Shown: positions 1 through 64,000 of the stretch, piece after piece
How positions within the stretch are numbered: position 1 is the stretch's first letter
Layout of the letters: every line of letters starts with the position of its first letter
Assembly: GCF_025151535.1 (NCBI RefSeq)
Contig: NZ_CP102288.1
Location: 2,303,501 to 2,367,500, forward strand
Length of the DNA: 64,000 bases
DNA from: Segatella copri DSM 18205
GTDB lineage: Bacteria; Bacteroidota; Bacteroidia; Bacteroidales; Bacteroidaceae
Reading direction: 5' to 3'
Program-made: the position numbers and the translations under genes
Notes under the pieces: generated by a model
What the model was told of the DNA's origin: nothing
Databases searched by the model: none
The model's input: the letters and a program-made list of their open reading frames with translations, nothing else

Positions 1-1281
1 CCTAAGGCTCCGATGCAGATCATCAAGGTGCCAGAATTCAAGTTTACCGAATACAAGCCATTGAGCTATGGTATCGGAAAGGCGAAGGAAACCCATGCTC
101 CTCAATGCTTCGAGGATATGGACATGGGATGGGGCACCATGGTTTACGAGACTACCGTTCCAGCCATCGAAAGTACATCAACCCTGACCGGCGAGTTCCA
201 CGACTTTGCCCAGGTATATGTGAACGGAAAATATGTTGGCAAGATAGACCGTGTGAAGAACGAGAAATCACTCGAATTGCCAGCCATGCCACAGGGTGCT
301 CAGCTCACCATCGTGGTAGAAGGTATGGGAAGAATCAACTTCGGTCGTGCCATCAAAGACTACAAGGGTATCATCGGCAACGTAACCCTCACTACTCAGA
401 AGGAGAATTGCGAACTTGCCCTCACCCCTACCCGATGGAACAACAGCAGCATCGCTGATGATTACCAGACGGCAGTGAAGGCACTCGCCATGCCAACCAA
501 CAAGATGCGTGGTCTTCAGACCAAGGCAGGTTACTACCGTGGCTACTTCAACATCAAGAAGGTGGGCGACACCTTTATTAATATGGAGGCATTCGGCAAG
601 GGTCAGGTTTACGTAAACGGTCATGCCCTCGGCCGCTTCTGGCAGATTGGTCCTCAGCAGACCCTCTATCTCCCGGGTTGCTGGTTGAAGAAGGGCAAGA
701 ACGAGGTGATTGTTCTCGACGTTGTAGGTCCTAAGGGTGAAGCAGGCAAGCCAGGTTCTACCGTGGTTCCTACCGCCTTCTGCCAGGATCATCCAGAGCT
801 TGACAAGCTGAATCTCGAAAAGAGCAACAAGCACAACGAGCCTGGTCATCGCATGGATCTCAATTCAGAGACTCCTGTATTGAAGGGCGAGTTCAAGGCT
901 GGTAACGGCTGGCAGACCATCAAGCTCGACAAGCCTGTAACCGGTCGCTACTTCGCCATCCAGGCAGAGAGCAGCCAGAGCGGCGACAGCCAGATTGCCA
1001 TCGCCGAGTTTTATCTCCAGGATGCACAGGGCAACCGCATCGACCGCAACAACTGGGTGGCTTACTACGCAGACAGCGAGAAGGGTAACTCAACTCTCGA
1101 CAAGATGTTTGACTTGCAGGAGAGCACTTACTGGCAGACCGAGAAGGGTGCCAACTTCCCACACCTCGGCATCGTGGATATGGGCAAGGAAGTTACCATC
1201 TCTGCCTTCGAGTACTTGCCACGTGCCGAGCAGGGTGCTCCAGGCAGCGTGAAGGCATTCAAGCTCTATGTAAAGAAATAA
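1..1281 (+). CDS. GH35 beta-galactosidase, C-terminal part (5' end outside window)
   Basis: The frame is open from base 1, so this is the 3' part of a larger gene; the ATG at base 13 is internal. The visible 426 residues contain the jelly-roll segment typical of the C-terminal half of GH35 beta-galactosidases (YFNIKKVGDTFINM, then GQVYVNGHALGRFWQIGPQ and TLYLPGCWLKKGKNEV), followed from about residue 295 by an F5/8 type C (discoidin-like) carbohydrate-binding region. Family members hydrolyse terminal beta-galactosides and in Bacteroidota usually act in the periplasm on imported glycans. The catalytic barrel is upstream of the window. A rho-independent terminator follows immediately, so the gene ends its transcription unit. 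Confidence 0.85.
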   Translation, partial: PKAPMQIIKVPEFKFTEYKPLSYGIGKAKETHAPQCFEDMDMGWGTMVYETTVPAIESTSTLTGEFHDFAQVYVNGKYVGKIDRVKNEKSLELPAMPQGAQLTIVVEGMGRINFGRAIKDYKGIIGNVTLTTQKENCELALTPTRWNNSSIADDYQTAVKALAMPTNKMRGLQTKAGYYRGYFNIKKVGDTFINMEAFGKGQVYVNGHALGRFWQIGPQQTLYLPGCWLKKGKNEVIVLDVVGPKGEAGKPGSTVVPTAFCQDHPELDKLNLEKSNKHNEPGHRMDLNSETPVLKGEFKAGNGWQTIKLDKPVTGRYFAIQAESSQSGDSQIAIAEFYLQDAQGNRIDRNNWVAYYADSEKGNSTLDKMFDLQESTYWQTEKGANFPHLGIVDMGKEVTISAFEYLPRAEQGAPGSVKAFKLYVKK

Positions 1282-1284
1282 ATG

Positions 1285-1319
1285 AAAAGAGGGAGACGGA
1301 AAGTCTTCCTCTTTTTTTT
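1285..1319 (+). terminator. Terminator of the beta-galactosidase gene
   Basis: A 10-bp stem (AGAGGGAGAC with GTCTTCCTCT, one G-U pair) with a five-base loop and a run of eight T. It lies 4 bp past the stop codon. The group II intron begins right behind the T run. Confidence 0.9.
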
Positions 1320-1320
1320 A

Positions 1321-3241
1321 GTATGCTCGGCATGAGCTTATTCTAATGGGTGCAAGTCCCTAACAAGCCCTAATAGCGGGAATTGTATAGCCAATAGCAA
1401 AGGTGTCCACTGCGAGGTGGAATCTGAAAGAAACTGGCGGCAAACATCTGACCTTACGTACAGAAACTTCATATAAGGCATTTGACCATGGATGAGATTG
1501 CTAAACAAATCAAAGTCCTATAGCTATTCGGAATGGTTGGTGTAAATGAAGTGGGTATAAGATGGAAAGAATAAGCCCTTATCCGAGGAGGTCTCACGGA
1601 CATGACGATTAGTTGCCTTTACGAAAGTCATGGAGTAAAGCTTGCTGTGAGAAGTCAGCAGATGCCATAGTAGTGCAATAGTCGATAACGTTGCACGAAG
1701 GGCTGAACCTAACAATTAAACGATAGTATTTGAAACATACCTTATGAAGGAAAGAATGCAGAAAACATTGGCAGAAGTCAAGGGCTGCCACAGAAGGATA
1801 GGACGGAATCCGAAGGATATGTGGGAGTGCAGACCTTCATGTGGATATGTGAAGACAACATCGTGGAAGTACCATTCGACAAGGAACACCTTTTCGAGCA
1901 AATCCTTAGTCCTGCAAATCTCAACCGAGCCTACAAGGCTGTTGTGAGAAACAAAGGCTGTGGTGGTATCGACAAGATGTCGTGCGAGCAACTGCTCCCA
2001 TGGCTCTTGACCAATAAGGATGAACTCATCCGTTCCTTGATGGACGGTTCTTACCGTCCGAACCCAGTGAAAAGGGTAGAAATACCCAAGGACAATGGCA
2101 AGATGCGCCTGTTGGGAATACCTACAGTAGTAGACCGTCTGGTGCAACAAGCCATCAACCAAGTACTGACTCCCATCTATGAGACCCAATTCTCCAAGAC
2201 GAGCTACGGCTTCCGACCGAGAAGAGGATGCCATGACGCACTACGAGGAGCGCAAAGGATAATCAACGAAGGCTACATATATGTAGTAGACCTTGACCTT
2301 GAACGCTTCTTCGACACGGTGAGCCATAGCAAACTCATAGAAATCCTAAGCCGTACGATAAAAGACGGCAGAGTGGTCAGTCTTATACACAAATATCTCC
2401 GAAGTGGTGTAATGAACAAAGGCTTGTTTGAAGCGAGCGAGGAAGGAACTCCCCAAGGAGGACCGCTAAGTCCGTTGTTGAGTAACATCATGCTCAACGA
2501 ATTGGATAAAGAACTCGAACGTAGAGGACTACCCTTTGTACGCTACGCCGATGACTCGATGATATTCTGCAAGTCCAAGAGGGCTGCAATGCGAGTAAAG
2601 GAGAGCATAACCCGATTTATAGAAAATGCTCTATATCTCAAAGTCAACAAGGAAAAGACCGTAGTGTCGTATGTGCGCGGAGTGAAATACCTCGGCTACT
2701 CCTTTTATGTGATGAAAGGCAAATGCCAACTCACGGTGCATCCAAAGTCCAAAGCCAAGATGAAGTCAAGATTGAAAGAACTGACAAGTCGCAGCAATGG
2801 TTGGGGATGTGCCAAGAGAAAGCAAAAGCTGAAAGAATACATAAGAGGATGGGTCGGTTATTATCATCTTGCCAATATGAAGCGTCTTTTACTTGAAACA
2901 GACGAATGGCTAAGGCGTAGAATCCGCATGTGTATATGGAAAGCTTGGAAGAAACCCAAGACAAAAGTGGCAAACCTCATTAAATGTGGTATCAATAAAT
3001 ACCAAGCATACGAATGGGGTAATACTCGCAAGGGCTATTGGCGTATAGCAGACAGCTACATACTGCATAAAGCTATAACAAATGAGCATCTATGTAGGGC
3101 AGGGTATGCTACTTTAATGGATGCGTATCTCGAATGGTATCCAAAATAGGAACCGCCGTATGCGGAACCGCACGTACGGTGGTGTGAGAGGTCGGAAAAC
3201 GAAAGTAGGAAGAAAACTGCTTCGTTTTCCTCCTACTCGAT
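1321..3241 (+). mobile_element. Group II intron, bacterial class C
   Basis: The 5' end starts GTATGCTCGGCATGAG and continues with GGGTGCAAGTCCC, resembling the domain I start of class C introns such as the Oceanobacillus iheyensis one. A domain V-like hairpin (CCGCCGTATGCGG, then CCGCACGTACGGTGG) lies at about 3150-3185, followed by a domain VI hairpin and the end CTCCTACTCGAT. The insertion point, immediately after a terminator hairpin and T run, is the known target of class C introns. The maturase is in domain IV. Base 1321 is well supported; the 3' boundary is good to a few bases. Confidence 0.9.
1821..3149 (+). CDS. ltrA: Group II intron reverse transcriptase/maturase
   Basis: A 442-residue intron-encoded protein with fingers and palm motifs (YGFRPRRGCHDAL, DLDLERFFDTV, GTPQGGPLSPLLSN, and the catalytic YADD at about residues 242-245), followed by maturase domain X (GWVGYY and REWG-like EWGNTRKGYWRIA). 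No HNH endonuclease domain follows, as expected for class C. It would splice the intron and reverse-transcribe it into DNA. The start is uncertain: GTG at 1821 or ATG at 1839 are both possible, and another frame (ATG 1744) encodes a short maturase-like leader, so a frameshift near the N-terminus cannot be excluded. The catalytic part is intact. Confidence 0.93.
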   Translation: MGVQTFMWICEDNIVEVPFDKEHLFEQILSPANLNRAYKAVVRNKGCGGIDKMSCEQLLPWLLTNKDELIRSLMDGSYRPNPVKRVEIPKDNGKMRLLGIPTVVDRLVQQAINQVLTPIYETQFSKTSYGFRPRRGCHDALRGAQRIINEGYIYVVDLDLERFFDTVSHSKLIEILSRTIKDGRVVSLIHKYLRSGVMNKGLFEASEEGTPQGGPLSPLLSNIMLNELDKELERRGLPFVRYADDSMIFCKSKRAAMRVKESITRFIENALYLKVNKEKTVVSYVRGVKYLGYSFYVMKGKCQLTVHPKSKAKMKSRLKELTSRSNGWGCAKRKQKLKEYIRGWVGYYHLANMKRLLLETDEWLRRRIRMCIWKAWKKPKTKVANLIKCGINKYQAYEWGNTRKGYWRIADSYILHKAITNEHLCRAGYATLMDAYLEWYPK

Positions 3242-3410
3242 TTTTGTTTTTTTATACATTATTATTCTACAATACTGCGTTAAATTAACATTTAATCGTC
3301 TGTAAATCAATAACTTATATTAAAAAATGCTTATGAAAACTTAACTATAAAAAGTTGGTCAAGTCGCTGATTTTCAGTAACTTTGCAAATCACGACAAAC
3401 GCAAAATTAT

Positions 3411-4634
3411 ATGAATACAGGACTTGACCAATATATGGATATCTTTAAAGATGCAGTTGAAGATTCGGCTGCAAAGTTAACAAAAAGTTTCGAGAAAATA
3501 CTCATCGAGGTGATAATTTTGTTCATGGTAATACCAAGAAAGATAAATTTCACCCAAATGGGGAGGTATGGCTCGCATGTTGAGCAAACCTATCGCAACG
3601 TATTCGGCTTAAAAAAGTCGAAAAGCATTGACTGGCTCAAACTTAATGTATCACTTGCCAAGCGCTTCTTTGGTAAACAGGGAAGATGGGCTATTGCCAT
3701 TGATCCCAGCTACATCAGCAAAGCTGGTAAGAAAACTCCACATATCGGTCGTTTTTGGTCGGGATGTGCACAGTCTGTTAAACATGGTCTCGAAATCATG
3801 GGTATTGGCCTCATTGATATTGATACCAAAGACTGCATGATGTTAAGAGCCCACCAGTCGCTAAGTAATAAAGAACTGAGTCTTAGAAACAAGACTATGG
3901 TAGATTTCTATATCAGCGTCATTAAGCGTTACCGCAAGGAACTTCTTAAACTCTCAACCCTCATAGTTGCAGATGCTTACTTCTCTACAAATACATTTGT
4001 TAATGGGATAAAGAAAGAAGGGTTCTCTTTGATAAGCCGCTTTCGTGACAATGCTTGTCTCTTTTATGTCTATGCTGGTCCACGTACTGGAAAACGTGGT
4101 CGCCCCAAGACCAAGGATGGCAAGATTGATATGAAGAATCTTGACCTCACTCGAATGGAGAAGATGGAGATGAAAGATATAGAAGGAACAGCTTATACTT
4201 TGATTGCCTATTCCAAGGCACTCAGGTGTAAAGTTAGACTTGTCATCTGGCAGATGCCGAATGGCAAGAAGAAACTATTCTTCTCTACAGACACCTCACT
4301 TTCGGGTGAAGAGGTACTTCTTTATTATAGAACCAGGTTCCAGATCGAATTTTGCTTTCGTGACGCCAAAGGCTATACTGGTCTTATGGACTGCCAGGCT
4401 CGCGATAAGTGGAAACTCGATTTTGCTTTCAATGCTTCCTTCACATCACTAAATGTTGCCAAGGTAACTATGAAGGAGATGGGAATGGAATATTCTATGT
4501 CTTCATTCAAGTCACTGATGACCAACATTTATCTGGTGAAACGAATTGTTAAAGCAAGTGGGTACACCCCGAACCGAAATTTAATTAGCAAGATTTTCAA
4601 AGATCTCTCGTGCTTACAGCGTATAGCTGCTTAG
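3411..4634 (+). CDS. DDE transposase, IS4-like
   Basis: A 407-residue protein with an RNase H-like DDE transposase pattern: AIDPSYISKAGKK (first Asp), LIVADAYFS (second Asp) and YYRTRFQIEFCFRDAK (Glu in the IS4-type Y-R-E-K signature). A basic GKRGRPKTKDGK segment lies between. A -7-like TAACTTTG box at 3376-3383 sits just upstream of the ATG. I could not find convincing terminal inverted repeats or a target duplication, so the element's ends are not given. It lies about 170 bp downstream of the intron and looks full length. Confidence 0.85.
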   Translation: MNTGLDQYMDIFKDAVEDSAAKLTKSFEKILIEVIILFMVIPRKINFTQMGRYGSHVEQTYRNVFGLKKSKSIDWLKLNVSLAKRFFGKQGRWAIAIDPSYISKAGKKTPHIGRFWSGCAQSVKHGLEIMGIGLIDIDTKDCMMLRAHQSLSNKELSLRNKTMVDFYISVIKRYRKELLKLSTLIVADAYFSTNTFVNGIKKEGFSLISRFRDNACLFYVYAGPRTGKRGRPKTKDGKIDMKNLDLTRMEKMEMKDIEGTAYTLIAYSKALRCKVRLVIWQMPNGKKKLFFSTDTSLSGEEVLLYYRTRFQIEFCFRDAKGYTGLMDCQARDKWKLDFAFNASFTSLNVAKVTMKEMGMEYSMSSFKSLMTNIYLVKRIVKASGYTPNRNLISKIFKDLSCLQRIAA

Positions 4635-4698
4635 CACATTATTGAATTATTAACGAACTATTGATATTATAAAGGTATAACCAAAAAGCAAGAATAAA

Positions 4699-5037
4699 AT
4701 GGCAAATAAAATGTCTTTATGTATTATCAAATACACCTATACTCGATATGTAGGGGTGGATATCGAAAAATATACTCGGGGACTATTCGAGTATGTGAAG
4801 GAAGCGTTTGGAGAGTTTCGACCACAAATGTCAGAGCCTGGAACTATACCTGATATGCCAGACTATCTGGACATCGTGCTCTGCAAAAAGGACGGAAGCA
4901 TCTTCTACGAAATGGATATCCAAAGACGTGCCATCAACATCCCACTCGACTTTCAGCTGGAAGGACTGGTCATGGAAATCGATATCACCAACTGTGATGG
5001 TACAAAATACAAGAAGACACACCAATTCTTAAAATAA
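4699..5037 (+). CDS. Hypothetical protein, 112 aa
   Basis: Not recognised. It is a soluble 112-residue protein with mixed alpha/beta character, ending in KKTHQFLK. There is no signal peptide or membrane segment. It reads in the same direction as the zinc-ribbon protein that begins a few bases after its stop codon, and the two were probably one transcription unit. The AT-rich stretch before it separates it from the transposase. Confidence 0.6.
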   Translation: MANKMSLCIIKYTYTRYVGVDIEKYTRGLFEYVKEAFGEFRPQMSEPGTIPDMPDYLDIVLCKKDGSIFYEMDIQRRAINIPLDFQLEGLVMEIDITNCDGTKYKKTHQFLK

Positions 5038-5068
5038 CCATCCCATGACATAGGAAGAATTCAAGCAA

Positions 5069-5767
5069 TTGGCTGAGCATCCACAGCATCGGGATGTTTC
5101 TGCCATCTTCAAGCTCGAAGTTTTAGAAACAGAAGAGCTGGAGGAGAAAAAGCGTTCACATTATCCGAAATATAAGGTGAACACCTATTGTCCGCAAGCC
5201 TTCACCACAACCTTGGAGGAGGCTGAGAGACTGATGCACCAGGATGTCCTTTACCGCAAAAAGATGAAGGAGGAAGACGACTATCCGCTGGATACCTTCT
5301 GCTATTATATCTCGGAGATTCCGCTGGGACTGTTGCACTACGACCGCGAATGTCTTTCTGAAAGAGTGTATGACGGTGAGGGAAAACTGATCGAATACCA
5401 CGACCATGTTCCGTCGCTGTATGTCTTAGCCCCTCACTATCATGTGCCGCTCTATCTTCAGAGACGATTCAAGGGTTATCTGGAAAAGGCTGAGAAAAAG
5501 CAGAAAGAAGAGGAGGAGAAAGACAGGATTGTCCGCCAGGCTCACGATTGCAGTTTCAGCAACAAGGAACAGATTGAGAAGTCTGAAAAGTGCGGCTGTT
5601 TCTTCTGCGGCGAAATCTTCTCGCCATCCGAAATCACGGATTACCTCCCTGATGAGCCGCCTACAGCCGAATGTCCCTTCTGCCATACCAACTCCGTAAT
5701 AGGTGAAGTCTCCGGCTTCCCTATCACCAAGGATTTCTTGAAGAAAATGAAGAAGAGATGGTTCTAG
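5069..5767 (+). CDS. Cytoplasmic protein with C-terminal zinc-ribbon-like domain; start altered
   Basis: A 232-residue protein. Its C-terminal 60 residues carry two CxxC pairs (CGCFFCGEIFSPSEI and AECPFCHTNSVIG) and end ITKDFLKKMKKRWF. This pattern occurs in small bacterial cytoplasmic proteins of unknown function. The middle has a charged, probably coiled segment (EKAEKKQKEEEEKD). The only start in the open frame is TTG at 5069. In the same frame just upstream, ATG at 5045 is followed by ACA and then TAG, and the frame continues EEFKQLAEHP. The original start was therefore probably ATG 5045, with codon 3 now an amber stop. It may be poorly expressed. Confidence 0.65.
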   Translation: MAEHPQHRDVSAIFKLEVLETEELEEKKRSHYPKYKVNTYCPQAFTTTLEEAERLMHQDVLYRKKMKEEDDYPLDTFCYYISEIPLGLLHYDRECLSERVYDGEGKLIEYHDHVPSLYVLAPHYHVPLYLQRRFKGYLEKAEKKQKEEEEKDRIVRQAHDCSFSNKEQIEKSEKCGCFFCGEIFSPSEITDYLPDEPPTAECPFCHTNSVIGEVSGFPITKDFLKKMKKRWF

Positions 5768-5793
5768 GCGATTTTTCAACGTTTTTCACCGAC

Positions 5794-5817
5794 CTGCCCC
5801 CTATCTCATGGGGGCAG
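5794..5817. terminator. Hairpin between convergent genes
   Basis: A perfect 8-bp GC-rich stem (CTGCCCCC / GGGGGCAG) with an 8-base loop, between the stop codons of two convergent genes. There is no strong T run directly beside it on either strand, so it may terminate weakly in both directions. Confidence 0.6.
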
Positions 5818-5850
5818 TATCAGTTTTGAAAACGGACATTAAAATACCAT

Positions 5851-7299
5851 TTATCCAAAGAGATCATTCATCCTTACCTCACTATTCACCAATCCACTAT
5901 GCATATTCTGCTTCACCCCATAAGTCGTGATGAAAGTATGCAGCAATGCCTTCTTCGTCTTGGTCGCCACAGAGAAGGAAGACATCCTGTCACGCAGCCG
6001 CTGCTCATAGCTGGCATCTATCACAAACTCATCCTTGGCATATTTCATCTCACAGATATTGATAGCTCCATCAGCACGGTCTATCAGCATATCTATCTGA
6101 CCTCCTCGCCATTCTGCACCAGTAGAATCTACAAAAGGACGGCAGGACCAGGAATAAACATTCGCCAAAACACCAGAAATACCCAATGCCTTCTTGATCT
6201 GTGGGATATGATGTAGGCATACCTGTTCGAAAGCATAACCGCTCCAGGCTGTTCTACTTCCCGAATTGCGCATGTTACTCCAGAAGTTCTTATCCTGCCC
6301 ACTGTTATTTGCCACAAAACGGGTATAGAACAATGAGTATAAGTCAGTTAACTGATATAGGGCATCCCTTTCACTCTTTCCTATGGTAGCATATTTCCTG
6401 ATAAAATCGCATTTCTTCAGATTCTCCAGGATTTCTGATAACTGTCCACCGCCTTTCAGTTTCAACTCATCCATCAATTCCTTACGGGTCATCCCCTTCA
6501 TTTTTTCAGAAAGCACCTCTACTATCTTGCGATAATGCTTGGAGTCATTAAAGAGGGAACGGAAGAGGAATTCGAATTCTCCACGTAATGGCGAATCCTG
6601 CGAGAAAAACAGTCTGTCGATGCACACATCTAACGGCACACCACGCTCCAGCATATCAAGATAATAAGGAATACCACCCAATATCATATACACATCCAAT
6701 ACCTGCTGGCGGGTAAGAGCAAGGCCTTTCAATTCGTTTAAGAACAGCTCTGTCTCGCCCAGAGAGAATGGAGCCAGATAGATCTGCCGGGTAACGCGAC
6801 CATACAATCCGCCCTTATCGCCTATAAACTTAGCCAACATCCACGTGGTGGAAGAACCACAGACGATAAGTTTCAGTTGAGGGATCATAGAAGCCCATGA
6901 ATTCCAGAAATAACTGAAAGCTGCGATAAAATTGCTTTTGGGCGTATCCATCCAAGGCAACTCATCAAAGAACAGAACAATCGGTTCCTGCAGAGATAAG
7001 CCCGACAGATATTCACGCAAAGCAGCAAAAGCCTCAAACCAGGTTTTCAGCTTGGGCACGGTCTGCTTAGCATACTGCGCCAACGCCATCCGAAACTGCT
7101 CCAGCTGTACCGCACGGCTCACTTCATACATACCAATAAAGGAAAAAGCAAACTGGTCGTTGAACATTTTTCGAACCAGAAAAGTCTTTCCTACGCGCCT
7201 ACGACCATAGACAGCTATCAGTTCTGCCTTGTTGCTTTTACAACGTTCCAGAATGAGTTTCTGCTCATATTCACGTCCTATTATTCCGTTTGCATCCAT
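5851..7299 (-). CDS. AAA ATPase with C-terminal PD-(D/E)XK-like domain
   Basis: A 482-residue protein of the archaeal-type ATPase/DUF234-like group common in Bacteroidota. The P-loop is GRRRVGKT (residues 32-39); Walker B is VLFFDELPWMD near residue 110. A winged-helix region (RKELMDELKLKGGGQLSEILENLKK) follows, then a nuclease-like motif near residues 395-415 (GGQIDMLIDRADG, ICEMKYAKDEF; Asp and ExK spaced as in PD-(D/E)XK folds). Its cellular role is unknown; such proteins have been suggested to be mobile or defence-related. A -7 box and two identical-spaced inverted-repeat units precede it. Confidence 0.85.
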   Translation of the reverse strand: MDANGIIGREYEQKLILERCKSNKAELIAVYGRRRVGKTFLVRKMFNDQFAFSFIGMYEVSRAVQLEQFRMALAQYAKQTVPKLKTWFEAFAALREYLSGLSLQEPIVLFFDELPWMDTPKSNFIAAFSYFWNSWASMIPQLKLIVCGSSTTWMLAKFIGDKGGLYGRVTRQIYLAPFSLGETELFLNELKGLALTRQQVLDVYMILGGIPYYLDMLERGVPLDVCIDRLFFSQDSPLRGEFEFLFRSLFNDSKHYRKIVEVLSEKMKGMTRKELMDELKLKGGGQLSEILENLKKCDFIRKYATIGKSERDALYQLTDLYSLFYTRFVANNSGQDKNFWSNMRNSGSRTAWSGYAFEQVCLHHIPQIKKALGISGVLANVYSWSCRPFVDSTGAEWRGGQIDMLIDRADGAINICEMKYAKDEFVIDASYEQRLRDRMSSFSVATKTKKALLHTFITTYGVKQNMHSGLVNSEVRMNDLFG

Positions 7300-7341
7300 A
7301 ACTTTCTGATTTTATTTCATTTATACTAAATTTTATCGGTG

Positions 7342-7349
7342 CAAAGATA
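7342..7349 (-). promoter_or_regulatory. -7 box of the ATPase gene
   Basis: On the minus strand the sequence reads TATCTTTGCACC, an exact match to the Bacteroidota -7 consensus TAnnTTTG. It lies about 45 bp before the ATG at 7299 and downstream of the repeat units. Confidence 0.7.
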
Positions 7350-7380
7350 AACAAAAAAAATGAAATCTGCAAGGATAGTA

Positions 7381-7469
7381 CCGCCCTAACTATCTTTTTT
7401 AACATAGTTAGGGCGCACCTATAAACGATAACACCGCCCTAACTACCTATTTTTATATAGTTAGGGCGG
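7381..7469. repeat. Two inverted-repeat units at 53-bp spacing before the ATPase
   Basis: Half-site CCGCCCTAACTA occurs at 7381 and 7434, and its inverse TAGTTAGGGCGG begins at 7405 and 7458. Each pair makes a hairpin with a 10-12 bp stem, and the two units are exactly 53 bp apart. They lie upstream of the -7 box of the ATPase gene and downstream of the TonB receptor stop codon. They could be operators for the ATPase or, less likely because no T run follows, terminators for the receptor operon. Confidence 0.8.
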
Positions 7470-7520
7470 TGCTATCAGAAAAGAAGTAGGATGGAAGACT
7501 GGTCCACCCTGCTATTTTTA

Positions 7521-9695
7521 TTAGAATACCTTTACAAAACGGTCGATATCGATAGAAAGGCCTACCGTGAAGGTGCGACCGGTGGTCCTCGCCGAACTCC
7601 AATAATAGTTCTTTGGCGTATAACCGAAAAGATTATCTACCGTAAAGTTCAGATTGACGGCATCCAGGAATCGCTGTTGAAGCGTGAACTTCCACAACTG
7701 ATAACTGCTGTCATGCTTCTTGATGTTCGTATCAGGAGCAGACAGGTATCTGCCTGACAGAGCGGCATTGATGCGATAGAACGAACAGAGCTGACGATCG
7801 TAGTCGAGACGCCAGGTTGCTGAATGCGGACGAGGCTGGGAGAACTGGGAATCTACGCTTCTGCCACCCACATGGAGATAGCTGTAGTCGAGTTTCACAC
7901 CGAGTCCCATATCCGAACGGTACTGGGCACTGAAGTCGATGCCGCTCACCTCGACTCCATCCTCGTTGCAATAACGCGAAGCCACATCCGGCTGACCGGT
8001 TCCCGGGGTATAATCGGCATAATCCTCGGTAGTGATGCGCTTATCATACTTATTATAATAGCCCATCAGGGTAAGACTATACTGACCGGTAAAGAAGCCA
8101 GCATTCTTCACCCTTCCGGTATGCTCCAGCGCCAGGTTGTAGTTGTTGCTCTTCTCCGGCTTCAGATCCGGATTACCGTAAATCATCTGCATACCTGCCA
8201 TATCAAAGTTCATATACATCTCCTTGAGCGTTGGGGCACGGAATCCGCCGGCATAGTTGGCACGGATGGAGAAGCCCTTCCACTTGGTCATCAGAGCCAG
8301 ACGACCGGTAGTAGCATGCTGGCTAGATGCGGAGAAGTAATCATGACGAAGACTTGCCACGATGTTCAACCACTGCAAAGGATTGTAATCGAACTGGGCG
8401 AAGGCATCACATGAATTCTGATTCTTTGATTCATTATCCTCAAACTGATAGGTGGTAAGATAATCGTTCAGGAAATCTGCACCTACCGTCAATGTATTCT
8501 TGCCGAAGATATGGGAATAGAGGGCACGGACGGTGTTCTGACGGTTGGTATAATCGTGGTCGTGAGTACGCTCATCATTCACATATCGAGCCTTGTCATA
8601 CTGGTCGAAGCCGTAAGAAATCTCCAGATTATCATTCTCCGAAAGATTCATCACGGTCTTCAGTCCGGCAGAATAATCCATGTAATGATCATCATAGTTG
8701 CTGCGCTTGCTGATACGATTGAAATAACCGCCACGACCTATCAGTTTTATCTTATCAGAAAGCTTGTAGGTAAGACGCTCCTTCACATTGAAGGTCTCTC
8801 CACCATAGATATGGAGGATGTTGGATTCTGTATCGAAAGGACTGGTGAGCTGAACCTCATCCGATGTGGTGCGCTGGATGCTGGTCTGCGAATTCCACTT
8901 TCCGGCATTGAAGCTGAAGCTTCCACCGTGACGCCACTCCTTGTTGAAGTCGTTGTAGCGGGTGTTGACATTGGCAGTCCAAGGTTCGTTGTTTTCACGT
9001 GAGATGATGTTGATGACTCCGGCTACGGCATTGGCGCCATAGAGCGCCGAAGCAGCCCCCTTTACTATCTCGATACGTCCTACATTATCCAAGTTCAGAC
9101 GACTATAATCTACATTATCCATGGTTTCACCAGCCAATCGCTCGCCATCTACAAGGAAGAGCACGGCATTTCCGCCGAAACCATTCATATTGAGCGAAGT
9201 CTCCTGATTCATGGCATAGCCGAATTCCAGACCCGGCATCTGCTCGGTGAGGAGGTCCTGGATATTGGTAGCATCAGCTATCTTGATATCATTGGCGGTA
9301 ATCAGACGGGTTACCACAGGAGCATCCTTCAGCGCCTTCGGAGTTCGGGTAGCGGTAACCACCACCTGATCGAGGGCTGTAGCATCCGGTTGAAGGCGAA
9401 GCACATGCTGCTCACCTTTTCTCTCATCCGCTTTCAGTACGAAGGTCTGAGTCTGATAGCCCACAAAGCTCACCTTCACTCTCACCGCTCCATCCTTGCT
9501 GTAAGGAATGCGGAAATATCCGTCTTCATCAGTTGTTACCCCACCCTTGGCATTCACCATCTGGACGGTAGCACCCACCAAAGGTGCGCCCGAATCATCA
9601 AGCACCCTACCCACGACATCGCCCTGGGTTTCGGCTTTCAGATTCAGGCACAATCCGCAAAGGATCAGGAATAGTGCGAATATCTTTTGTTTCAT
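7521..9695 (-). CDS. TonB-dependent outer-membrane receptor, haem type (HmuR-like)
   Basis: A 724-residue protein. A signal peptide (MKQKIFALFLILCGLCLNLKA) is followed by a CarboxypepD_reg-like domain (about 25-105), a plug (LDQVVVTATRTPKALKDAPV, IEIVKGAASALYGANAVAG) and a beta-barrel ending in FVKVF. The barrel contains the FRAP and NPDL motifs (GGFRAPTLKEMY, YGNPDLKPEKS) that mark haem/haemoglobin receptors. It is the last gene of an Hmu operon and follows the lipoprotein gene by 35 bp. It would import haem across the outer membrane using TonB-ExbBD energy. Confidence 0.88.
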   Translation of the reverse strand: MKQKIFALFLILCGLCLNLKAETQGDVVGRVLDDSGAPLVGATVQMVNAKGGVTTDEDGYFRIPYSKDGAVRVKVSFVGYQTQTFVLKADERKGEQHVLRLQPDATALDQVVVTATRTPKALKDAPVVTRLITANDIKIADATNIQDLLTEQMPGLEFGYAMNQETSLNMNGFGGNAVLFLVDGERLAGETMDNVDYSRLNLDNVGRIEIVKGAASALYGANAVAGVINIISRENNEPWTANVNTRYNDFNKEWRHGGSFSFNAGKWNSQTSIQRTTSDEVQLTSPFDTESNILHIYGGETFNVKERLTYKLSDKIKLIGRGGYFNRISKRSNYDDHYMDYSAGLKTVMNLSENDNLEISYGFDQYDKARYVNDERTHDHDYTNRQNTVRALYSHIFGKNTLTVGADFLNDYLTTYQFEDNESKNQNSCDAFAQFDYNPLQWLNIVASLRHDYFSASSQHATTGRLALMTKWKGFSIRANYAGGFRAPTLKEMYMNFDMAGMQMIYGNPDLKPEKSNNYNLALEHTGRVKNAGFFTGQYSLTLMGYYNKYDKRITTEDYADYTPGTGQPDVASRYCNEDGVEVSGIDFSAQYRSDMGLGVKLDYSYLHVGGRSVDSQFSQPRPHSATWRLDYDRQLCSFYRINAALSGRYLSAPDTNIKKHDSSYQLWKFTLQQRFLDAVNLNFTVDNLFGYTPKNYYWSSARTTGRTFTVGLSIDIDRFVKVF

Positions 9696-9730
9696 CGAAT
9701 TATATCAAAGTTTATCCTGAAACAATCCTT

Positions 9731-10213
9731 TTATTTTGTACAAACAAACTTAGCAATCATCGGCATAGGCATCTTGCCATACTGCACAGAATAGTTGACG
9801 GTTAGGGTGTTGTCCCTTAATGTACCCTGCAAAGTAACGGTATAGTTTTTCTCAGCACCATTTACGGTAATAGTACCGGCATAGCTTTCCTGAGAGAAAG
9901 CATAAGCACCGTTAGAACCTGAAACCTTCACAGCAGGTACCTCCAGAGCAGGAAGAGCCATCATGCCCTCGCCACAAGCTGGCAATGTAACCTTGACTGT
10001 AGCATCATCAACAGCCTCAATCTTCATGGTAAGGTTATCGTATGTAGAAGCCGTGCCCATTACAGTCATATCCAAACTTCCGGTATAGGTACCCGCAATT
10101 TCCTTTGCCGCAGCTACTGCTACAGGATCATCATCACTGCTGCAAGAGCTGAATGCTACACACATAGAAACCAAAGCCAACATCATGGCCATCATTGTCT
10201 TAAACTTTTTCAT
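9731..10213 (-). CDS. Calycin-like lipoprotein of the haem operon
   Basis: A 160-residue protein with a lipoprotein signal peptide (lipobox VAFSSC, then SSDDD, an acidic tail). The mature part is rich in beta strands (GTYTGSLDMTVMG, YTVTLQGTLRDNTLTVNYSV) and resembles the Calycin_like family found beside TonB receptors in Prevotella and Bacteroides. Its position corresponds to HmuY, which binds haem at the cell surface and passes it to HmuR. Sequence similarity to HmuY itself is not evident, so the haem-binding role is inferred from position. Confidence 0.7.
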   Translation of the reverse strand: MKKFKTMMAMMLALVSMCVAFSSCSSDDDPVAVAAAKEIAGTYTGSLDMTVMGTASTYDNLTMKIEAVDDATVKVTLPACGEGMMALPALEVPAVKVSGSNGAYAFSQESYAGTITVNGAEKNYTVTLQGTLRDNTLTVNYSVQYGKMPMPMIAKFVCTK

Positions 10214-10260
10214 TTTTCTTTATTTTTCTTTTAGTTACAATATTATTTATTCAAGTTCAG

Positions 10261-10391
10261 AAGTTAAAGAAGTTAAAGGAGTTATCGCTCCCTACGGTCG
10301 CAGAGGAGTTAAGACAATAGTCTTTTTGGCGTAGTTTTTAAGCAGCAAGACATACGTCTTAACTCCTTAACTTCTTTAACTCCTTTAACTT
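10261..10391. repeat. Long inverted repeat in the haem operon
   Basis: The left arm (10261-10283, AAGTTAAAGAAGTTAAAGG) is matched by its complement at about 10360-10391 (CTTCTTTAACTCCTTTAACTT). Both arms are built from a short GTTAAAGAA-type unit. It fills the gap between the DUF2149 and lipoprotein genes and could form a long hairpin in the mRNA, separating membrane-complex expression from that of the surface lipoprotein and receptor. Confidence 0.65.
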
Positions 10392-10411
10392 CCTGATATA
10401 CGGAAATTCAA

Positions 10412-10756
10412 TTATTTATCTTCCGGAACATAGATGATTTCGCCATTCTCCAACTGGTAAGCAATGCCTACCTTCTTTCCCCTGTTGCCAGACTTCTTAC
10501 TCTGGTCTTCTGAAGGGGTATAGCGATTGATTTTCTGTCCATCCTTGGTAATGATTTCCATATTCTCCTTGCCAGGGTTCTTCACCATCGTGAAGTTATC
10601 CTTGCTGAACATTTCCGTCATATTATAGCGCGAAACGAGGGCTACCATCAGGGCGAGGGCAAACACCATCGCCACATCAAAGAGGTTGCTCACTACGCTC
10701 ATCGGATCATCATCCTCGCCATCATGCGCAAGCCTATTTCTGCGTCTCTGTCTCAT
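10412..10756 (-). CDS. DUF2149 membrane protein of the haem operon (HmuV-position)
   Basis: A 114-residue protein with an N-terminal basic cytoplasmic stretch (MRQRRRNRLAHDGEDDDP), one membrane helix (VSNLFDVAMVFALALMVALV) and a soluble C-terminal domain ending NGEIIYVPEDK. The architecture is ExbD-like and matches the DUF2149 proteins conserved in hmu operons. With the TolQ/ExbB-like protein encoded upstream it may form a dedicated energy-transducing complex. It starts 39 bp after the preceding gene. Confidence 0.8.
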   Translation of the reverse strand: MRQRRRNRLAHDGEDDDPMSVVSNLFDVAMVFALALMVALVSRYNMTEMFSKDNFTMVKNPGKENMEIITKDGQKINRYTPSEDQSKKSGNRGKKVGIAYQLENGEIIYVPEDK

Positions 10757-10795
10757 AAATTATATATCTTTACTTTTTTACCTTTAAAAGCCTTT

Positions 10796-11386
10796 TTACT
10801 TTTCCTCCAAAAGGTCTGCCATAAACTCGAGGTTGCTCATATCCTCAGTGTACCAGCGGTTCTTGGTCTGCTTGGTTACGAAACCGATGGCAGCAGAGAA
10901 CAATCCCACTACGGTGGTAGCGAAAGCCACCTGCATATTGTAAGCCATCGAAGCAATATCGCCGGTAGAAAGACCTACCAGGGCAGGACCCATCGGAATC
11001 AAGGTACCCATCAAACCGAGCATCGGACCCATCTTCAAAAGTGTAGAAGGAAGAGAAAGATCCTTCTCAACAAACTGGGTATACTGGTCGAGGATGCGGT
11101 TTACCTGCGCCTTGCTCTGACGGTTGTCCACGAGTTTCTTCATATAGGAAACGATGACAGCCTGCTTGTTCTTCGGCAAGCGATCGCCCAAGGTATCGAT
11201 GTTATCGAGTGTCAGGGTGTTCATCTGTTCACGAATCTCCGCACCCGACTTGCGCTTTACAAGATACTGTCCGAAGAAACCTCCGAGGAGCAGCAAGGCT
11301 CTGAGGAAGAAGAAAATCAACAAAATAATCACAGGAACCAGCATGCCTGTGGAAATCCAAAACAATACGTCTGATATGTAAGTCAT
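10796..11386 (-). CDS. MotA/TolQ/ExbB proton channel family protein (HmuU-position)
   Basis: A 196-residue protein with an N-terminal helix (WISTGMLVPVIILLIFFFL) and two later helices with the family motif (LLKMGPMLGLMGTLIPMGPALVGLSTGDI, FATTVVGLFSAAIGFV). Family members form the proton-conducting stator of energy-transducing complexes at the inner membrane. It lies between the HmuT-position protein and DUF2149 in the Hmu operon and probably powers haem uptake or HmuS function. Confidence 0.88.
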   Translation of the reverse strand: MTYISDVLFWISTGMLVPVIILLIFFFLRALLLLGGFFGQYLVKRKSGAEIREQMNTLTLDNIDTLGDRLPKNKQAVIVSYMKKLVDNRQSKAQVNRILDQYTQFVEKDLSLPSTLLKMGPMLGLMGTLIPMGPALVGLSTGDIASMAYNMQVAFATTVVGLFSAAIGFVTKQTKNRWYTEDMSNLEFMADLLEEK

Positions 11387-11442
11387 CTTTATTTTATAAT
11401 GTTAAGTGTTGAATGTTAAATGTTAAGTTGGGGCTTGCGCCT

Positions 11443-12138
11443 TTATAACTTTTGGGATAAGCGCTGCATCTTGATGCGATAGCAGCCCCATCCGATAGCC
11501 ATTCCTACGATGACGATGGCGATGACGCCAAGAAGTGAGAGGGCATCGAAACTGTTGAATCCTGCCACGGCTGTCCTGCCATTCACCGTACCGATAATGC
11601 CCATCAATCCGAGCAGCACCTCTACCAGGAAAAGCAGTTCCAAGCGGATTGGTCGCTCCGGCAAGAGCCATCTCAAACCGTAGGTGAATACCGGCGTCAA
11701 GACCAGCAGCACTACGGCAAGCACCCATGCCACTACCTGGAACGATACGCCAGGAAGCAGGAAGATGGTCATCACCAAAACGCTGAAAAGCACTGGGAAA
11801 ACCAGCAAACCCGGGAAATACTTCAGGAAGATGAAGAACACCCATTTGCGGCGGCTCACATGTTCCGAAGTCTTCAGATCTACGTGGTGCACACAGAAAA
11901 GCATCGTGAGTGCCACGTCGATACTCAGCAGCACCGCCATATCGAGCATCAGCTTCTGGTCGGCTATCCAGGCCGCAATCTGCGTCTTCGACTGCTCGAT
12001 GGCGAATGGCCAGGTCATTCCCACGAAGAAGGCTACGAGCACCGAGATGATCATAATCTCCTTCACTCCGTAGAAGGTCTGCTTCAGCACAAAACTGAAG
12101 CAAACCAATATCATCATTACAAAAACTAATGTCTCCAC
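11443..12138 (-). CDS. Polytopic membrane protein of the haem operon (HmuT-position)
   Basis: A 231-residue protein with about six hydrophobic helices, beginning METLVFVMMILVCFSFVLKQ and ending in a basic tail (CYRIKMQRLSQKL). It matches the unnamed membrane protein located between the CobN-like and ExbB-like genes in Bacteroidota hmu operons. An overlapping open frame reaching 12187 has no membrane character and was rejected. Short direct repeats (GTTAAGTGTTGAATG) lie on both sides of the gene. Confidence 0.8.
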   Translation of the reverse strand: METLVFVMMILVCFSFVLKQTFYGVKEIMIISVLVAFFVGMTWPFAIEQSKTQIAAWIADQKLMLDMAVLLSIDVALTMLFCVHHVDLKTSEHVSRRKWVFFIFLKYFPGLLVFPVLFSVLVMTIFLLPGVSFQVVAWVLAVVLLVLTPVFTYGLRWLLPERPIRLELLFLVEVLLGLMGIIGTVNGRTAVAGFNSFDALSLLGVIAIVIVGMAIGWGCYRIKMQRLSQKL

Positions 12139-12201
12139 TTTTTTTCAATGTTAAGTGTTGAATGTTAAGTGTTAAATTATTCTTCACTGTTAAGTGTTGA
12201 A

Positions 12202-15200
12202 TTATTCTTCACTCATCATTTTGCGACGACGTCGCAAATATACGGCGAGCACAACGAATGCTACGATGACGATGACACCTACAACGATACCGCTCACCAC
12301 AGTGGTGGTCTTCTGAGCTTCCTCATTCAGCGTCTCCTTCTTCATTACCATACCCTTGTCGCTGCTGTTCTTCGCAGCCTCAGCATCGCGGATCTGCTCT
12401 ACATTCTGCTGATATTCCTTGGCAGAAGCAGCATCGGTCTTGCTGGCGATATAGTTGCGCAGCTTGGCATTGTCGCAGACAAAACCGGAGCATGAAGGCT
12501 TATACTTGTTCACGGTCTCGGTATGGAGCTTGGCGATGTCCTTGAGCTGCTGAGGAGTAGCCTTCCACATTCCCTTGCGGGCACTCTCCATCATCACGGC
12601 GGTCATCTCCATCAGAGCAGCCGGATTCTGCTTGTCGAAGAACTCCTTGGTGCCGAGATTGTACTTGTCCTTGACATATACATTATAGATCTCGTCCCAC
12701 ATCTCCTTGTCGATTGCCTTTGGCTTCATCACATTCCAGCCGTAGGTATTGGTTACGATTTCGGCGAATGTGCTGGCACTGCTGGCTCCACCCTTCATCT
12801 TCTCCTTGATATAGGCAGGATTGAAGATGGTGGTTCTGCCCTCGATACCGATAGCCTCCTTCACCTCCTGCATTCTCATATTGCTATGGTTGCGATAGTC
12901 GGCGAGATAAGCATCCGGATCCTTACCGGTTACGTTGCGGACTGCGAGGTTCATACCTCCCATGAATTCATATACGTGGTCGAGACTCAAAGCACCCCAA
13001 GTGTTGCTCTGTCGTGGCTGAACTACCACATCAGTACGGGTCAGCGCTGCCTCGAAAGCAGCCTTGCGAACGGTCTCCCAGTTCTTCTCATCACCGTAGT
13101 AGGCACCCATATTGTTCATATAGACCTCGGCAATCTGACTCTCCTTATCCCAGCGGTCGCCTGCGGTTACCATCTCCTGGATACCGGTACCATAGTTGCC
13201 GTTTACGCCACCAAAGACACGATACATACTTACCTCGCGGGCCTCCTTTGGCGACATGCCCTTCTCTACGAGCACTCTTTCGGATTCGGTAACACCGGCT
13301 TTCACTAGGTTATCATACTTATCACCCTTGGCATTTGCCGCCATCTCTATCGCCTTGTTGATGAGGAAGAGACGGGATGCTGCCAGGTCGCGGAGCTGAC
13401 CGGAAGTCTGAACCACGACATCGATGCGAGGACGGCCCAACTGCTTGGATGGGATGAGACGCAGATCGGTAACACGACCGAAAGCATCTCTTACCGGTTC
13501 TACACCGAGCATATAGAGAATCTGAGCGATGGTAGCACCCTCCGTTTCGATAAACTCGCTACTCCAGAGCGTATAGCTCACCTTACGAGGATATTCACCC
13601 TTATGTCGCTCGCAATACATCTTGATGGTATTGTCGCAAAGTTCCTTCGCCTTCTCCCAGGCATCCTCCGAAGGCGTATTCTCCACATTGATTGAGAAGA
13701 GGTTTCTACCGGTAGGCAGAGTGTTCGGATTCACAATCAGATCACCACCAGGAGATGGAGCAGTAAAGCCGCCATTCAGGGCATTCATCAGAGAAGACAT
13801 CTCGTTGAGCGGACTCTGACGGAGCGCCTCCGAATACTTGCCCACATTCTGCAAGGCATGCTCTACGGTAGTAATCGCCTGAGCCAGATGAATCTGCTGA
13901 CGGGTATATTTAGGTGCTTTCGACATCATCATACCCTTATCTTTAGAAGATTTCTGAGATGCTTTGCCTTTGCCGGCTTTCGACATCTTCGCCTTCTTCA
14001 AATCCTCCTGATACCATTTCTGTCCCTTCTTGATGGCTTCCATCATCTTGTCAGGGAAGCGACCGGTCTGCTCCATCTTCTCAAAAGCCTCACGACTCAT
14101 CTGCGGAATCTTCTTCTTATGAGAAACCTTGGCAGCACGGAGTTCGCTTACCGTACGGTGGTCTACCCTCTTCGGCTTCGCCTCCTTCGCTCCACCCATC
14201 TGATCTGCCATCTGCATCATCATCTGGATAGGATCCGGAGCTGCCTGCATCGCCTCTACCTTACGGGCCATCTGGAGTTCGGCAGGAGTGATTCCAACAT
14301 AACGGCAGATGTATTCATCAGAAACCGAGGCTGAACCCAGAAGCTGGGTCACAGTGTTGCGTGCCTTGCTCAGATAGAGACGGTCGAAAAGCTGCTTGTG
14401 CTTCTCCACACCCTCCTGGGCACGACCTTTCAACTTATCTACTGCCAACATTCCGTAGGCAATAGGATCTGTAGCCATCGCATAGACACTGGTGCGGACA
14501 TCATCAGTATCGTATGGCACACCCAGAGTATAGAGCTTGCCGGTAATCTTCTCGTTTGCCAACTCTTCCTCAAAGTTCTCTACTCTCGCGATTTCATCTG
14601 CAGAATAAGGCTTGTTCATCTGCTTGGCATCGAGACCCAGTTCTCGGGCGATTCCCATCTTCACGGTCAGCGCCTTCACCTTGAGCGACTGTTCGGCAGA
14701 TGCCTTCTTTTCGTAAGACTGGATGGCATCACTCAACTGCTTATAAGTCTGTCGCAATTCGCTCTCCTTGAAAGGAGGGGTGAGATAGCTCTGGGTCTGG
14801 GCATAGGTGCGGCGCTTGGCAATCATCGCCTCGCCCACATTGCCGATGGTATATATATAAAGATGTGGAACCACACCAATCAATCGGTCACTCCAGTCGT
14901 TGCTGTCGAGTGCCACCTGCTTTCTCGGGGTATATTCCAGCGAACCGTGGGTTCCGAAATGGATGAGAGCATCAGCACTGAAACCATAACGTGCCCAGAG
15001 ATAAGAGGCAACATAAGTGTAAGGAGGTGCCTGGTCGGTGCCATGCACAATCTTGAAGGAGTCGCCTCCCACGCCTGCCATCACCTGTGGAAGCAGAGCC
15101 ACATTACCGAACTGCAGTCTTGCCACCGCCAACTTACCGTCATCGGTAGCCATATATTTGCCTGGGAAGGAACCATAGAGCTGATTCATCTCCTTGATCA

Positions 15201-16593
15201 TCTTCTTAGACAAAGCCTTCTGGGTCCATCCGGCAAACTGCTGGGCGGTAACCAGGGCAGGATGTCCCGACTGGAGGAATTGGGTATAGGCTCCCTCGGC
15301 ATAGGTTCCGAAGACGGCACCCTGAGCCTGGATCATCTTTGCCAGTTCCTGAGGATTGGCTGGCAACTTGCCTACATTGTATCCCTCATTCTTCAAGCGA
15401 ACCAGGAGATTGTAGAGCGATGGAACCACTTCCATTCCCGAAGCGGTGAGTGCATTCTGACCGGGACCCTTGAAGTAGAAGATGGCGATGCGCTTGCTGC
15501 TGTTCTTCTTGTTCTTCAGATTCACATAACCCTGCACGCTCTCCACGAAACTCTCCATTCTGTCTGGGATGCCGTAAACCTCCTGCAAGCCCTCCTTGTT
15601 GATGCGCTGTCCGAAAACCACGTATGGACGGATGGCACCATCAATCTCCGGAGTCACGATGCTCTGCGACATGAAACCGCCATTCATTCCCTGCTTGTCG
15701 TTCTCCCAATCGGTGGTCAAGCGGTTGATATTAAGAGGTGAGAACAATGGAATATTCTTCTGCTTCAGGAACTCAACGAAGTAATCGCCCAGTCTGCCAT
15801 GCGCCATATTCACTACGGCATTCGCCTGAATACTGTCAGCATGATGACCGGCAATAAAGCTCTGCAGCTGGTTGATGCGATACACCATGAATCCCTTCTT
15901 CTCGAAAGCTTTTTCCATATCAGGAGCCGCACCCATAAAACCGGTGAGCAAGATGGTAGGAGCACCTTTCTTATATAATCCGTTCTTCGCCAGGAAGGCA
16001 TTGTACTCACGGATGCTGTTGAAACCCAGCTCATCGCCTTTTTCATCCTTCGGGTCGAAATGAGTCAGGAGATAGTTTGGTCGCTCATCCACACGTTCCG
16101 GTTCTGGAGCCATGAACTTCTTTCCGTCTATAAACTTACGGATGTAAGCGAGCATACTGTGATAATTCTTCTTGCTGCCGTTCTCGATGTACTGCATCAG
16201 ATAATCTGCATCGAAGTTATCTACCGATACGATATTGTTGGCTGGGTTGGTAGCAGCATGAGTCAGGGTCGGCACCTTATAGGAAGCCTCTTCCAACTGC
16301 TTGCGCTGGTTCTCGTCAATTCGGAGTCCCATACCATTCACGATAATCATATCGTAATCATCCAGATGATCGAAATCATCGGTCGTGATCTCACTCAGTT
16401 TAATCATCGCATTGTCGTTGGCATGCGAAATCTGTCCCAGCGCAATAGCCTGATAGTTGAGGAAAGCGATGCGGGTAGTACCCACCCAGGCAGAGTAAGC
16501 CTTCGCCAAACCTCCCAGAACGATCACAGCCAATAAGGCCAGGAAGATGTGTTTCTTTTTAATCTTTCTGATTTTTCCTAATCCTTTTTTCAT
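12202..16593 (-). CDS. hmuS: HmuS: CobN-like haem-processing protein
   Basis: A 1463-residue member of the CobN/Mg-chelatase large-subunit superfamily, tethered at both ends: one N-terminal helix after a basic start (KKKHIFLALLAVIVLGGLA) and a C-terminal helix before RRRRKMMSEE. CobN-type blocks are present (LIHFGTHGSLEYTPRKQVAL, MYRVFGGVNGNYGTGIQEMV). In haem operons this family is thought to remove iron from haem anaerobically rather than make cobalamin, since no cobalamin genes are nearby. I chose ATG 16593, preceded by AAAAAAGGAATAGAT; the open frame extends to 16638 without a better start. A Lys/Met/Ser-rich low-complexity stretch lies near residues 830-910. Confidence 0.9.
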   Translation of the reverse strand: MKKGLGKIRKIKKKHIFLALLAVIVLGGLAKAYSAWVGTTRIAFLNYQAIALGQISHANDNAMIKLSEITTDDFDHLDDYDMIIVNGMGLRIDENQRKQLEEASYKVPTLTHAATNPANNIVSVDNFDADYLMQYIENGSKKNYHSMLAYIRKFIDGKKFMAPEPERVDERPNYLLTHFDPKDEKGDELGFNSIREYNAFLAKNGLYKKGAPTILLTGFMGAAPDMEKAFEKKGFMVYRINQLQSFIAGHHADSIQANAVVNMAHGRLGDYFVEFLKQKNIPLFSPLNINRLTTDWENDKQGMNGGFMSQSIVTPEIDGAIRPYVVFGQRINKEGLQEVYGIPDRMESFVESVQGYVNLKNKKNSSKRIAIFYFKGPGQNALTASGMEVVPSLYNLLVRLKNEGYNVGKLPANPQELAKMIQAQGAVFGTYAEGAYTQFLQSGHPALVTAQQFAGWTQKALSKKMIKEMNQLYGSFPGKYMATDDGKLAVARLQFGNVALLPQVMAGVGGDSFKIVHGTDQAPPYTYVASYLWARYGFSADALIHFGTHGSLEYTPRKQVALDSNDWSDRLIGVVPHLYIYTIGNVGEAMIAKRRTYAQTQSYLTPPFKESELRQTYKQLSDAIQSYEKKASAEQSLKVKALTVKMGIARELGLDAKQMNKPYSADEIARVENFEEELANEKITGKLYTLGVPYDTDDVRTSVYAMATDPIAYGMLAVDKLKGRAQEGVEKHKQLFDRLYLSKARNTVTQLLGSASVSDEYICRYVGITPAELQMARKVEAMQAAPDPIQMMMQMADQMGGAKEAKPKRVDHRTVSELRAAKVSHKKKIPQMSREAFEKMEQTGRFPDKMMEAIKKGQKWYQEDLKKAKMSKAGKGKASQKSSKDKGMMMSKAPKYTRQQIHLAQAITTVEHALQNVGKYSEALRQSPLNEMSSLMNALNGGFTAPSPGGDLIVNPNTLPTGRNLFSINVENTPSEDAWEKAKELCDNTIKMYCERHKGEYPRKVSYTLWSSEFIETEGATIAQILYMLGVEPVRDAFGRVTDLRLIPSKQLGRPRIDVVVQTSGQLRDLAASRLFLINKAIEMAANAKGDKYDNLVKAGVTESERVLVEKGMSPKEAREVSMYRVFGGVNGNYGTGIQEMVTAGDRWDKESQIAEVYMNNMGAYYGDEKNWETVRKAAFEAALTRTDVVVQPRQSNTWGALSLDHVYEFMGGMNLAVRNVTGKDPDAYLADYRNHSNMRMQEVKEAIGIEGRTTIFNPAYIKEKMKGGASSASTFAEIVTNTYGWNVMKPKAIDKEMWDEIYNVYVKDKYNLGTKEFFDKQNPAALMEMTAVMMESARKGMWKATPQQLKDIAKLHTETVNKYKPSCSGFVCDNAKLRNYIASKTDAASAKEYQQNVEQIRDAEAAKNSSDKGMVMKKETLNEEAQKTTTVVSGIVVGVIVIVAFVVLAVYLRRRRKMMSEE

Positions 16594-16627
16594 ATCTATT
16601 CCTTTTTTCGGGCTGCAAAGGTAAGGC

Positions 16628-16834
16628 TTACTTACCAAAGAAGAGATTCAGACGGTCGTTGCCAACCGGCTGGATGATATAATCAATGTTCTGACGCTCT
16701 AATCTAGTTATGGCAAAAGACTCATATTTCTTGTTGAAGGTGTAGAGCACCAGGCGGCGCACGCCCTTCTTATATTCATATATATGATTCATCAGAACCT
16801 TCAAATCTACTGGTGTTGCGATTTCCTGCTGCAT
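16628..16834 (-). CDS. DUF2023 family protein
   Basis: A 68-residue protein from ATG 16834 (MQQEIATPVDLKVLMNHIYEYKKG), matching the short DUF2023 proteins found between flavodoxin and HmuS in Bacteroidota haem operons. The function is unknown; a link between flavodoxin electrons and HmuS is a reasonable inference from its constant position. An upstream in-frame ATG at 16864 gives ten extra residues that look less likely. Confidence 0.8.
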   Translation of the reverse strand: MQQEIATPVDLKVLMNHIYEYKKGVRRLVLYTFNKKYESFAITRLERQNIDYIIQPVGNDRLNLFFGK

Positions 16835-16919
16835 ACTATCCGAATTAATCAAGTTTAAAATCAAGAATCAGAGAATTCCATCATTCTCTAATTCTTGAAA
16901 GATACATTTTTAGAAATAA

Positions 16920-17414
16920 TTATAACGCTGGCTTGATGGCCTCGAGCCAGGCATCGATGCGCTCCTCTGTCTTGTCGTCCTCGTTCACCTCGTCGAGTGC
17001 GAGTCCCAGGAACTTATCGCCATCAATCGCCTCACTGTCATCATAGGTGTATCCATCCGTAGAAACACCAGGCAATACGGTAGCACCAGCCTCAACGGCA
17101 GCATCGTAGAGTTCCTTCATGCCGCCACAGAATGTATCAGGGTAAGACTCGCTGTCGCCACAACCAAACAGGGCCACAGTCTTGCCAGCCAAACCGGCAC
17201 TCTTCAATGTCTTCACGCCATCATACCAGTCATCCTGCATCTCGCCGGCACCCCAGGTAGAAGTACCGAGAAGAAGATTCTCATGACTTGTGATAGTAGC
17301 GTCATCGATGTTAGCTACATCTACAGCTTCCACGCCCAACTTAGAGGCGATGGTTTCGGCAATCGACTGGCATGAGCCAGTGGAAGAGCCATAAATTACG
17401 ATTGTTGTTTTCAT
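16920..17414 (-). CDS. Flavodoxin
   Basis: A 164-residue long-chain-type flavodoxin with the FMN phosphate loop GSSTGSCQSIAE (residues 9-20), the aromatic isoalloxazine loop STWGAGEMQDDWYD and ALFGCGDSESYPDTFCGG. It would carry electrons in the cytoplasm. As first gene of the Hmu operon it is the likely donor for HmuS-dependent haem reduction. A -7 promoter box lies just upstream. Confidence 0.93.
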   Translation of the reverse strand: MKTTIVIYGSSTGSCQSIAETIASKLGVEAVDVANIDDATITSHENLLLGTSTWGAGEMQDDWYDGVKTLKSAGLAGKTVALFGCGDSESYPDTFCGGMKELYDAAVEAGATVLPGVSTDGYTYDDSEAIDGDKFLGLALDEVNEDDKTEERIDAWLEAIKPAL

Positions 17415-17452
17415 TTGTCTATCTTACTTTTAGTTACATTTATTTTCGGGTG

Positions 17453-17460
17453 CAAAGATA
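17453..17460 (-). promoter_or_regulatory. -7 box of the haem operon
   Basis: The minus strand reads TATCTTTGCACCC, an exact TAnnTTTG match, about 40 bp before the flavodoxin ATG. I saw no clear Fur-type operator beside it. Confidence 0.7.
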
Positions 17461-17536
17461 CATCCTTTTCCCGCAATCTGCAATACCTAAAAATGATGGT
17501 TTCGCAGAAATACCTAAATATGGGGATAGATAAAAA

Positions 17537-17643
17537 GTTTTAGGACGATTTATCCTAAAACTTCTCTAATTTCAAAAGTTTTAGGACGATTCATCCTAAA
17601 ACTTTCTTAAATATTCTACTTTTAGGATGATTTATCCTAAAAA
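17537..17643. repeat. Three 25-bp palindromes at exactly 41-bp spacing
   Basis: Palindromic units starting at 17537, 17578 and 17619 each read (G/C)TTTTAGGA-CGATT-TATCCTAAAA with one or two substitutions. The spacing is 41 bp both times, separated by 16-bp AT-rich spacers. They lie directly upstream of the ATPase gene at 17691, and the last one abuts a -7-like box (TATCTTCG, 17650-17657). They look like operators, not a CRISPR array. Confidence 0.9.
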
Positions 17644-17690
17644 AATAGTATCTTCGCAGCAAATATATAATCAAAGAGCAATGAAATGAT

Positions 17691-18917
17691 ATGAAACGAA
17701 TAGAAAGAACGGAATATCTCAATAAACTGATCGCTTTCAAAGACAAGTCTCTTATCAAAGTGATAACCGGCATTCGCCGTTGCGGTAAATCCACCATTAT
17801 GGAGATTTATCGTGACTGGCTTAAGAGGCAAGGTGTCAGTGCCGACCAAATCATCTATCTCAATTTCGAGGATTACGACTTCTATGAGCTTCGTAATCCA
17901 CATAACTTATACGCTTATATCAAGCCATTAATTCATCAAGACAAGATGACTTATATCTTCTTTGATGAGATACAACATGTGGAAGATTTCCCAGACATGA
18001 TCAACAGCCTCAACCTGAAGCCAACAGTAGATCTCTATATTACGGGGTCGAATGCCTATATGCTGTCAAGCGAAATCGCCACGTTACTATCCGGAAGATA
18101 TGTAGAAATCGCAATGCTTCCCCTTTCATTCAGAGAGTATGTTGAAGGTATCGGAGGAACCGACAATCTTCCCAAAGCCTATACAGACTACATCACAAGG
18201 AGCAGTTTTCCATATACACTTGAACTGGATACTCCCGCAGAAATCAGCGACTACCTGAATGGCGTATATAACACCATTGTAGTAAAGGATATCATGAGCA
18301 GGAAGAAGTTACCCGATGTCATGATGCTGGAAAGCGTTATCCGTTTCACAGCCGACAATATCGGCAACATCCTATCCACCAAGCGCATAGCCGACATCAT
18401 GACTGCCGATGGAAGGAAAATAGACCAGAAAACCGTAGAACGGTATCTGACCGCACTCTGCGAAACCTTCTTCGTATATGAAACCAAAAGATACAACATC
18501 AAGGGTAAGCAGCTGCTCAAGACATTGGGTAAATATTATCTAGTAGATATCGGTTTGAGAAGAATGCTCCTAGGCTCCCGCTCATTCGATGCCGGCCGCA
18601 TCCTGGAGAACATCGTTTATCTGGAACTACTCCATCGCCAGCAGAAAGTATATATAGGAAAGATGGATAATCTGGAAGTAGATTTTGTAGCGATTGATGA
18701 AAACAATATCACGTATTATCAGGTAGCTGCTACCGTTAGAGATGAGACTACCTTAAAACGAGAATTGGCATCTCTGCAGCAGATCAATGACCAATATCCT
18801 AAGTATATCCTTACACTTGATGAAGACCCTACTGCCGATTACAACGGTATCAAGAGAATCAATGCCCTAAGATGGCTGATGGGAGAAATAGAAGTGTCTG
18901 CTCGGTGGGCATTGTGA
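17691..18917 (+). CDS. AAA ATPase, AAA_14/DUF4143 type; 3' end fused to exonuclease sequence
   Basis: A 408-residue protein with P-loop GIRRCGKST (27-35), Walker B MTYIFFDEIQHVEDF and a sensor-like TGSNAYMLS. A winged-helix region follows (IADIMTADGRKIDQKTVERYLTAL), then the DUF4143 segment (YYLVDIGLRRMLLG, KMDNLEVDFVAI). The last residues (after about NALRWLMGE) are encoded by DNA that in another frame is exonuclease coding sequence, so the natural C-terminus was probably lost or changed when the two were joined. The function of the family is unknown. Three palindromic repeats precede it. Confidence 0.88.
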   Translation: MKRIERTEYLNKLIAFKDKSLIKVITGIRRCGKSTIMEIYRDWLKRQGVSADQIIYLNFEDYDFYELRNPHNLYAYIKPLIHQDKMTYIFFDEIQHVEDFPDMINSLNLKPTVDLYITGSNAYMLSSEIATLLSGRYVEIAMLPLSFREYVEGIGGTDNLPKAYTDYITRSSFPYTLELDTPAEISDYLNGVYNTIVVKDIMSRKKLPDVMMLESVIRFTADNIGNILSTKRIADIMTADGRKIDQKTVERYLTALCETFFVYETKRYNIKGKQLLKTLGKYYLVDIGLRRMLLGSRSFDAGRILENIVYLELLHRQQKVYIGKMDNLEVDFVAIDENNITYYQVAATVRDETTLKRELASLQQINDQYPKYILTLDEDPTADYNGIKRINALRWLMGEIEVSARWAL

Positions 18918-19336
18918 TAGTGAGGGATGGCGAGATTGCAGACAGCTACTACAGCCTCATCAAGCCCGAACCGGAGTATTACTCTTATTGGAACACCCGG
19001 GTTCACGGCCTGACCCAGGAAGACACGATGAATGCCGATGTCTTCCCGAAAGTCTGGGCAGAGATTGCGCCCAAGATAGAAGGTCTGCCCCTGGTAGCCC
19101 ACAACGCCCCCTTCGATGAAGGATGCCTGAAGGCCGTATTCCAGATGTATCAGATGGAATATCCCGACTACGAATTCCATTGCACCTGCCGTGCCTCCCG
19201 AAGAAAACTGGGCACTCTCCTCCCCAACCATCAGCTCCAGACCGTAGCCGCCTATTGCGGTTACGACCTCACCCAGCACCACAATGCCCTGGCAGATGCC
19301 GAAGCCTGTGCCTGGATAGCAAGAGAGCTGTTATAA
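18872..19336 (+). pseudogene. DnaQ-like 3'-5' exonuclease lacking its first catalytic motif
   Basis: A 154-residue open frame starting MADGRNRSVCSVGIVIV, which matches DnaQ-type exonucleases from just after motif ExoI. The DFET-type motif carrying the first two metal-binding acids is missing. Later motifs are present (PLVAHNAPFDEGCLKA for ExoII, HNALADAEACAWIA for ExoIII). The frame begins inside the 3' end of the upstream ATPase gene, so the 5' part including the promoter was replaced by the ATPase unit. It is probably inactive even if translated. Confidence 0.75.
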
Positions 19337-19346
19337 GCCAAATAGA

Positions 19347-19409
19347 GAAATTTGTGGTGTTTTTACCACAAATTTCTCGTATTTTTGTAGGGAATTTACC
19401 ACAAATTTC
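19347..19409. repeat. Repeats before the second ATPase (33-bp spacing)
   Basis: ACCACAAATTTC occurs at 19365 and 19398 (33 bp apart) and its inverse GAAATTTGTGGT at 19347. The first two make a 14-bp-stem hairpin. The last copy ends at 19409, right against the -7 box TATATTTG at 19411-19418, so a protein bound there would block transcription of the ATPase at 19471. Confidence 0.85.
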
Positions 19410-19410
19410 G

Positions 19411-19418
19411 TATATTTG
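19411..19418 (+). promoter_or_regulatory. -7 box of the ATPase at 19471
   Basis: TATATTTG is an exact TAnnTTTG match, 53 bp before the ATG and touching the last repeat. Confidence 0.7.
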
Positions 19419-19470
19419 CACCCAAAATGCTAAAAAGCATTCAAATAAATGAATTAATAACAGAAGAAAT

Positions 19471-20643
19471 ATGGAATTATTGAAGCAATTATCCGACAAT
19501 CTCATCAAACGTACAGACACCCGATACGTAAGATATATGTATCATCAGATTCCATGGAAGAATCGGATGACAGCCCTTGTGGGACCTCGTGGCGTGGGTA
19601 AGACCACACTCCTCTTGCAGTACATCAAGCAGAATCTCAAGTTGAAGGACACCCTATATGTGAGTGCCGAATCCATCTATTTCGCCAATCATACACTCTT
19701 TGAAACTGCCATGAAATTCAATCAACTTGGCGGCAAGCATTTCTTTATCGACGAAATACATAAATATAAAGGATGGGCAACGGAGCTGAAGATGATATAC
19801 GATAATCTGCCCGACCTGCAAGTAGTGTTTACAGGATCATCAGTGCTTGACATCTATCAGGGAACCGCCGACTTAAGCCGTCGTGTCCTCGTCTATAAAA
19901 TGCAAGGTCTGTCGTTTAGAGAATATATTGGCATGAAACTAGGAATCGACCTACCAGCCTACCCATTGGAGCAAATCGTTAATCATGAGGTAGAGTTGCC
20001 GATAGAGATAGACCACCCCCTATCCCTCTTCAACGAATATCTGCGCCAGGGGTACTATCCTTTTTATGAAGACGAGGGCTATAAGATGCGCTTAAACCAG
20101 GTAGTAAGCATAACGTTGGAAACCGACATTCCCCAATATGCCAACTACACAGTAACCATATCGAGGAAATTGAAGGAACTGATGCAGGTGATAGCAGACA
20201 GTGTGCCATTCAAGCCTAACATGAGCACCATCGCAACAACCATCAAGGCAGACCGTGGCTTGCTTCCCGACTACTTTGAACTTATGGAAAAGGCAGGTCT
20301 CATCTCCCAACTCCACGATTCAACAAAGGGAGTAAGAGGTCTGGGAAAGGTTGAAAAAGTATATCTCGACAATACAAACCTCTCTTTCGCCCTCACATCT
20401 GAAACTCCCGATATAGGAAATCAACGTGAGACCTTTTTCTTTAATCAAATGAGAGTGAACCATACCGTTTACAATTCTCCCATCTCTGATTTTCTGATAG
20501 ACGGCAAGACCTTTGAGATAGGTGGCAAGAAGAAAGGGCAGAAGCAGATAACCGAGGCAGAAGAGGGATATATCGTAAAAGATGATATTGAAACCGGTTT
20601 CGGCAATATCATTCCTCTCTGGACATTCGGAATGAATTATTAG
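19471..20643 (+). CDS. AAA ATPase, AAA_14/DUF4143 type
   Basis: A 390-residue protein with P-loop GPRGVGKT (38-45), Walker B KHFFIDEIHKYKGW and the sensor VVFTGSSVLDIYQG. The C-terminal part (KVYLDNTNLSFAL, FLIDGKTFEIGGKKKGQKQI) resembles the DUF4143 nuclease-like domain. It is only distantly similar to the ATPase at 17691. It is monocistronic, with gene-specific repeats and a -7 box upstream and a strong terminator downstream. Confidence 0.88.
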   Translation: MELLKQLSDNLIKRTDTRYVRYMYHQIPWKNRMTALVGPRGVGKTTLLLQYIKQNLKLKDTLYVSAESIYFANHTLFETAMKFNQLGGKHFFIDEIHKYKGWATELKMIYDNLPDLQVVFTGSSVLDIYQGTADLSRRVLVYKMQGLSFREYIGMKLGIDLPAYPLEQIVNHEVELPIEIDHPLSLFNEYLRQGYYPFYEDEGYKMRLNQVVSITLETDIPQYANYTVTISRKLKELMQVIADSVPFKPNMSTIATTIKADRGLLPDYFELMEKAGLISQLHDSTKGVRGLGKVEKVYLDNTNLSFALTSETPDIGNQRETFFFNQMRVNHTVYNSPISDFLIDGKTFEIGGKKKGQKQITEAEEGYIVKDDIETGFGNIIPLWTFGMNY

Positions 20644-20765
20644 TCAACAGCAGGAGGCTACAGAGACTAAACAGCAGACAAATGCTGAACAAGAAATCAC
20701 AAGAGAGTTCTGTAGAGATCAATTGAGTTCATTTTGCAGACGACATATTTAAGAAATTAATAGGG

Positions 20766-20815
20766 AAAGCGTAGAATCCTGCTGGCAGTGATGCCAACAG
20801 GATTCTGCGCTTTTT
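20766..20815. terminator. Terminator after the ATPase
   Basis: A long stem (AAAGCGTAGAATCCTG with CAGGATTCTGCGCTTT, one mismatch) followed by five T on the plus strand. The ADP-ribosylglycohydrolase gene converges on it from the other side. The 120 bp between the ATPase stop and this hairpin hold no recognisable feature. Confidence 0.85.
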
Positions 20816-20869
20816 GAAACAAAAGCATACACATGGATTTCTAAAGAACAAGCCAAAAGTTTAAATCTA

Positions 20870-21850
20870 TTAAACATTCCCGTTTTTTGTCATTAATGAC
20901 ACTTTTCGGGAATGACGATGATTATAAAAGTAGAGATTCTGCACCTTATCATGGAGCATAGAAGCATGGAGAAGACCATTCTTCCATTCTTCAGGAATAT
21001 GGCATATTCCAAATTTAGCACCCAGGGTAGCTCCTGCTACTGCTGCATTGGTATCCGCATCTCCTCCTGACAAAACAATCTTCAAGATACCCTCCTTATA
21101 CGAGGTTGCATGCCAATAAGCCCATAGGGCAGCCCCTAAAGTTCCGAGCGTATATCCCATACTATTTTCATCATCCAGACACAAAGAATCCAGACCTTCA
21201 TAATATGCCAAGTCAATAAATGGAACGATTCGTTCATCATATTGTTTGGCTATGCCAATCACATCTTCATAATCCAATATCCTGTCTTCAAAGACAAGAG
21301 CATGTATGATAGAAGAAACGATAACGCAAGAGCCAACACAGCGAGGATCATAATGAGTTAGCTTACAGATATTCTCTGCATTATTAGCCACATTGTCCTT
21401 CAAAAGTCCTACCACCGAAGTTCTCATGACGGCTCCATTAGCTGCAGCTTTTTTCTTTCCCATCTTCCAGATAATCTCTGCAGCCTTCTGTGGATTCGAA
21501 GTATAGTCACCAAGAGCCATTACATTATATGTATGCCGGCCAATTCCCATGCCTCCGTTCATCATCCATTCCTTAAACCTTCTGGCAATATCAAGAATAT
21601 CTACCTTTTGACAAGCCACAAAAGAATCTAAGATGCATAGCATCATGTCGGTATCATCAGTCCAGTCGCCTCTTTGCCAACGACGACGATGATCATCCTG
21701 CACGATTTGTGAATAATCCTCTATCCCATTAGGATAAAAACGATCCACCTCTTGCTTGGACATAAACTCCGTGCTCAGTCCCAAGGCATCTCCTACAGCT
21801 TGTCCGAAGATGGTACCGAGGAATCTTTCTTTTAAAGTTTCATTTTCCAT
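20870..21850 (-). CDS. ADP-ribosylglycohydrolase family protein
   Basis: A 326-residue protein from ATG 21850 (MENETLKERFLGTIFGQAVGDALGL). It has the DraG/ARH metal-binding motifs: GDWTDDTDMM near the N-terminus and LSGGDADTNAAVAGATLG near the C-terminus. Such enzymes remove ADP-ribose from proteins or related molecules with two Mg ions. The open frame extends to 22090, but its first 80 residues only overlap the upstream gene and lack family features. It lies 34 bp after the related gene upstream, so the two are a tandem pair. Confidence 0.88.
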   Translation of the reverse strand: MENETLKERFLGTIFGQAVGDALGLSTEFMSKQEVDRFYPNGIEDYSQIVQDDHRRRWQRGDWTDDTDMMLCILDSFVACQKVDILDIARRFKEWMMNGGMGIGRHTYNVMALGDYTSNPQKAAEIIWKMGKKKAAANGAVMRTSVVGLLKDNVANNAENICKLTHYDPRCVGSCVIVSSIIHALVFEDRILDYEDVIGIAKQYDERIVPFIDLAYYEGLDSLCLDDENSMGYTLGTLGAALWAYWHATSYKEGILKIVLSGGDADTNAAVAGATLGAKFGICHIPEEWKNGLLHASMLHDKVQNLYFYNHRHSRKVSLMTKNGNV

Positions 21851-21884
21851 ATTTTTTCTATTCATACAACCAACAATCGTAAAA

Positions 21885-22598
21885 TCATCCATCTCCAGCC
21901 ATACACGCCATAGTATCTGCATCACCGCCAAGAGAGATGGCATTACGGATAACAGAAGTATAACTATCTGCTTCGAGATATGAGATGATAGATTCAGGAA
22001 CACTCGACTGACAACTAACCCTAAATCCATAATCGGGACGTATTTCTGCAAGAGTACGGTGAAGATTGTACCCTTCAAAATGAGCCTCAACGTAATCGCA
22101 TATTTGCTTTTTGTCTTTTCCTTGACGAGCCAGAAAGATACAAGCAGCTATAGCCTGCGCCCCCTTTATCCCTTCAGGATGGTTATGAGTCACCTCTGCA
22201 GAAATCTTAGCAAGCAGTAAAGCCTCATCCAATGTCTTGGCATAAAAGCCACATGGACTTACTCGCATGGCAGAACCGTTGCCATAGCTGTTATACGGTT
22301 CCGTTTTTCTACTAATAATCCACCGCAAGAACTTCTTCCCATAGCCAACAAACATATACTTCCGTCCCAATTCTTTCATACACTCCACGAGCTTCTCATG
22401 AGTATGTTCAGGATCTATCGTCAGCCATTTTGCAACAGCCAAAGTCATAACCGTATCATCCGTAAAACGAGGCTCTTTGTATATATAGAAGTCCCCATGC
22501 TTTACCGGATGAAATTCATACGCAGCCCCGAAGCAATCGCCAGCAATAGCTCCAATGATACCAGTTGTAGGTACAGTTTTACAAGTTATATGTCCCAT
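21885..22598 (-). CDS. ADP-ribosylglycohydrolase family protein, short C-terminus
   Basis: A 237-residue protein with GAIAGDCFGAAYEF, FTDDTVMTLAVA and SLGGDADTMACMAGDG. The family normally continues 20-40 residues beyond this last motif, so the end looks truncated although all metal-binding motifs are present. It differs clearly from the next gene, which argues against a recent duplication. It overlaps the 3' end of pgpA by 20 bp, indicating co-transcription. Confidence 0.85.
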   Translation of the reverse strand: MGHITCKTVPTTGIIGAIAGDCFGAAYEFHPVKHGDFYIYKEPRFTDDTVMTLAVAKWLTIDPEHTHEKLVECMKELGRKYMFVGYGKKFLRWIISRKTEPYNSYGNGSAMRVSPCGFYAKTLDEALLLAKISAEVTHNHPEGIKGAQAIAACIFLARQGKDKKQICDYVEAHFEGYNLHRTLAEIRPDYGFRVSCQSSVPESIISYLEADSYTSVIRNAISLGGDADTMACMAGDG

Positions 22599-23127
22599 GA
22601 ATATATTCTACTAGATGGAAATATCTGATTATAAATGTTACAATAAATGCATAGAAGCCAGCCAATGCATCGTCAAGCATACAGCCCCATCCACCATGAA
22701 TATTCCGGTCTATCCATCTGCAACCAAGCGGCTTAGTTATATCTATCACTCGAAACAACACAAAACCTATTGTTGCAAGGGATATTGAGACATAAGCTGG
22801 ACCATCTACACAAACAGCAGCTAAAGCTGCAACCCACGTACCAAAGAACTCATCAATTACGACAGCCCTAGGGTCTTCACCCCAATATTTCTCCATCACA
22901 TTATCAGTCCAGACTCCAATCAACAAAGAACTAACAACCAATAAAATTGTAGCCACCATCAACCCTATCGGAGAAAGGACATAATAAAGACCTATCCAAA
23001 TGAGCAAAGCCAGGAAAGCACCTGCTGTACCAGGTGCTTTAGGTATAAAACCTGTGCCTAATCCTGTGGAAATAATTACATGCAGCCAAGGAGCTTCACC
23101 TAACTGTTTATTATTGTTATTACTCAT
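22579..23127 (-). CDS. pgpA: Phosphatidylglycerophosphatase A
   Basis: A 182-residue inner-membrane enzyme that dephosphorylates phosphatidylglycerophosphate to phosphatidylglycerol. Family blocks are visible: GTGFIPKAPGTAGAF, VVIDEFFGTWVA, RVIDITKPLGCRWIDR and GGWGCMLDDALAGFY. I chose ATG 23127 (MSNNNNKQLGEAPW); the longer frame needs a TTG. It starts 1 bp after the stop of the upstream 54-residue gene. Confidence 0.93.
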   Translation of the reverse strand: MSNNNNKQLGEAPWLHVIISTGLGTGFIPKAPGTAGAFLALLIWIGLYYVLSPIGLMVATILLVVSSLLIGVWTDNVMEKYWGEDPRAVVIDEFFGTWVAALAAVCVDGPAYVSISLATIGFVLFRVIDITKPLGCRWIDRNIHGGWGCMLDDALAGFYAFIVTFIIRYFHLVEYIHGTYNL

Positions 23128-23128
23128 A

Positions 23129-23293
23129 TTATTTTCCAAACAATGCCTTCAGAACTATCTTGCCAATTTTTCTTTCCAATCCTGCCTTTGAGGTTGGAAT
23201 ACCTGTCTCACGAGCAAACTTTTGTTTTGCTTGCGTGATACCTAAAGCCCGATTTAAGGAGAATGACACTCCTGGTATTTTAAACTTAGACAT
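23129..23293 (-). CDS. Small conserved protein, 54 aa
   Basis: The frame starts ATG TCT AAG TTT and encodes MSKFKIPGVSFSLNRALGIT followed by a basic stretch ending KIVLKALFGK. Related short proteins with the KIPGVSFS start are known to me from Bacteroidota, without an assigned function. The stop codon lies 1 bp before the pgpA ATG, so the two are translationally linked. It is basic and soluble, with no membrane segment. Confidence 0.7.
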   Translation of the reverse strand: MSKFKIPGVSFSLNRALGITQAKQKFARETGIPTSKAGLERKIGKIVLKALFGK

Positions 23294-23318
23294 ATCTTTA
23301 TAAATTTTAGAAATTGAT

Positions 23319-23360
23319 AAAAAAGAGTTGCGCCTTCTATCTTAAAGAATAACGCAACTC
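23319..23360 (-). terminator. Terminator of the Ca2+ ATPase gene
   Basis: On the minus strand the stem GAGTTGCG / CGCAACTC is followed by six T (A run 23319-23324 on plus). It lies 14 bp past the stop codon of the P-type ATPase. Confidence 0.85.
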
Positions 23361-23373
23361 CTTCTATTTTATT

Positions 23374-26223
23374 TTAGATTTTCTTTAGCAAACTCCAGAT
23401 TTCACGAATCCAAAGCACAAGTGAAGAACCAACGATGATGATTACCCAATCCTCAAACTTCAGACCAGTAACATTGAAGAAATTCTGCAAACCAGGAATC
23501 TCTACCATAGCAATCTGACCAGCCAAAATGATAGCTGCAATAATCAACAAGCCCTTGCATCCCTTGAAATGAAGCGCACTCTTACCTGTCTCAAATGCTC
23601 TTGCACAGAAGAGATAGAAGAAGTGAGTCATCACGAAGATGGTGAAGAATAAGGTCAACTCGTAAGGAGTAAGATCATCAGATGCACCTAACTGAACGTT
23701 GAGTAAATCTGTTAACTGCGTAATATTCGAATGCTCAAAGACATAAAGTAATACAAGCAGCAACACAAAGAAGAATCCACCTACGCCCAAGATGTTCTGA
23801 TACATCGCCTTATTCAGGATAAAGGCATTTCTATCTCTTGGCTTATCTTTCATCACGCTCTCTGATGGAGGCAAAGATGCCAATGCCATTGCAGCAAAAG
23901 TATCCATAATCAAGTTTACCCAAAGCATCTGAGTTACGGTAAGCGGACTTTCCTCGCCCATAAATGCGCCAAAAAGAACGATAAAGCAAGCAGCCACATT
24001 CACAGTCAACTGGAAGAGCAAGAAACGTTGGATATTCTGATAGAGTGAACGTCCCCACATCACCGCCTTACCAATACTACTAAATGAGTTATCGATAATG
24101 GTAATATCAGATGCCTCCTTTGCTACAGAAGTACCATCACCCATAGACAAACCAACATGAGCAGCCTTCAAAGCAGGGGCATCGTTGGTTCCGTCACCAG
24201 TAACAGCAACGACTTGGTTCTTTCTTTGCAAAGCCTCAACCAATCGTTTCTTATCCATAGGACGAGCACGAGAGATTATCTTCAAATCCAAGACTCTCTT
24301 ATCCAACTCTTCATCAGAAAGAGCAGCAAACTCTGGACCAGTAATAATATTCTTATCACCATCCTTTGCTGTCCACAGACCAATTTGGCGACCGATTTCC
24401 TTAGCTGTACCAGGAGTATCACCAGTAACAATCTTCACATTGATACCGGCATTCATACATTCTGCAACGGCTGCAGGAACATCCAGACGAACAGGGTCGC
24501 TGATAGCCACAACACCCATAAAGGTTAAATTATCTGCCACAACCTTACCATCCTTGAATACGTCAGCCTTACTATCAATTATTTGATAAGCGAAGCCGAG
24601 GGTACGCATAGCTTGGTTCTGATATTCAACCAACTGGTTCTCAATATCAATTTTTGAAACATTGTTCTCGATGTTCTTGCACAAGCCACTTACAATTTCA
24701 GGAGCACCCTTGACATAGAGAATTGTCTTGCCTCCAAACAAGGAAGACTTAACAATTGTTGCCATATACTTACGCTCCGTAGAGAAAGGCAACTCCTCCA
24801 AAACCTCAGCAGACTCACGTAGATTCAGATAATCAACGCCAGCCTTCTTGAGCCAAAGAAGCAAAGCGCCCTCTGTAGGATTACCCAATACTTTTACAGC
24901 CTCAGCATCTGAATAATCCAAAGAAGCAGTTGAATTAACCGCGATACCTTCCTCTATCAACAGACTACCCTTATCATTACCCAACGTCTGAGCAGAAAGA
25001 CCATAGAAATTGGTATCATGCACTTGCATCTGATTCAGTGTTAAAGTACCAGTCTTATCGGTACAGATAACTGTCGTAGCACCCATTGTCTCACAAGCAT
25101 GCATTTTACGAACCAAGTTGTTGGTCTTCATCATTCGAGTCATACTATAAGCCAAACTCAGAGTAACAGCCATTGGCAAACCTTCTGGTACCGCAACAAC
25201 CACAAGTGTTACTGCAATCATCAAGGTATCCAACGTATATGTAATCAACTTAGCTATTTGCTCACCCGGCATCAAAGTATCATGGAAATAAACTACCATA
25301 CCCATCAATATCACAAAATAGCCAATGATTGCTGGAACAACAGCCTTCCAACTCCAGTCGTCAAACTTTTTAATAACCATCCAGAAAAATATAGCTGTAG
25401 GAACCGCCAATGTCAAAACAATAGGACTCCAATCAAAGAACACCATCAGCTTGAGAACAATGATAAGGGCTGCAAAGATATAACTCAACTTGGTTATCAA
25501 GTCTGCCAATCCATCCAACTGTTCATTTAATGGGGTGCGAACGCTATCATCTATCTGGGCAGCCTCAAAGACTTTACCATTTTCCGTTTTGTCACCAACT
25601 GCCAAGACTTTGAAGATACCATGACCTTCCATCACCTTTGTACCACGCATCACATGGTTAGAAGGGAATGTTGCATCCTTATCAAACTCCTGTTCATGAA
25701 TCGTCTTATGACAAATAGGCTCACCAGTCAAAGAAGACTCATCAACATTCAAGGTAATCGCCTCTAAAAGTTCACCATCAGCAGGAATTTCCTCACCTGT
25801 ATTTAACACGACAATATCACCAACGACGACATCTTTCTTCTTGATAGAAGTTGTGTTTCCATTTCGGATTACCTCTACCATTTCGTCGTCATTGACTTGG
25901 TTGAGAACCGAGAACTGCTTATCAGCCTTTAACTCAAAGATAAAGGCGATACCAGTGGCAAGCAAAATAGCCACAAATATACCAACAGGTTCAAAGAAAG
26001 TCTCTGCACCTTCATGCAATCCCCAAAACTCATAGCAAGAAATACCGATAGACAACACTCCGGCTATCAGCAAAATGATAATCAGAGGGTCGCCAAACTT
26101 CTCTAGGAATTGTTTCCATAAAGGTTCTTTCTCTGGTGGTGTCAAGATATTGGCACCATGTTTACTACGGCTTTCGAGCACTTGGGCATCGGTCAAGCCT
26201 GTGTAATGATGTTTTTGTTCCAT
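23374..26223 (-). CDS. Calcium-translocating P-type ATPase (PMCA type)
   Basis: A 949-residue P2-type ATPase. Visible features: an N-terminal cation-ATPase domain (HHYTGLTDAQVLESRSKHGAN), the TGE actuator loop (ESSLTGEPICHKT), PEGLP in helix M4 (VAVPEGLPMAVTLSL), the phosphorylation site DKTGTLT and the hinge VTGDGTNDAPALKAAHVG. About ten membrane helices are spread as in SERCA/PMCA. It would export Ca2+ from the cytoplasm. Its location next to a TerD operon, whose products bind Ca2+ in known family members, may be meaningful, but a terminator separates them. Confidence 0.93.
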   Translation of the reverse strand: MEQKHHYTGLTDAQVLESRSKHGANILTPPEKEPLWKQFLEKFGDPLIIILLIAGVLSIGISCYEFWGLHEGAETFFEPVGIFVAILLATGIAFIFELKADKQFSVLNQVNDDEMVEVIRNGNTTSIKKKDVVVGDIVVLNTGEEIPADGELLEAITLNVDESSLTGEPICHKTIHEQEFDKDATFPSNHVMRGTKVMEGHGIFKVLAVGDKTENGKVFEAAQIDDSVRTPLNEQLDGLADLITKLSYIFAALIIVLKLMVFFDWSPIVLTLAVPTAIFFWMVIKKFDDWSWKAVVPAIIGYFVILMGMVVYFHDTLMPGEQIAKLITYTLDTLMIAVTLVVVAVPEGLPMAVTLSLAYSMTRMMKTNNLVRKMHACETMGATTVICTDKTGTLTLNQMQVHDTNFYGLSAQTLGNDKGSLLIEEGIAVNSTASLDYSDAEAVKVLGNPTEGALLLWLKKAGVDYLNLRESAEVLEELPFSTERKYMATIVKSSLFGGKTILYVKGAPEIVSGLCKNIENNVSKIDIENQLVEYQNQAMRTLGFAYQIIDSKADVFKDGKVVADNLTFMGVVAISDPVRLDVPAAVAECMNAGINVKIVTGDTPGTAKEIGRQIGLWTAKDGDKNIITGPEFAALSDEELDKRVLDLKIISRARPMDKKRLVEALQRKNQVVAVTGDGTNDAPALKAAHVGLSMGDGTSVAKEASDITIIDNSFSSIGKAVMWGRSLYQNIQRFLLFQLTVNVAACFIVLFGAFMGEESPLTVTQMLWVNLIMDTFAAMALASLPPSESVMKDKPRDRNAFILNKAMYQNILGVGGFFFVLLLVLLYVFEHSNITQLTDLLNVQLGASDDLTPYELTLFFTIFVMTHFFYLFCARAFETGKSALHFKGCKGLLIIAAIILAGQIAMVEIPGLQNFFNVTGLKFEDWVIIIVGSSLVLWIREIWSLLKKI

Positions 26224-26224
26224 T

Positions 26225-26662
26225 TTATTTTTTCTCTTTGAATAATTTCAATACGTATTCCAAAATACCATTTGGCACACATTCAATATCCAGCCATTCA
26301 AAATCAGGTGGTCCAGAATGATAATTTGAGACTTGAGCATATAAAATGTCATTTTCTATACAAAAGCCTTCCAACAAGAACCAAGTTTCATCTAGCCATC
26401 CATCATAATCTGGTCCCTTCCAACATAAGGGAACATTCTCAATACACATGCCATGAAAATCTATCAAGTCACCATAACCTATTTGTTCTATTATATGATT
26501 ATAAAAACCAGGATTTTCTGTGTAAAGTTTGTATATTCTATCTTTAACCTTCATATAATTCTGCTCAAATTCATTTTCATATTTTATAGAGCCATCATTA
26601 ACATTAATTTCAACTTGTATAATGATGTTTAATTCTGAAATTCTTATAGCATATAAAAACAA
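26225..26662 (-). CDS. Hypothetical protein between TerD operon and Ca2+ ATPase
   Basis: Not recognised. The open frame encodes 145 residues with a Trp/Asp-rich middle (CWKGPDYDGWLDETWF, HSGPPDFEWLDIE). No membrane segment is seen. The first usable codon (TTG 26662) lies in the 3' flank of the terminator hairpin, so the real start may be the ATG at residue 37 or the 5' end may be lost. It ends 1 bp before the Ca2+ ATPase start, suggesting coupling to that gene. The acidic, aromatic composition is reminiscent of small immunity-type proteins, but that is only an impression. Confidence 0.5.
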   Translation of the reverse strand: MFLYAIRISELNIIIQVEINVNDGSIKYENEFEQNYMKVKDRIYKLYTENPGFYNHIIEQIGYGDLIDFHGMCIENVPLCWKGPDYDGWLDETWFLLEGFCIENDILYAQVSNYHSGPPDFEWLDIECVPNGILEYVLKLFKEKK

Positions 26663-26704
26663 TTTGGACAGAAAGAGTAGTACCTACCCACCCATCTGTC
26701 CAAA
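26663..26704 (-). terminator. Terminator of the TerD/tubulin-like operon
   Basis: The stem TTTGGACAG / CTGTCCAAA (9 bp) is followed on the minus strand by TTGTTTTTA. It lies 10 bp past the last gene and closes the eight-gene unit. Confidence 0.8.
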
Positions 26705-26713
26705 CTATAAATA

Positions 26714-27319
26714 TTAATGTCTGTATCCGTTACGATACATTTCATTTACACGCTTCTGAACAGCCTTATAATCAGAACCCAATTTGGACTTTCTTTCAGT
26801 TCCATTGCCATAAACACCATCCCAAACTTGCATAGCTTTTTCTTCTATACTTTTTCCTGATGATTCACTTTTGGTAGTTGGTACTGCAGATGTATTATCT
26901 GATTCTGCGTTTGTTCCAGTTTCAGAACTTACCTCACTTGATGTTGATTGTGATTGCTTACTTATAGGACTTGCAGATTTCTCTTCATGTGAGGTTGTAT
27001 CAGCTTTTTCTTTTTCTGTAGAATCAGAAACTATCGTGTTAGTAAGCTCATCTACCTTTGATTCATTTGTTCCACAACTTCTGTAAGCAACAAAAGCAAC
27101 AACAATCAAAACTATAACTGCAATAATAGCAAGTATCTTGTTCTTGCTACCATTTCCATTATTGCCACCATCTGTTTCTTGCGTTTGCACATCTAAAGTT
27201 TTATTTTGAGGAGTATCCAATACAGGAGCTTGCTCCTTTTCTATATCGAAATGTCGCTCAACATGTTTTTCCATATTAAAGGAACGTGTCGATTTTCTTT
27301 GATTTTTATTATCAGCCAT
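26714..27319 (-). CDS. Single-span membrane protein with Cpl-7-like C-terminal motif
   Basis: A 201-residue protein: a charged cytoplasmic N-terminus (about 1-60), one membrane helix (KILAIIAVIVLIVVAFVAYR), a long Ser/Thr/Glu-rich linker, and a C-terminal segment VWDGVYGNGTERKSKLGSDY plus KAVQKRVNEM. That segment resembles the CW_7 (Cpl-7) repeat of phage lysozymes (W-G-N-G-x-x-R-K-x-x-L, Y-x-x-V-Q), which binds peptidoglycan. The C-terminal half would therefore face the cell wall. It is the last gene of the operon, 20 bp after terD. Confidence 0.7.
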   Translation of the reverse strand: MADNKNQRKSTRSFNMEKHVERHFDIEKEQAPVLDTPQNKTLDVQTQETDGGNNGNGSKNKILAIIAVIVLIVVAFVAYRSCGTNESKVDELTNTIVSDSTEKEKADTTSHEEKSASPISKQSQSTSSEVSSETGTNAESDNTSAVPTTKSESSGKSIEEKAMQVWDGVYGNGTERKSKLGSDYKAVQKRVNEMYRNGYRH

Positions 27320-27339
27320 AACTACAACTTTTTAATTCA

Positions 27340-27945
27340 TTAACTAGCATAGATGTCTATGAGAGTTTCCAAGCCACCAACATGACCAACACCAACAGCT
27401 TCAAACTCCCAATCACCATCCTCATTTACAACAAGTTTGGCAACAGACAATGCTGTTTCTTCTGTGAAAGCCTCATTTAGCTCGTATCTGCAAAGCTCTT
27501 CATCGTTCACTGCATTAACTACACTGATAAAAGCATCTTTAACATCGCCAAAAGTCATTCCTTCATCATGTATTGACACAACAAAGACAATTTCACAAAC
27601 ATTTGGATCAACTTTGTCCAAATCCACATCAATCTGTTCCCCCGAACCGCCATTGCGATCATCAAGAGAACCTAGAACTGCTCCATCACTTGACATTGGA
27701 CGTGTTTCAGCCATCCACTTACGCTTGTTACCAAACACCGCACGGTCAAATGGTTGCTCTCGATTCTCTGAGTTATAGAACACGAAACCTGCATCATCAA
27801 GTATCACGCCCTCATCGCCACAAAGAAAAGTTGAAGCATCAAGGTCGGCATCGGAATTCCAATCCAATACCACCTTGATTTTACTCAAACCTTCCGATTT
27901 GGCTATTTTAAAACGTTCTCCTTTTGACAAATTAAATCTTCCCAT
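27340..27945 (-). CDS. terD: TerD family protein (first of two)
   Basis: A 201-residue TerD-domain protein: MGRFNLSKGERFKIAKSEGL, then DADLDASTFLCGDEGVILDD, GSLDDRNGG and EDGDWEFEAVGVGHVGGLE. The DxDxS-type acidic loops are those that bind Ca2+ in characterised TerD proteins. It is 23 bp downstream of the second terD gene, and the two are clearly diverged paralogues. Ter proteins are known from tellurite, phage and stress-resistance loci; their molecular role is unsettled. Confidence 0.93.
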   Translation of the reverse strand: MGRFNLSKGERFKIAKSEGLSKIKVVLDWNSDADLDASTFLCGDEGVILDDAGFVFYNSENREQPFDRAVFGNKRKWMAETRPMSSDGAVLGSLDDRNGGSGEQIDVDLDKVDPNVCEIVFVVSIHDEGMTFGDVKDAFISVVNAVNDEELCRYELNEAFTEETALSVAKLVVNEDGDWEFEAVGVGHVGGLETLIDIYAS

Positions 27946-27968
27946 AGTCGTAATCGTTTGAAAATTTA

Positions 27969-28616
27969 TTATGCATAAATATCAATGAGAGTCTGCATGC
28001 CACCATCATGACCTTCACCTACGGCTTCAAATTCCCATTCACCCTCATCATTACAAACTAGCTTAGCTGCTTCAACTGCAGTCTCTGTGGAGAAATTTTC
28101 CTTAAGATTATACTTACAAAGCTCCTCACCAGTCTCCTCATTAGAAATGGTAATAGAAGGCTCACGAACTGCCCCAAAGGTCACTCCATTTTTGTCCCCA
28201 TGATAGATTGTAACGCAGAAGATGATTTCTTGAACTTTTGGACTCACCTTAGAAAGATCCACGTGCATAGTCTCACCAGCCTCATCACCTTCCTCATCAT
28301 CGCCAAGGTCATCTAGAGAGCCAAGGACAGAACCATCTGCAGAAACAGGAACTGTAACAGAACGCCAATGAACTTTATTACCATGAACAGCCTTATTGAA
28401 AGGCTCAAGCTCACCAGTCTCAGAATTAGCACGATGATTAGAATTGTAGAACACAAAGTCTGCATCATCCATTATCATGCCATCTGTACCTACAAGAAAA
28501 GCGGATGCATCCAAGTCTGCACCTGATTTCCAATTAAGGTCAATCTGTACCTTCTCCAATCCCTCACTCTTGTCAAGCGCAAAGCGCTCACCTTTTTCAA
28601 TTTGAAATCTTGCCAT
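27969..28616 (-). CDS. terD: TerD family protein (second of two)
   Basis: A 215-residue TerD-domain protein from ATG 28616 (MARFQIEKGERFALDKSEGL). It has GADLDASAFLVGTDGMIMDD and an acidic insertion, LDDLGDDEEGDEAGETMHVD, absent from the first TerD. The open frame extends to 28661, but those residues have no family match. It follows the 658-residue protein by 22 bp. Confidence 0.93.
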   Translation of the reverse strand: MARFQIEKGERFALDKSEGLEKVQIDLNWKSGADLDASAFLVGTDGMIMDDADFVFYNSNHRANSETGELEPFNKAVHGNKVHWRSVTVPVSADGSVLGSLDDLGDDEEGDEAGETMHVDLSKVSPKVQEIIFCVTIYHGDKNGVTFGAVREPSITISNEETGEELCKYNLKENFSTETAVEAAKLVCNDEGEWEFEAVGEGHDGGMQTLIDIYA

Positions 28617-28638
28617 AATCTTACATTTAAATTGTTTA

Positions 28639-30615
28639 TTATATTGTTTTATACTGTTCAATAAGTTGCTCTATTTCTGCAGTTTCCAAGTTATACAATC
28701 GATAAAGAGCCGAACAATTTTCCAACTCTCTGATTGCATTCTGTTTGCTTGTCATATTACGACTACGACGAACAGAATCGATACCATTTACGTACGATGC
28801 TATATTGCGCTTTGCCCTTATCAATTTAGAACAAGCCTGAGCCATCTCAGAATTACCCTCCTCTGCGAAAATTCGCTTTGCTTCCGCAAATAATCCCTTT
28901 TGAAGTAGCATCTCTGCTTCAGACTTTTTCTTTTTGGCTGGGTTCTCTTCTTTTTTCACAGCGCCAGCATTTTCTAAGCCATATTGCTTTCTTATGTCTG
29001 CTAAAGCAGCGTCAAACTCTTTGATGTCATCACGATGCAAACGTGTTTCTAGCTTATGCAATGCTATTCTAGCATCATCCTTTCTACCAGTTCGAGCCAA
29101 AGCTTTTATATCTGCTGTCTCTCGATGAAACTCTCGCTGTATCTTCTTCAAGTCAACGACAGGTGCTTTCTTTGGAATATCAGAAACAGGCTTAAGGACT
29201 GACGATAACTTGTCTCTATTTTCTGGAGCCTCCTTCACTTTCCTCTTCATGCTCCCCATTGTTTCTGACAACTTACTCAAATCGTCATTCCATTCTGTAA
29301 AGCCTTTTTGAGTTACCCATTCTTTCAATTCTTCATAAACTGCATAAGCACCATTTGCATCATTTCCTCGAAGTTTAGCATTTATATCTGCCTTCATAAC
29401 TCGAACCTTTCTTTTGTCCGCAGGAGTTGGAACAGCAACATTTTCCACTGGTAATACGGAAGCTACCGAAGTTTCTTTTGAAACAACAGGTACTGTCTGC
29501 ACCTTAGGAGTTCGAGAAAACAAATTACTCACGTCATAATCTGCCATTTTTACCAAACCTAACAATCGGTCTAGCATCAAGTTTTTCACTTTCTCCGTTA
29601 CCTTTCTAACTGGATAAGCCAACGCCATCTGCCCAAAGATATTCTCAAAATAGTCAGTTGCAGCTTTTCCCACCAAAACAACTTGACATTGCTTTACATT
29701 CAAGCCATTGTTATTCAAAGCCTCATTCAGATGATGCGAAACCAATCTAGATGCCTCACCTATAGCAGACATATCCAAGTCGTCTCGGGACAAACAATAA
29801 GCTTGCATAGAGCCATCGCTCATACACAATTCTTCATTAGCCGTCCTCACATTACTATTGAGAAATCGCAATGCTGCTTCTCTCAATATATTTTCCTCTT
29901 GTTCACGAGGCTGATAGTTATAATTAAAGAGTCCTGCCCAAATCAAATCCATTGTCTGTTTCAATCTTGGGTCACTTCCCAGTCCTTCTATTCTTATGGA
30001 ATCCATAAGCGTTTCTCTAGTTACAGCATCATAAAGTTGCAACAGCAAATCATTCTTATCTACCGAAACCATAATAGCAACCTTTGCCCTTTGTTTTTCT
30101 GGCAAAGATTCCATAACAACAGGCAGCAAAAGCTGACAGTAACTTATGGAACACATATTCTGAAAGCCACCTTTTTCAAATGGGCTACTTATAAAAAGTT
30201 TCTTATCCGTATCTATTTCTGGGGCAAACAGGAACACCAATGGCAACTTAGATACATTACTATCAATATTCCCGACCTCTCCATAAAAACGGTTTTGTAA
30301 GATTTTATTAACATAATACTTGATTGCATAGAATGGTAATTTATTGAGTTGCTCATCACGTCCTGCAAATCGAAATGTACGCATTTCCTTACAAGTATCG
30401 AAAATGTTAGCAAAAGCATTTGGAGCCAGTTTTTGGGTTGCCGAGTCCAACGCACTCTTGCCTATCACAAACTCATTGCCTACACATTCTATGGCAAAAG
30501 GCATCTCACCTCCACCATCCTGCATGAAATCGACAAAGCGATTGTCGCCATCCGTGCGGTAATAGCGGAAGGAGATTGTATTACGCGATATAGTTACCAA
30601 TATGCAATAATTCAC
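28639..30615 (-). CDS. Large protein of the TerD operon, possible degenerate actin-like fold
   Basis: Not firmly recognised. It is a 658-residue soluble protein. The N-terminal 350 residues alternate strands and helices, with an internal VKQCQVVLVGKAATDYFENI segment that could correspond to the adenosine loop of the Hsp70/actin fold, but no clear phosphate-1 motif. A Pro/Lys-rich linker (about 370-400) leads to a helical C-terminal region with repeats of TPR-like spacing (AEMLLQKGLFAEAKRIFAEE). It lies between the giant actin-like protein and terD with 22-bp gaps on both sides. Confidence 0.6.
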   Translation of the reverse strand: MNYCILVTISRNTISFRYYRTDGDNRFVDFMQDGGGEMPFAIECVGNEFVIGKSALDSATQKLAPNAFANIFDTCKEMRTFRFAGRDEQLNKLPFYAIKYYVNKILQNRFYGEVGNIDSNVSKLPLVFLFAPEIDTDKKLFISSPFEKGGFQNMCSISYCQLLLPVVMESLPEKQRAKVAIMVSVDKNDLLLQLYDAVTRETLMDSIRIEGLGSDPRLKQTMDLIWAGLFNYNYQPREQEENILREAALRFLNSNVRTANEELCMSDGSMQAYCLSRDDLDMSAIGEASRLVSHHLNEALNNNGLNVKQCQVVLVGKAATDYFENIFGQMALAYPVRKVTEKVKNLMLDRLLGLVKMADYDVSNLFSRTPKVQTVPVVSKETSVASVLPVENVAVPTPADKRKVRVMKADINAKLRGNDANGAYAVYEELKEWVTQKGFTEWNDDLSKLSETMGSMKRKVKEAPENRDKLSSVLKPVSDIPKKAPVVDLKKIQREFHRETADIKALARTGRKDDARIALHKLETRLHRDDIKEFDAALADIRKQYGLENAGAVKKEENPAKKKKSEAEMLLQKGLFAEAKRIFAEEGNSEMAQACSKLIRAKRNIASYVNGIDSVRRSRNMTSKQNAIRELENCSALYRLYNLETAEIEQLIEQYKTI

Positions 30616-30637
30616 TTTCTTCTGATTTTATCTGTTT

Positions 30638-33600
30638 TCAACTCTTAAATATGTTCATCAAGAACTCATCGTAGAACTTCATACCTTCGAGGATGATGAT
30701 AGGAGCCACATAGTCAAATTTATCTTGGCGTCGGGCTTTCTGCATCTCTGGAAGATTTTGGATATAAGTATTGATATTCGCCATAGAATTAATACCATTC
30801 ATCATTTTTTTCAAGTCCACCATATCTCTTCCAAATAGACCATTTACATACTTATAGAATATTCCTGCAAAAGTATAGAAACACATTTTCGTTGTATCCA
30901 AGTTATTAGGAGATTTGAAACAAACTCCAATGCTTTCCATGAACTCTGGAGAAATACTATCTTCAAATGTAAGTTCTTCTTCATTGCCTGTACTTGTATT
31001 ATAGAGAGTAAAGCCATTTTCTCCAATAATCTCAATAACTTTATCAGAGATTTGCAATGGACTTGCAATGGTCTTAGCCAATCCCTTAGATACTTCAAAC
31101 TTCACCTCATTAGCTTGTTTGGTCTGGATATCTATAGTTGGCCATCCACCAAGATTACCCTTGACTACATCAATGCCCCCCATACCCATACAGAACATCT
31201 CCATATAGTATTTTCTCGCAACATCTTTATTGATGGTGTATAACCATTCAAAAATGCGAGATCCTTTGCCTGCAAAGATAATCTTTACCTTTGGTCGCCA
31301 ATCAGCCTTAAACATAGACAACTCGCCAGACTGACGTGCTTCCTTTACCAATTTTATAGCCAATTGTCCTGCATAATAAGTGATAAGACCTGTAACATAC
31401 ATATCCACACAGAACAAAGGACTACATTCTGTAGAAAGGATTTGATAAAACTCCGCAAGTTGTTTCGTATCCAACAAATCGACCACTTGTTCGAAATAAT
31501 AAGGGGCAGTAGCTGCAGAATAGAGTTTTTGTCCATCATTAAACCCAAGTAATTTCAAGTTGTTGCGATGGCAGATATTAGTCAAAGCATTCTCAAACTG
31601 AACATCCATAAACTTGGTTGCAGCTGATATTCGCTGGGCTGCAAAACGAATTGAATTCTGTTTCAACATTTTGCTTGCCACATTGTCCTTACAGATTACA
31701 GAAATATCCGTCGTACTTCCACCAACATCAAAACAGAACGTCAATTCATTTGTACTATTAATATTGTATGAAAGGAAATTAGCCACAGCACAAGCTTCCG
31801 TCATGGCTTTACTTGTATCTATATCCTTAAAATCAAACCTAAAAGGTTCTCGATTAGGCACAAGTGGCTTTTGTTCTTTTTTCTTTTGTTGAGGAGAGGA
31901 TGTTCCAAAAGGATTATCACTATCATCAAATGCACTTGTAGTATTGGAGAAAGGAGCCTCATTTTGTGGAGAAGCAAAAGCATCCGTAGAACCAAAGGCA
32001 TCGCCTCCAAATGGGTCGCCTCCCCCAAAAGGATTATCATTGTCAAAACCATCATTGGAAATGCCCCCAGAAACATCTACCGTTATTCCAAACCCATCTG
32101 AGCCTATACCACCTGTATCCATACCTGGAATTTTAGAAACTGATAACGGAACAGGATTCCCCGCAACATCTATCACAGGAGATATATGTTGCAAAGACTG
32201 CCAAATTTGGTTATATTGCAACATCAAATTATATCCCATTGCCGAAGGATACGACCATCTAAGAACATTTGGTACAAATCCTTTAACAAACAACTCTGCA
32301 TAGATATGCAATAACAAAGAAGCTAAAAAAGCCTGCTTATGCGCCTTATCCTCCTCTCTATCACTCCACTTCATATTATGGATGAGTTGCACAATATTCT
32401 GTCCACCTCGGAAGCCAAGCGTCATCGTGTCATCCGCAACATTGTCAACAGGCAAGTGACGGCAGAAGCATGGGAATCCTCCTTGTACAGCTTCACTGCG
32501 CAAGGTATTGATACCATCCAACTCATTTTTTGGCAAACGTTGGTCATCGTGGATGGCAAGAATGCTCTTAATGGCATTCGAATACAAATCTTCATTTTGG
32601 AAGAAGAGCACATTTCGCTCAGCAGGAGCTTGATTGGCATTAGCTCCCAAATCAGTAAAGAGCGATACTCGCTGACCAGTAAACTGTATGCCTTCTGCAT
32701 ATTGCATCTGCCCATCATGATAAGCCACAGAAGTATTAGTACTTCCAAAGTCCACACCAACAGTAACATCACTCAATGTACGATTAACATCAAGCATATC
32801 CTTTGGTAAGGAATCGTTCGCATTTAAGTTACTGCTATAATGTATCAAAATAAAGCCACTATCACAACCAGTGATATGAGTAAAGCGCACTCCTCTGAAA
32901 GGATGCTTGCTCTCAAATATCTCATATTTATATTTGCGAGTTGCAGTACGATTATCGCTGGTCACCAACAGTTTGGCATCACCCAAAGCAACACCTTTAT
33001 CTGCAAGATACTGTATATTACCATCATAATCGGTAATAATCTCATTATCTTGCTTTTCATTACCGACAAAAGGAATTGCGCTATACTGGCAATCCTCTTG
33101 ACGAGCATTGTGTGGCATCTCTGAATATAAGAAATAACGATTCCACTTATCGGAAATGAAATTAGGCCACAACACGACATCTTTGTTTCTCTTAAATATA
33201 CCATTAATCTTGTACTCTATAGGAATGGTCTTCTCCTTACGGTCACCATTTTCATCGGTTACAGATATAGTCAACCGCACTGAAAGATTAGATTTATCCT
33301 CATCAAACTCGGCATCCATGTGTGAATTGATACTAACGCCAGCTTGAGTATACCCCAGCAAAGAGCTTACATTACGACCAAACACTACCAATCCCTTTTG
33401 ACTCAAAGGGATAGCAAAGAAGGCATAATCCGTACTGCCTGTCCTATGTGCTCTCAACAAAAATATAGGCAATGTCGCTATATCCTTTTCACCTTTTTCA
33501 TACTCACGTGGTAGCCAAAATCTAAGCAACTTAGAATCCTTAGGCAACAAAAGTTCCTCTGGTTTAAAAGCTTTTGACACTCCATCAGCATCAGGTTCCG

Positions 33601-34507
33601 TGGTTATATCTCCATTATATCCATAAAGTTCCTCTGTATAATTAAGGAAACTAAATGGTAATCCAAAGCCTTGTACAGGAAGAGCACTTGCATTATTCTC
33701 ATCGAGCTTTCGGTCACGTATAAGTTTCAAGATTTCATTACGCCATGTACCCAATTCACCCTTGATTCCTTCATATGTGAGTCCAGTCTGCTTGTAGTAG
33801 TCTTCCAACTGCTTGATACGAGGCAACAACTTATCTACGTAAGCAAACAAATTGAGCAACTGTTCATCAGAAATCGTGCTATGCAGTGGGTCTGTAAAAC
33901 GGTGAGTCGCAGGGTCTACAAACGCAACATTCTTATCTATACCATAAGACACAGAAGTAAAGAACAACGAGCGAGGCGAAGTGGCACCAACCACTTGCTT
34001 ATTATATTTAATAAGGTATAGAAAAGGCTGCACTTGGGCATTTTTAGCCTTACCCTGCTCTGTCCAAAGGCTGCGGTCATTCATCAGCATATTACCAAAA
34101 GCACCTTTTGGCTCATACATATTTTCCGTAGTCTTCATATCCTTACCGTCACTATAGGCAAGTGTGATACGACGTATCTCTATTGCGGTATTATTCAAAG
34201 CAATACAAGCTATAAGACCTCGCCACTCATCTACAAGATTGACATAATATTGGTTTAGTCCAACAGAAGCATCCTTACGGATTGTCTGTATTTCATTAAG
34301 TGCATGATTGAAAAGGTCGGCACGAGCAAATACAGTTGGTACACCCGAAACAATGGCACTAACATCAACTCCATCCTGAATAGATGGAGTCTCTATATCT
34401 CGTGTAAAAGCTTGTATGCTTGAAGTCAAATCCTGCCACTGTCCAGCAGCTCCTTGTTGTTGGCTACGAGGTTTGACATTGATTACTAATGCTTTAATAT
34501 CTGGCAT
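30638..34507 (-). CDS. Giant actin/Hsp70-fold protein, SrfB-like
   Basis: A 1289-residue protein. Residues 1-570 are unrecognised alpha/beta sequence. An actin/Hsp70-type ATPase follows: phosphate-1 VTVGVDFGSTNTSVAYHDG (about 580), phosphate-2 LTFCFDVGGSTTDISVICKD (about 926) and adenosine loop VKIIFAGKGSRIFEWL (about 1077). Between them is a low-complexity insertion (about 820-875) with (N/D)PFG motifs. The architecture resembles SrfB-type proteins, which occur with TerD and tubulin-like genes in other bacteria. It probably binds ATP in the cytoplasm and works with the tubulin-like protein encoded 20 bp upstream. Confidence 0.75.
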   Translation of the reverse strand: MPDIKALVINVKPRSQQQGAAGQWQDLTSSIQAFTRDIETPSIQDGVDVSAIVSGVPTVFARADLFNHALNEIQTIRKDASVGLNQYYVNLVDEWRGLIACIALNNTAIEIRRITLAYSDGKDMKTTENMYEPKGAFGNMLMNDRSLWTEQGKAKNAQVQPFLYLIKYNKQVVGATSPRSLFFTSVSYGIDKNVAFVDPATHRFTDPLHSTISDEQLLNLFAYVDKLLPRIKQLEDYYKQTGLTYEGIKGELGTWRNEILKLIRDRKLDENNASALPVQGFGLPFSFLNYTEELYGYNGDITTEPDADGVSKAFKPEELLLPKDSKLLRFWLPREYEKGEKDIATLPIFLLRAHRTGSTDYAFFAIPLSQKGLVVFGRNVSSLLGYTQAGVSINSHMDAEFDEDKSNLSVRLTISVTDENGDRKEKTIPIEYKINGIFKRNKDVVLWPNFISDKWNRYFLYSEMPHNARQEDCQYSAIPFVGNEKQDNEIITDYDGNIQYLADKGVALGDAKLLVTSDNRTATRKYKYEIFESKHPFRGVRFTHITGCDSGFILIHYSSNLNANDSLPKDMLDVNRTLSDVTVGVDFGSTNTSVAYHDGQMQYAEGIQFTGQRVSLFTDLGANANQAPAERNVLFFQNEDLYSNAIKSILAIHDDQRLPKNELDGINTLRSEAVQGGFPCFCRHLPVDNVADDTMTLGFRGGQNIVQLIHNMKWSDREEDKAHKQAFLASLLLHIYAELFVKGFVPNVLRWSYPSAMGYNLMLQYNQIWQSLQHISPVIDVAGNPVPLSVSKIPGMDTGGIGSDGFGITVDVSGGISNDGFDNDNPFGGGDPFGGDAFGSTDAFASPQNEAPFSNTTSAFDDSDNPFGTSSPQQKKKEQKPLVPNREPFRFDFKDIDTSKAMTEACAVANFLSYNINSTNELTFCFDVGGSTTDISVICKDNVASKMLKQNSIRFAAQRISAATKFMDVQFENALTNICHRNNLKLLGFNDGQKLYSAATAPYYFEQVVDLLDTKQLAEFYQILSTECSPLFCVDMYVTGLITYYAGQLAIKLVKEARQSGELSMFKADWRPKVKIIFAGKGSRIFEWLYTINKDVARKYYMEMFCMGMGGIDVVKGNLGGWPTIDIQTKQANEVKFEVSKGLAKTIASPLQISDKVIEIIGENGFTLYNTSTGNEEELTFEDSISPEFMESIGVCFKSPNNLDTTKMCFYTFAGIFYKYVNGLFGRDMVDLKKMMNGINSMANINTYIQNLPEMQKARRQDKFDYVAPIIILEGMKFYDEFLMNIFKS

Positions 34508-34527
34508 AAGACTTATATTTTAAACTT

Positions 34528-36201
34528 TTATAATTTAGCACTAAAAGGAATTGTAAAGTTGATGGCGTTGAACATATGCGCCAAGAAACGTTCTTTCATT
34601 GTGCTGACATTTTGCTTTTCATCTACAGGACGGCACTTAGGGAGATTTTTGATGAAATCATCATAATCTGTACGCTTGTCTGTCTTAAACAAGCCTGATT
34701 TTCTTTCCTCTTGAATCTCCTTACATGGATCCATTGCAGCAAGAGACATCACATTTTCCTCAAAAACCTTCGATGGGAACAAGAAACGACTCACACCTGC
34801 CAAACGTACAGAGTTATATACTTGATAAATCCATCCACGCTTTATAGTTCCATTCTCTGTACTATAGGCAAATTCCTTCATGTAGTCATCAATCTCCTTA
34901 GACTGTTCTTTTTTCATGTCGTTGTAGTCAGGGATTTCCTGTTCCGCTAGACGAGTAATAAAGCCACGTGTACCTCTCGTCTTATCTTCCACATTATTCT
35001 GCAATAAAGCACCACCATGCTTAGATAGAACGATATGTGCTAAGGTCAAGAATGAGCCCAACTTTTGCATAAACTCAGAAGCCTTGGATTGACTTACGAA
35101 ATCCGTACCACGGAAAGTTAAGTTCTTTGCATCATCCAATTCTACCGAACGATACAAGTATTGAACCGAAGTATTTTGTAAATTCTGATCAGCAATCGTA
35201 AAGAAATCATAAGCTGCACAAGCACTCATCATTTCCACAACATGGCAAGCATTTTTTTGTTCTGCGCCACCTGTGATTGTTTTACCGCCATTGCTATCTG
35301 AGACATTAAGGTCTTTTGCTGGCCAGCCTATATGATAGAAACGCTTATATCGTTCCTTCACCGTCTTGTCATTCTGATAGAACTGCAAAGCCGCTTGTGA
35401 GTTGATGGCAAAATAATCGGATGAAGCTATCAACTTTTCTTGCTTACGTTGCGCATCAGAAGGAGATTGGAAACTGAAGTATTCCGTAAGCAAAGTGGCT
35501 CCAAACTTCACCTTATTGAAGTCTATCGTATTTTGCGAGATGATATTTCCGGCCTCTTTCAAAGCCTCAGGCACAACAGGTATCGAAGATGCACCTGTTC
35601 CACCAAAAACAGAACCAAACACAAACACACGAGCACCTGTACCGCTCTTCTGCAAGCCTGTCAGAAAATCAGCCAACTGTAGCTCTGGTTCTGTTGCCTT
35701 AGCTTTGTTTGCCACATAATGACAAGCCGCCTCTACTATGCCATGATACATCAGCATTGAACCTAAATGAGTTTGCGCACGGTAGCCATGATCCAGATTA
35801 AAACTTTGTACAGTATCATGCTCCAAGAACAAGTCTGCCAAATCATGATCATCTTCTTCCGTTTCCTGTCCTACACCCTGTGTAGCGCTCAATTTAGAAT
35901 AAGTACTACGGTTTGCCATAGAATAATCCGTATAGAAACGATAAAGGTTCAGTTTGGAAGAGAAGAAAGTATTGGAATTCGGACTTCCACCAGGTGATTC
36001 TGGATTATCAGTCTTCACCTTATTATATAACTCAATCAATCGTTCTACACGGCCCTTATTACCATTGCTTTGGTCGGTATCAAGTGTAAGTATGTTGATT
36101 TCTTCATTGTCAAACATTCCTACAGCGCAGAGATGCACGAAAGCCTCCAAACACCTCATCCCCGTGCCACCAATGGCTATAATAAATAAACTATCTTTCA
36201 T
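34528..36201 (-). CDS. Tubulin/FtsZ-fold protein (Tubulin_2-like)
   Basis: A 557-residue protein with a GTPase-type N-terminus (SLFIIAIGGTGMRCLEAFVH) and the tubulin signature variant FVFGSVFGGTGASSIPVVPE near residue 200, where FtsZ and tubulin have GGGTGS. A Ser/Asn-rich loop (NGNKGRVERL) follows the first nucleotide motif. It belongs to the tubulin-like group seen in multi-gene clusters away from cell-division genes. No membrane segment. It probably binds GTP and may polymerise; it is co-transcribed with an actin-like ATPase and TerD proteins. Confidence 0.8.
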   Translation of the reverse strand: MKDSLFIIAIGGTGMRCLEAFVHLCAVGMFDNEEINILTLDTDQSNGNKGRVERLIELYNKVKTDNPESPGGSPNSNTFFSSKLNLYRFYTDYSMANRSTYSKLSATQGVGQETEEDDHDLADLFLEHDTVQSFNLDHGYRAQTHLGSMLMYHGIVEAACHYVANKAKATEPELQLADFLTGLQKSGTGARVFVFGSVFGGTGASSIPVVPEALKEAGNIISQNTIDFNKVKFGATLLTEYFSFQSPSDAQRKQEKLIASSDYFAINSQAALQFYQNDKTVKERYKRFYHIGWPAKDLNVSDSNGGKTITGGAEQKNACHVVEMMSACAAYDFFTIADQNLQNTSVQYLYRSVELDDAKNLTFRGTDFVSQSKASEFMQKLGSFLTLAHIVLSKHGGALLQNNVEDKTRGTRGFITRLAEQEIPDYNDMKKEQSKEIDDYMKEFAYSTENGTIKRGWIYQVYNSVRLAGVSRFLFPSKVFEENVMSLAAMDPCKEIQEERKSGLFKTDKRTDYDDFIKNLPKCRPVDEKQNVSTMKERFLAHMFNAINFTIPFSAKL

Positions 36202-36216
36202 AATCGAAACTCCATA

Positions 36217-36558
36217 TTAGAACCAAGAACCTAACTTGCCTTGCTTGTTCGCCTTAGAAACAACAAAGCCAAGAGCAACATATACCACCCATGAAACACA
36301 AAGTCCAATAGACATATGTAGCATAAATGTACTTTTCTTTGAACCAGTTTTCAAACCTATATATACAAACAAAAATGCAAGTAATGCAGAAACAACAGGT
36401 GCAACAATACTGGAGAACCAGAATATCACCTTACGTTTTCTTACATCACTCAGATTAGGCTGATAAGAAACATTGTTGGACAAAATGATAGCCAACACCA
36501 AAGCCAATACCGATGCCACCAAGGCACAAATATAAACAGGAACGATAATTTCTGACAT
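36217..36558 (-). CDS. Small membrane protein of the TerD operon
   Basis: A 113-residue protein with three predicted helices (about 5-26, 44-68 and 79-103) and a basic cytoplasmic loop (NLSDVRKRK). No family recognised. It lies 15 bp before the tubulin-like gene and 30 bp after the lipoprotein, and could connect the cytoplasmic components with the periplasm. Confidence 0.75.
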   Translation of the reverse strand: MSEIIVPVYICALVASVLALVLAIILSNNVSYQPNLSDVRKRKVIFWFSSIVAPVVSALLAFLFVYIGLKTGSKKSTFMLHMSIGLCVSWVVYVALGFVVSKANKQGKLGSWF

Positions 36559-36588
36559 ACTTTTTCTTTTTATATGGTTATACGATTG

Positions 36589-38139
36589 TTATTGATTCAT
36601 TCTGATAAAATAGCTATATACACAGCTACCTTGAGGATTGCAATGCTGTAATACATTTCTAATCGCAGAGCTGAGACAATTATTGCCAGGCCAAGAGAAG
36701 AGGTTATCTATTTGAACACCAAGATTTGGCTCTGCCTTAGCCACAATAATGTCTATGCGATAAAGACCTGAAGGTTCCTCATTACCAGCTATAACACCAC
36801 CAAACTGAGGATTCAAATCTACAGCTAACTCTACATCATGTCCTTTCGTCTTGGCAAAAGATTGAGCGAACAAACTTTGATCAAAGGCTACCACTCCTTG
36901 AATATCCGCAATATTTCTACCTCCCAACTTTACATAATCAAACTCAGGTAAAAGTTTACCTTGCTCATCATATAAGTTAGAGCTTTCAGTTGGCACTTCA
37001 ATCTCTTTTTCTCCTTCAACTATTGTAGTCTTAGGTTTATATAGCATAGCTGTATGCCAATTCATATAAAGGTCAAAATCTTTTCCTATGTCCGCCATTC
37101 TTGCCGCTAAGCCTTTTATTTGATAAGAATCGACATTAGAAAAATCTGCATATAGATTTTGGAACAAATGCCGGAATCGGTATTGCAAAGGAATTTCTTC
37201 TTCCTGCTGGCCACGAGCATTTTCCACGATAGCTTGCCACCCCTCATCAAAAGTATACAACTCGGCACGTGATCCCTGCAAGAAATTAAAGCCATCATCC
37301 TTTCCATTCTCCACAGACCCAGTAACTACATCATCACCATTTGCATCATGATAAGTTCCACCTATACAAGGACCTGCATAAGCACCACTTGTTCCACCTT
37401 TCTTTGGCAATACTGTGTAGTTATGCATAGAAAGCGTAAAACGTTTATAGTTCTGAGCCTTGCCTTGCAAACCATCTTCAATTTCTTTCAAGAAGCGATG
37501 ATTCTCGTCATCAAAAACAGTATAGTAAAGATGTTTATCTAGAGCACCTTCTTTGTAATCTGTCACAAAGAACGTTATATCCTTACCTCTCTTTAACCAT
37601 TCCTCAAAGTAAGGAGTAGCATAAGCTTGTTGATAAATCTGATGTCCTGGTGTATATTCCTCGTAATCCGTTACCAACAAGGCACTTCTATTCTCATCGA
37701 CAATTTTCTTGAGAGTTTTTTCTATAGGAGCATACAATTGTCCTTGAGCTGCAGGGTTATGTAGTTGAGCAAAGATATTCGCAGCTGAATGCAAATCGTT
37801 TCCATTCAACTTTTCAATCTTTTCATTAGCCAATGAATAAAGGTCATAATTATTCAATGAACCTGTAACCTTCTGTGTGATACCATTAAAGGTTTGAGCA
37901 GTAGCTGGGTCATCGTATGCTATATAAACACCAGAAAAATCAAAATAGGCAGCCCATTTCCCCTCATTTGGCATTCGCTGTGAGTCTTTCTCGTAGTAAG
38001 CTTGGATGTTTTGTGGATTAGGACTCAAATCCACCTTATGTCCACCACAACTTGACGTGCAACCAACAAGACTCATTGAGGCTAAAAACATCAATAAAGA
38101 AGAACCAATCCTAGGCAGTTTTAAAGATCTATTCAACAT
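36589..38139 (-). CDS. Lipoprotein, first gene of the TerD operon
   Basis: A 516-residue protein with a lipoprotein signal peptide (LLMFLASMSLVGC, Cys27). The mature part has a recurring strand-loop pattern (WAAYFDFSGVYIAYDD, ALLVTDYEEYTPGHQ, ITFFVTDYKEGALDKH) that could form a Rossmann-like or VWA-like fold with a DFSG loop; this is an inference. Two later cysteines (NNCLSSAI, QHCNPQGSC) may form a disulphide. It would sit in the periplasm or at the surface and provide the extracytoplasmic part of the system. Confidence 0.75.
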   Translation of the reverse strand: MLNRSLKLPRIGSSLLMFLASMSLVGCTSSCGGHKVDLSPNPQNIQAYYEKDSQRMPNEGKWAAYFDFSGVYIAYDDPATAQTFNGITQKVTGSLNNYDLYSLANEKIEKLNGNDLHSAANIFAQLHNPAAQGQLYAPIEKTLKKIVDENRSALLVTDYEEYTPGHQIYQQAYATPYFEEWLKRGKDITFFVTDYKEGALDKHLYYTVFDDENHRFLKEIEDGLQGKAQNYKRFTLSMHNYTVLPKKGGTSGAYAGPCIGGTYHDANGDDVVTGSVENGKDDGFNFLQGSRAELYTFDEGWQAIVENARGQQEEEIPLQYRFRHLFQNLYADFSNVDSYQIKGLAARMADIGKDFDLYMNWHTAMLYKPKTTIVEGEKEIEVPTESSNLYDEQGKLLPEFDYVKLGGRNIADIQGVVAFDQSLFAQSFAKTKGHDVELAVDLNPQFGGVIAGNEEPSGLYRIDIIVAKAEPNLGVQIDNLFSWPGNNCLSSAIRNVLQHCNPQGSCVYSYFIRMNQ

Positions 38140-38212
38140 TTTGCTTTTTTATGTGCGCAGATACGTCCCCATCAACACTGTGCGATTAGACATCAAAGTT
38201 TCATACGAACAT

Positions 38213-38305
38213 AAAAAAGCGTGGGAACTGCCTGTCGTCTGTCCCACTGATAGAGGCCTTCGCATTGCCCGATACTGCTGAACAGACAACGTTAGAGCCC
38301 ACGCC
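38213..38305 (-). ncRNA. Candidate structured RNA or leader before the TerD operon
   Basis: On the minus strand a closing stem GGCGTGGG / CCCACGC encloses a second stem of 11 consecutive pairs (GTTGTCTGTTC with GGACAGACGAC, two G-U), and the element ends in six T. It lies 74 bp before the lipoprotein ATG. It could be a free small RNA or a leader terminator that controls the operon. It has no SRP-type motif, and I could not match it to a known family. Confidence 0.5.
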
Positions 38306-38325
38306 GATATGATATACGCCACCAC

Positions 38326-38367
38326 ATGGAGTATCTTACCTATTATTATAGGTATACAATACTCCAT
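38326..38367. repeat. Hairpin upstream of the candidate RNA
   Basis: The outer arms ATGGAGTAT / ATACTCCAT and inner arms ACCTAT / ATAGGT form a nested hairpin. It lies about 20 bp from the candidate structured RNA and has no T run. It may be part of a longer structured leader or a protein-binding site. Confidence 0.6.
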
Positions 38368-38919
38368 TGGCTGTGATATAATCACACCCGTAGACACCTA
38401 CCGTTGCTAAGTCCATGACAGTATCTGAAAGTTGCGAAGTTTCTATCAGTCGTGAACAAAGCGCCAAGTATGCGCCTTATATATGTCGTGTCTCTTTCCC
38501 ACCCTACTCTCCTCTATCATAAAGCTAAAGCAAATATGAAAAGGCTCGGCGTGGTTCGAGACTTTTGCTGCGATTTTCATGTTTTTACACATTTCTATCG
38601 CTAACTGCCTACAAAATTATAGAAAAAAAACGAAACAACAAAACTTTTAGCAAAAAAGTTTCGAAAAAAGTTGTGTGAGGGGACACAATCGTAAAAAGGA
38701 GAGCTATTTGTGGAACATGATTCTTCCTACAAAAGGGATGAGGCTAGGATGATATTTAGAAAGAAGTACGCAAGCGATAAAGAACCAACAATTACACGCA
38801 CGTATAAATCTTTATTCTCGAAAAAAGTATCAAAGTCTCATTTTTCGGTGTAGAATAAGACTTATATCTTTAATACACAACACTTTATCACGAATGAGAC
38901 TTCTCTAAAAATAAAGGGA
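38368..38919. other. Gene-free AT-rich stretch
   Basis: No open frame or known motif is convincing here. It holds several A/T runs and short stretches such as AAGTCTCATTTTTCGG (about 38836) that recur in the terminator and flank of the VirE-like gene 3 kb downstream. It separates the TerD operon from the DUF6078/VirE-like pair and probably contains divergent promoters. Confidence 0.4.
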
Positions 38920-38960
38920 GAAGTATCATCGAAGTATCATAAATTAGCGAGAAGTATCAT
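38920..38960 (+). repeat. Three direct repeats GAAGTATCAT
   Basis: Exact copies start at 38920, 38931 and 38951, about 120-160 bp upstream of the DUF6078 gene. An inverted copy (ATGATACTTC) occurs at 41676, right after the VirE-like gene. They could be operator or origin-type sites for the gene pair they bracket. Confidence 0.65.
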
Positions 38961-39084
38961 GATTTCTTGCTTGCATCGAAAAAAAATGCTTTATGAAGTG
39001 ATAATAATAGCATTTGCAAGGCAATAAACAGGAGGTTTTTGCGTTTAGTAAAACAGAATGTTTTATTCTTAATACTTAAGAAAC

Positions 39085-39540
39085 ATGGATGAAAAGGAAT
39101 TACTGAAAAAGGCTTTTGAGTACGGAAACGTACCTAGCAACATCACCTACTGTTTCACCGAACCATGTCCGATGAAAAACAAATGTATCCACTATCTATC
39201 CGGTCTCTACAAAAACGAGAAGACTGATAGAGGGGATGCCATTTTCCCAAATGCCCTGAAAAACGGGAATTGCAAGTACTTCGCTCCGCTGCGTGTCGTG
39301 AAAATGGCATGGGGATTCGACAAACTCTTTGCCGAAATGAAAGTGAAAGACGCTCCTGCACTGCGCGCCGAAATGAGAGACTACCTCGGCAGCAAAGGAC
39401 AATACTACCGTTACAAACTGGGACAACTGAAACTCCTGCCGGAACAACAGGCATATATCAAACAGCTCTTCGACAGATACGGATATAAAGATGTTGAATT
39501 CGACCATTTCTCAGAAGAGATTGATTTCACTAAAAGCTAA
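39085..39540 (+). CDS. DUF6078-like protein
   Basis: A 151-residue protein with a cysteine-rich N-terminal half (NITYCFTEPCPMKNKCIHYL, KNGNCKYFAPL) that may bind a metal, and a helical C-terminal half ending EFDHFSEEIDFTKS. This pattern matches proteins common in Bacteroides and Prevotella, often near VirE-like genes. The function is unknown. Four or five cysteines spaced C-x3-C-x5-C suggest a zinc or iron-sulphur site. Confidence 0.7.
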   Translation: MDEKELLKKAFEYGNVPSNITYCFTEPCPMKNKCIHYLSGLYKNEKTDRGDAIFPNALKNGNCKYFAPLRVVKMAWGFDKLFAEMKVKDAPALRAEMRDYLGSKGQYYRYKLGQLKLLPEQQAYIKQLFDRYGYKDVEFDHFSEEIDFTKS

Positions 39541-39595
39541 TCTCTTTCTCTGCCCTCCAGATGTTCCAGCCATGCCATTTAAACGGTCCCACAGA

Positions 39596-39661
39596 GAACA
39601 CGTGACGGGCTACCGGTGAACACGTGACGGGCTACTGGAGAACAAGTGATGGGCAACCATT
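39596..39661 (+). repeat. Three 22-bp tandem repeats
   Basis: Units starting at 39596, 39618 and 39640 each begin GAACACGTGACGGGCTAC or a close variant; the spacing is exactly 22 bp. A degenerate half unit (GGAAACAAGTGCCC) follows at about 39674. They lie between the DUF6078 and VirE-like genes, with a further AT-rich run of GTTAATAGTT-type repeats before the VirE-like start. Confidence 0.8.
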
Positions 39662-39784
39662 GCCCGTATAACGGGAAACAAGTGCCCAATTTACCAACCG
39701 AACTTTGGGCAACGCAAACAAGAGTTTATAGTTTATAGTTAACAGTTAATAGTTAACAAACAAACATCCTAATCAATATATTCA

Positions 39785-41671
39785 ATGAAGGTAACAATCG
39801 TTCATACAAACAACAAGAAGCAGCTCCTCGTCAGCACCAAGACGATGGAGAAGTTGCTGCAACGTATCGCAAAAGATGACAGCAGACTTACTGTTACCCA
39901 TTTCCGCGAATACGTGACCTATATGGAAAGCGGCTACGAATATTACAAGGATATGCCAACATGGATGCACATCTACCCCGCTGCTGAATTCGCCAAAGAC
40001 GAAAACAACAACCTGAAGATGAAGGCGTGCAACGGTATCCTGATGCTGAAATTCGGAAACATCACGGATGTGGACGGCGTGGAGGGCGTGAAGCGCTCGG
40101 TTGCCATGCTGCCTTCTACCTTTGCTGCGATGGAAGGTGCTGATGGTAAGTCGGTTATCGTATTGGTGAAATTCTGCAATGAAGATGATTTGCTGCCTGC
40201 TGAGGAGGCGGATGCCGAACGACTGTACCGCATCGCTTACCAGCAAATTCTGCCTGTATATCAGGCGATTGCCAAGGCTTCGGTGCTCACAGACGGACCG
40301 AAACCTTCTATAGAAGCGGGCTCAAACCTGTCTTTTGAGCCTTCGATGCACAACAGTTTTATGATGACGCTCGATGCGAAACCTTATTTCAACAATAAGG
40401 CGGTAGCGATGAAAATTGACAGCAACATGCACCCTCAGAACCAGGCTTTCAACACAGAAGATAATCAGCAGATGAATCCTGGTTCCGATACTTCGGAAGA
40501 AGAAAAGAAAGTTGACAAGAACAGCGTTCGCGAGAATATCATGAGCATGATGCAGCTGCTGAAAAGTAAATATAACTTCAGATACAACACGGTGATGAAA
40601 TTCGTGGAATACATGCCGAAGGAGAAGGGGTGGTATGGTTTCCAGCCTGTGGATCCGAGAGTGCAGAAGCGCATGACGCTGGAGGTGCAGCTCGCTGATA
40701 TCCGGGTGAGCATCAAGGATGTAAGGAATTTTCTGGAGTCTGATTATATCAAGAATTATAATCCGATAGATGAATATCTCTTCCAATGCTACGACAAATG
40801 GGACGGGAAGGACCATATACGTGCCTTGGCTCGTACGGTTCCTACCAACAATCCTTACTGGGCAGACTGGTTCTACACCTGGTTTCTGGGCATGGTTGAC
40901 CAGTGGCGCGGCTTTACCCATCGCCAGTATGGCAACTCGGTGGCTCCGCTTCTCATTTCCAAGCAGGGTTACAACAAGAGTACTTTCTGTCGCCGGCTGT
41001 TGCCACCGGAGCTGCAATGGGGATATAGCGATAATCTGATTCTGTCAGAAAAACGTCAGGTTTATCAGGCGATGGCGCAGTTTATGGTCATCAATCTCGA
41101 TGAGTTCAACCAGATTTCGCCACAGGTGCAGCAGGGATTTCTGAAGAATCTCATCCAGTTGCCTACACTGAAATACAAGCCTCCGTATGGCAGTCATGTC
41201 ATGGAATTTCCTCGTCTTGCCTCGTTCATCGCCACGAGCAACATAACGGATATTCTCACCGATCCATCCGGCAACCGAAGATTCATCGGTGTGGAACTGA
41301 CGGGGCCGATCGATGTGAGCTTGCGTCCGAACTATCAGCAGCTTTTCGCCCAGGCGCTGACTGCTTTGCACAATGGCGAGAAGAGTTATTTTGATGCGGA
41401 ACAGGTGAAGTTGATCATGAAGAACAACTGTCAGTTTGAGGTGGCTGAGCCGATAGACCAGTATTTCCAGCTCTATTTTGATTTGGTTGAGAATGAGAAA
41501 GAGGGTGAATATCTGACTGCTGCCGAGATTTTCGACTATCTGAAAAAGCAGATAGGTTCATCGCTCAAGGTGAACAGTTTGATGGGATTCGGCAGAAAAC
41601 TGGCGAATATGAGTGAGTTAAAACATAAGAGATTTGCAGATGGAATGAAGTATCTTGTAAAGAAAAAGTGA
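39785..41671 (+). CDS. BT4734/VirE-type protein (virulence-associated E-like ATPase)
   Basis: A 628-residue protein. The N-terminal half resembles the BT4734-like domain; the middle has the VirE/primase-helicase-like ATPase region (YNPIDEYLFQCYDKWDGKDH, ISKQGYNKSTFCRRLLP in the P-loop position, VINLDEFNQISPQVQQG for Walker B, FIATSNITDILTDPSGNRRF). The C-terminus matches the DUF3874-like winged region. Such genes are frequent in Bacteroides genomes and derive from phage or plasmid replication proteins. The P-loop GYNKST deviates from GxxxxGKS, so ATPase activity is uncertain. Confidence 0.85.
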   Translation: MKVTIVHTNNKKQLLVSTKTMEKLLQRIAKDDSRLTVTHFREYVTYMESGYEYYKDMPTWMHIYPAAEFAKDENNNLKMKACNGILMLKFGNITDVDGVEGVKRSVAMLPSTFAAMEGADGKSVIVLVKFCNEDDLLPAEEADAERLYRIAYQQILPVYQAIAKASVLTDGPKPSIEAGSNLSFEPSMHNSFMMTLDAKPYFNNKAVAMKIDSNMHPQNQAFNTEDNQQMNPGSDTSEEEKKVDKNSVRENIMSMMQLLKSKYNFRYNTVMKFVEYMPKEKGWYGFQPVDPRVQKRMTLEVQLADIRVSIKDVRNFLESDYIKNYNPIDEYLFQCYDKWDGKDHIRALARTVPTNNPYWADWFYTWFLGMVDQWRGFTHRQYGNSVAPLLISKQGYNKSTFCRRLLPPELQWGYSDNLILSEKRQVYQAMAQFMVINLDEFNQISPQVQQGFLKNLIQLPTLKYKPPYGSHVMEFPRLASFIATSNITDILTDPSGNRRFIGVELTGPIDVSLRPNYQQLFAQALTALHNGEKSYFDAEQVKLIMKNNCQFEVAEPIDQYFQLYFDLVENEKEGEYLTAAEIFDYLKKQIGSSLKVNSLMGFGRKLANMSELKHKRFADGMKYLVKKK

Positions 41672-41675
41672 AATA

Positions 41676-41740
41676 ATGATACTTCTATGAGACTTTAATG
41701 AGACTTCTCGGCACCAAAACCGAGAAGTCTCATTCTTTTT
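41676..41740 (+). terminator. Terminator after the VirE-like gene, with inverted iteron copy
   Basis: A 14-bp stem (ATGAGACTTCTCGG with CCGAGAAGTCTCAT) is followed by TCTTTTT. Just before it, ATGATACTTC at 41676-41685 is the inverse of the repeats at 38920-38960. Confidence 0.85.
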
Positions 41741-41844
41741 ATCTCATTATCTATCAAGTCTTTAAGTCGATATTTTCAATAGAAAATGAGACTTTGAGAC
41801 TTTTTCTCAAAAAAAAACTTTTTCACGTAAGAGAGAAAGCTTTT

Positions 41845-41923
41845 GCCCTTACAGGGCGACAGGCTTGCATCCATCATTACCCAGGGCGCTGCCCTGGGCT
41901 ATGAGCTTCTGCCCTTTCAGGGC
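41845..41923. repeat. GCCCT palindrome cluster
   Basis: Three palindromes lie in 80 bp: GCCCTTACAGGGC, CCCAGGGCGCTGCCCTGGG and GCCCTTTCAGGGC. Clusters like this are scattered between genes in Prevotella and resemble REP-type sequences. Here they fill the gap between convergent VirE-like and nhaD genes. Confidence 0.75.
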
Positions 41924-41955
41924 GTGTGGGGTTTACATCTGAAAATGCTTATCCT

Positions 41956-43326
41956 TTAGATAGCATAAAGGAAGGTACGGATGAACCAGTAGCAAACGAT
42001 ACCTGCGATGTAACCTACGAAAGCAATCCAGGAGATGTGTTTCATATACCAGCCGAAGGTAATCTTCTCCAAGCCCATTACTACCACACCAGCAGCACTA
42101 CCGATAATCAGCATAGAACCTCCGACACCGGCACAGTAGGCCAGCAACTGCCAGAAGACACCATCTACAGCCATATCGCCAGCGGCTGCCACAGGATACA
42201 TTCCCATACATCCGGCTACCAGAGGCACATTATCAACAATACTTGAAAGCACACCGATGATACCAGTAACCAGGTAGTGGTTGCCATCGAATACGACGTT
42301 CAAGCCCTGACCCAAAGCAGTCAACACGCCAATCTCAGCCAGGCAGGATACTGCCATCAGGATACCGAGGAAGAAGAGGATGGTACTCATATCAACACGA
42401 GAAAGCAACTTGGTTACTCGCTTCTGAGTGCCCTCGGCATCAGCTCCACGATGCAAACCGCGATAGAAAACTTCGGTAGCAGTCCAGAGAACGCCCAATA
42501 CCAGAAGGATTCCTACGAATGGAGGCAAGTGGGTGATACTCTTGAAGATAGGAACAAAGATCAAACCGCCTACTCCCAACCAGAACACAGCCTTGCGCTG
42601 ACCTTCGGTGAAATCGCTGACCGATGCATTCTGCTGGGCAGAAACCTCAGGCATCAAGAGTTCGCCCTTCAACATGGTCTGAAGGATGAGGGCTGGAATC
42701 ACCATGGAAACCACAGACGGGATGAAGATTTCGGCGATAACGCCGGCTGCAGTAATCAATCCCTTGTTCCAGAGCATGATGGTGGTAACGTCGCCGATTG
42801 GTGAGAAGGCACCACCCGAATTGGCTGCGATGATGACGAGGGATGCATAAACCATGCGATCCTTATGGTCGGTGACGAGCTTTCGGAGAATCATGATCAT
42901 CACGATACTGGTGGTCAGATTGTCGAGGATAGCCGAGAGGATGAAGGTAAGGACAGCGATACGCCAGAGGAGCGCACGCTTCGACTTGGTCTTCATCACC
43001 TTGCGAACCCAGTTGAATCCACCGTTCTGGTCAACTATTTCCACGATGGTCATCGCACCCATCAGGAAGAAGAGTGTTGTGGCGGTATCGCCCAGATGTT
43101 CCTGGATGATTCCGGTCACCTTCTCCACCATTCCAGCAGCACCACCTGTATAATCAGGGTGCATCAACTGGAGATACTGCATTGGATCCACCATATAGAG
43201 GGTCCAACAACCTACCAACATCAACAGGGCAATTGCAGCCTTGTTTACCTTAGTCAAGCTTTCGGTAGCTATGAGTGCATAGCCGAGCACGAAAACGACA
43301 ATAATAGAAATTGTAAGTGTAGTCAT
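41956..43326 (-). CDS. nhaD: NhaD-type Na+/H+ antiporter
   Basis: A 456-residue polytopic membrane protein with about 11-12 helices. Typical segments: TTLFFLMGAMTIVEIVDQNGGF, ILSAILDNLTTSIVMIMILR, ANSGGAFSPIGDVTTIMLW and GVLSSIVDNVPLVAGCMGMY. The conserved DNLT and DNVP pairs belong to the ion transporter fold. It would exchange Na+ for H+ at the inner membrane. It is transcribed alone. Confidence 0.93.
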   Translation of the reverse strand: MTTLTISIIVVFVLGYALIATESLTKVNKAAIALLMLVGCWTLYMVDPMQYLQLMHPDYTGGAAGMVEKVTGIIQEHLGDTATTLFFLMGAMTIVEIVDQNGGFNWVRKVMKTKSKRALLWRIAVLTFILSAILDNLTTSIVMIMILRKLVTDHKDRMVYASLVIIAANSGGAFSPIGDVTTIMLWNKGLITAAGVIAEIFIPSVVSMVIPALILQTMLKGELLMPEVSAQQNASVSDFTEGQRKAVFWLGVGGLIFVPIFKSITHLPPFVGILLVLGVLWTATEVFYRGLHRGADAEGTQKRVTKLLSRVDMSTILFFLGILMAVSCLAEIGVLTALGQGLNVVFDGNHYLVTGIIGVLSSIVDNVPLVAGCMGMYPVAAAGDMAVDGVFWQLLAYCAGVGGSMLIIGSAAGVVVMGLEKITFGWYMKHISWIAFVGYIAGIVCYWFIRTFLYAI

Positions 43327-43515
43327 TACTTTTTATTTATTATTAGATATTCTTTTTTCCTTTATGTATGATTTGGTACTCAAAATTACCAAACGGCTGC
43401 AAAGATACAAAAAGAAAAGCAATAACCACACGATTCCTTATTATAATTGTATGAAATCGTTTACTTACTTACGGTTTTAACCCGATAATAACCGATTTCG
43501 ACCAGTATGGTTGAG

Positions 43516-43650
43516 GCATTACATAAAACATGTAACGTAAAACATGAAATAGATATAAAACATTATGGAAATGCAAAATCCGAAACAGATAGCTGTCAAA
43601 GCTTCTGTTTCGGATTATCTTTTCGTATTCTTTCTTATTCATCCTTAAAA
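43516..43650 (+). repeat. ORF-less copy of the ATPase unit (MITE-like remnant)
   Basis: The sequence begins GCATTACATAAAACATGTAA and runs through the ATPase leader to the ATG at 43566, then continues within a few bases into the 3' flank with its terminator hairpin (ATCCGAAACAG at 43578, CTGTTTCGGAT at 43605). Full-length copies of the same unit are at 45301-46648 and 61001-62370. Here the 1.1-kb coding region is absent. Confidence 0.8.
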
Positions 43651-43665
43651 CATCGGCTCATACTT

Positions 43666-43728
43666 CTAGATGGTCAAGGTAACCGCTCTGGTAAAGCAAA
43701 GGCAAAGCATCCGTCATTTTCTCTGTAG
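43666..43728 (-). pseudogene. Fragment of an AAA-ATPase/DUF1703 gene
   Basis: The minus strand reads [20 protein letters not shown], closely matching [19 protein letters not shown] in the gene at 46640-49371. Only about 20 codons remain, joined to the ORF-less ATPase unit. Confidence 0.65.
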
Positions 43729-43783
43729 ATAGGCCGAAGGAGCTCAGTAGTGCCTCCTATTTTAGTTAACAAAAACTAAAATA

Positions 43784-43860
43784 GGGGATTTTGCAAGTAT
43801 TTACTTGTTTAAATTTGGGGATTTTGCTAACTTTGCAGCAAATAAAAATGGGGATTTTGC
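43784..43860 (+). repeat. Three direct repeats GGGGATTTTGC at 33-bp spacing
   Basis: Exact copies start at 43784, 43817 and 43850. The -7 box TAACTTTG (43827-43834) follows directly on the second copy, and the third ends 2 bp before the ATPase ATG. The position points to autoregulation of transcription and perhaps translation. Confidence 0.9.
43827..43834 (+). promoter_or_regulatory. -7 box of the ATPase at 43863
   Basis: TAACTTTG is an exact TAnnTTTG match between the second and third repeats, about 30 bp before the ATG. Confidence 0.7.
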
Positions 43861-43862
43861 AT

Positions 43863-45197
43863 ATGAATACATTTAAAAGGAAGATTTACAGCCAGTTACG
43901 TTTATGGAAAGAAAACACTGGAGGCAGACGTGCTTTGATGATAAAAGGTGCTAGACGTGTAGGCAAATCAACAGTAGCAGAGGAATTTGCCAGGAACGAA
44001 TATGAATCATATATTCTAATAGACTTCGGACAGGCATCCAAACGAGTTATCGACTTGTTTGATGACTTATCAGATTTGGATTTTATATTCCTGCAACTAC
44101 AGATGATCTATAAGGTAAAGCTTATAGAGCGTAAGTCTGTTATTATTTTTGATGAAGTACAGCTTGCTCCTAAAGCACGCCAGGCAATCAAGTATTTGGT
44201 TGCAGACGGACGCTATGATTACATTGAAACAGGTTCGCTTATAGGCATTCGCAAGTTTACAGAAGGAATTTTGATACCGAGCGAAGAAACTACGATAGAA
44301 ATGTTTCCTATGGACTATGAGGAATTTAGATGGGCTTTGGGAGACGATGTCAGTATTCCTTTGTTCAAACAGTGTTTTGAAACACAAAGAGCTCTTGGAG
44401 ATGCGGTCGTCAGACAATCCTTGCGCGATTTCAGACTCTATATGTTGATAGGTGGTATGCCACAAGTTGTATCAGAATATATCAGGACGAATAATTTTGC
44501 TGATGTCGACGAGATGAAGCGTTCTATCATAAGTCTCTACGATGCAGACTTGCGTAAAATAGATTCCACAGGTCGTGCCTCGTTACTTTTCAACAATATA
44601 CCTGCACAGCTTTCTCATGGCGGAAGTCGCTATCAGGTAAGTTCGGTAATAGAAAATCAAAGAGCAGAAAACATTCTTCCAGTATTGGAAGATATAAAAA
44701 ACTCTATGATTGTGAATGTTGCATATCATGCAGATGATCCGAACGTAGGTATGTCTCTGACTAAGAATCTTGAGAAATTTAAGCTCTATCTACATGATAC
44801 TGGTTTGTTTGTGACTTCCATGTTTATGGATAAGAAGGCTACAGAAAACGTGATTTATGAAAAGTTGCTTAGTGACAAGTTAAATGCAAACTTAGGATAT
44901 GTTTTTGAAAATATTGTTGCTCAGATGTTAACTGCATCCGGAAACAAGTTATTCTATTATACATTTGCATCTGAGACATCTAATCATAATTACGAAATAG
45001 ATTTTCTGCTGAGCAGAGGCAACAAAGTGTGTCCATTGGAAGTGAAATCTTCGGGGTATGCGACACATACATCCATAGATCTTTTTTGCAAAAAGTTCTC
45101 TTCTCGTATATCTGATAAATATCTTATTTACACAAAGGATTTTCGCAAGGACAAAGGTGTAACATGTCTTCCTATATTCATGGTACCATTCCTATGA
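43863..45197 (+). CDS. AAA ATPase, AAA_14/DUF4143 type
   Basis: A 444-residue protein from ATG 43863 (MNTFKRKIYSQLRLWKENTG). P-loop GARRVGKST (29-37), Walker B KSVIIFDEVQLAPKAR, sensor DYIETGSLIG. A C-terminal nuclease-like region carries NYEIDFLLSRG and CPLEVKSSG, the Asp...ExK pattern of PD-(D/E)XK folds. The open frame extends to 43791, but those codons overlap the repeats and promoter. Its function is unknown; it is transcribed alone. Confidence 0.88.
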   Translation: MNTFKRKIYSQLRLWKENTGGRRALMIKGARRVGKSTVAEEFARNEYESYILIDFGQASKRVIDLFDDLSDLDFIFLQLQMIYKVKLIERKSVIIFDEVQLAPKARQAIKYLVADGRYDYIETGSLIGIRKFTEGILIPSEETTIEMFPMDYEEFRWALGDDVSIPLFKQCFETQRALGDAVVRQSLRDFRLYMLIGGMPQVVSEYIRTNNFADVDEMKRSIISLYDADLRKIDSTGRASLLFNNIPAQLSHGGSRYQVSSVIENQRAENILPVLEDIKNSMIVNVAYHADDPNVGMSLTKNLEKFKLYLHDTGLFVTSMFMDKKATENVIYEKLLSDKLNANLGYVFENIVAQMLTASGNKLFYYTFASETSNHNYEIDFLLSRGNKVCPLEVKSSGYATHTSIDLFCKKFSSRISDKYLIYTKDFRKDKGVTCLPIFMVPFL

Positions 45198-45233
45198 TGT
45201 GTTGTGCATTGTTGTAGCCCCCAAAAAACGAAG

Positions 45234-45281
45234 TTAGCTTCATCAGGCATTGAAAGTAGTTTCGTTGCCTGATGAAGCTAA
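45234..45281. repeat. REP-like hairpin, copy 1
   Basis: A 16-bp perfect stem (TTAGCTTCATCAGGCA / TGCCTGATGAAGCTAA) followed by TATACTTACGGAGGGAATT. A rearranged second copy lies at 49474-49543. Confidence 0.85.
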
Positions 45282-45435
45282 TATACTTACGGAGGGAATT
45301 TTTGATGGATAAGCACTGTCAAAATGCAAGTTTTAAAAATTATTAGGAAAAGAAGTGGCGATAGTTACATAAAAAGTAGTATCTTTGCATTTCATAAAAC
45401 ATGTAACATAAAACATGGAATAGATATAAAACGTT

Positions 45436-46569
45436 ATGGAACAGCTGAATAACCCATTTGTTATCTACGGATATAAGGGAGCAGAATACTTCTGCGACCG
45501 CAAAAAAGAGACGGAAGTCATCATGAAGGCTTTGCAGAATGAGCGTAACATCGTGCTCATCTCTCCCCGACGCATCGGAAAGACGGGACTCATACACCAT
45601 GTCTTTGAGAACATCAGTAAGCAGGAGCCTGAAACGCATTGTTTCTATCTCGACATCAATGCCACAAGAAATCTGAGCCAATTCATCCAATTATTGGCAA
45701 AGACGGTTATCGGGAAGGTTGATCCTTTCTCACAAACTGCCATGCGCAAGATTACCACTTTCTTTGCCGGCTACAAACCTACGATGTCGTTTGATGAGAT
45801 GACGGGAATCCCTACGTTCTCGATTACGGTTTCACCAAGCCAGAGCGAGGATTCTCTCAAACATATCTTCGAGTATCTGAAACAATCGGAGAAACGAATC
45901 TATATTGCCATCGACGAGTTCCAGCAGATAGCCGAATATCCCGAAGATGGCACAGAGGCCCTGCTGCGCTCCTACATCCAGTTCTTGCCGAATGTATATT
46001 TCATCTTTGCAGGCAGTAAGCAGCACATGATGACCGACATGTTCCTGTCGGCAAAACGCCCATTCTATCAGAGTTCGCAAATTCTCAATCTTCCTCTCAT
46101 CAACCAGGATGAGTATCATCGTTTTGCCAACAGATGGATGGGAACCCGGAATCTGACCATGGATCCTGATACCTTTGCCTATCTATATAATAAGGTGGAT
46201 GGTCAAACCTGGTATATCCAGGATATTCTGAACCGCCTCTATCAGAACGGAAAGGAAATAACGACAGCGGAAATTGATGATGTAACCCTGGAATTGGTGA
46301 ACGAGCAGGAAGTGGCATTCGTGAATTACTACGATTCCCTTACGGACAATCAGACTGCCCTTTTATCTGCCATTGCCCAGGATAAGGCTGTCACCTCCAT
46401 TCTTTCGCAGGATTTCATCAGCCGCCACAACTTGCCTGCTGCCAGCAGCGTGAGTCTTGCTCTCAAGACGCTGATCAATAGAGAATTCATCTACAAGTAC
46501 AATGGCTGCTATATCATCTACGACCGCTTCTTCGGGATGTGGTTGAGGAAGAACTGCGCAGGAAATTAA
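45436..46569 (+). CDS. AAA ATPase (ATPase_2 type), copy A
   Basis: A 377-residue protein with P-loop SPRRIGKT (43-50), Walker B IYIAIDEFQQIAEYP and sensor YFIFAGSKQHMM. A winged-helix region follows (LLSAIAQDKAVTSILSQDFI, AASSVSLALKTLINREFIYK), and it ends soon after with no nuclease domain. It differs from copy B at 61137 in only three residues that I can see (Pro/Thr, Thr/Ala, Cys/Ser). Related Bacteroidota ATPases are numerous and of unknown function. The leader carries two direct repeats that could bind the protein itself. Confidence 0.87.
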   Translation: MEQLNNPFVIYGYKGAEYFCDRKKETEVIMKALQNERNIVLISPRRIGKTGLIHHVFENISKQEPETHCFYLDINATRNLSQFIQLLAKTVIGKVDPFSQTAMRKITTFFAGYKPTMSFDEMTGIPTFSITVSPSQSEDSLKHIFEYLKQSEKRIYIAIDEFQQIAEYPEDGTEALLRSYIQFLPNVYFIFAGSKQHMMTDMFLSAKRPFYQSSQILNLPLINQDEYHRFANRWMGTRNLTMDPDTFAYLYNKVDGQTWYIQDILNRLYQNGKEITTAEIDDVTLELVNEQEVAFVNYYDSLTDNQTALLSAIAQDKAVTSILSQDFISRHNLPAASSVSLALKTLINREFIYKYNGCYIIYDRFFGMWLRKNCAGN

Positions 46570-46580
46570 TGATTGCAAAA

Positions 46581-46625
46581 AAATCCGAAACAGATAGCTG
46601 ATAACGCTTCTGTTTCGGATTATCT
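46581..46625 (+). terminator. Terminator of ATPase copy A
   Basis: The stem AATCCGAAACAG / CTGTTTCGGATT is followed by ATCTTTTCG. The same hairpin occurs in the other two copies of the unit. Confidence 0.8.
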
Positions 46626-46970
46626 TTTCGTAATCTTTCTTATTCTTCCCTGATTATCCAATCACCAATCGTACGCTGACTACTATCGAAATTTACACCT
46701 ATTTTAAACAGGCGCTTACCATCTGCAGAATATGGAATCAGATATCCCTTTTCATCAATCTGCCTGATAGCTTCTTCGGCAGAACCATCATACTTCAGTT
46801 CAAAAACAAACACGGCATCAGGCATATACACCACGGCATCAGCCCTGCCTATCGCACTGTTCTCCTCTACCCTCATGTAGGCACCCATCAGGTTGAAGAT
46901 AAGATAGAACACCGTCTGGAAATCCCGTTCGTTCTTATTACTCAAGCGGTTGGAGATATTGGCAAGATAG

Positions 46971-48129
46971 ACCTCAGTTCGGGATAACGAGCTCTATCTA
47001 AAGGCTTTATAATGTTTTTATATAAGGGACACAGAGGCTTGGCAACCATCTATATATCTTGGATGGTTGCTGAGACAAAATCCTCCTGTAAAATATGCAA
47101 TGTTAGAAAAGACTCAGCTGTTTCGTATCTTCGATAACGTATCCAGTAAGTGCCTTGGGCTTGTTGTCAAAGAAACAGTATGCCCCTAATGCAGAAATAA
47201 TATTTATGATGAAATTCGAAACAGACCTGTGACGTGAATGTACTATCTGAGCCGTATTTTTCAACAGGTCATTAATCGTTTCAATGATGTATCTTTTGCG
47301 TAGCATCATCTTGTCATAGAACGGCATTAGTTTGTTCTTCATGTTCACTCTCAGTCCTGTAACCAACTGGATGCCTTCCTCAAAAAGCGAATCGAAGAGT
47401 TTTTGCGAGATATAGCCTTTATCTGCAAACAGCTTGCCATACAGACGTTTAGCCAATACATCGAATACCGCTGGATCTTTGTCGCTAACGTTTGCACCAG
47501 TGAGAACAAAAGCAATTATCTCACCTCTATCATTACAAGCCAGATGTAGCTTGAACCCATGACACCATCCCATTGTTCCCTTTCCGTCTGTGGCAATGCC
47601 TTTGAACACTTTGTTGGCATAACGCCTGAGATTGTGGCATATTGGTATCATGGTTGAATCAACAAAGGTTATACCTGTACATCTGCCAAAAGCACGGAGA
47701 TTCAGGAAGAACATGAGAGGGAAGAATACGCGACTTTCAAGTTCTACAAAACGGTTATAAGACACTGCATTTGGAAAATATGACTTCAATGTTCCTCTAA
47801 TAAAGAATAGGTAATAATGCTTGAAGTTTCGGAATGAGCCGAAATGGAAATACAGCAAAATCGTCATGATTTCACTATCAGATAAAGAGGCTTTACGTCG
47901 TCTGCGCTTTACTCCATCTTCACTCAAAAGCAATTTTCCTGCATTTTCAGCATCAAAAACTTTGTAAAATTCATCAATAATACAAAATAATTCTGTAACT
48001 TTGTCCTTGGTAATCTCCATAATGATATCTTTTTATGTTTGTAACTAATTGGATTTCAACTACAAAGATACAAAAAATATCGGAGATTACCAACTTTTTT
48101 AGGCACTATTTCTTATCCCGAACTGAGGT
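46971..48129 (-). mobile_element. IS982-family insertion sequence
   Basis: Terminal inverted repeats ACCTCAGTTCGGGATAA (46971-46987) and its exact complement (48113-48129) bound a 1159-bp element. The 7-bp target duplication AAGATAG is present at 46964-46970 and 48130-48136. One transposase gene fills the element. Confidence 0.95.
47103..48020 (-). CDS. IS982 family transposase
   Basis: A 305-residue transposase with a DDE core: ITFVDSTMIPICHNLRRYAN, GKLFADKGYISQKL and RYIIETINDLLKN. The N-terminal LSDSEIMTILLYFHFGSFRN is typical of IS982. It is intact and bounded by perfect terminal repeats, so the element may still be mobile. Confidence 0.95.
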   Translation of the reverse strand: MEITKDKVTELFCIIDEFYKVFDAENAGKLLLSEDGVKRRRRKASLSDSEIMTILLYFHFGSFRNFKHYYLFFIRGTLKSYFPNAVSYNRFVELESRVFFPLMFFLNLRAFGRCTGITFVDSTMIPICHNLRRYANKVFKGIATDGKGTMGWCHGFKLHLACNDRGEIIAFVLTGANVSDKDPAVFDVLAKRLYGKLFADKGYISQKLFDSLFEEGIQLVTGLRVNMKNKLMPFYDKMMLRKRYIIETINDLLKNTAQIVHSRHRSVSNFIINIISALGAYCFFDNKPKALTGYVIEDTKQLSLF

Positions 48130-49473
48130 AAGATAGGCCTTCAGGCGCACCATCGCTCCCTCAACATCAGCATCATAGAGCTTTTCCAGGAAATCACCTA
48201 CCAGACTATTATTATCCAAAGATATTGGTGAAAGATAGTTGGGCGCAAGACTCTTGAGCATCCCCGTCTTAACCTCCTTGTTAGGATATTCCAGCGTATA
48301 ACGATGCAATATCGGATTATACTTCTTGATGGTGAGGTAACCGCTCTGATAGAGCAGCGGAAGTGCAGAGGTCACCAGTTCGGGCGAAACATCAAAGTCA
48401 TCTATATCACATGACTTTTTCTCTATATCCATCACGCTGACATGGTACTTCTGCAACGTTTTGATAAGATAAGTTGGCGTTCCAGAACCAAACCAGTAAG
48501 GGGCAATTTTTTGGGCGTTCAAGGCCTTTACCAAACTGAACGGATTAAAGACATCCTCTGATTTCTCACTGAAATGATAGCCGTCATAGTATCTTGTCAA
48601 CTCAGCCAGACATTCCTCGTACGTCATGCCAAGAGCTTCACCAAGAGCCTCTATATCCGGTTTCATCTGCGTACAAAGTTCAGCCTTACTGATACCACAG
48701 ATAGCCGAATACTGGTCGAACATGCTGATATTATCGAGGTTGTTGAGTTCGCTGAAGATACTGAGCTGAGAGAACTTAGTAATACCCGTAATGAAGGTAA
48801 ACTCCAGATATGGGTCGAGCTTTTTCAGAGGACTATAGAAGTTCTGCATAATGAGACGCAACTGCTTGAGTACATCCTTCTCATGCACAACATCCAGCAA
48901 TGGGGCATCATATTCATCAATAATGACAACCACCTTTTCGCTCGTCTGTTCGTAAGCTCGCTTTACGATTCCATCCAATCGGTCGTTTGGATACAATTCA
49001 TCATCATCCCTGCCATAGAGCTTCTCGTATGGTTTCAGCTGCAAGTCGAGATAATGCTTCAAGCCTTCCTCATCAAAATGCTTGGCACCGCTCAGGTCGA
49101 AGTGGAGCACAGGATGCTTCACCCAATCCTTCTCATAATCAGCAATGGCCAATCCCTCGAAAAGTTCCTTTCTTCCCGCAAAATAAGCCTGGAGGGTAGA
49201 GGCAAAGAGCGACTTACCGAATCGTCTTGGACGACTCAGAAAGACATACGACATCTGCTTTTCCCTGAAATCCACAATATATTTGGTCTTATCTATATAG
49301 AGATAGCCATTCTCGCGGATTTTTTCAAATGTCTGAATTCCTACAGGATATTTATTTACTATTTTTGCCATATTCCTACATGCTTTACGTTTTGCGCTGC
49401 TAAGTTACGAAGAAATTCTGAATTAGCCAAGCATATTCTAAAAATTATTAGGAAAAGAAGCCCAAAAACGAAG

Positions 49474-49543
49474 TTAGCTTCATCAGACATTGAAAGTAGT
49501 TTCGGTGTCTGATGAAACTACTTTCGATGCTTGATGAAGCTAA
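49474..49543. repeat. REP-like hairpin, copy 2 with nested palindrome
   Basis: It shares the outer arms of the repeat at 45234 (TTAGCTTCATCAGACA, GATGAAGCTAA) and the tail TATACTTACGGAGGGAATT. It contains an extra perfect 12-bp palindrome, GAAAGTAGTTTC (49492) with GAAACTACTTTC (49514), apparently from a partial internal duplication. Confidence 0.8.
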
Positions 49544-49584
49544 TATACTTACGGAGGGAATTCTTCCTTCATCAACGTTTCCTT

Positions 49585-50253
49585 TTATTGCTCTGAAGAT
49601 ATAGAAGCAAACAAAGTTACTTTTTGCGAAGTTGCTACTCTGTATGTCCAGTAGAGGCTGCTCTCTTCGGGGAAAGCATCCATGTATTCATTGAGAGAAG
49701 CCAAATGCTTAGATAGAGTCTTCTCATCATACTTACCTACTGTAAACGACAGAAGATATTTGCCATTGTCTTTTAGATTGACTGGCTTTAGATGGCAGAT
49801 AGCCTCAGCTATGTCGTCTTGATATTCATACGAATAGACAGATACCACATTCTTTCCTCTGATGATATCGGAGAAACTTCTGAAATCAAAGCCTACCATA
49901 CCATGAATCTCCACATTCTCCTTATACATCTGCAAGAAGTGCTTCAATTCCATGTATGGATTACAGCCTGGCTCTGGAAGGAAAGACAAGATAGAGTCGA
50001 TATCGGATTCATCCTTGATGCAGAGTTCCGGAGTCATTTTTACGACTACATTCTTTCTGGCACGTTCGTGGTTCTCCAATACCTGATGAATACGTTCTGC
50101 TCCTTCGGCAGTAGATACCACTACCATATTGATAAGTGTGCAAGAACGGTTCTCGATGGAATATATTCCATCTGAGCGAAGCTGATTGATAGCTTGCTGA
50201 CTGACATCGTCAGCAGCTATCAGTAGCAATGAATCAAATGCGATTTCTTTCAT
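49585..50253 (-). CDS. Hypothetical partner of the PD-(D/E)XK protein
   Basis: A 222-residue soluble protein, not recognised. The order of strands and helices, with MVVVSTAEGAERIHQVLENH, MVGFDFRSFSDIIRG and KYLLSFTVGKYDEKTLSKHL, is loosely like the C-terminal domain of FtsZ/tubulin, but there is no nucleotide-binding half. It lies 25 bp after the nuclease gene and is surely co-transcribed with it. Confidence 0.6.
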   Translation of the reverse strand: MKEIAFDSLLLIAADDVSQQAINQLRSDGIYSIENRSCTLINMVVVSTAEGAERIHQVLENHERARKNVVVKMTPELCIKDESDIDSILSFLPEPGCNPYMELKHFLQMYKENVEIHGMVGFDFRSFSDIIRGKNVVSVYSYEYQDDIAEAICHLKPVNLKDNGKYLLSFTVGKYDEKTLSKHLASLNEYMDAFPEESSLYWTYRVATSQKVTLFASISSEQ

Positions 50254-50278
50254 GAGATTGATGCTTGGTAATTATAAA

Positions 50279-51631
50279 CTACAGCTTGTCTATGATGCCA
50301 TTATTTTTCAAAATTTCAAAACGGGTTCTCATAAAATCAAGCATCTTGCCATTGCGCATATCTGCCAAAGTCTGAAGGTCATCCCAATCAAACCATCTTT
50401 TTTTATCCTTCTCTCTATTTTCGTCATACAAAAATGAATATCCAAAAGGGAATTCTCTTTTGAAATTCCCCTTATTTTCAGGAAGTTGATGGTATCCTTT
50501 CTCGGGACCAAACAAAGGTTGATCATTAAGATCACTTGATTCAATCTTAAATACATTCTTTAACTCGCCCAAATTTGAGAAATATCCATTAATGATAGAC
50601 AAGCCATATAACATTCCTCCATAATCCTCGTTTTTTCGTGAGAAATTTCCAATCACAAATCCTACTTGTGATTGATGTCTCTTCTTACCTACGAATATCA
50701 TCCAACCATAATCACTATTCCATGTAACGATATTAGCATTATATTGTTCACGAAGTTCAAGACCATATTCACCTGCCAATTTCACTAGCTGATCACAGAA
50801 GTCTCTTCTGATTTTCTCTTTTATCATTTGCTCATCACGTAAGATACCAAGTGTTACATCTACATTTTCTTCAGAAAGTAACAAATTCAATAATTCTTTT
50901 TGATCCTCTTTTTCCATAATCTGTCTTGTATTTTTTATATAAGTTATGTATTGCTTGATAACCTCATGAATGCGAGGACATCCTTTAGATATATTCAAGC
51001 ACTCATCAAGCCAAAATAAGATATTTGGCTTATCATCCGATAGGTCATAACTTATCGGATAATAAGTTATTTTATTGGAACCCGTAGAATCCTCCGAAGC
51101 ATATTGACCTGAAGGAGTGAGATATATCAAGATAAAATCCTCATATTTCTTATCATCTTTACCATGATTATAATATCGCTCAAGTTGTTTAGGTTGATCT
51201 TGAGCAGGATTGCCATATCTATCAAACTTGTTTTCAATAATGATAGCATGCTTTTTGTCATCATGCAAGAGAATATCTATTTTTCCTCCAGTAGAAGTAC
51301 CATCCTCAGATATCTCATTATTGCCCAAATAAACATCTTTATTTTCAACATGACTCGAATTGATATCATATTGAAAATCATGCTTCAACTCTTTCACAAC
51401 CATTTTTAGAAAAGCCTCCAAGAAGCCTTTCCCCACTCCATGATTGGCATCCTTATCAAGCAGCATACGAAGAAAAGGGGTATGCAGATGTTCCTCAGGG
51501 CGTCTAAAATGCAAATTTTCAAAAACATTGAAATATTCGCCTTTTGCCTCACGCTCTTTCTTCTCAGCCTTACTTTTCTGTAAGATAGGCTGAGCTTCTT
51601 GCAGCAATTGCTGTATAGCTTTTAAATCCAT
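50279..51631 (-). CDS. PD-(D/E)XK nuclease superfamily protein (PDDEXK_4-like)
   Basis: A 450-residue protein. The nuclease core is in the N-terminal half: GKIDILLHDDKKHAIIIENK carries the catalytic Asp and ExK, and EEHLHTPFLRMLLDKDANHG lies before it. The C-terminal half (WMIFVGKKRHQSQVGFVIGN, DKKRWFDWDDLQTLADM) is a separate domain of unknown role. Family members occur next to restriction and defence genes. The upstream region holds a -7 box inside an 8-bp inverted repeat. Confidence 0.82.
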   Translation of the reverse strand: MDLKAIQQLLQEAQPILQKSKAEKKEREAKGEYFNVFENLHFRRPEEHLHTPFLRMLLDKDANHGVGKGFLEAFLKMVVKELKHDFQYDINSSHVENKDVYLGNNEISEDGTSTGGKIDILLHDDKKHAIIIENKFDRYGNPAQDQPKQLERYYNHGKDDKKYEDFILIYLTPSGQYASEDSTGSNKITYYPISYDLSDDKPNILFWLDECLNISKGCPRIHEVIKQYITYIKNTRQIMEKEDQKELLNLLLSEENVDVTLGILRDEQMIKEKIRRDFCDQLVKLAGEYGLELREQYNANIVTWNSDYGWMIFVGKKRHQSQVGFVIGNFSRKNEDYGGMLYGLSIINGYFSNLGELKNVFKIESSDLNDQPLFGPEKGYHQLPENKGNFKREFPFGYSFLYDENREKDKKRWFDWDDLQTLADMRNGKMLDFMRTRFEILKNNGIIDKL

Positions 51632-51745
51632 ATTACTAAAATTTTAATTTCATTCTTTTTCTTATACTTATTCCACATTCTTATAATGTCTATATCAGAA
51701 AACGGAAAAGTCGGGAAGATATTATATAAATTTCTTTTTTTATTT

Positions 51746-51789
51746 CCTGTGCAAAAGTACAGAAGACATGGGTAAATTGACTGCACAGG
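51746..51789 (-). promoter_or_regulatory. Promoter and operator-like inverted repeat of the nuclease operon
   Basis: The minus strand carries TACTTTTG (51752-51759), an exact TAnnTTTG -7 box. CCTGTGCA (51746) and TGCACAGG (51782) form a perfect 8-bp inverted repeat enclosing the promoter core. Confidence 0.65.
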
Positions 51790-51836
51790 TTCGTTTTATT
51801 TTCACAAAATGATGAAATAATTGAAATTTGCATGAA

Positions 51837-52276
51837 CCTCAAATCCGCAACTAAGCCCTTCAACGTCCTTTTTGCGTGTACACGTTCTCTCATTACAGAA
51901 TTATCAGATAAACTGAGGCTGAAACACCCACTTCAGCTCACAACATCCCCTTACCCCACAATGCGACTTGAGGCAATACGCTGTATCATACCCATAAGTT
52001 GTAGGCGTTATCCAAAATCAGTCTGAAAAATATCTGCATAAGCATTATTACAGGTATAGATATTCAGCACATACCGCCTTGATGTCCTGATCCACTTGGC
52101 TGGTACAGAGATGAACCTCAAGACAAACGCTTTTATGCGACTTGTAGCCTTGAGTCCGAACTTCTTTACGTCAAGTCTTTGGATAATGGCCTTGTAGAAG
52201 TTACGGATAAGTGCTGTAAGAAGAAGGAACACAGTATTTTCTGCCATGAAGGATTTGGGCAATCTGTCCCACCCGA
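51837..52276 (-). pseudogene. Left IS1380 remnant (3' end of transposase)
   Basis: The minus strand encodes the C-terminal part of an IS1380 transposase: [40 protein letters not shown] and VPAKWIRTSRRYVLNIYTC. It runs to the true 3' IS end at 51837. At 52276 homology to the other copy stops and sigma-factor sequence begins. Confidence 0.85.
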
Positions 52277-52656
52277 GTGCAAAGGTAAAAGAGCGATATC
52301 TAATGAAAATAGGACGTGAGCCTTTACTTTCTCATGATGAAGAGCTTGAACTCGCTAGGAAAATCCGTAAAGGTGGAAGTGAGGGAGAGCGTGCCAAAGA
52401 GAAATTGATTAGAGCCAACTTACGTTTCGTAGTGTCCGTTGCGAAGCGATATCAGCATCGAGGTCTTGCTCTCACAGACCTCATTGATGAGGGGAATATT
52501 GGTTTGATAAAAGCTGTTGAGAGGTTTGACGAAACTCGCGGCTTTAAGTTTATCCAATATGCGATATGGTGGATTCGCCAGAGCATTCTTCAGGCTATAG
52601 CCGAGCAAAACCATATTACCCGCATCAGTTTGGATAAAATCGGTTCATTAAAATAA
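52277..52656 (+). pseudogene. Sigma-70 fragment (regions 1.2-2)
   Basis: The frame encodes [40 protein letters not shown] and [20 protein letters not shown], the region 1.2 to 2.4 core of a primary-type sigma factor, then stops after SLDKIGSLK, losing regions 3 and 4. The 5' end is cut by the IS remnant; an ATG at 52246 in IS sequence continues into this frame, giving a 136-residue fused frame, and an ATG at 52301 is also available. A shortened product containing core-binding and -10-binding parts could still be made. Confidence 0.8.
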
Positions 52657-52838
52657 GCGTTTAATGAAAGAGACAAGAAGTTGCCCTGCTCGTGATGGGT
52701 GGTACGATTTTTTATTCTTATTATTTGTTAATGGGCAGTTATTTTTCACAGCTTTTTATTAAATTTGTAGATGGTAAGGCATTACTATATTATGTCTATG
52801 CTATAAGTGTAAACAATTTTCAATACAACAAACAGCCT

Positions 52839-54632
52839 ATGAGTGCTAATAAAATAACTTTAGGACAGTATATCGATGGTAAGACGATCCAAATACCATG
52901 TTATCAGCGTGGATATATTTGGGGAAAGGAGCATGTTGGCTCTAAAAATTCTGTGAGTTATATGCTTGATACTTTATGTGAGGGTTATAAAAACTCTACG
53001 GACATCTTTATCCAAGGCATTACCGTTGCTATAGAAGGTGACAAATATTCTGTTATAGATGGTCAACAGAGAAGTACATTTTTTTATCTATTACTCAAAA
53101 CTTTGGGTGTAGAGCATCCTTTTACCATCGAGTATAATAGCAGTAGAGGTAGTACAGTCGGTGGTGGTAAAGTAAATCCTGGAGAATGGTTAAAGAATTG
53201 CAATGAAGATGAAGAAATAACTACTCAGGACGGTTATTTTTTCAAGAAGACTATCTGTTTGATAAAGAAGCATGAACTTTATACTAAGAATAAGAATGAA
53301 ATAATCAAGTATATACGTCAACATGTTTACTTCTTGCTCATTAATATATCTCAGGAACTTGCCGTCTCAACATTTACCATGATGAATGGCAATAAGGCCA
53401 TTATGCAAGATTATGAACTAATTAAGGCAGACTTGCTTCGCATGGCTTCTTTAGGGACTGGTGGATATACTAATAATCAGGCTAGTGAGTGGGACAATAT
53501 CTCATTGCGTAGTAGATATGCCCATGAATGGGATAGATGGCTTCATTGGTGGAACCAGGAAGAGGTAAAACTTATGTTTAATTGCCAAAATCCGATGGGC
53601 TGGCTTTTGAAGACCGAATTTGAAGACAATAAAAGCGGATTGTTTGAAGCCTATAAATTAAAATTAAAAGAGAATAATAAGGCAAAGAATCCTGCATTTT
53701 CAGCAAAGTACCTTTTTTCTCAGTTAAGAGATTGCCAGCACAAGTTTGAAGATGTTTTTTCACTTCCAAAGGAGGCGAACTGCTTTGGAGTGATAATGAG
53801 GTTGCTATCTAATGACCAAGACAAAATAGGCTTTATCAAAGCATACTTTGGTTATACAGGTGAGAAAGACAAATGTAATGTGCAAGATTTAAAGCTTGTT
53901 GTAGATTTACTTTTGATTGGTTTCACCTACAAGAATATAGTTCATCATGATTTTGAAAAGAAAGATAAAATAGAAGAATTTCGTCAGACATTAGCTCAGA
54001 ATCCAATTTATGGTGTGAATAATGAGCTTGCATATAATTATCTCTTGGTTAGAAATGTTGAGAGAGACACTGAATTGAATAGAAAGTTTGACTTTACTAT
54101 TGTGGCAGGTAATCGCTCCTTGGAGCATGTCTATCCAAAGTCAATGGTTTTACATTTACAAAATAATGACATCTATAGAGGAGATAGTGAACTATTAAAG
54201 TATGAAAAGGATTTCAAAGATGAAGATTTTAATAAGCAAAATGGTTCTTTGAAACTTGGCGAAATAATTATGGAAAAAGGCTATATTTCAAGAGATGACA
54301 TCCAAAATCATTGGAAAGATTTAGTCAAAGATAATTCATCGGAGCTGTCTTTGGATTTGGCATCTGTTATATTGTCAGAACACAGCATTGGCAATTTGTT
54401 GCTATTATACGGAAATAACAATTCTGAATTTGGTAATATGTTGCCTGAGAAAAAACGACAAAGCTATTTTGATTTGAGTAAAGTTTTTTTCAGCAGCCGT
54501 CATCTTTTGCATACAGTGTTTAGTTTCGCTCAATACCAAAAGTTTGACGAATCAGCCATTTGCCAAAATCAGTTGGATGTAATCAATGATGTTGAGCAGC
54601 GCATCAAATATGTGGAATTAATAATTAAGTAA
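52839..54632 (+). CDS. DUF262/DUF1524 protein, GmrSD-like (gene 1 of pair)
   Basis: A 597-residue protein from ATG 52839 (MSANKITLGQYIDGKTIQIP). The N-terminal DUF262 domain has the DGQQRS motif at 74-79, and FTMMNGNKAIMQDYELIKAD follows. The C-terminal DUF1524 region carries the His-Me/HNH-like NRSLEHVYPKS near residues 425-435 and IGNLLLLYGNNNSEFGN near 515. GmrSD-type enzymes with these domains cut modified phage DNA after nucleotide hydrolysis. The open frame reaches 52692, but that extension is hydrophobic and lacks family similarity. It lies 5 bp before the next gene. Confidence 0.87.
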   Translation: MSANKITLGQYIDGKTIQIPCYQRGYIWGKEHVGSKNSVSYMLDTLCEGYKNSTDIFIQGITVAIEGDKYSVIDGQQRSTFFYLLLKTLGVEHPFTIEYNSSRGSTVGGGKVNPGEWLKNCNEDEEITTQDGYFFKKTICLIKKHELYTKNKNEIIKYIRQHVYFLLINISQELAVSTFTMMNGNKAIMQDYELIKADLLRMASLGTGGYTNNQASEWDNISLRSRYAHEWDRWLHWWNQEEVKLMFNCQNPMGWLLKTEFEDNKSGLFEAYKLKLKENNKAKNPAFSAKYLFSQLRDCQHKFEDVFSLPKEANCFGVIMRLLSNDQDKIGFIKAYFGYTGEKDKCNVQDLKLVVDLLLIGFTYKNIVHHDFEKKDKIEEFRQTLAQNPIYGVNNELAYNYLLVRNVERDTELNRKFDFTIVAGNRSLEHVYPKSMVLHLQNNDIYRGDSELLKYEKDFKDEDFNKQNGSLKLGEIIMEKGYISRDDIQNHWKDLVKDNSSELSLDLASVILSEHSIGNLLLLYGNNNSEFGNMLPEKKRQSYFDLSKVFFSSRHLLHTVFSFAQYQKFDESAICQNQLDVINDVEQRIKYVELIIK

Positions 54633-54637
54633 AACGT

Positions 54638-57028
54638 ATGATACATGAAAATATAAAGTCAGATGATAATCGTTTGAAATCAAGTCAGTTGTATGATTTA
54701 AAGGGATTATTTGTAAGTTCAGATAATTCCAAGATTGTCATACCTGATTTACAGAGAGATTATTGCTGGGGAACTACAGGTAATCTGGTAGTGGACTTTG
54801 TAGACAACCTCATAAAACACTTTGAGGAGAATAGATCAAAGGATTTAATCATAGGACTTATCTATGGTTATTATGAGAAGGAGCGTCCTTATTTGCAGCT
54901 TTGTGATGGTCAGCAGCGTTTGACAACATTGTATTTGTTACTTGGCTTACTGAATATTATGTCAGAAGAAGAGAATCCCTTCCAGGATTTCTTGATTTCA
55001 GATTTTGAGTATAATTTGGATGATAAAGAGCCAACGTTATTATATGCGATAAGAGATTCTTCACTATATTTCTTATCTGATTTAGTATGCAAGTTCTTTA
55101 TCAAGTCTGATAAGAATAAATATGCTTGGCAAGATAACATCCCTAGCGATTTTATCAAAAAGCAGAGTTGGTGGTTCCATGAATATGAGTCAGATCCAAC
55201 TATCCAGAGTATGTTGGTTGCTTTGGATAAGATGGCAGAATTGCTGAAAGATAAGAAATTTGATGTTATTGCCCTTGGTAAGTATATCACAGAACACCTA
55301 TTCTTTGTCTATTATAATATGGGCAACAGGAAAGATGGTGAAGAAACATTTGTCATTATTAATACTACAGGTGAGCCATTGACTTCTACAGAGAACTTAA
55401 AACCTCTTGTAGTAACTCATGATGATAAGAGCAAGTGGAAGAGAAATAGTGAGATTTGGGAAACAATCGATAATTATTTTTGGAATCATAGACGTAAAGA
55501 TGAGGAGACTTCCGATTTAGGCATGAAGGAGTTTCTGCGCATGGTTGCTGCTATTTTTAATCCTGAGAGAGCAATCGCAGATTATCTATCACGTGAGAAA
55601 AATGACTTCAAATTCCCTTATGAAAACATTTCTATACAACAGATTGACACTGTGTTTCAAAATTTCAAGAAATTGGATACAAATCCTACATTGATGGAAA
55701 TATGTCAAAAAATGTCTCTTACAGCTAGTGGCGAATTTAGTAAGCAGAAAGATTTGAAAGAGTACTTTGTCATTTTGCCACTGATTAAGTATCTTATGGA
55801 ACATCCTTCTGCAGAGGATATTGATATAAAGCGAGTGTATGAATTCCTTTACAACATCACTCGTTATACTGTTATCAGAAGTCAAGAAAATCAGATTGCT
55901 GATGCAATCCATGTGTTAAGTAAGTTGGAAGGCAATGACATTTGTGGACTGCTTGATATGGATGCAAAAGAGCACAAGATTTTGACAGATGAAGAATTGC
56001 TTAGATTGAGAATCTATAAAGAAAATGAAAGTAAACGTGAAAGTATAGAGCAATTGTTTGACGACATGTCAAAAAGATCGGTATGTCCTGTTTTGCACGG
56101 AAGAATTTCTACCATTATAAAATGGGCAGGATTTGACGAGAATGGTTGTTTTAATAAGGATAAGTTTGCTCTTATAAAGCAGAAGTTCGAGCAACTATTT
56201 TTTAAGTACCACCAGACTGTATCAGACTTAACTGCCATATCATTTGCTTGTTCTGTGGATATGGATAAATATCCTGTTCATACAGGAAGTGATAACTATT
56301 CTTTTTTGTATAATTTAGATGATTGGTATGACCGTTTCTTTAAAGGTGATACTAGTGTGCAAACTGATAAAATTGATAGTGATAAGTCTGCTAGTGAAGA
56401 GGATAGACTTTCCGTCAAATTGGGTAAGTATATTGATACTTTAAAGCTTGACGATATGGTATCAAGCCAAATTAGCATTATTGATAGTTGGTTGTTGAAT
56501 GCTTCTCATTCGAAGAATATTTTCTTTCAGTTTGTCGAATATTTTAAACAAGTTGGCTTTTGGAAAAGTAACGGCTATAACATAAAGTTTAATGAGGGTG
56601 GTTCTTGGGGCAGAATGTTGAGAATAAAAGATACTCGTTTCACACAGATAATCTATAGCTCGAATAATAACTATCGCGACATTTATCTCTATGGGAATGC
56701 TTTTGTCAATAGTGGGGAGAAAAATTCTAAATGGAAACGAATAGAATGTTGGAAAGGTGATTATGTATGCCTTTTTTCTGATTTGATAAATTATGATGTA
56801 GCCATAGAATTATATTTTGATGATGATTCTTTAGGTTATCTATCAGTATTCCAAAGAGATAACGGTAAGAAAAAATTACCGTTCTTTGATAAGGTTGTTC
56901 AAGAATTCGAGTTGAAGGAAGATGATAAGGAAAAAGCTGGTATATATTATTCCAGCCATGAATCTCCAAAGGATATTATGGATAAAATGAATAGTATCAG
57001 GGAGTTTATTGCCAGTAGTCTTTCTTAA
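54638..57028 (+). CDS. DUF262 protein without visible HNH motif (gene 2 of pair)
   Basis: A 796-residue protein with DUF262 motifs: VIPDLQRDYCWG near residue 33, CDGQQRLTTLYLLLGLLN at 89-106 and FVIINTTGEPLTSTENLKP near 238. Unlike gene 1 it shows no LEHVYP-type nuclease motif; the C-terminal 250 residues (EGGSWGRMLRIKDTRFTQII, WKRIECWKGDYVCLFSDLI) form an unrecognised domain. With gene 1 it makes a two-gene unit, perhaps regulator or sensor plus nuclease. GC content is lower than in the housekeeping part of the window. Confidence 0.85.
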   Translation: MIHENIKSDDNRLKSSQLYDLKGLFVSSDNSKIVIPDLQRDYCWGTTGNLVVDFVDNLIKHFEENRSKDLIIGLIYGYYEKERPYLQLCDGQQRLTTLYLLLGLLNIMSEEENPFQDFLISDFEYNLDDKEPTLLYAIRDSSLYFLSDLVCKFFIKSDKNKYAWQDNIPSDFIKKQSWWFHEYESDPTIQSMLVALDKMAELLKDKKFDVIALGKYITEHLFFVYYNMGNRKDGEETFVIINTTGEPLTSTENLKPLVVTHDDKSKWKRNSEIWETIDNYFWNHRRKDEETSDLGMKEFLRMVAAIFNPERAIADYLSREKNDFKFPYENISIQQIDTVFQNFKKLDTNPTLMEICQKMSLTASGEFSKQKDLKEYFVILPLIKYLMEHPSAEDIDIKRVYEFLYNITRYTVIRSQENQIADAIHVLSKLEGNDICGLLDMDAKEHKILTDEELLRLRIYKENESKRESIEQLFDDMSKRSVCPVLHGRISTIIKWAGFDENGCFNKDKFALIKQKFEQLFFKYHQTVSDLTAISFACSVDMDKYPVHTGSDNYSFLYNLDDWYDRFFKGDTSVQTDKIDSDKSASEEDRLSVKLGKYIDTLKLDDMVSSQISIIDSWLLNASHSKNIFFQFVEYFKQVGFWKSNGYNIKFNEGGSWGRMLRIKDTRFTQIIYSSNNNYRDIYLYGNAFVNSGEKNSKWKRIECWKGDYVCLFSDLINYDVAIELYFDDDSLGYLSVFQRDNGKKKLPFFDKVVQEFELKEDDKEKAGIYYSSHESPKDIMDKMNSIREFIASSLS

Positions 57029-57182
57029 AAACTGGTTAATGTTGGATATATAAGTGTCTCTCTTACCATCGCATAGGAGAGGTGTTTTGAAATAACTCAT
57101 TTTTCAGTCAGTAAAATTAACGAAATTCAGATAATATGTGGATAGCTATTGCTTATCGATATATTATCTGAATTTAGTTCTA

Positions 57183-58121
57183 CCTCAAATCCGCAACTAA
57201 GCCCTTCAACGTCCTTCTTGCGTGTACACGTTCTCTCATTACTGAATTATCAGATAAATTGAGGCTAAAACACCCACTTCAGCTCACAACATCCCCTTAC
57301 CCCACTATGCGACTTGTAGCCTTGAGTCCGAACTTCTTTACGTCAAGTCTTTGGATAATGGCCTTGTAGAAGTTACGGATAAGTGCTGTAAGAAGAAGAA
57401 ACACAGTATTCTCTGCCATGAAGGACTTGGGCAATCTGTCCCACCCGAAACCATTGTTCATATCATCGAAGATACGTTCCTTTCCTCCACGATTTCCTCG
57501 GAACATGATCCGCAATCAGCTCTGAAACGATTGATAGTAAGTCCGTTCTGTTCACTCTTCAGCGTATCCTTCTGATGAAAACGAACATTTGTGTTACCAT
57601 CGCTATTCTCAATGCCAACAATCAAGTCGCCAATAACCGCCACGCCAGGGCGATAACCAAAGAACTTCTTGTATGCAGGCTTTGCATCATACTTCTCAGT
57701 CTCTATGAACTGATGGTAGAAATCAACATCATACATCTCACCCTCTTTAAGTTGACCAGATGCAAAAATACAATTGAGCAGTGACATCCTCAATGCATGA
57801 GCCACCACAGAAGTAGATACTCAAGAGAAAACAGATGATTTCGCTGTACTGATAACCGAACAATCTACACCTTAGACCGAGGGGTGAGTCTATTGCAGAT
57901 GACAATGTAGAGTCAAATTGCTCCATGATTGAAAATTTTCCTCCCAAAAGAGTGAGTTTCTCAGATTTTATTTGTATTTTTGCCATGCCTATCGCTGGAT
58001 TTTCTTGTTTTCTTTTGCAACACTAAGATAAGTGAATTCTTCGACATGGCAAAATTCGGGGCAACTTTTTGTTGCTCAGGATATTATAAAAGTTTAAATT
58101 TATAGTGTTGCGGAATTAAGG
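57183..58121 (-). pseudogene. Right IS1380 remnant, deleted and frameshifted
   Basis: Minus-strand pieces of one transposase are in order: MAKIQIKSEKLTLLGGKFSI (57986), KKFFGYRPGVAVIGDLIVGI and FRADCGSCSEEIVEE (57808-57480), [19 protein letters not shown] (about 57470). Several deletions and frame changes make it inactive. Near the 3' end a deletion joins two copies of ATGCGACTTG that are 174 bp apart in the left remnant. Ends: CCTCAAATCCGCAAC at 57183 and its imperfect complement at 58107-58121. Confidence 0.85.
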
Positions 58122-58166
58122 ATGAAATAAATCTATCTTGTGCAACATATTTTCCTACTTTTCCGT

Positions 58167-58174
58167 TATTTTTG
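58167..58174 (+). promoter_or_regulatory. -7 box of the WYL regulator
   Basis: TATTTTTG is an exact TAnnTTTG match, 24 bp before the ATG and 46 bp past the end of the composite transposon. Confidence 0.65.
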
Positions 58175-58197
58175 TACCAAAATAAAAGAAACAGAAT

Positions 58198-59106
58198 ATG
58201 GCTATCAATCAATTGAACAAATATGTCTGGCTCGTGGAAACCATCCATCGAGCCAGAAAAAGGGGCGGCATCACACTAAGAGAAATCCAAAGCAGATGGA
58301 AGGATTCTGATCTCAGCGAAGGAACGGAACTCTCTCGCCGTACCTTCATCAACAACCTCCATTCCATCGAGGAACTGTTTGAAATCAGCATCTGCTGTGG
58401 CAGCGGATACCGCTATTACATTGAGTATGGCGACTGCTTCGAGGAAGGAAGTGCCAGAAGTTGGATGCTTAATGCCTTCTCCCTCAATGCCATGGTTGGC
58501 AACAGTCACAAGCTCAAGGAGCGTGTACTCCTGGAAGATATGCCTTCTGGCAGAAACTATCTGGAAGACATCATCAAGGCAATGCGTGACAACCGCGTCA
58601 TCTCCATATCCTACTATAGCTTCAATACAGAGAAGTATCATGAATTTGATATTCATCCTTATTTCGTAAAGGCTTTCAAGAAGCGTTGGTATGTGGTGGC
58701 TTACAGTCCTGGCACAGATGACATCAGATGCTATGCGCTCGACCGTATGGAGAATGTCACCATCTCTGAAGAAACATTCAAATTGCCTGAGGATCTGGAT
58801 CCTGCTGAATATTTCAAGGATTGCTTCGGCATCATCAACAACGAGGATTCTGAGGTGCAAAAGGTGGTACTCAAGGTGGATGCATTCCAAAGTAACTATA
58901 TTCGCAACCTTCCTCTCCATACCTCACAAAAGGAAACGGAGCGCACAGATGAATATTCTATCTTTGAATACCATCTGAAGCCTGAATTCGATTTTGAACA
59001 GGAGATATTCTCCAACATGGATACCATGGAAGTATTGGAACCTCAATGGCTAAGGGAGGATATTGCCGAAAAATTGAGAAATCTCACAAAGAAATACCAG
59101 ATTTAA
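58198..59106 (+). CDS. WYL-domain transcriptional regulator
   Basis: A 302-residue protein: N-terminal helix-turn-helix (GITLREIQSRWKDSDLSEGT, LSRRTFINNLHSIEE), then a WYL domain (NRVISISYYSFNTEKYHEFD, PYFVKAFKKRWYVVAYSPGT, YALDRMENVTI) and a WCX-like C-terminal part. WYL regulators bind nucleic-acid ligands and often control defence genes. It converges with the AAA ATPase gene; the composite transposon sits just upstream. Confidence 0.92.
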   Translation: MAINQLNKYVWLVETIHRARKRGGITLREIQSRWKDSDLSEGTELSRRTFINNLHSIEELFEISICCGSGYRYYIEYGDCFEEGSARSWMLNAFSLNAMVGNSHKLKERVLLEDMPSGRNYLEDIIKAMRDNRVISISYYSFNTEKYHEFDIHPYFVKAFKKRWYVVAYSPGTDDIRCYALDRMENVTISEETFKLPEDLDPAEYFKDCFGIINNEDSEVQKVVLKVDAFQSNYIRNLPLHTSQKETERTDEYSIFEYHLKPEFDFEQEIFSNMDTMEVLEPQWLREDIAEKLRNLTKKYQI

Positions 59107-59171
59107 TCAATTAAGGAATAACAGATTTAATCTATCAAGAAATATCAGATACAATCATCTGAAACTAGGAG

Positions 59172-59213
59172 AAAAAGGCGGCAAATACATTTTTCGTATT
59201 TACCGCCTTTTCT
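59172..59213. terminator. Bidirectional terminator between WYL and AAA genes
   Basis: The stem AAAAGGCGGCAAATAC / GTATTTACCGCCTTTT (one mismatch) has T or A runs on both sides, so it can serve both convergent genes. Confidence 0.85.
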
Positions 59214-59227
59214 TTATGGGTGATGCA

Positions 59228-60907
59228 TCAGAACCCAACCTTTCTCTTGGGGGTTCTTCCTTCCAGCCTTTCACTATCGCAATACCCGACAAGAGATTTG
59301 AGCATATCCGCCGGTTTGCCATGCAAAATGGATTGGATGGTATAATGGCGGGCAATGTTCTCTATCTCTCCACCACTGAAATCATATCTGGCGGCAAGGA
59401 AAGAAGCATCAGCATCATTCAAAGATGGTATCATCGTTTGCCAAATCTGTAAACGACCATGCAAATCAGGCTTTTCGAACTTCACTTTATAAAGGAAACG
59501 ACGCTCGAAGGCCTTGTCCATATTCTCGGCAAGATTGGTTGTGGCAATAAGAATGCCATCAAGCTGCTCTATCTCCTGAAGAATGATGTTCTGGATATTG
59601 TTCTCCAGTTTATCCACAGCCTTCTCTGCACCCACCATACGCTTGCCGATGATGGCATCAGCCTCATTGAAGAGCAGAATAGGAGTCTTTGCCGATTGTT
59701 TCACCATCTTTCTGTAATCATCAAAGATACCCTTGATGTTCTTTTCGCTCTCCCCTACCCACATACTCTTGATATCCGAGATGTTAACCTGTATAAGGTC
59801 ACGACCCGTTTTCCTGGCTATCTGAAGAACCGTCTCCGTCTTTCCGGTACCTGGTGCACCATAGAATAGGCAGGCAAAGCCACTTCTGAAATTGGTTTCC
59901 TTCAAGCGGTCTCGGATACCCTGGAAATTCTTTTCATCCAAAAGAGCTGCGAGTTCTTCTACCAGTTTACGTTCCTTGTCGTTGTAAAACAGCTGTTTAG
60001 GCTTGATACTCTCAAAGGATAATATGCCACCTTTAGGACGGGAGCCTCGCATAGCAAAAAGGTTCATCTCCGAAAAGAGCAGCTTCTTCGCACTGTCTGT
60101 AATCTTAAAGGATTCCCTGTCGGCAAAGCCGTCATCGTTGGTATATTCTATGAACTTTTTCTGCAAGAAACGATGATTGCCTTGGTTAAGGTCTCGCTTA
60201 GCCCATCGCCAGACCGACTCACCTTCCTCATAGATGAAATCCAATTCATGGCAACGGATGTCATCATCGCCATCAATAACAAAGAGTGTACACAGCAAGA
60301 TGAAAAGCGGAAAGTCTTTATCCTCCACATTTATATCATACAATGCCATTGCCTTGACAAAAGCCAGGTTGCTATTCTTGACAACCAGCGCTCTGAGTTT
60401 CTTTCTCAAAACCTGCTTGTTCAGTTTTTCGCAGCGGCATTTCGAGAAAAGTTCATCAAACTTATCAAACATTTCTCTGGCTGTGAATTCATCCACATCC
60501 GAAGGAATATATCGTCGATTATGCTGGAATGCCTCCATCACCTCCATCGGGATGCTATAGCTGAGTCCTTCTATCCGATTCTGACAAACATATTCCTTAT
60601 CGATAAGTTCCTGAGTTTCGTTGGAATATCTGAGCAATGTCAGGATTCTACAATCCAGGAATTCCGTCAAATCAGAAAACCGGATATGGGTATCATAACA
60701 CCGGTCGGCAAAGAGGGCCATAATAACACTTGCTCGCTTGGAGATACACAGTTTATCAGAAACAAAAACAAGATACGGATCTGCTTTCTGATAAAACTCT
60801 TCTCCGAGAGAAGACCCTTTTGCCTTTTCTACGATTATTTCGAAGGCCTGGAGCAAGTCTATCGGCTCCACATCTGTTTTATCTGATATTTGCTTAACCA
60901 TCATCAT
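59228..60907 (-). CDS. AAA+ ATPase (CDC48/FtsH-like ATPase domain)
   Basis: A 559-residue protein. The N-terminal 330 residues are unrecognised and mostly helical. The AAA core has Walker A FYGAPGTGKTETV near residue 350, Walker B PILLFNEADAIIGKRM near 405, sensor LIATTNLAENMDKAFERRF with an arginine finger, and a lid (FSGGEIENIARHYTIQ). Walker B reads NEAD instead of DEAD/DEID, so the usual first Asp is Asn, which may affect hydrolysis. It is a typical stand-alone Bacteroidota AAA protein; the partner is unknown. Confidence 0.88.
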   Translation of the reverse strand: MMMVKQISDKTDVEPIDLLQAFEIIVEKAKGSSLGEEFYQKADPYLVFVSDKLCISKRASVIMALFADRCYDTHIRFSDLTEFLDCRILTLLRYSNETQELIDKEYVCQNRIEGLSYSIPMEVMEAFQHNRRYIPSDVDEFTAREMFDKFDELFSKCRCEKLNKQVLRKKLRALVVKNSNLAFVKAMALYDINVEDKDFPLFILLCTLFVIDGDDDIRCHELDFIYEEGESVWRWAKRDLNQGNHRFLQKKFIEYTNDDGFADRESFKITDSAKKLLFSEMNLFAMRGSRPKGGILSFESIKPKQLFYNDKERKLVEELAALLDEKNFQGIRDRLKETNFRSGFACLFYGAPGTGKTETVLQIARKTGRDLIQVNISDIKSMWVGESEKNIKGIFDDYRKMVKQSAKTPILLFNEADAIIGKRMVGAEKAVDKLENNIQNIILQEIEQLDGILIATTNLAENMDKAFERRFLYKVKFEKPDLHGRLQIWQTMIPSLNDADASFLAARYDFSGGEIENIARHYTIQSILHGKPADMLKSLVGYCDSERLEGRTPKRKVGF

Positions 60908-61136
60908 ACAACATTAATACATTCTTTTTTGGATGCAAAATTAAGTTGTACCTATGAAAGTTGGTTTCACAGTTTGAGAAATTTTTCTTCTGCGTAGTAT
61001 TTTTGATAGATAAGCACTGTCAAAATGCAAGTTTTAAAAATTATTAGGAAAAGAAGTGGCGATAGTTACATAAAAAGTAGTATCTTTGCATTACATAAAA
61101 CATGTAACATAAAACATGGAATAGATATAAAACGTT

Positions 61137-62270
61137 ATGGAACAGCTGAATAACCCATTTGTTATCTACGGATATAAGGGAGCAGAATACTTCTGCGACC
61201 GCAAGAAAGAGACGGAAGTCATCATGAAGGCTTTGCAGAATGAGCGCAACATCGTGCTCATCTCTCCTCGACGCATCGGAAAGACGGGACTCATACACCA
61301 TGTCTTTGAGAACATCAGTAAGCAGGAGCCTGAGACGCATTGTTTCTATCTCGACATCAATGCCACAAGAAATCTGAGCCAATTCATCCAATTATTGGCA
61401 AAGACGGTTATCGGGAAGGTTGATACTTTCTCGCAAACTGCCATGCGCAAGATTACCACTTTCTTTGCCGGCTACAAGCCTACGATGTCGTTTGATGAGA
61501 TGACGGGAATCCCTACCTTCTCGATTACGGTTTCACCAAGCCAGAGCGAGGATTCTCTCAAACATATCTTCGAGTATCTGAAACAATCGGAAAAACGAAT
61601 CTATATTGCCATCGACGAGTTCCAGCAGATAGCCGAATATCCCGAAGATGGCACAGAGGCCCTGCTGCGCTCCTATATCCAGTTTTTGCCGAATGTATAT
61701 TTCATCTTTGCAGGCAGTAAGCAGCACATGATGACCGACATGTTCCTGTCGGCAAAGCGCCCATTCTATCAGAGTTCGCAAATTCTCAATCTTCCCCTCA
61801 TCAACCAGGATGAGTATCACCGTTTTGCCAACAGATGGATGGGAACCCGGAATCTGACCATGGATCCTGATACCTTTGCCTATCTATATAATAAGGTGGA
61901 TGGTCAAACCTGGTATATCCAGGATATTCTGAACCGTCTCTATCAGAACGGAAAGGAAATTACGACAGCGGAAATTGATGATGTAACCCTGGAACTGGTG
62001 AACGAGCAGGAAGTGGCATTCGTGAATTACTACGATTCCCTTACGGACAATCAGGCTGCCCTTTTATCTGCCATTGCCCAGGATAAGGCTGTCACCTCCA
62101 TTCTTTCGCAGGATTTCATCAGCCGCCACAACTTGCCTGCTGCCAGCAGCGTGAGTCTTGCTCTCAAGACGCTGATCAACAGAGAATTCATCTACAAGTA
62201 CAATGGCAGCTATATCATCTACGACCGCTTCTTCGGGATGTGGTTGAGGAAGAACTGCGCTGGAAATTAA
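61137..62270 (+). CDS. AAA ATPase (ATPase_2 type), copy B
   Basis: A 377-residue near-duplicate of the protein at 45436-46569, with the same P-loop SPRRIGKT and Walker B IYIAIDEFQQIAEYP. The visible differences are Thr for Pro in KVDxFSQ, Ala for Thr in DNQxALL and Ser for Cys in NGxYIIY. Silent changes are more frequent than amino-acid changes, which suggests that both copies are under selection. It also carries the two ATAAAACATG leader repeats. Confidence 0.87.
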   Translation: MEQLNNPFVIYGYKGAEYFCDRKKETEVIMKALQNERNIVLISPRRIGKTGLIHHVFENISKQEPETHCFYLDINATRNLSQFIQLLAKTVIGKVDTFSQTAMRKITTFFAGYKPTMSFDEMTGIPTFSITVSPSQSEDSLKHIFEYLKQSEKRIYIAIDEFQQIAEYPEDGTEALLRSYIQFLPNVYFIFAGSKQHMMTDMFLSAKRPFYQSSQILNLPLINQDEYHRFANRWMGTRNLTMDPDTFAYLYNKVDGQTWYIQDILNRLYQNGKEITTAEIDDVTLELVNEQEVAFVNYYDSLTDNQAALLSAIAQDKAVTSILSQDFISRHNLPAASSVSLALKTLINREFIYKYNGSYIIYDRFFGMWLRKNCAGN

Positions 62271-62280
62271 TCATTGCAAA

Positions 62281-62326
62281 AAAATCCGAAACAGATAGCT
62301 GCCATTACTTCTGTTTCGGATTATCT
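62281..62326 (+). terminator. Terminator of ATPase copy B
   Basis: The stem AATCCGAAACAG / CTGTTTCGGATT is followed by ATCTTTTCG, as in copy A. Confidence 0.8.
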
Positions 62327-62443
62327 TTTCGTATTCTTTTTCTTTCTTTTCCTTTCTTATTCTTCCTTAAAACATCGCCCAAGCATATACTAAACTTTAT
62401 CAGGAATCTCTTCCCCCATCAACGCCAAATGATATGAAATCGC

Positions 62444-62692
62444 TTACTTACGGATTTCTTCCAAAACCCATTCTATTTTGCGTATCCAGTGCTCATCGAT
62501 TTCCACTTTTTCGGCATAAGACTTGAAGTTCATCACCACGTCTTCCACTTCTTGTATGATATTAGAAGCATTTCTGATATCCTGTCTTTGTGCAAAAAGC
62601 ATCAAATCCTGCTTCGTTATATTCTTTCGCTTGCCAAGAACCGTAAGTTCATGGTTACGATAGAAATGTGAATCAGGATCACCTGCACAACA
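62444..62692 (-). pseudogene. hipA remnant (C-terminal 82 codons)
   Basis: In frame directly after the hipB stop codon, the minus strand encodes CCAGDPDSHFYRNHELTVLG, then KRKNITKQDLMLFAQRQDIR, ending WVLEEIRK and a stop. This matches the C-terminal end of HipA-type kinases. The start codon, the catalytic core and about three quarters of the gene are missing, so no HipA toxin is made here. Confidence 0.75.
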
Positions 62693-63010
62693 TTATCTTT
62701 CATGTCTTACCCTTTCCTTCTTTTCATTCATTTTCTTCACTTGGCTAGGCAACATTGGCAGCGGCGGCAAGAGTTTCTCTGCTTCCTGCAGGAATCCAAT
62801 GCTCCTCAACAGAGAAAGAATAGTGCCAAAGCCTATGTTCTTAGCTTCGCCTTTTTCAAACTGGCTAATGGTGAAAATGCTCACACCAGCCTTTACAGCC
62901 ACCTCTTTCTGAGTGAGATTGCTGAACAGACGATATTGCTTGAATCGTCCTCCTAATTCAGATATAATCTCAGAATTAGACTTTGCCTCTATACCATATT
63001 CCGTAATCAT
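62693..63010 (-). CDS. hipB: HipB-like XRE-family antitoxin/repressor
   Basis: A 105-residue XRE helix-turn-helix protein (LGGRFKQYRLFSNLTQKEVA, VKAGVSIFTISQFEKGEAKN). HipB represses its own operon and neutralises HipA. The -7 box TATATTTG (complement of 63014-63021) ends only 4 bp before the ATG, so the transcript would start at or near the start codon (leaderless) or a later start is used. The last residues (KKERVRHER) may come from the deletion joint with hipA. Confidence 0.8.
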   Translation of the reverse strand: MITEYGIEAKSNSEIISELGGRFKQYRLFSNLTQKEVAVKAGVSIFTISQFEKGEAKNIGFGTILSLLRSIGFLQEAEKLLPPLPMLPSQVKKMNEKKERVRHER

Positions 63011-63173
63011 GCTGCAAATATAGTTATTTCTTTATTTATCGCCAAATATAGGGTTAAATATTTAAATATCTTTAGTTATTACAATAGAAAAATCGGTATA
63101 AAAAATCCGCACAGCCCAGAGAGCCATGCGGATTCTGATATTTAATAAAGCTAGCAATAATCATGTTCACAGG

Positions 63174-64000
63174 TTACTTAGCCACCTTGAATACGGCGGC
63201 ACTAATGCCTGAAGCCTTGATGGCATCGGTCTTCTTGCCTGATTTATATACAACCTTGCCTGTAGAAAGAACAGAAACTGCCTTGCCACCTACAGAGGTG
63301 ATGTTGAGAGAGGCAGCCTTGGCACCAGGATTCACGACAACAACATACTTCTCATCACCCAAAGTGCGCTCATATACCATCGGATATTCCTGACCCTTCT
63401 GGTTCAGGAGCTTCCAATCGCCCTCATTGTCAAGAGCCTTGGCTGAATGACGCAAAGCGGTCAGCTTACGGGTATATGACAACAGAGAATTCTGATCTCC
63501 CTGCTGAGCCTCAACGGTCAACTTTCCGTTTTCCGTATCTACAGGGAAGTAGAGTTTTTCAGGCGCACTCGTTGAGAAGCCGGCATTCTTGCCCTTGGTC
63601 CACTGCATCGGAGTGCGGGTACCAGAGCGCTCATTGCTACCCTCCTTGTTAGGGAGATTCATCTGATACTTCATACCAATCTCATCACCATAATAGATAA
63701 ATGGAACACCTGGCATGGTGAGGAAGAAGGTCATCGCCACCTTCAACTGGTCTGGCGTATTGCGGGTACCGATGTTAGGACGCTGGTAATCGTGGTTGGC
63801 AGATGGAACAGCGATGTAGCCGAGATTCTTGGTGGCATTGAAAGCCTTGGTATAGTTCTCGCTAAATTCCGTAAGCGAACCCTTGCCCTGCTTGTCGAAA
63901 TAGCAGTTCTGATAGCTCTGCTCCCACTTGCCCCATGGAGTCTTGCGGTCGAAGAACAGAGAAGCATAGCCCTTAAGACCGAAATGGATGTAGAAATCGA
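63174..64000 (-). CDS. GH13 alpha-amylase family protein, C-terminal part
   Basis: The frame is open to the window edge, so the 5' end is outside; the ATG at 63746 is internal. The visible 274 residues include the catalytic-barrel end (NLGYIAVPSANHDYQRPNIG with the conserved NHD, TMPGVPFIYYGDEIGMKY, SGTRTPMQWTKGKNAGF) and a C-terminal beta domain (YERTLGDEKYVVVVNPGAKA). Family members hydrolyse alpha-1,4-glucans; substrate and cell location cannot be told without the N-terminus. Confidence 0.9.
   Translation of the reverse strand, partial: DFYIHFGLKGYASLFFDRKTPWGKWEQSYQNCYFDKQGKGSLTEFSENYTKAFNATKNLGYIAVPSANHDYQRPNIGTRNTPDQLKVAMTFFLTMPGVPFIYYGDEIGMKYQMNLPNKEGSNERSGTRTPMQWTKGKNAGFSTSAPEKLYFPVDTENGKLTVEAQQGDQNSLLSYTRKLTALRHSAKALDNEGDWKLLNQKGQEYPMVYERTLGDEKYVVVVNPGAKAASLNITSVGGKAVSVLSTGKVVYKSGKKTDAIKASGISAAVFKVAK

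Follow-up and report, generated by a model that had tools for sequence, protein, structure and literature searches.

A conserved Bacteroidota operon with tubulin-like, Hsp70-like and TerD proteins suggests an undescribed envelope-guarding machine

The DNA studied here, which we call the window, is a stretch of 64,000 nt from Segatella copri DSM 18205 (assembly GCF_025151535.1, contig NZ_CP102288.1, positions 2,303,501-2,367,500). Within it, eight minus-strand open reading frames at window positions 26714-38139 form an operon in the order Lip-TM113-Tub-Act-p658-TerDa-TerDb-Anchor. The features that concern us are as follows.

36589..38139, minus strand: Lip, 516 aa lipoprotein with a probable vWA-type fold
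36217..36558, minus strand: TM113, 113 aa small hydrophobic membrane protein
34528..36201, minus strand: Tub, 557 aa protein assigned to the tubulin/FtsZ superfamily, Tubulin_2 type
30638..34507, minus strand: Act, 1289 aa, N-terminal region plus predicted actin/Hsp70-superfamily ATPase region
28639..30615, minus strand: p658, 658 aa predicted pseudo-Hsp70
27969..28616, minus strand: TerDa, TerD domain (ATG start used; the ORF list began at an upstream TTG)
27340..27945, minus strand: TerDb, TerD domain
26714..27319, minus strand: Anchor (CW7), 201 aa, TM helix plus CW_7 domain
26656..26725, minus strand: terminator-like hairpin directly 3' of the anchor gene
23374..26223, minus strand: PMCA-type Ca2+-translocating P-type ATPase, a neighbour and probably a separate transcription unit

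The gaps between the genes are, 5' to 3', 30, 15, 20, 22, 22, 23 and 20 bp, and the ORF listing thus bears out, in coordinates and gaps, the eight minus-strand genes spaced by 15-30 bp that a preliminary description of this DNA had reported. ORFs were called mechanically, and their start positions may be wrong. The same description placed one terminator at the end of the operon, with which folding agrees: the hairpin has an energy of -26 kcal/mol (z -5.4), matched by none of 200 shuffles, and is followed by TTTTT. A simple terminator scan gave only a modest site at the operon end, with 15 sites in the window against 8.4 expected. An Rfam scan of the window returned group II intron pieces only, outside the operon.

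Searches with two Tub peptide patterns gave 155 confirmed related loci, of which we compared the best 80; Tub is therefore present in 80/80 by construction, and near-copies in the set (L042/L044, L080/L083, L067/L068) mean that the counts overstate independence. The tubulin signature noted earlier, GGTGAS, is present in the window Tub, and the pattern GGTG[AGST][SG] recurs in 79 of the 81 Tub ORFs of these loci. Pfam matches of the window protein fall below cut-off (Tubulin 6e-4; Tubulin_2 2e-3, 17.7 bits against a cut-off of 27), while Tubulin_2 is found at E<=0.01 in 22 of 24 Tub sequences, with 2.8e-6 as the best value, and PF13809 is precomputed on 4 of the 120 Tub homologues listed. Searching solved tubulins returned nothing at E<=10, and hhalign against FtsZ reached 0.011 only. 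Our conclusion is that the placing of Tub in the tubulin/FtsZ superfamily holds by sequence, and that it is probably of the Tubulin_2 type.

Act has an N-terminal region of ~570 aa and then a predicted ATPase region of the actin/Hsp70 superfamily, interrupted by a long insert. The phosphate and adenosine motifs described previously are all there: the loops VGVDFGSTNT (phosphate-1), FDVGGSTTD (phosphate-2) and FAGKGSR (adenosine) follow one another in that order, and are kept in 73, 68 and 63 of 79 close homologues, respectively. In 20 further loci, hand-picked from homologue matches, the patterns occur in 18, 9 and 4. Act homologues are found in 79/80 loci and, together with Tub, in 20/20 of the further ones. 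By hhalign, Act matches MreB at 2.4e-5 and DnaK at 2e-4, against 0.56 for the FtsZ control; comparison with solved Hsp70s gave E 0.58 at best. The assignment of Act as an actin/Hsp70-superfamily ATPase likewise holds at the sequence level. The suggestion that an SrfB-like protein is encoded here fell: a Pfam SrfB match is absent at E<=1 in all eight proteins, and from the 14 families found in 35 Act sequences (E<=0.1).

The fold of p658 had gone unnamed. In its model, residues 1-360 take up the Hsp70 nucleotide-binding-domain fold without the phosphate loops, followed by a helical region. Foldseek places Hsp70s closest to it, with the RAC complex as the first row. A PDB profile search listed designed helical proteins first (0.0017, C-terminal part) and Hsp70s next (0.016-0.029), and hhalign against DnaK gave nothing; the Hsp70 fold thus rests on the model. 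Since its homologues almost wholly lack the ATP-binding loop patterns (the two phosphate-loop patterns occur in only 2/73 and 1/73), we regard p658 as a pseudo-Hsp70: on this model it is a second Hsp70-fold protein and a predicted pseudo-ATPase. That Act and p658 are homologues was considered and set aside, profile comparison having given nothing. The earlier picture of one ATPase and one GTPase of cytoskeletal type therefore keeps its two assignments and gives way to two Hsp70-superfamily proteins, one of them a predicted pseudo-ATPase.

At the 5' end of the operon, Lip carries the lipobox claimed for the first gene, read by eye as LVGC. A probable vWA-type region spans approximately residues 57-237, with the partial MIDAS-like residues DFS and VTDxEE (canonical MIDAS, DxSxS...T...D), and Lip is probably a vWA-like lipoprotein. 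The proteins in the Lip position of three distant loci have no Pfam vWA match, though E.SGSM is present. VIA, a second look at Foldseek matches only, covers the fold families in its lists. TM113, which has homologues in 78/80 loci, shows three hydrophobic stretches by eye and matches no Pfam family over cut-off.

At the 3' end, both TerD domains proposed earlier are confirmed by Pfam (TerDa 5.9e-44, TerDb 1.1e-41). TerDa matches the solved TerD structures 2kxt (1.7e-23) and 3ibz (2.8e-21), with the DLDAS, DAxFxFxN and DGSV loops in common. We dropped a bit-score contrast between these and canonical TerDs, because in other genomes the lesser TerD paralogues reach into the score range of the window TerDs. 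TerD is widespread and, to our knowledge, without agreed biochemistry.

The anchor that follows comprises cytoplasmic N-terminal FxhxK tags, one TM helix, a low-complexity linker and a C-terminal CW_7 domain (4.6e-12, over the Pfam cut-off). With the hydrophobic TM113, it makes up the two membrane proteins, one with a cell-wall-binding-like end, that had been reported. The C-terminal domains of 37 anchors (the window's and 36 of 52 anchor matches, near-copies and odd lengths being left out) include 22 OmpA and 13 CW_7; two unrelated wall-binding domains have thus been recruited on one anchor scaffold. Because relatives carry OmpA where the window has CW_7, wall binding is independently supported. 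The relatives hold 100 FxhxK tags, in 48 of 52, against 4.2 in shuffles. In 16/45 loci the N-termini of anchor and TerD are alike at p<=0.01, against 0/46, 0/46 and 1/45 in controls (L068 and loci lacking a usable TerD or anchor stretch were left out); the likeness of the window's own pair is weak (p 0.032 and 0.28). We consider docking of TerD on the anchor at the membrane via these tags to be nearly an even prospect.

Gene order is kept in 75/80 loci, the remaining five lying at contig ends, so the genes do occur together in other genomes, as an earlier check of joint occurrence asked. In 14/80 sister loci a DO-GTPase and a GAP1-like protein replace the TerD module. The DO-GTPase Pfam matches three of these GTPases at 2.2e-7 and 8.9e-7, over cut-off, and at 6e-6, just below, and the GAP1 domain appears in all five partners scanned, always below cut-off (1.4e-4 to 0.035); Pfam finds neither in the eight proteins of the window operon. 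On the Tub tree (67 labelled rows), switching between TerD and DO-GTPase takes at least four changes. Since these 14 loci hold the DO-GTPase module instead, TerD is dispensable to the core, and we are confident that the TerD pair together with the wall-binding anchor is a 3' module that can be exchanged behind a fixed core. One locus, L068, has the DO-GTPase module and, close by on the opposite strand, a TerD pair.

The distribution is patchy: 7/395 genomes of the class, the window's own included, have a long match with an identity of 38% or more, and the close type occurs in 3/150 genomes of the genus. Five plasmid records match at 23-26% identity, all cyanobacterial, and no phage record matches; carriage on plasmid or phage was rejected on these distant plasmid records and the lack of a phage record. 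One viral-collection contig (L178), at 40% identity, holds Lip, TM113, Tub, Act, a weak TerD and an anchor, with no p658 match.

The neighbouring P-type ATPase matches TIGR01517 at 7.8e-186, over cut-off. A homologue of this pump lies behind the anchor in 8/52 TerD loci of several lineages and is absent in 36 of the 44 TerD loci whose sequence continues for 1 kb or more downstream; of the 14 DO-GTPase loci, only 2 extend that far. Judging from the hairpin, the pump is probably transcribed apart from the operon. In a near relative with a 98% identical pump, another operon adjoins it.

We are highly confident of the architecture and homology of the operon. Across many Bacteroidota, Tub, Act and p658 are encoded with Lip and TM113 in a fixed order, as judged from sequence and model together. 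Our main reading, to which we give a probability of roughly 0.5, is that the operon encodes an envelope-anchored, NTP-driven complex of the tubulin/Hsp70 'GTPase-centred' kind of conflict or stress system. Lip, in the outer membrane or periplasm, and the anchor, from inner membrane to peptidoglycan, would keep the cytoplasmic NTPases at the membrane, where the anchor's tags, resembling the TerD N-terminal strand, may dock TerD; TerD would stand in for the DO-GTPase-GAP1 switch of sister loci. Were the envelope breached, Ca2+ could leak in and change TerD, and the tubulin/Hsp70 proteins would assemble at the membrane, sealing or bracing the cell or shutting it down, with the Ca2+ pump resetting the signal in lineages having it. 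That the operon responds to envelope breach or phage falls slightly short of a coin toss in our judgement, and Ca2+ gating of TerD is more tentative still. Identification as an anti-phage system through PADLOC was rejected, the search giving no convincing defence match (best PD-T4-6, 2.7e-5, across the anchor TM helix and low-complexity linker).

The composition of tubulin, vWA, GTPase and OmpA proteins, as described for the FtsZl1 operons in the relevant part of Makarova and Koonin (2010; PMC2875224), would also suit a housekeeping-like cytoskeleton for remodelling membranes or maintaining the envelope, with TerD serving as structural adaptor and playing no part in conflict, as would the wall-binding anchor and the fixed core order. 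However, the close type is patchy even inside the genus, the 3' module exchanges, and in a near relative this position is taken by a different operon; these observations sit better with an accessory system for stress or conflict, and we think the maintenance cytoskeleton unlikely. A membrane protein-quality-control machine, with Act and p658 as an Hsp70/pseudo-Hsp70 pair (cf. Ssb with Ssz1) and Tub as scaffold, would account for the RAC complex heading the matches to the p658 model, yet Hsp70 substrate-binding, DnaJ and GrpE families are absent from the eight proteins (Pfam E<=1) and no domain is assigned to the C-terminal part of p658, making it quite improbable.

Besides TerD, the known ter genes include those for TerB, TerC and so on. 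Two TerD paralogues, a Ca2+ pump nearby and, elsewhere in the genome, a single family match each to TerC and TerB could point to a classical tellurite/Ter chemical-stress system in variant form, extended by cytoskeletal parts. The TerC match lies ~270 kb from the window and the TerB match ~630 kb, no other ter-type gene was found among the eight operon proteins or ten further window proteins scanned, and the core of the DO-GTPase loci does without TerD, leaving this alternative very improbable.

The envelope-anchored complex can be taken further, to a new machine, widespread in Bacteroidota, in which a tubulin-type GTPase and an Hsp70/pseudo-Hsp70 pair would be coupled to the wall, with TerD a Ca2+-operated replacement for a GTPase switch that docks by strand exchange on the tags of the peptidoglycan-bound anchor and reads a breach as Ca2+ entry. 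This full version is improbable as a whole; if true, it would give the TerD family a defined molecular job. The exchange of TerD with GTPase-GAP1, on an anchor scaffold that has taken up two unrelated wall-binding domains, makes a concrete, testable proposal of what TerD senses, and where. It also widens the range of tubulin/Hsp70 GTPase-type systems to Bacteroidota of gut and soil, among which are culturable members; Pedobacter and Chitinophaga are genetically tractable.

We found no description of this operon in the openly accessible literature searched. Taken overall, the recurring gene set, the tubulin and actin/Hsp70 assignments, TerD and wall binding of the preliminary description stand; SrfB and a single Hsp70-type protein do not. 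PADLOC finds no Zorya match in the window operon, and only a distant cousin, L119, shows a likeness, a 225-aa protein resembling ZorB1 (NF041788) at 4.8e-5, far below cut-off. The window TerDs share a predicted fold and acidic loops with the TerD of ter operons (2kxt, 3ibz), but adjoin no other ter gene, their operon partners being NTPases and a wall anchor. Kaur et al. (2020; PMC7159879), in the portions drawn on here, describe a class joining TRAFAC GTPases, tubulin homologues and an HSP70 protein, and mention TerD once, for another system; 14/80 sister loci share the DO-GTPase and GAP1-like protein of such systems, whereas the window operon has TerD-TerD-anchor in their stead. The GAP1-N2 section of that paper lists vWA proteins, membrane association, variable components, and HSP70 accompanied by a further protein that consists of HSP70 only. 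There, tubulin and HSP70 are non-overlapping themes, and hosts are mainly actinobacteria, firmicutes, planctomycetes, verrucomicrobia and chloroflexi; here both occur in one operon, in Bacteroidota. By word search, TerD, Hsp70 and DnaK appear nowhere in the text of PMC2875224, and its FtsZl1 protein is described as having a coiled coil. In its FtsZl1 passages, that paper proposes membrane remodelling for the FtsZl1-vWA-GTPase operons and includes a Bacteroides caccae member in its alignment, and its operons resemble ours in that neighbours with vWA, GTPase and OmpA domains accompany a divergent member of the FtsZ/tubulin group.

The Segatella copri-like genome carrying the operon is a single contig of 3.33 Mb; among genome contigs, its tubulin-like protein (Tub) is matched best by S. 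copri iA622 (97%). The preliminary description had placed eight minus-strand genes, separated by 15–30 bp, ahead of one terminator; the ORFs of the window agree, running from 38139 to 26714 with intergenic gaps of 15–30 bp, and folding of the window sequence places a strong hairpin followed by T's at the operon end. Given an operon G+C content of 0.365–0.41 against 0.41–0.52 before position 26000 and 0.34–0.46 beyond 40000, a foreign origin is not provable from composition alone. Elsewhere in the window are two adjacent GmrSD-type restriction genes and a PD-(D/E)XK nuclease (52692–57028 and 50279–51631), 12–19 kb from the operon, and group II intron domains flanking an ORF on both sides (1406–1703 and 3151–3241). 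The genome has two FtsZ/tubulin family matches besides Tub (G000:C1:3053178 and 3080211), and such extra matches also occur in several genus mates.

A single scan of 84,980 species genomes gave 155 loci with Tub relatives, and profile searches of the ORFs in the best 80 of these found the actin/Hsp70-type protein Act in 79, the small membrane protein TM113 in 78, the lipoprotein Lip in 76, the pseudo-Hsp70 p658 in 72 and TerD in 53; a protein of the anchor type was present in 51 (one of these a GAP1-like protein). The same-strand order Lip-TM113-Tub-Act is kept in 75 of the 80; the five exceptions (L062, L081, L090, L101 and L108) are all cut by contig ends. Hosts of the 80 are labelled as Bacteroidota, including Prevotellaceae, Muribaculaceae, Barnesiella, Pedobacter, Chitinophaga and Flavobacteriaceae. 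One contig is labelled Saccharibacteria, probably a binning error, since its Tub is identical to a Bacteroidales Tub. A contig from a viral collection (L178), which may be a prophage neighbour or mislabelled host DNA, has Lip, TM113, Tub, Act and an anchor together with a weak TerD match, but lacks p658.

Within the class, 22/395 genomes have any Tub match and seven, our own included, have a long match of at least 38% identity, while within the genus a Tub match is present in 38/150 genomes, with the close type in three, again including our own. TerD occurs in 17/395 class genomes, three of which are among those with close-type Tub. The operon's two TerDs are the only ones in its genome, where the single TerC and single TerB matches both lie far from the operon.

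What follows p658 is exchangeable. In 52 of the best 80 loci it is TerD, in two copies in 48 and one copy in four, mostly with the anchor next. In 14 loci a zinc-ribbon P-loop GTPase and a partner of ∼600–890 residues (some cut by the locus end) stand there instead, and the remaining 14 have neither module, 11 being cut off and three (L085, L098 and L103) continuing otherwise. Pfam DO-GTPase exceeded its cut-off in 2/3 GTPases scanned, while all 5/5 partners scanned matched GAP1-N2 or GAP1-M below cut-off (1.4e-4 to 0.035). The TerD/GTPase label changes at least four times over 67 labelled rows of a Tub tree, which is a quick tree with some long branches. L068 is untidy, having besides the GTPase module a neighbouring TerD pair that is encoded on the opposite strand; it and L067 are near-identical GTPase-type operon copies from one metagenome bin.

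In 20 further loci, hand-picked from Tub matches in the class and genus (Tub identity 25–44%), Act stands beside Tub in all 20, and most have genes of ∼130–150 and ∼400–560 residues preceding the pair. The Act loop patterns are less conserved here (18/20, 9/20 and 4/20). A core with exchangeable tails seems to be general across this wider family, because the 3' parts differ again: L119 pairs a long membrane protein with one resembling ZorB1 (4.8e-5, far below cut-off), L121 has an aspartyl protease (7e-19) and L136 a protein kinase (5e-19). Long membrane/coiled-coil-like proteins occur in the 3' modules of L119 (15098–17395) and L133 (15081–16592), and a link between distant tubulin-Act operons and Zorya-like motors is possible.

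The layout of the anchor is constant, with a short cytoplasmic N-terminus, one TM helix, a low-complexity linker and a C-terminal domain. CW_7 and OmpA are both known wall-binding domains; among 37 anchors scanned, the window's included, this C-terminal domain is CW_7 in 13, OmpA in 22 and neither in two. The strongest evidence that wall binding matters is that a single scaffold uses two unrelated domains of this kind. At the N-terminus, 48 of 52 sequences, a set that includes one GAP1-like protein and a few long, atypical members, together carry 100 FxhxK tags, against a mean of 4.2 and a maximum of 10 in shuffles, and the pattern also falls within the first 70 residues of 65/102 TerD sequences. 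Comparing anchor and TerD N-termini of the same locus gave p≤0.01 in 16/45 loci, with control stretches giving 0/46, 0/46 and 1/45; the similarity is weak in the window itself (p 0.032 and 0.28). In the divergent L118, the anchor and two proteins judged TerD-like by eye share a VTLKRK-like version (p 0.001 and 0.0055), the one of these two scanned having no Pfam match. We propose that the anchor's N-terminal tags would engage TerD by strand exchange.

Behind the operon comes a P-type ATPase gene (23374–26223), whose product scores above cut-off against the model for PMCA-type Ca2+ pumps. Between this gene and the terminator-like hairpin lies one further feature, in which a Pfam scan found no family:
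26225–26662, ORF of 145 aa, ending with its stop codon 1 bp ahead of the pump gene

A pump homologue stands 61–980 bp behind the anchor in 8/52 TerD loci from the best 80, 44 of these 52 having at least 1 kb downstream, and likewise on G445:C18 (L177). In the close relative G436, which belongs to the 150-genome genus sample but not to its 38 genomes with a Tub match, the pump is 98% identical to that of the window and the alignment ends at the pump start. Close relatives thus vary in what adjoins the pump, because in G436 an unrelated operon stands there (L176:10262–19899), which encodes PP2C, a kinase, a PrsW protease, DUF4407 and a TPR-aspartyl-protease protein. An ADP-ribosylglycohydrolase-family protein is encoded near the window's pump (20870–22090).

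The likeliest putative use of such a machine would be to respond when phage, toxin or stress breaches the envelope. The operon's parts match a published kind of system, represented by systems that are centred on a GTPase and include tubulin and HSP70 (PMC7159879) and by the FtsZl1-vWA-GTPase-OmpA operons (PMC2875224). Unlike these systems as described, the window's operon has TerD and a wall anchor in place of DO-GTPase and GAP1, and a pseudo-Hsp70 next to an intact Act, while its family differs in its Bacteroidota host range and, in some lineages, in the Ca2+ pump that adjoins it.
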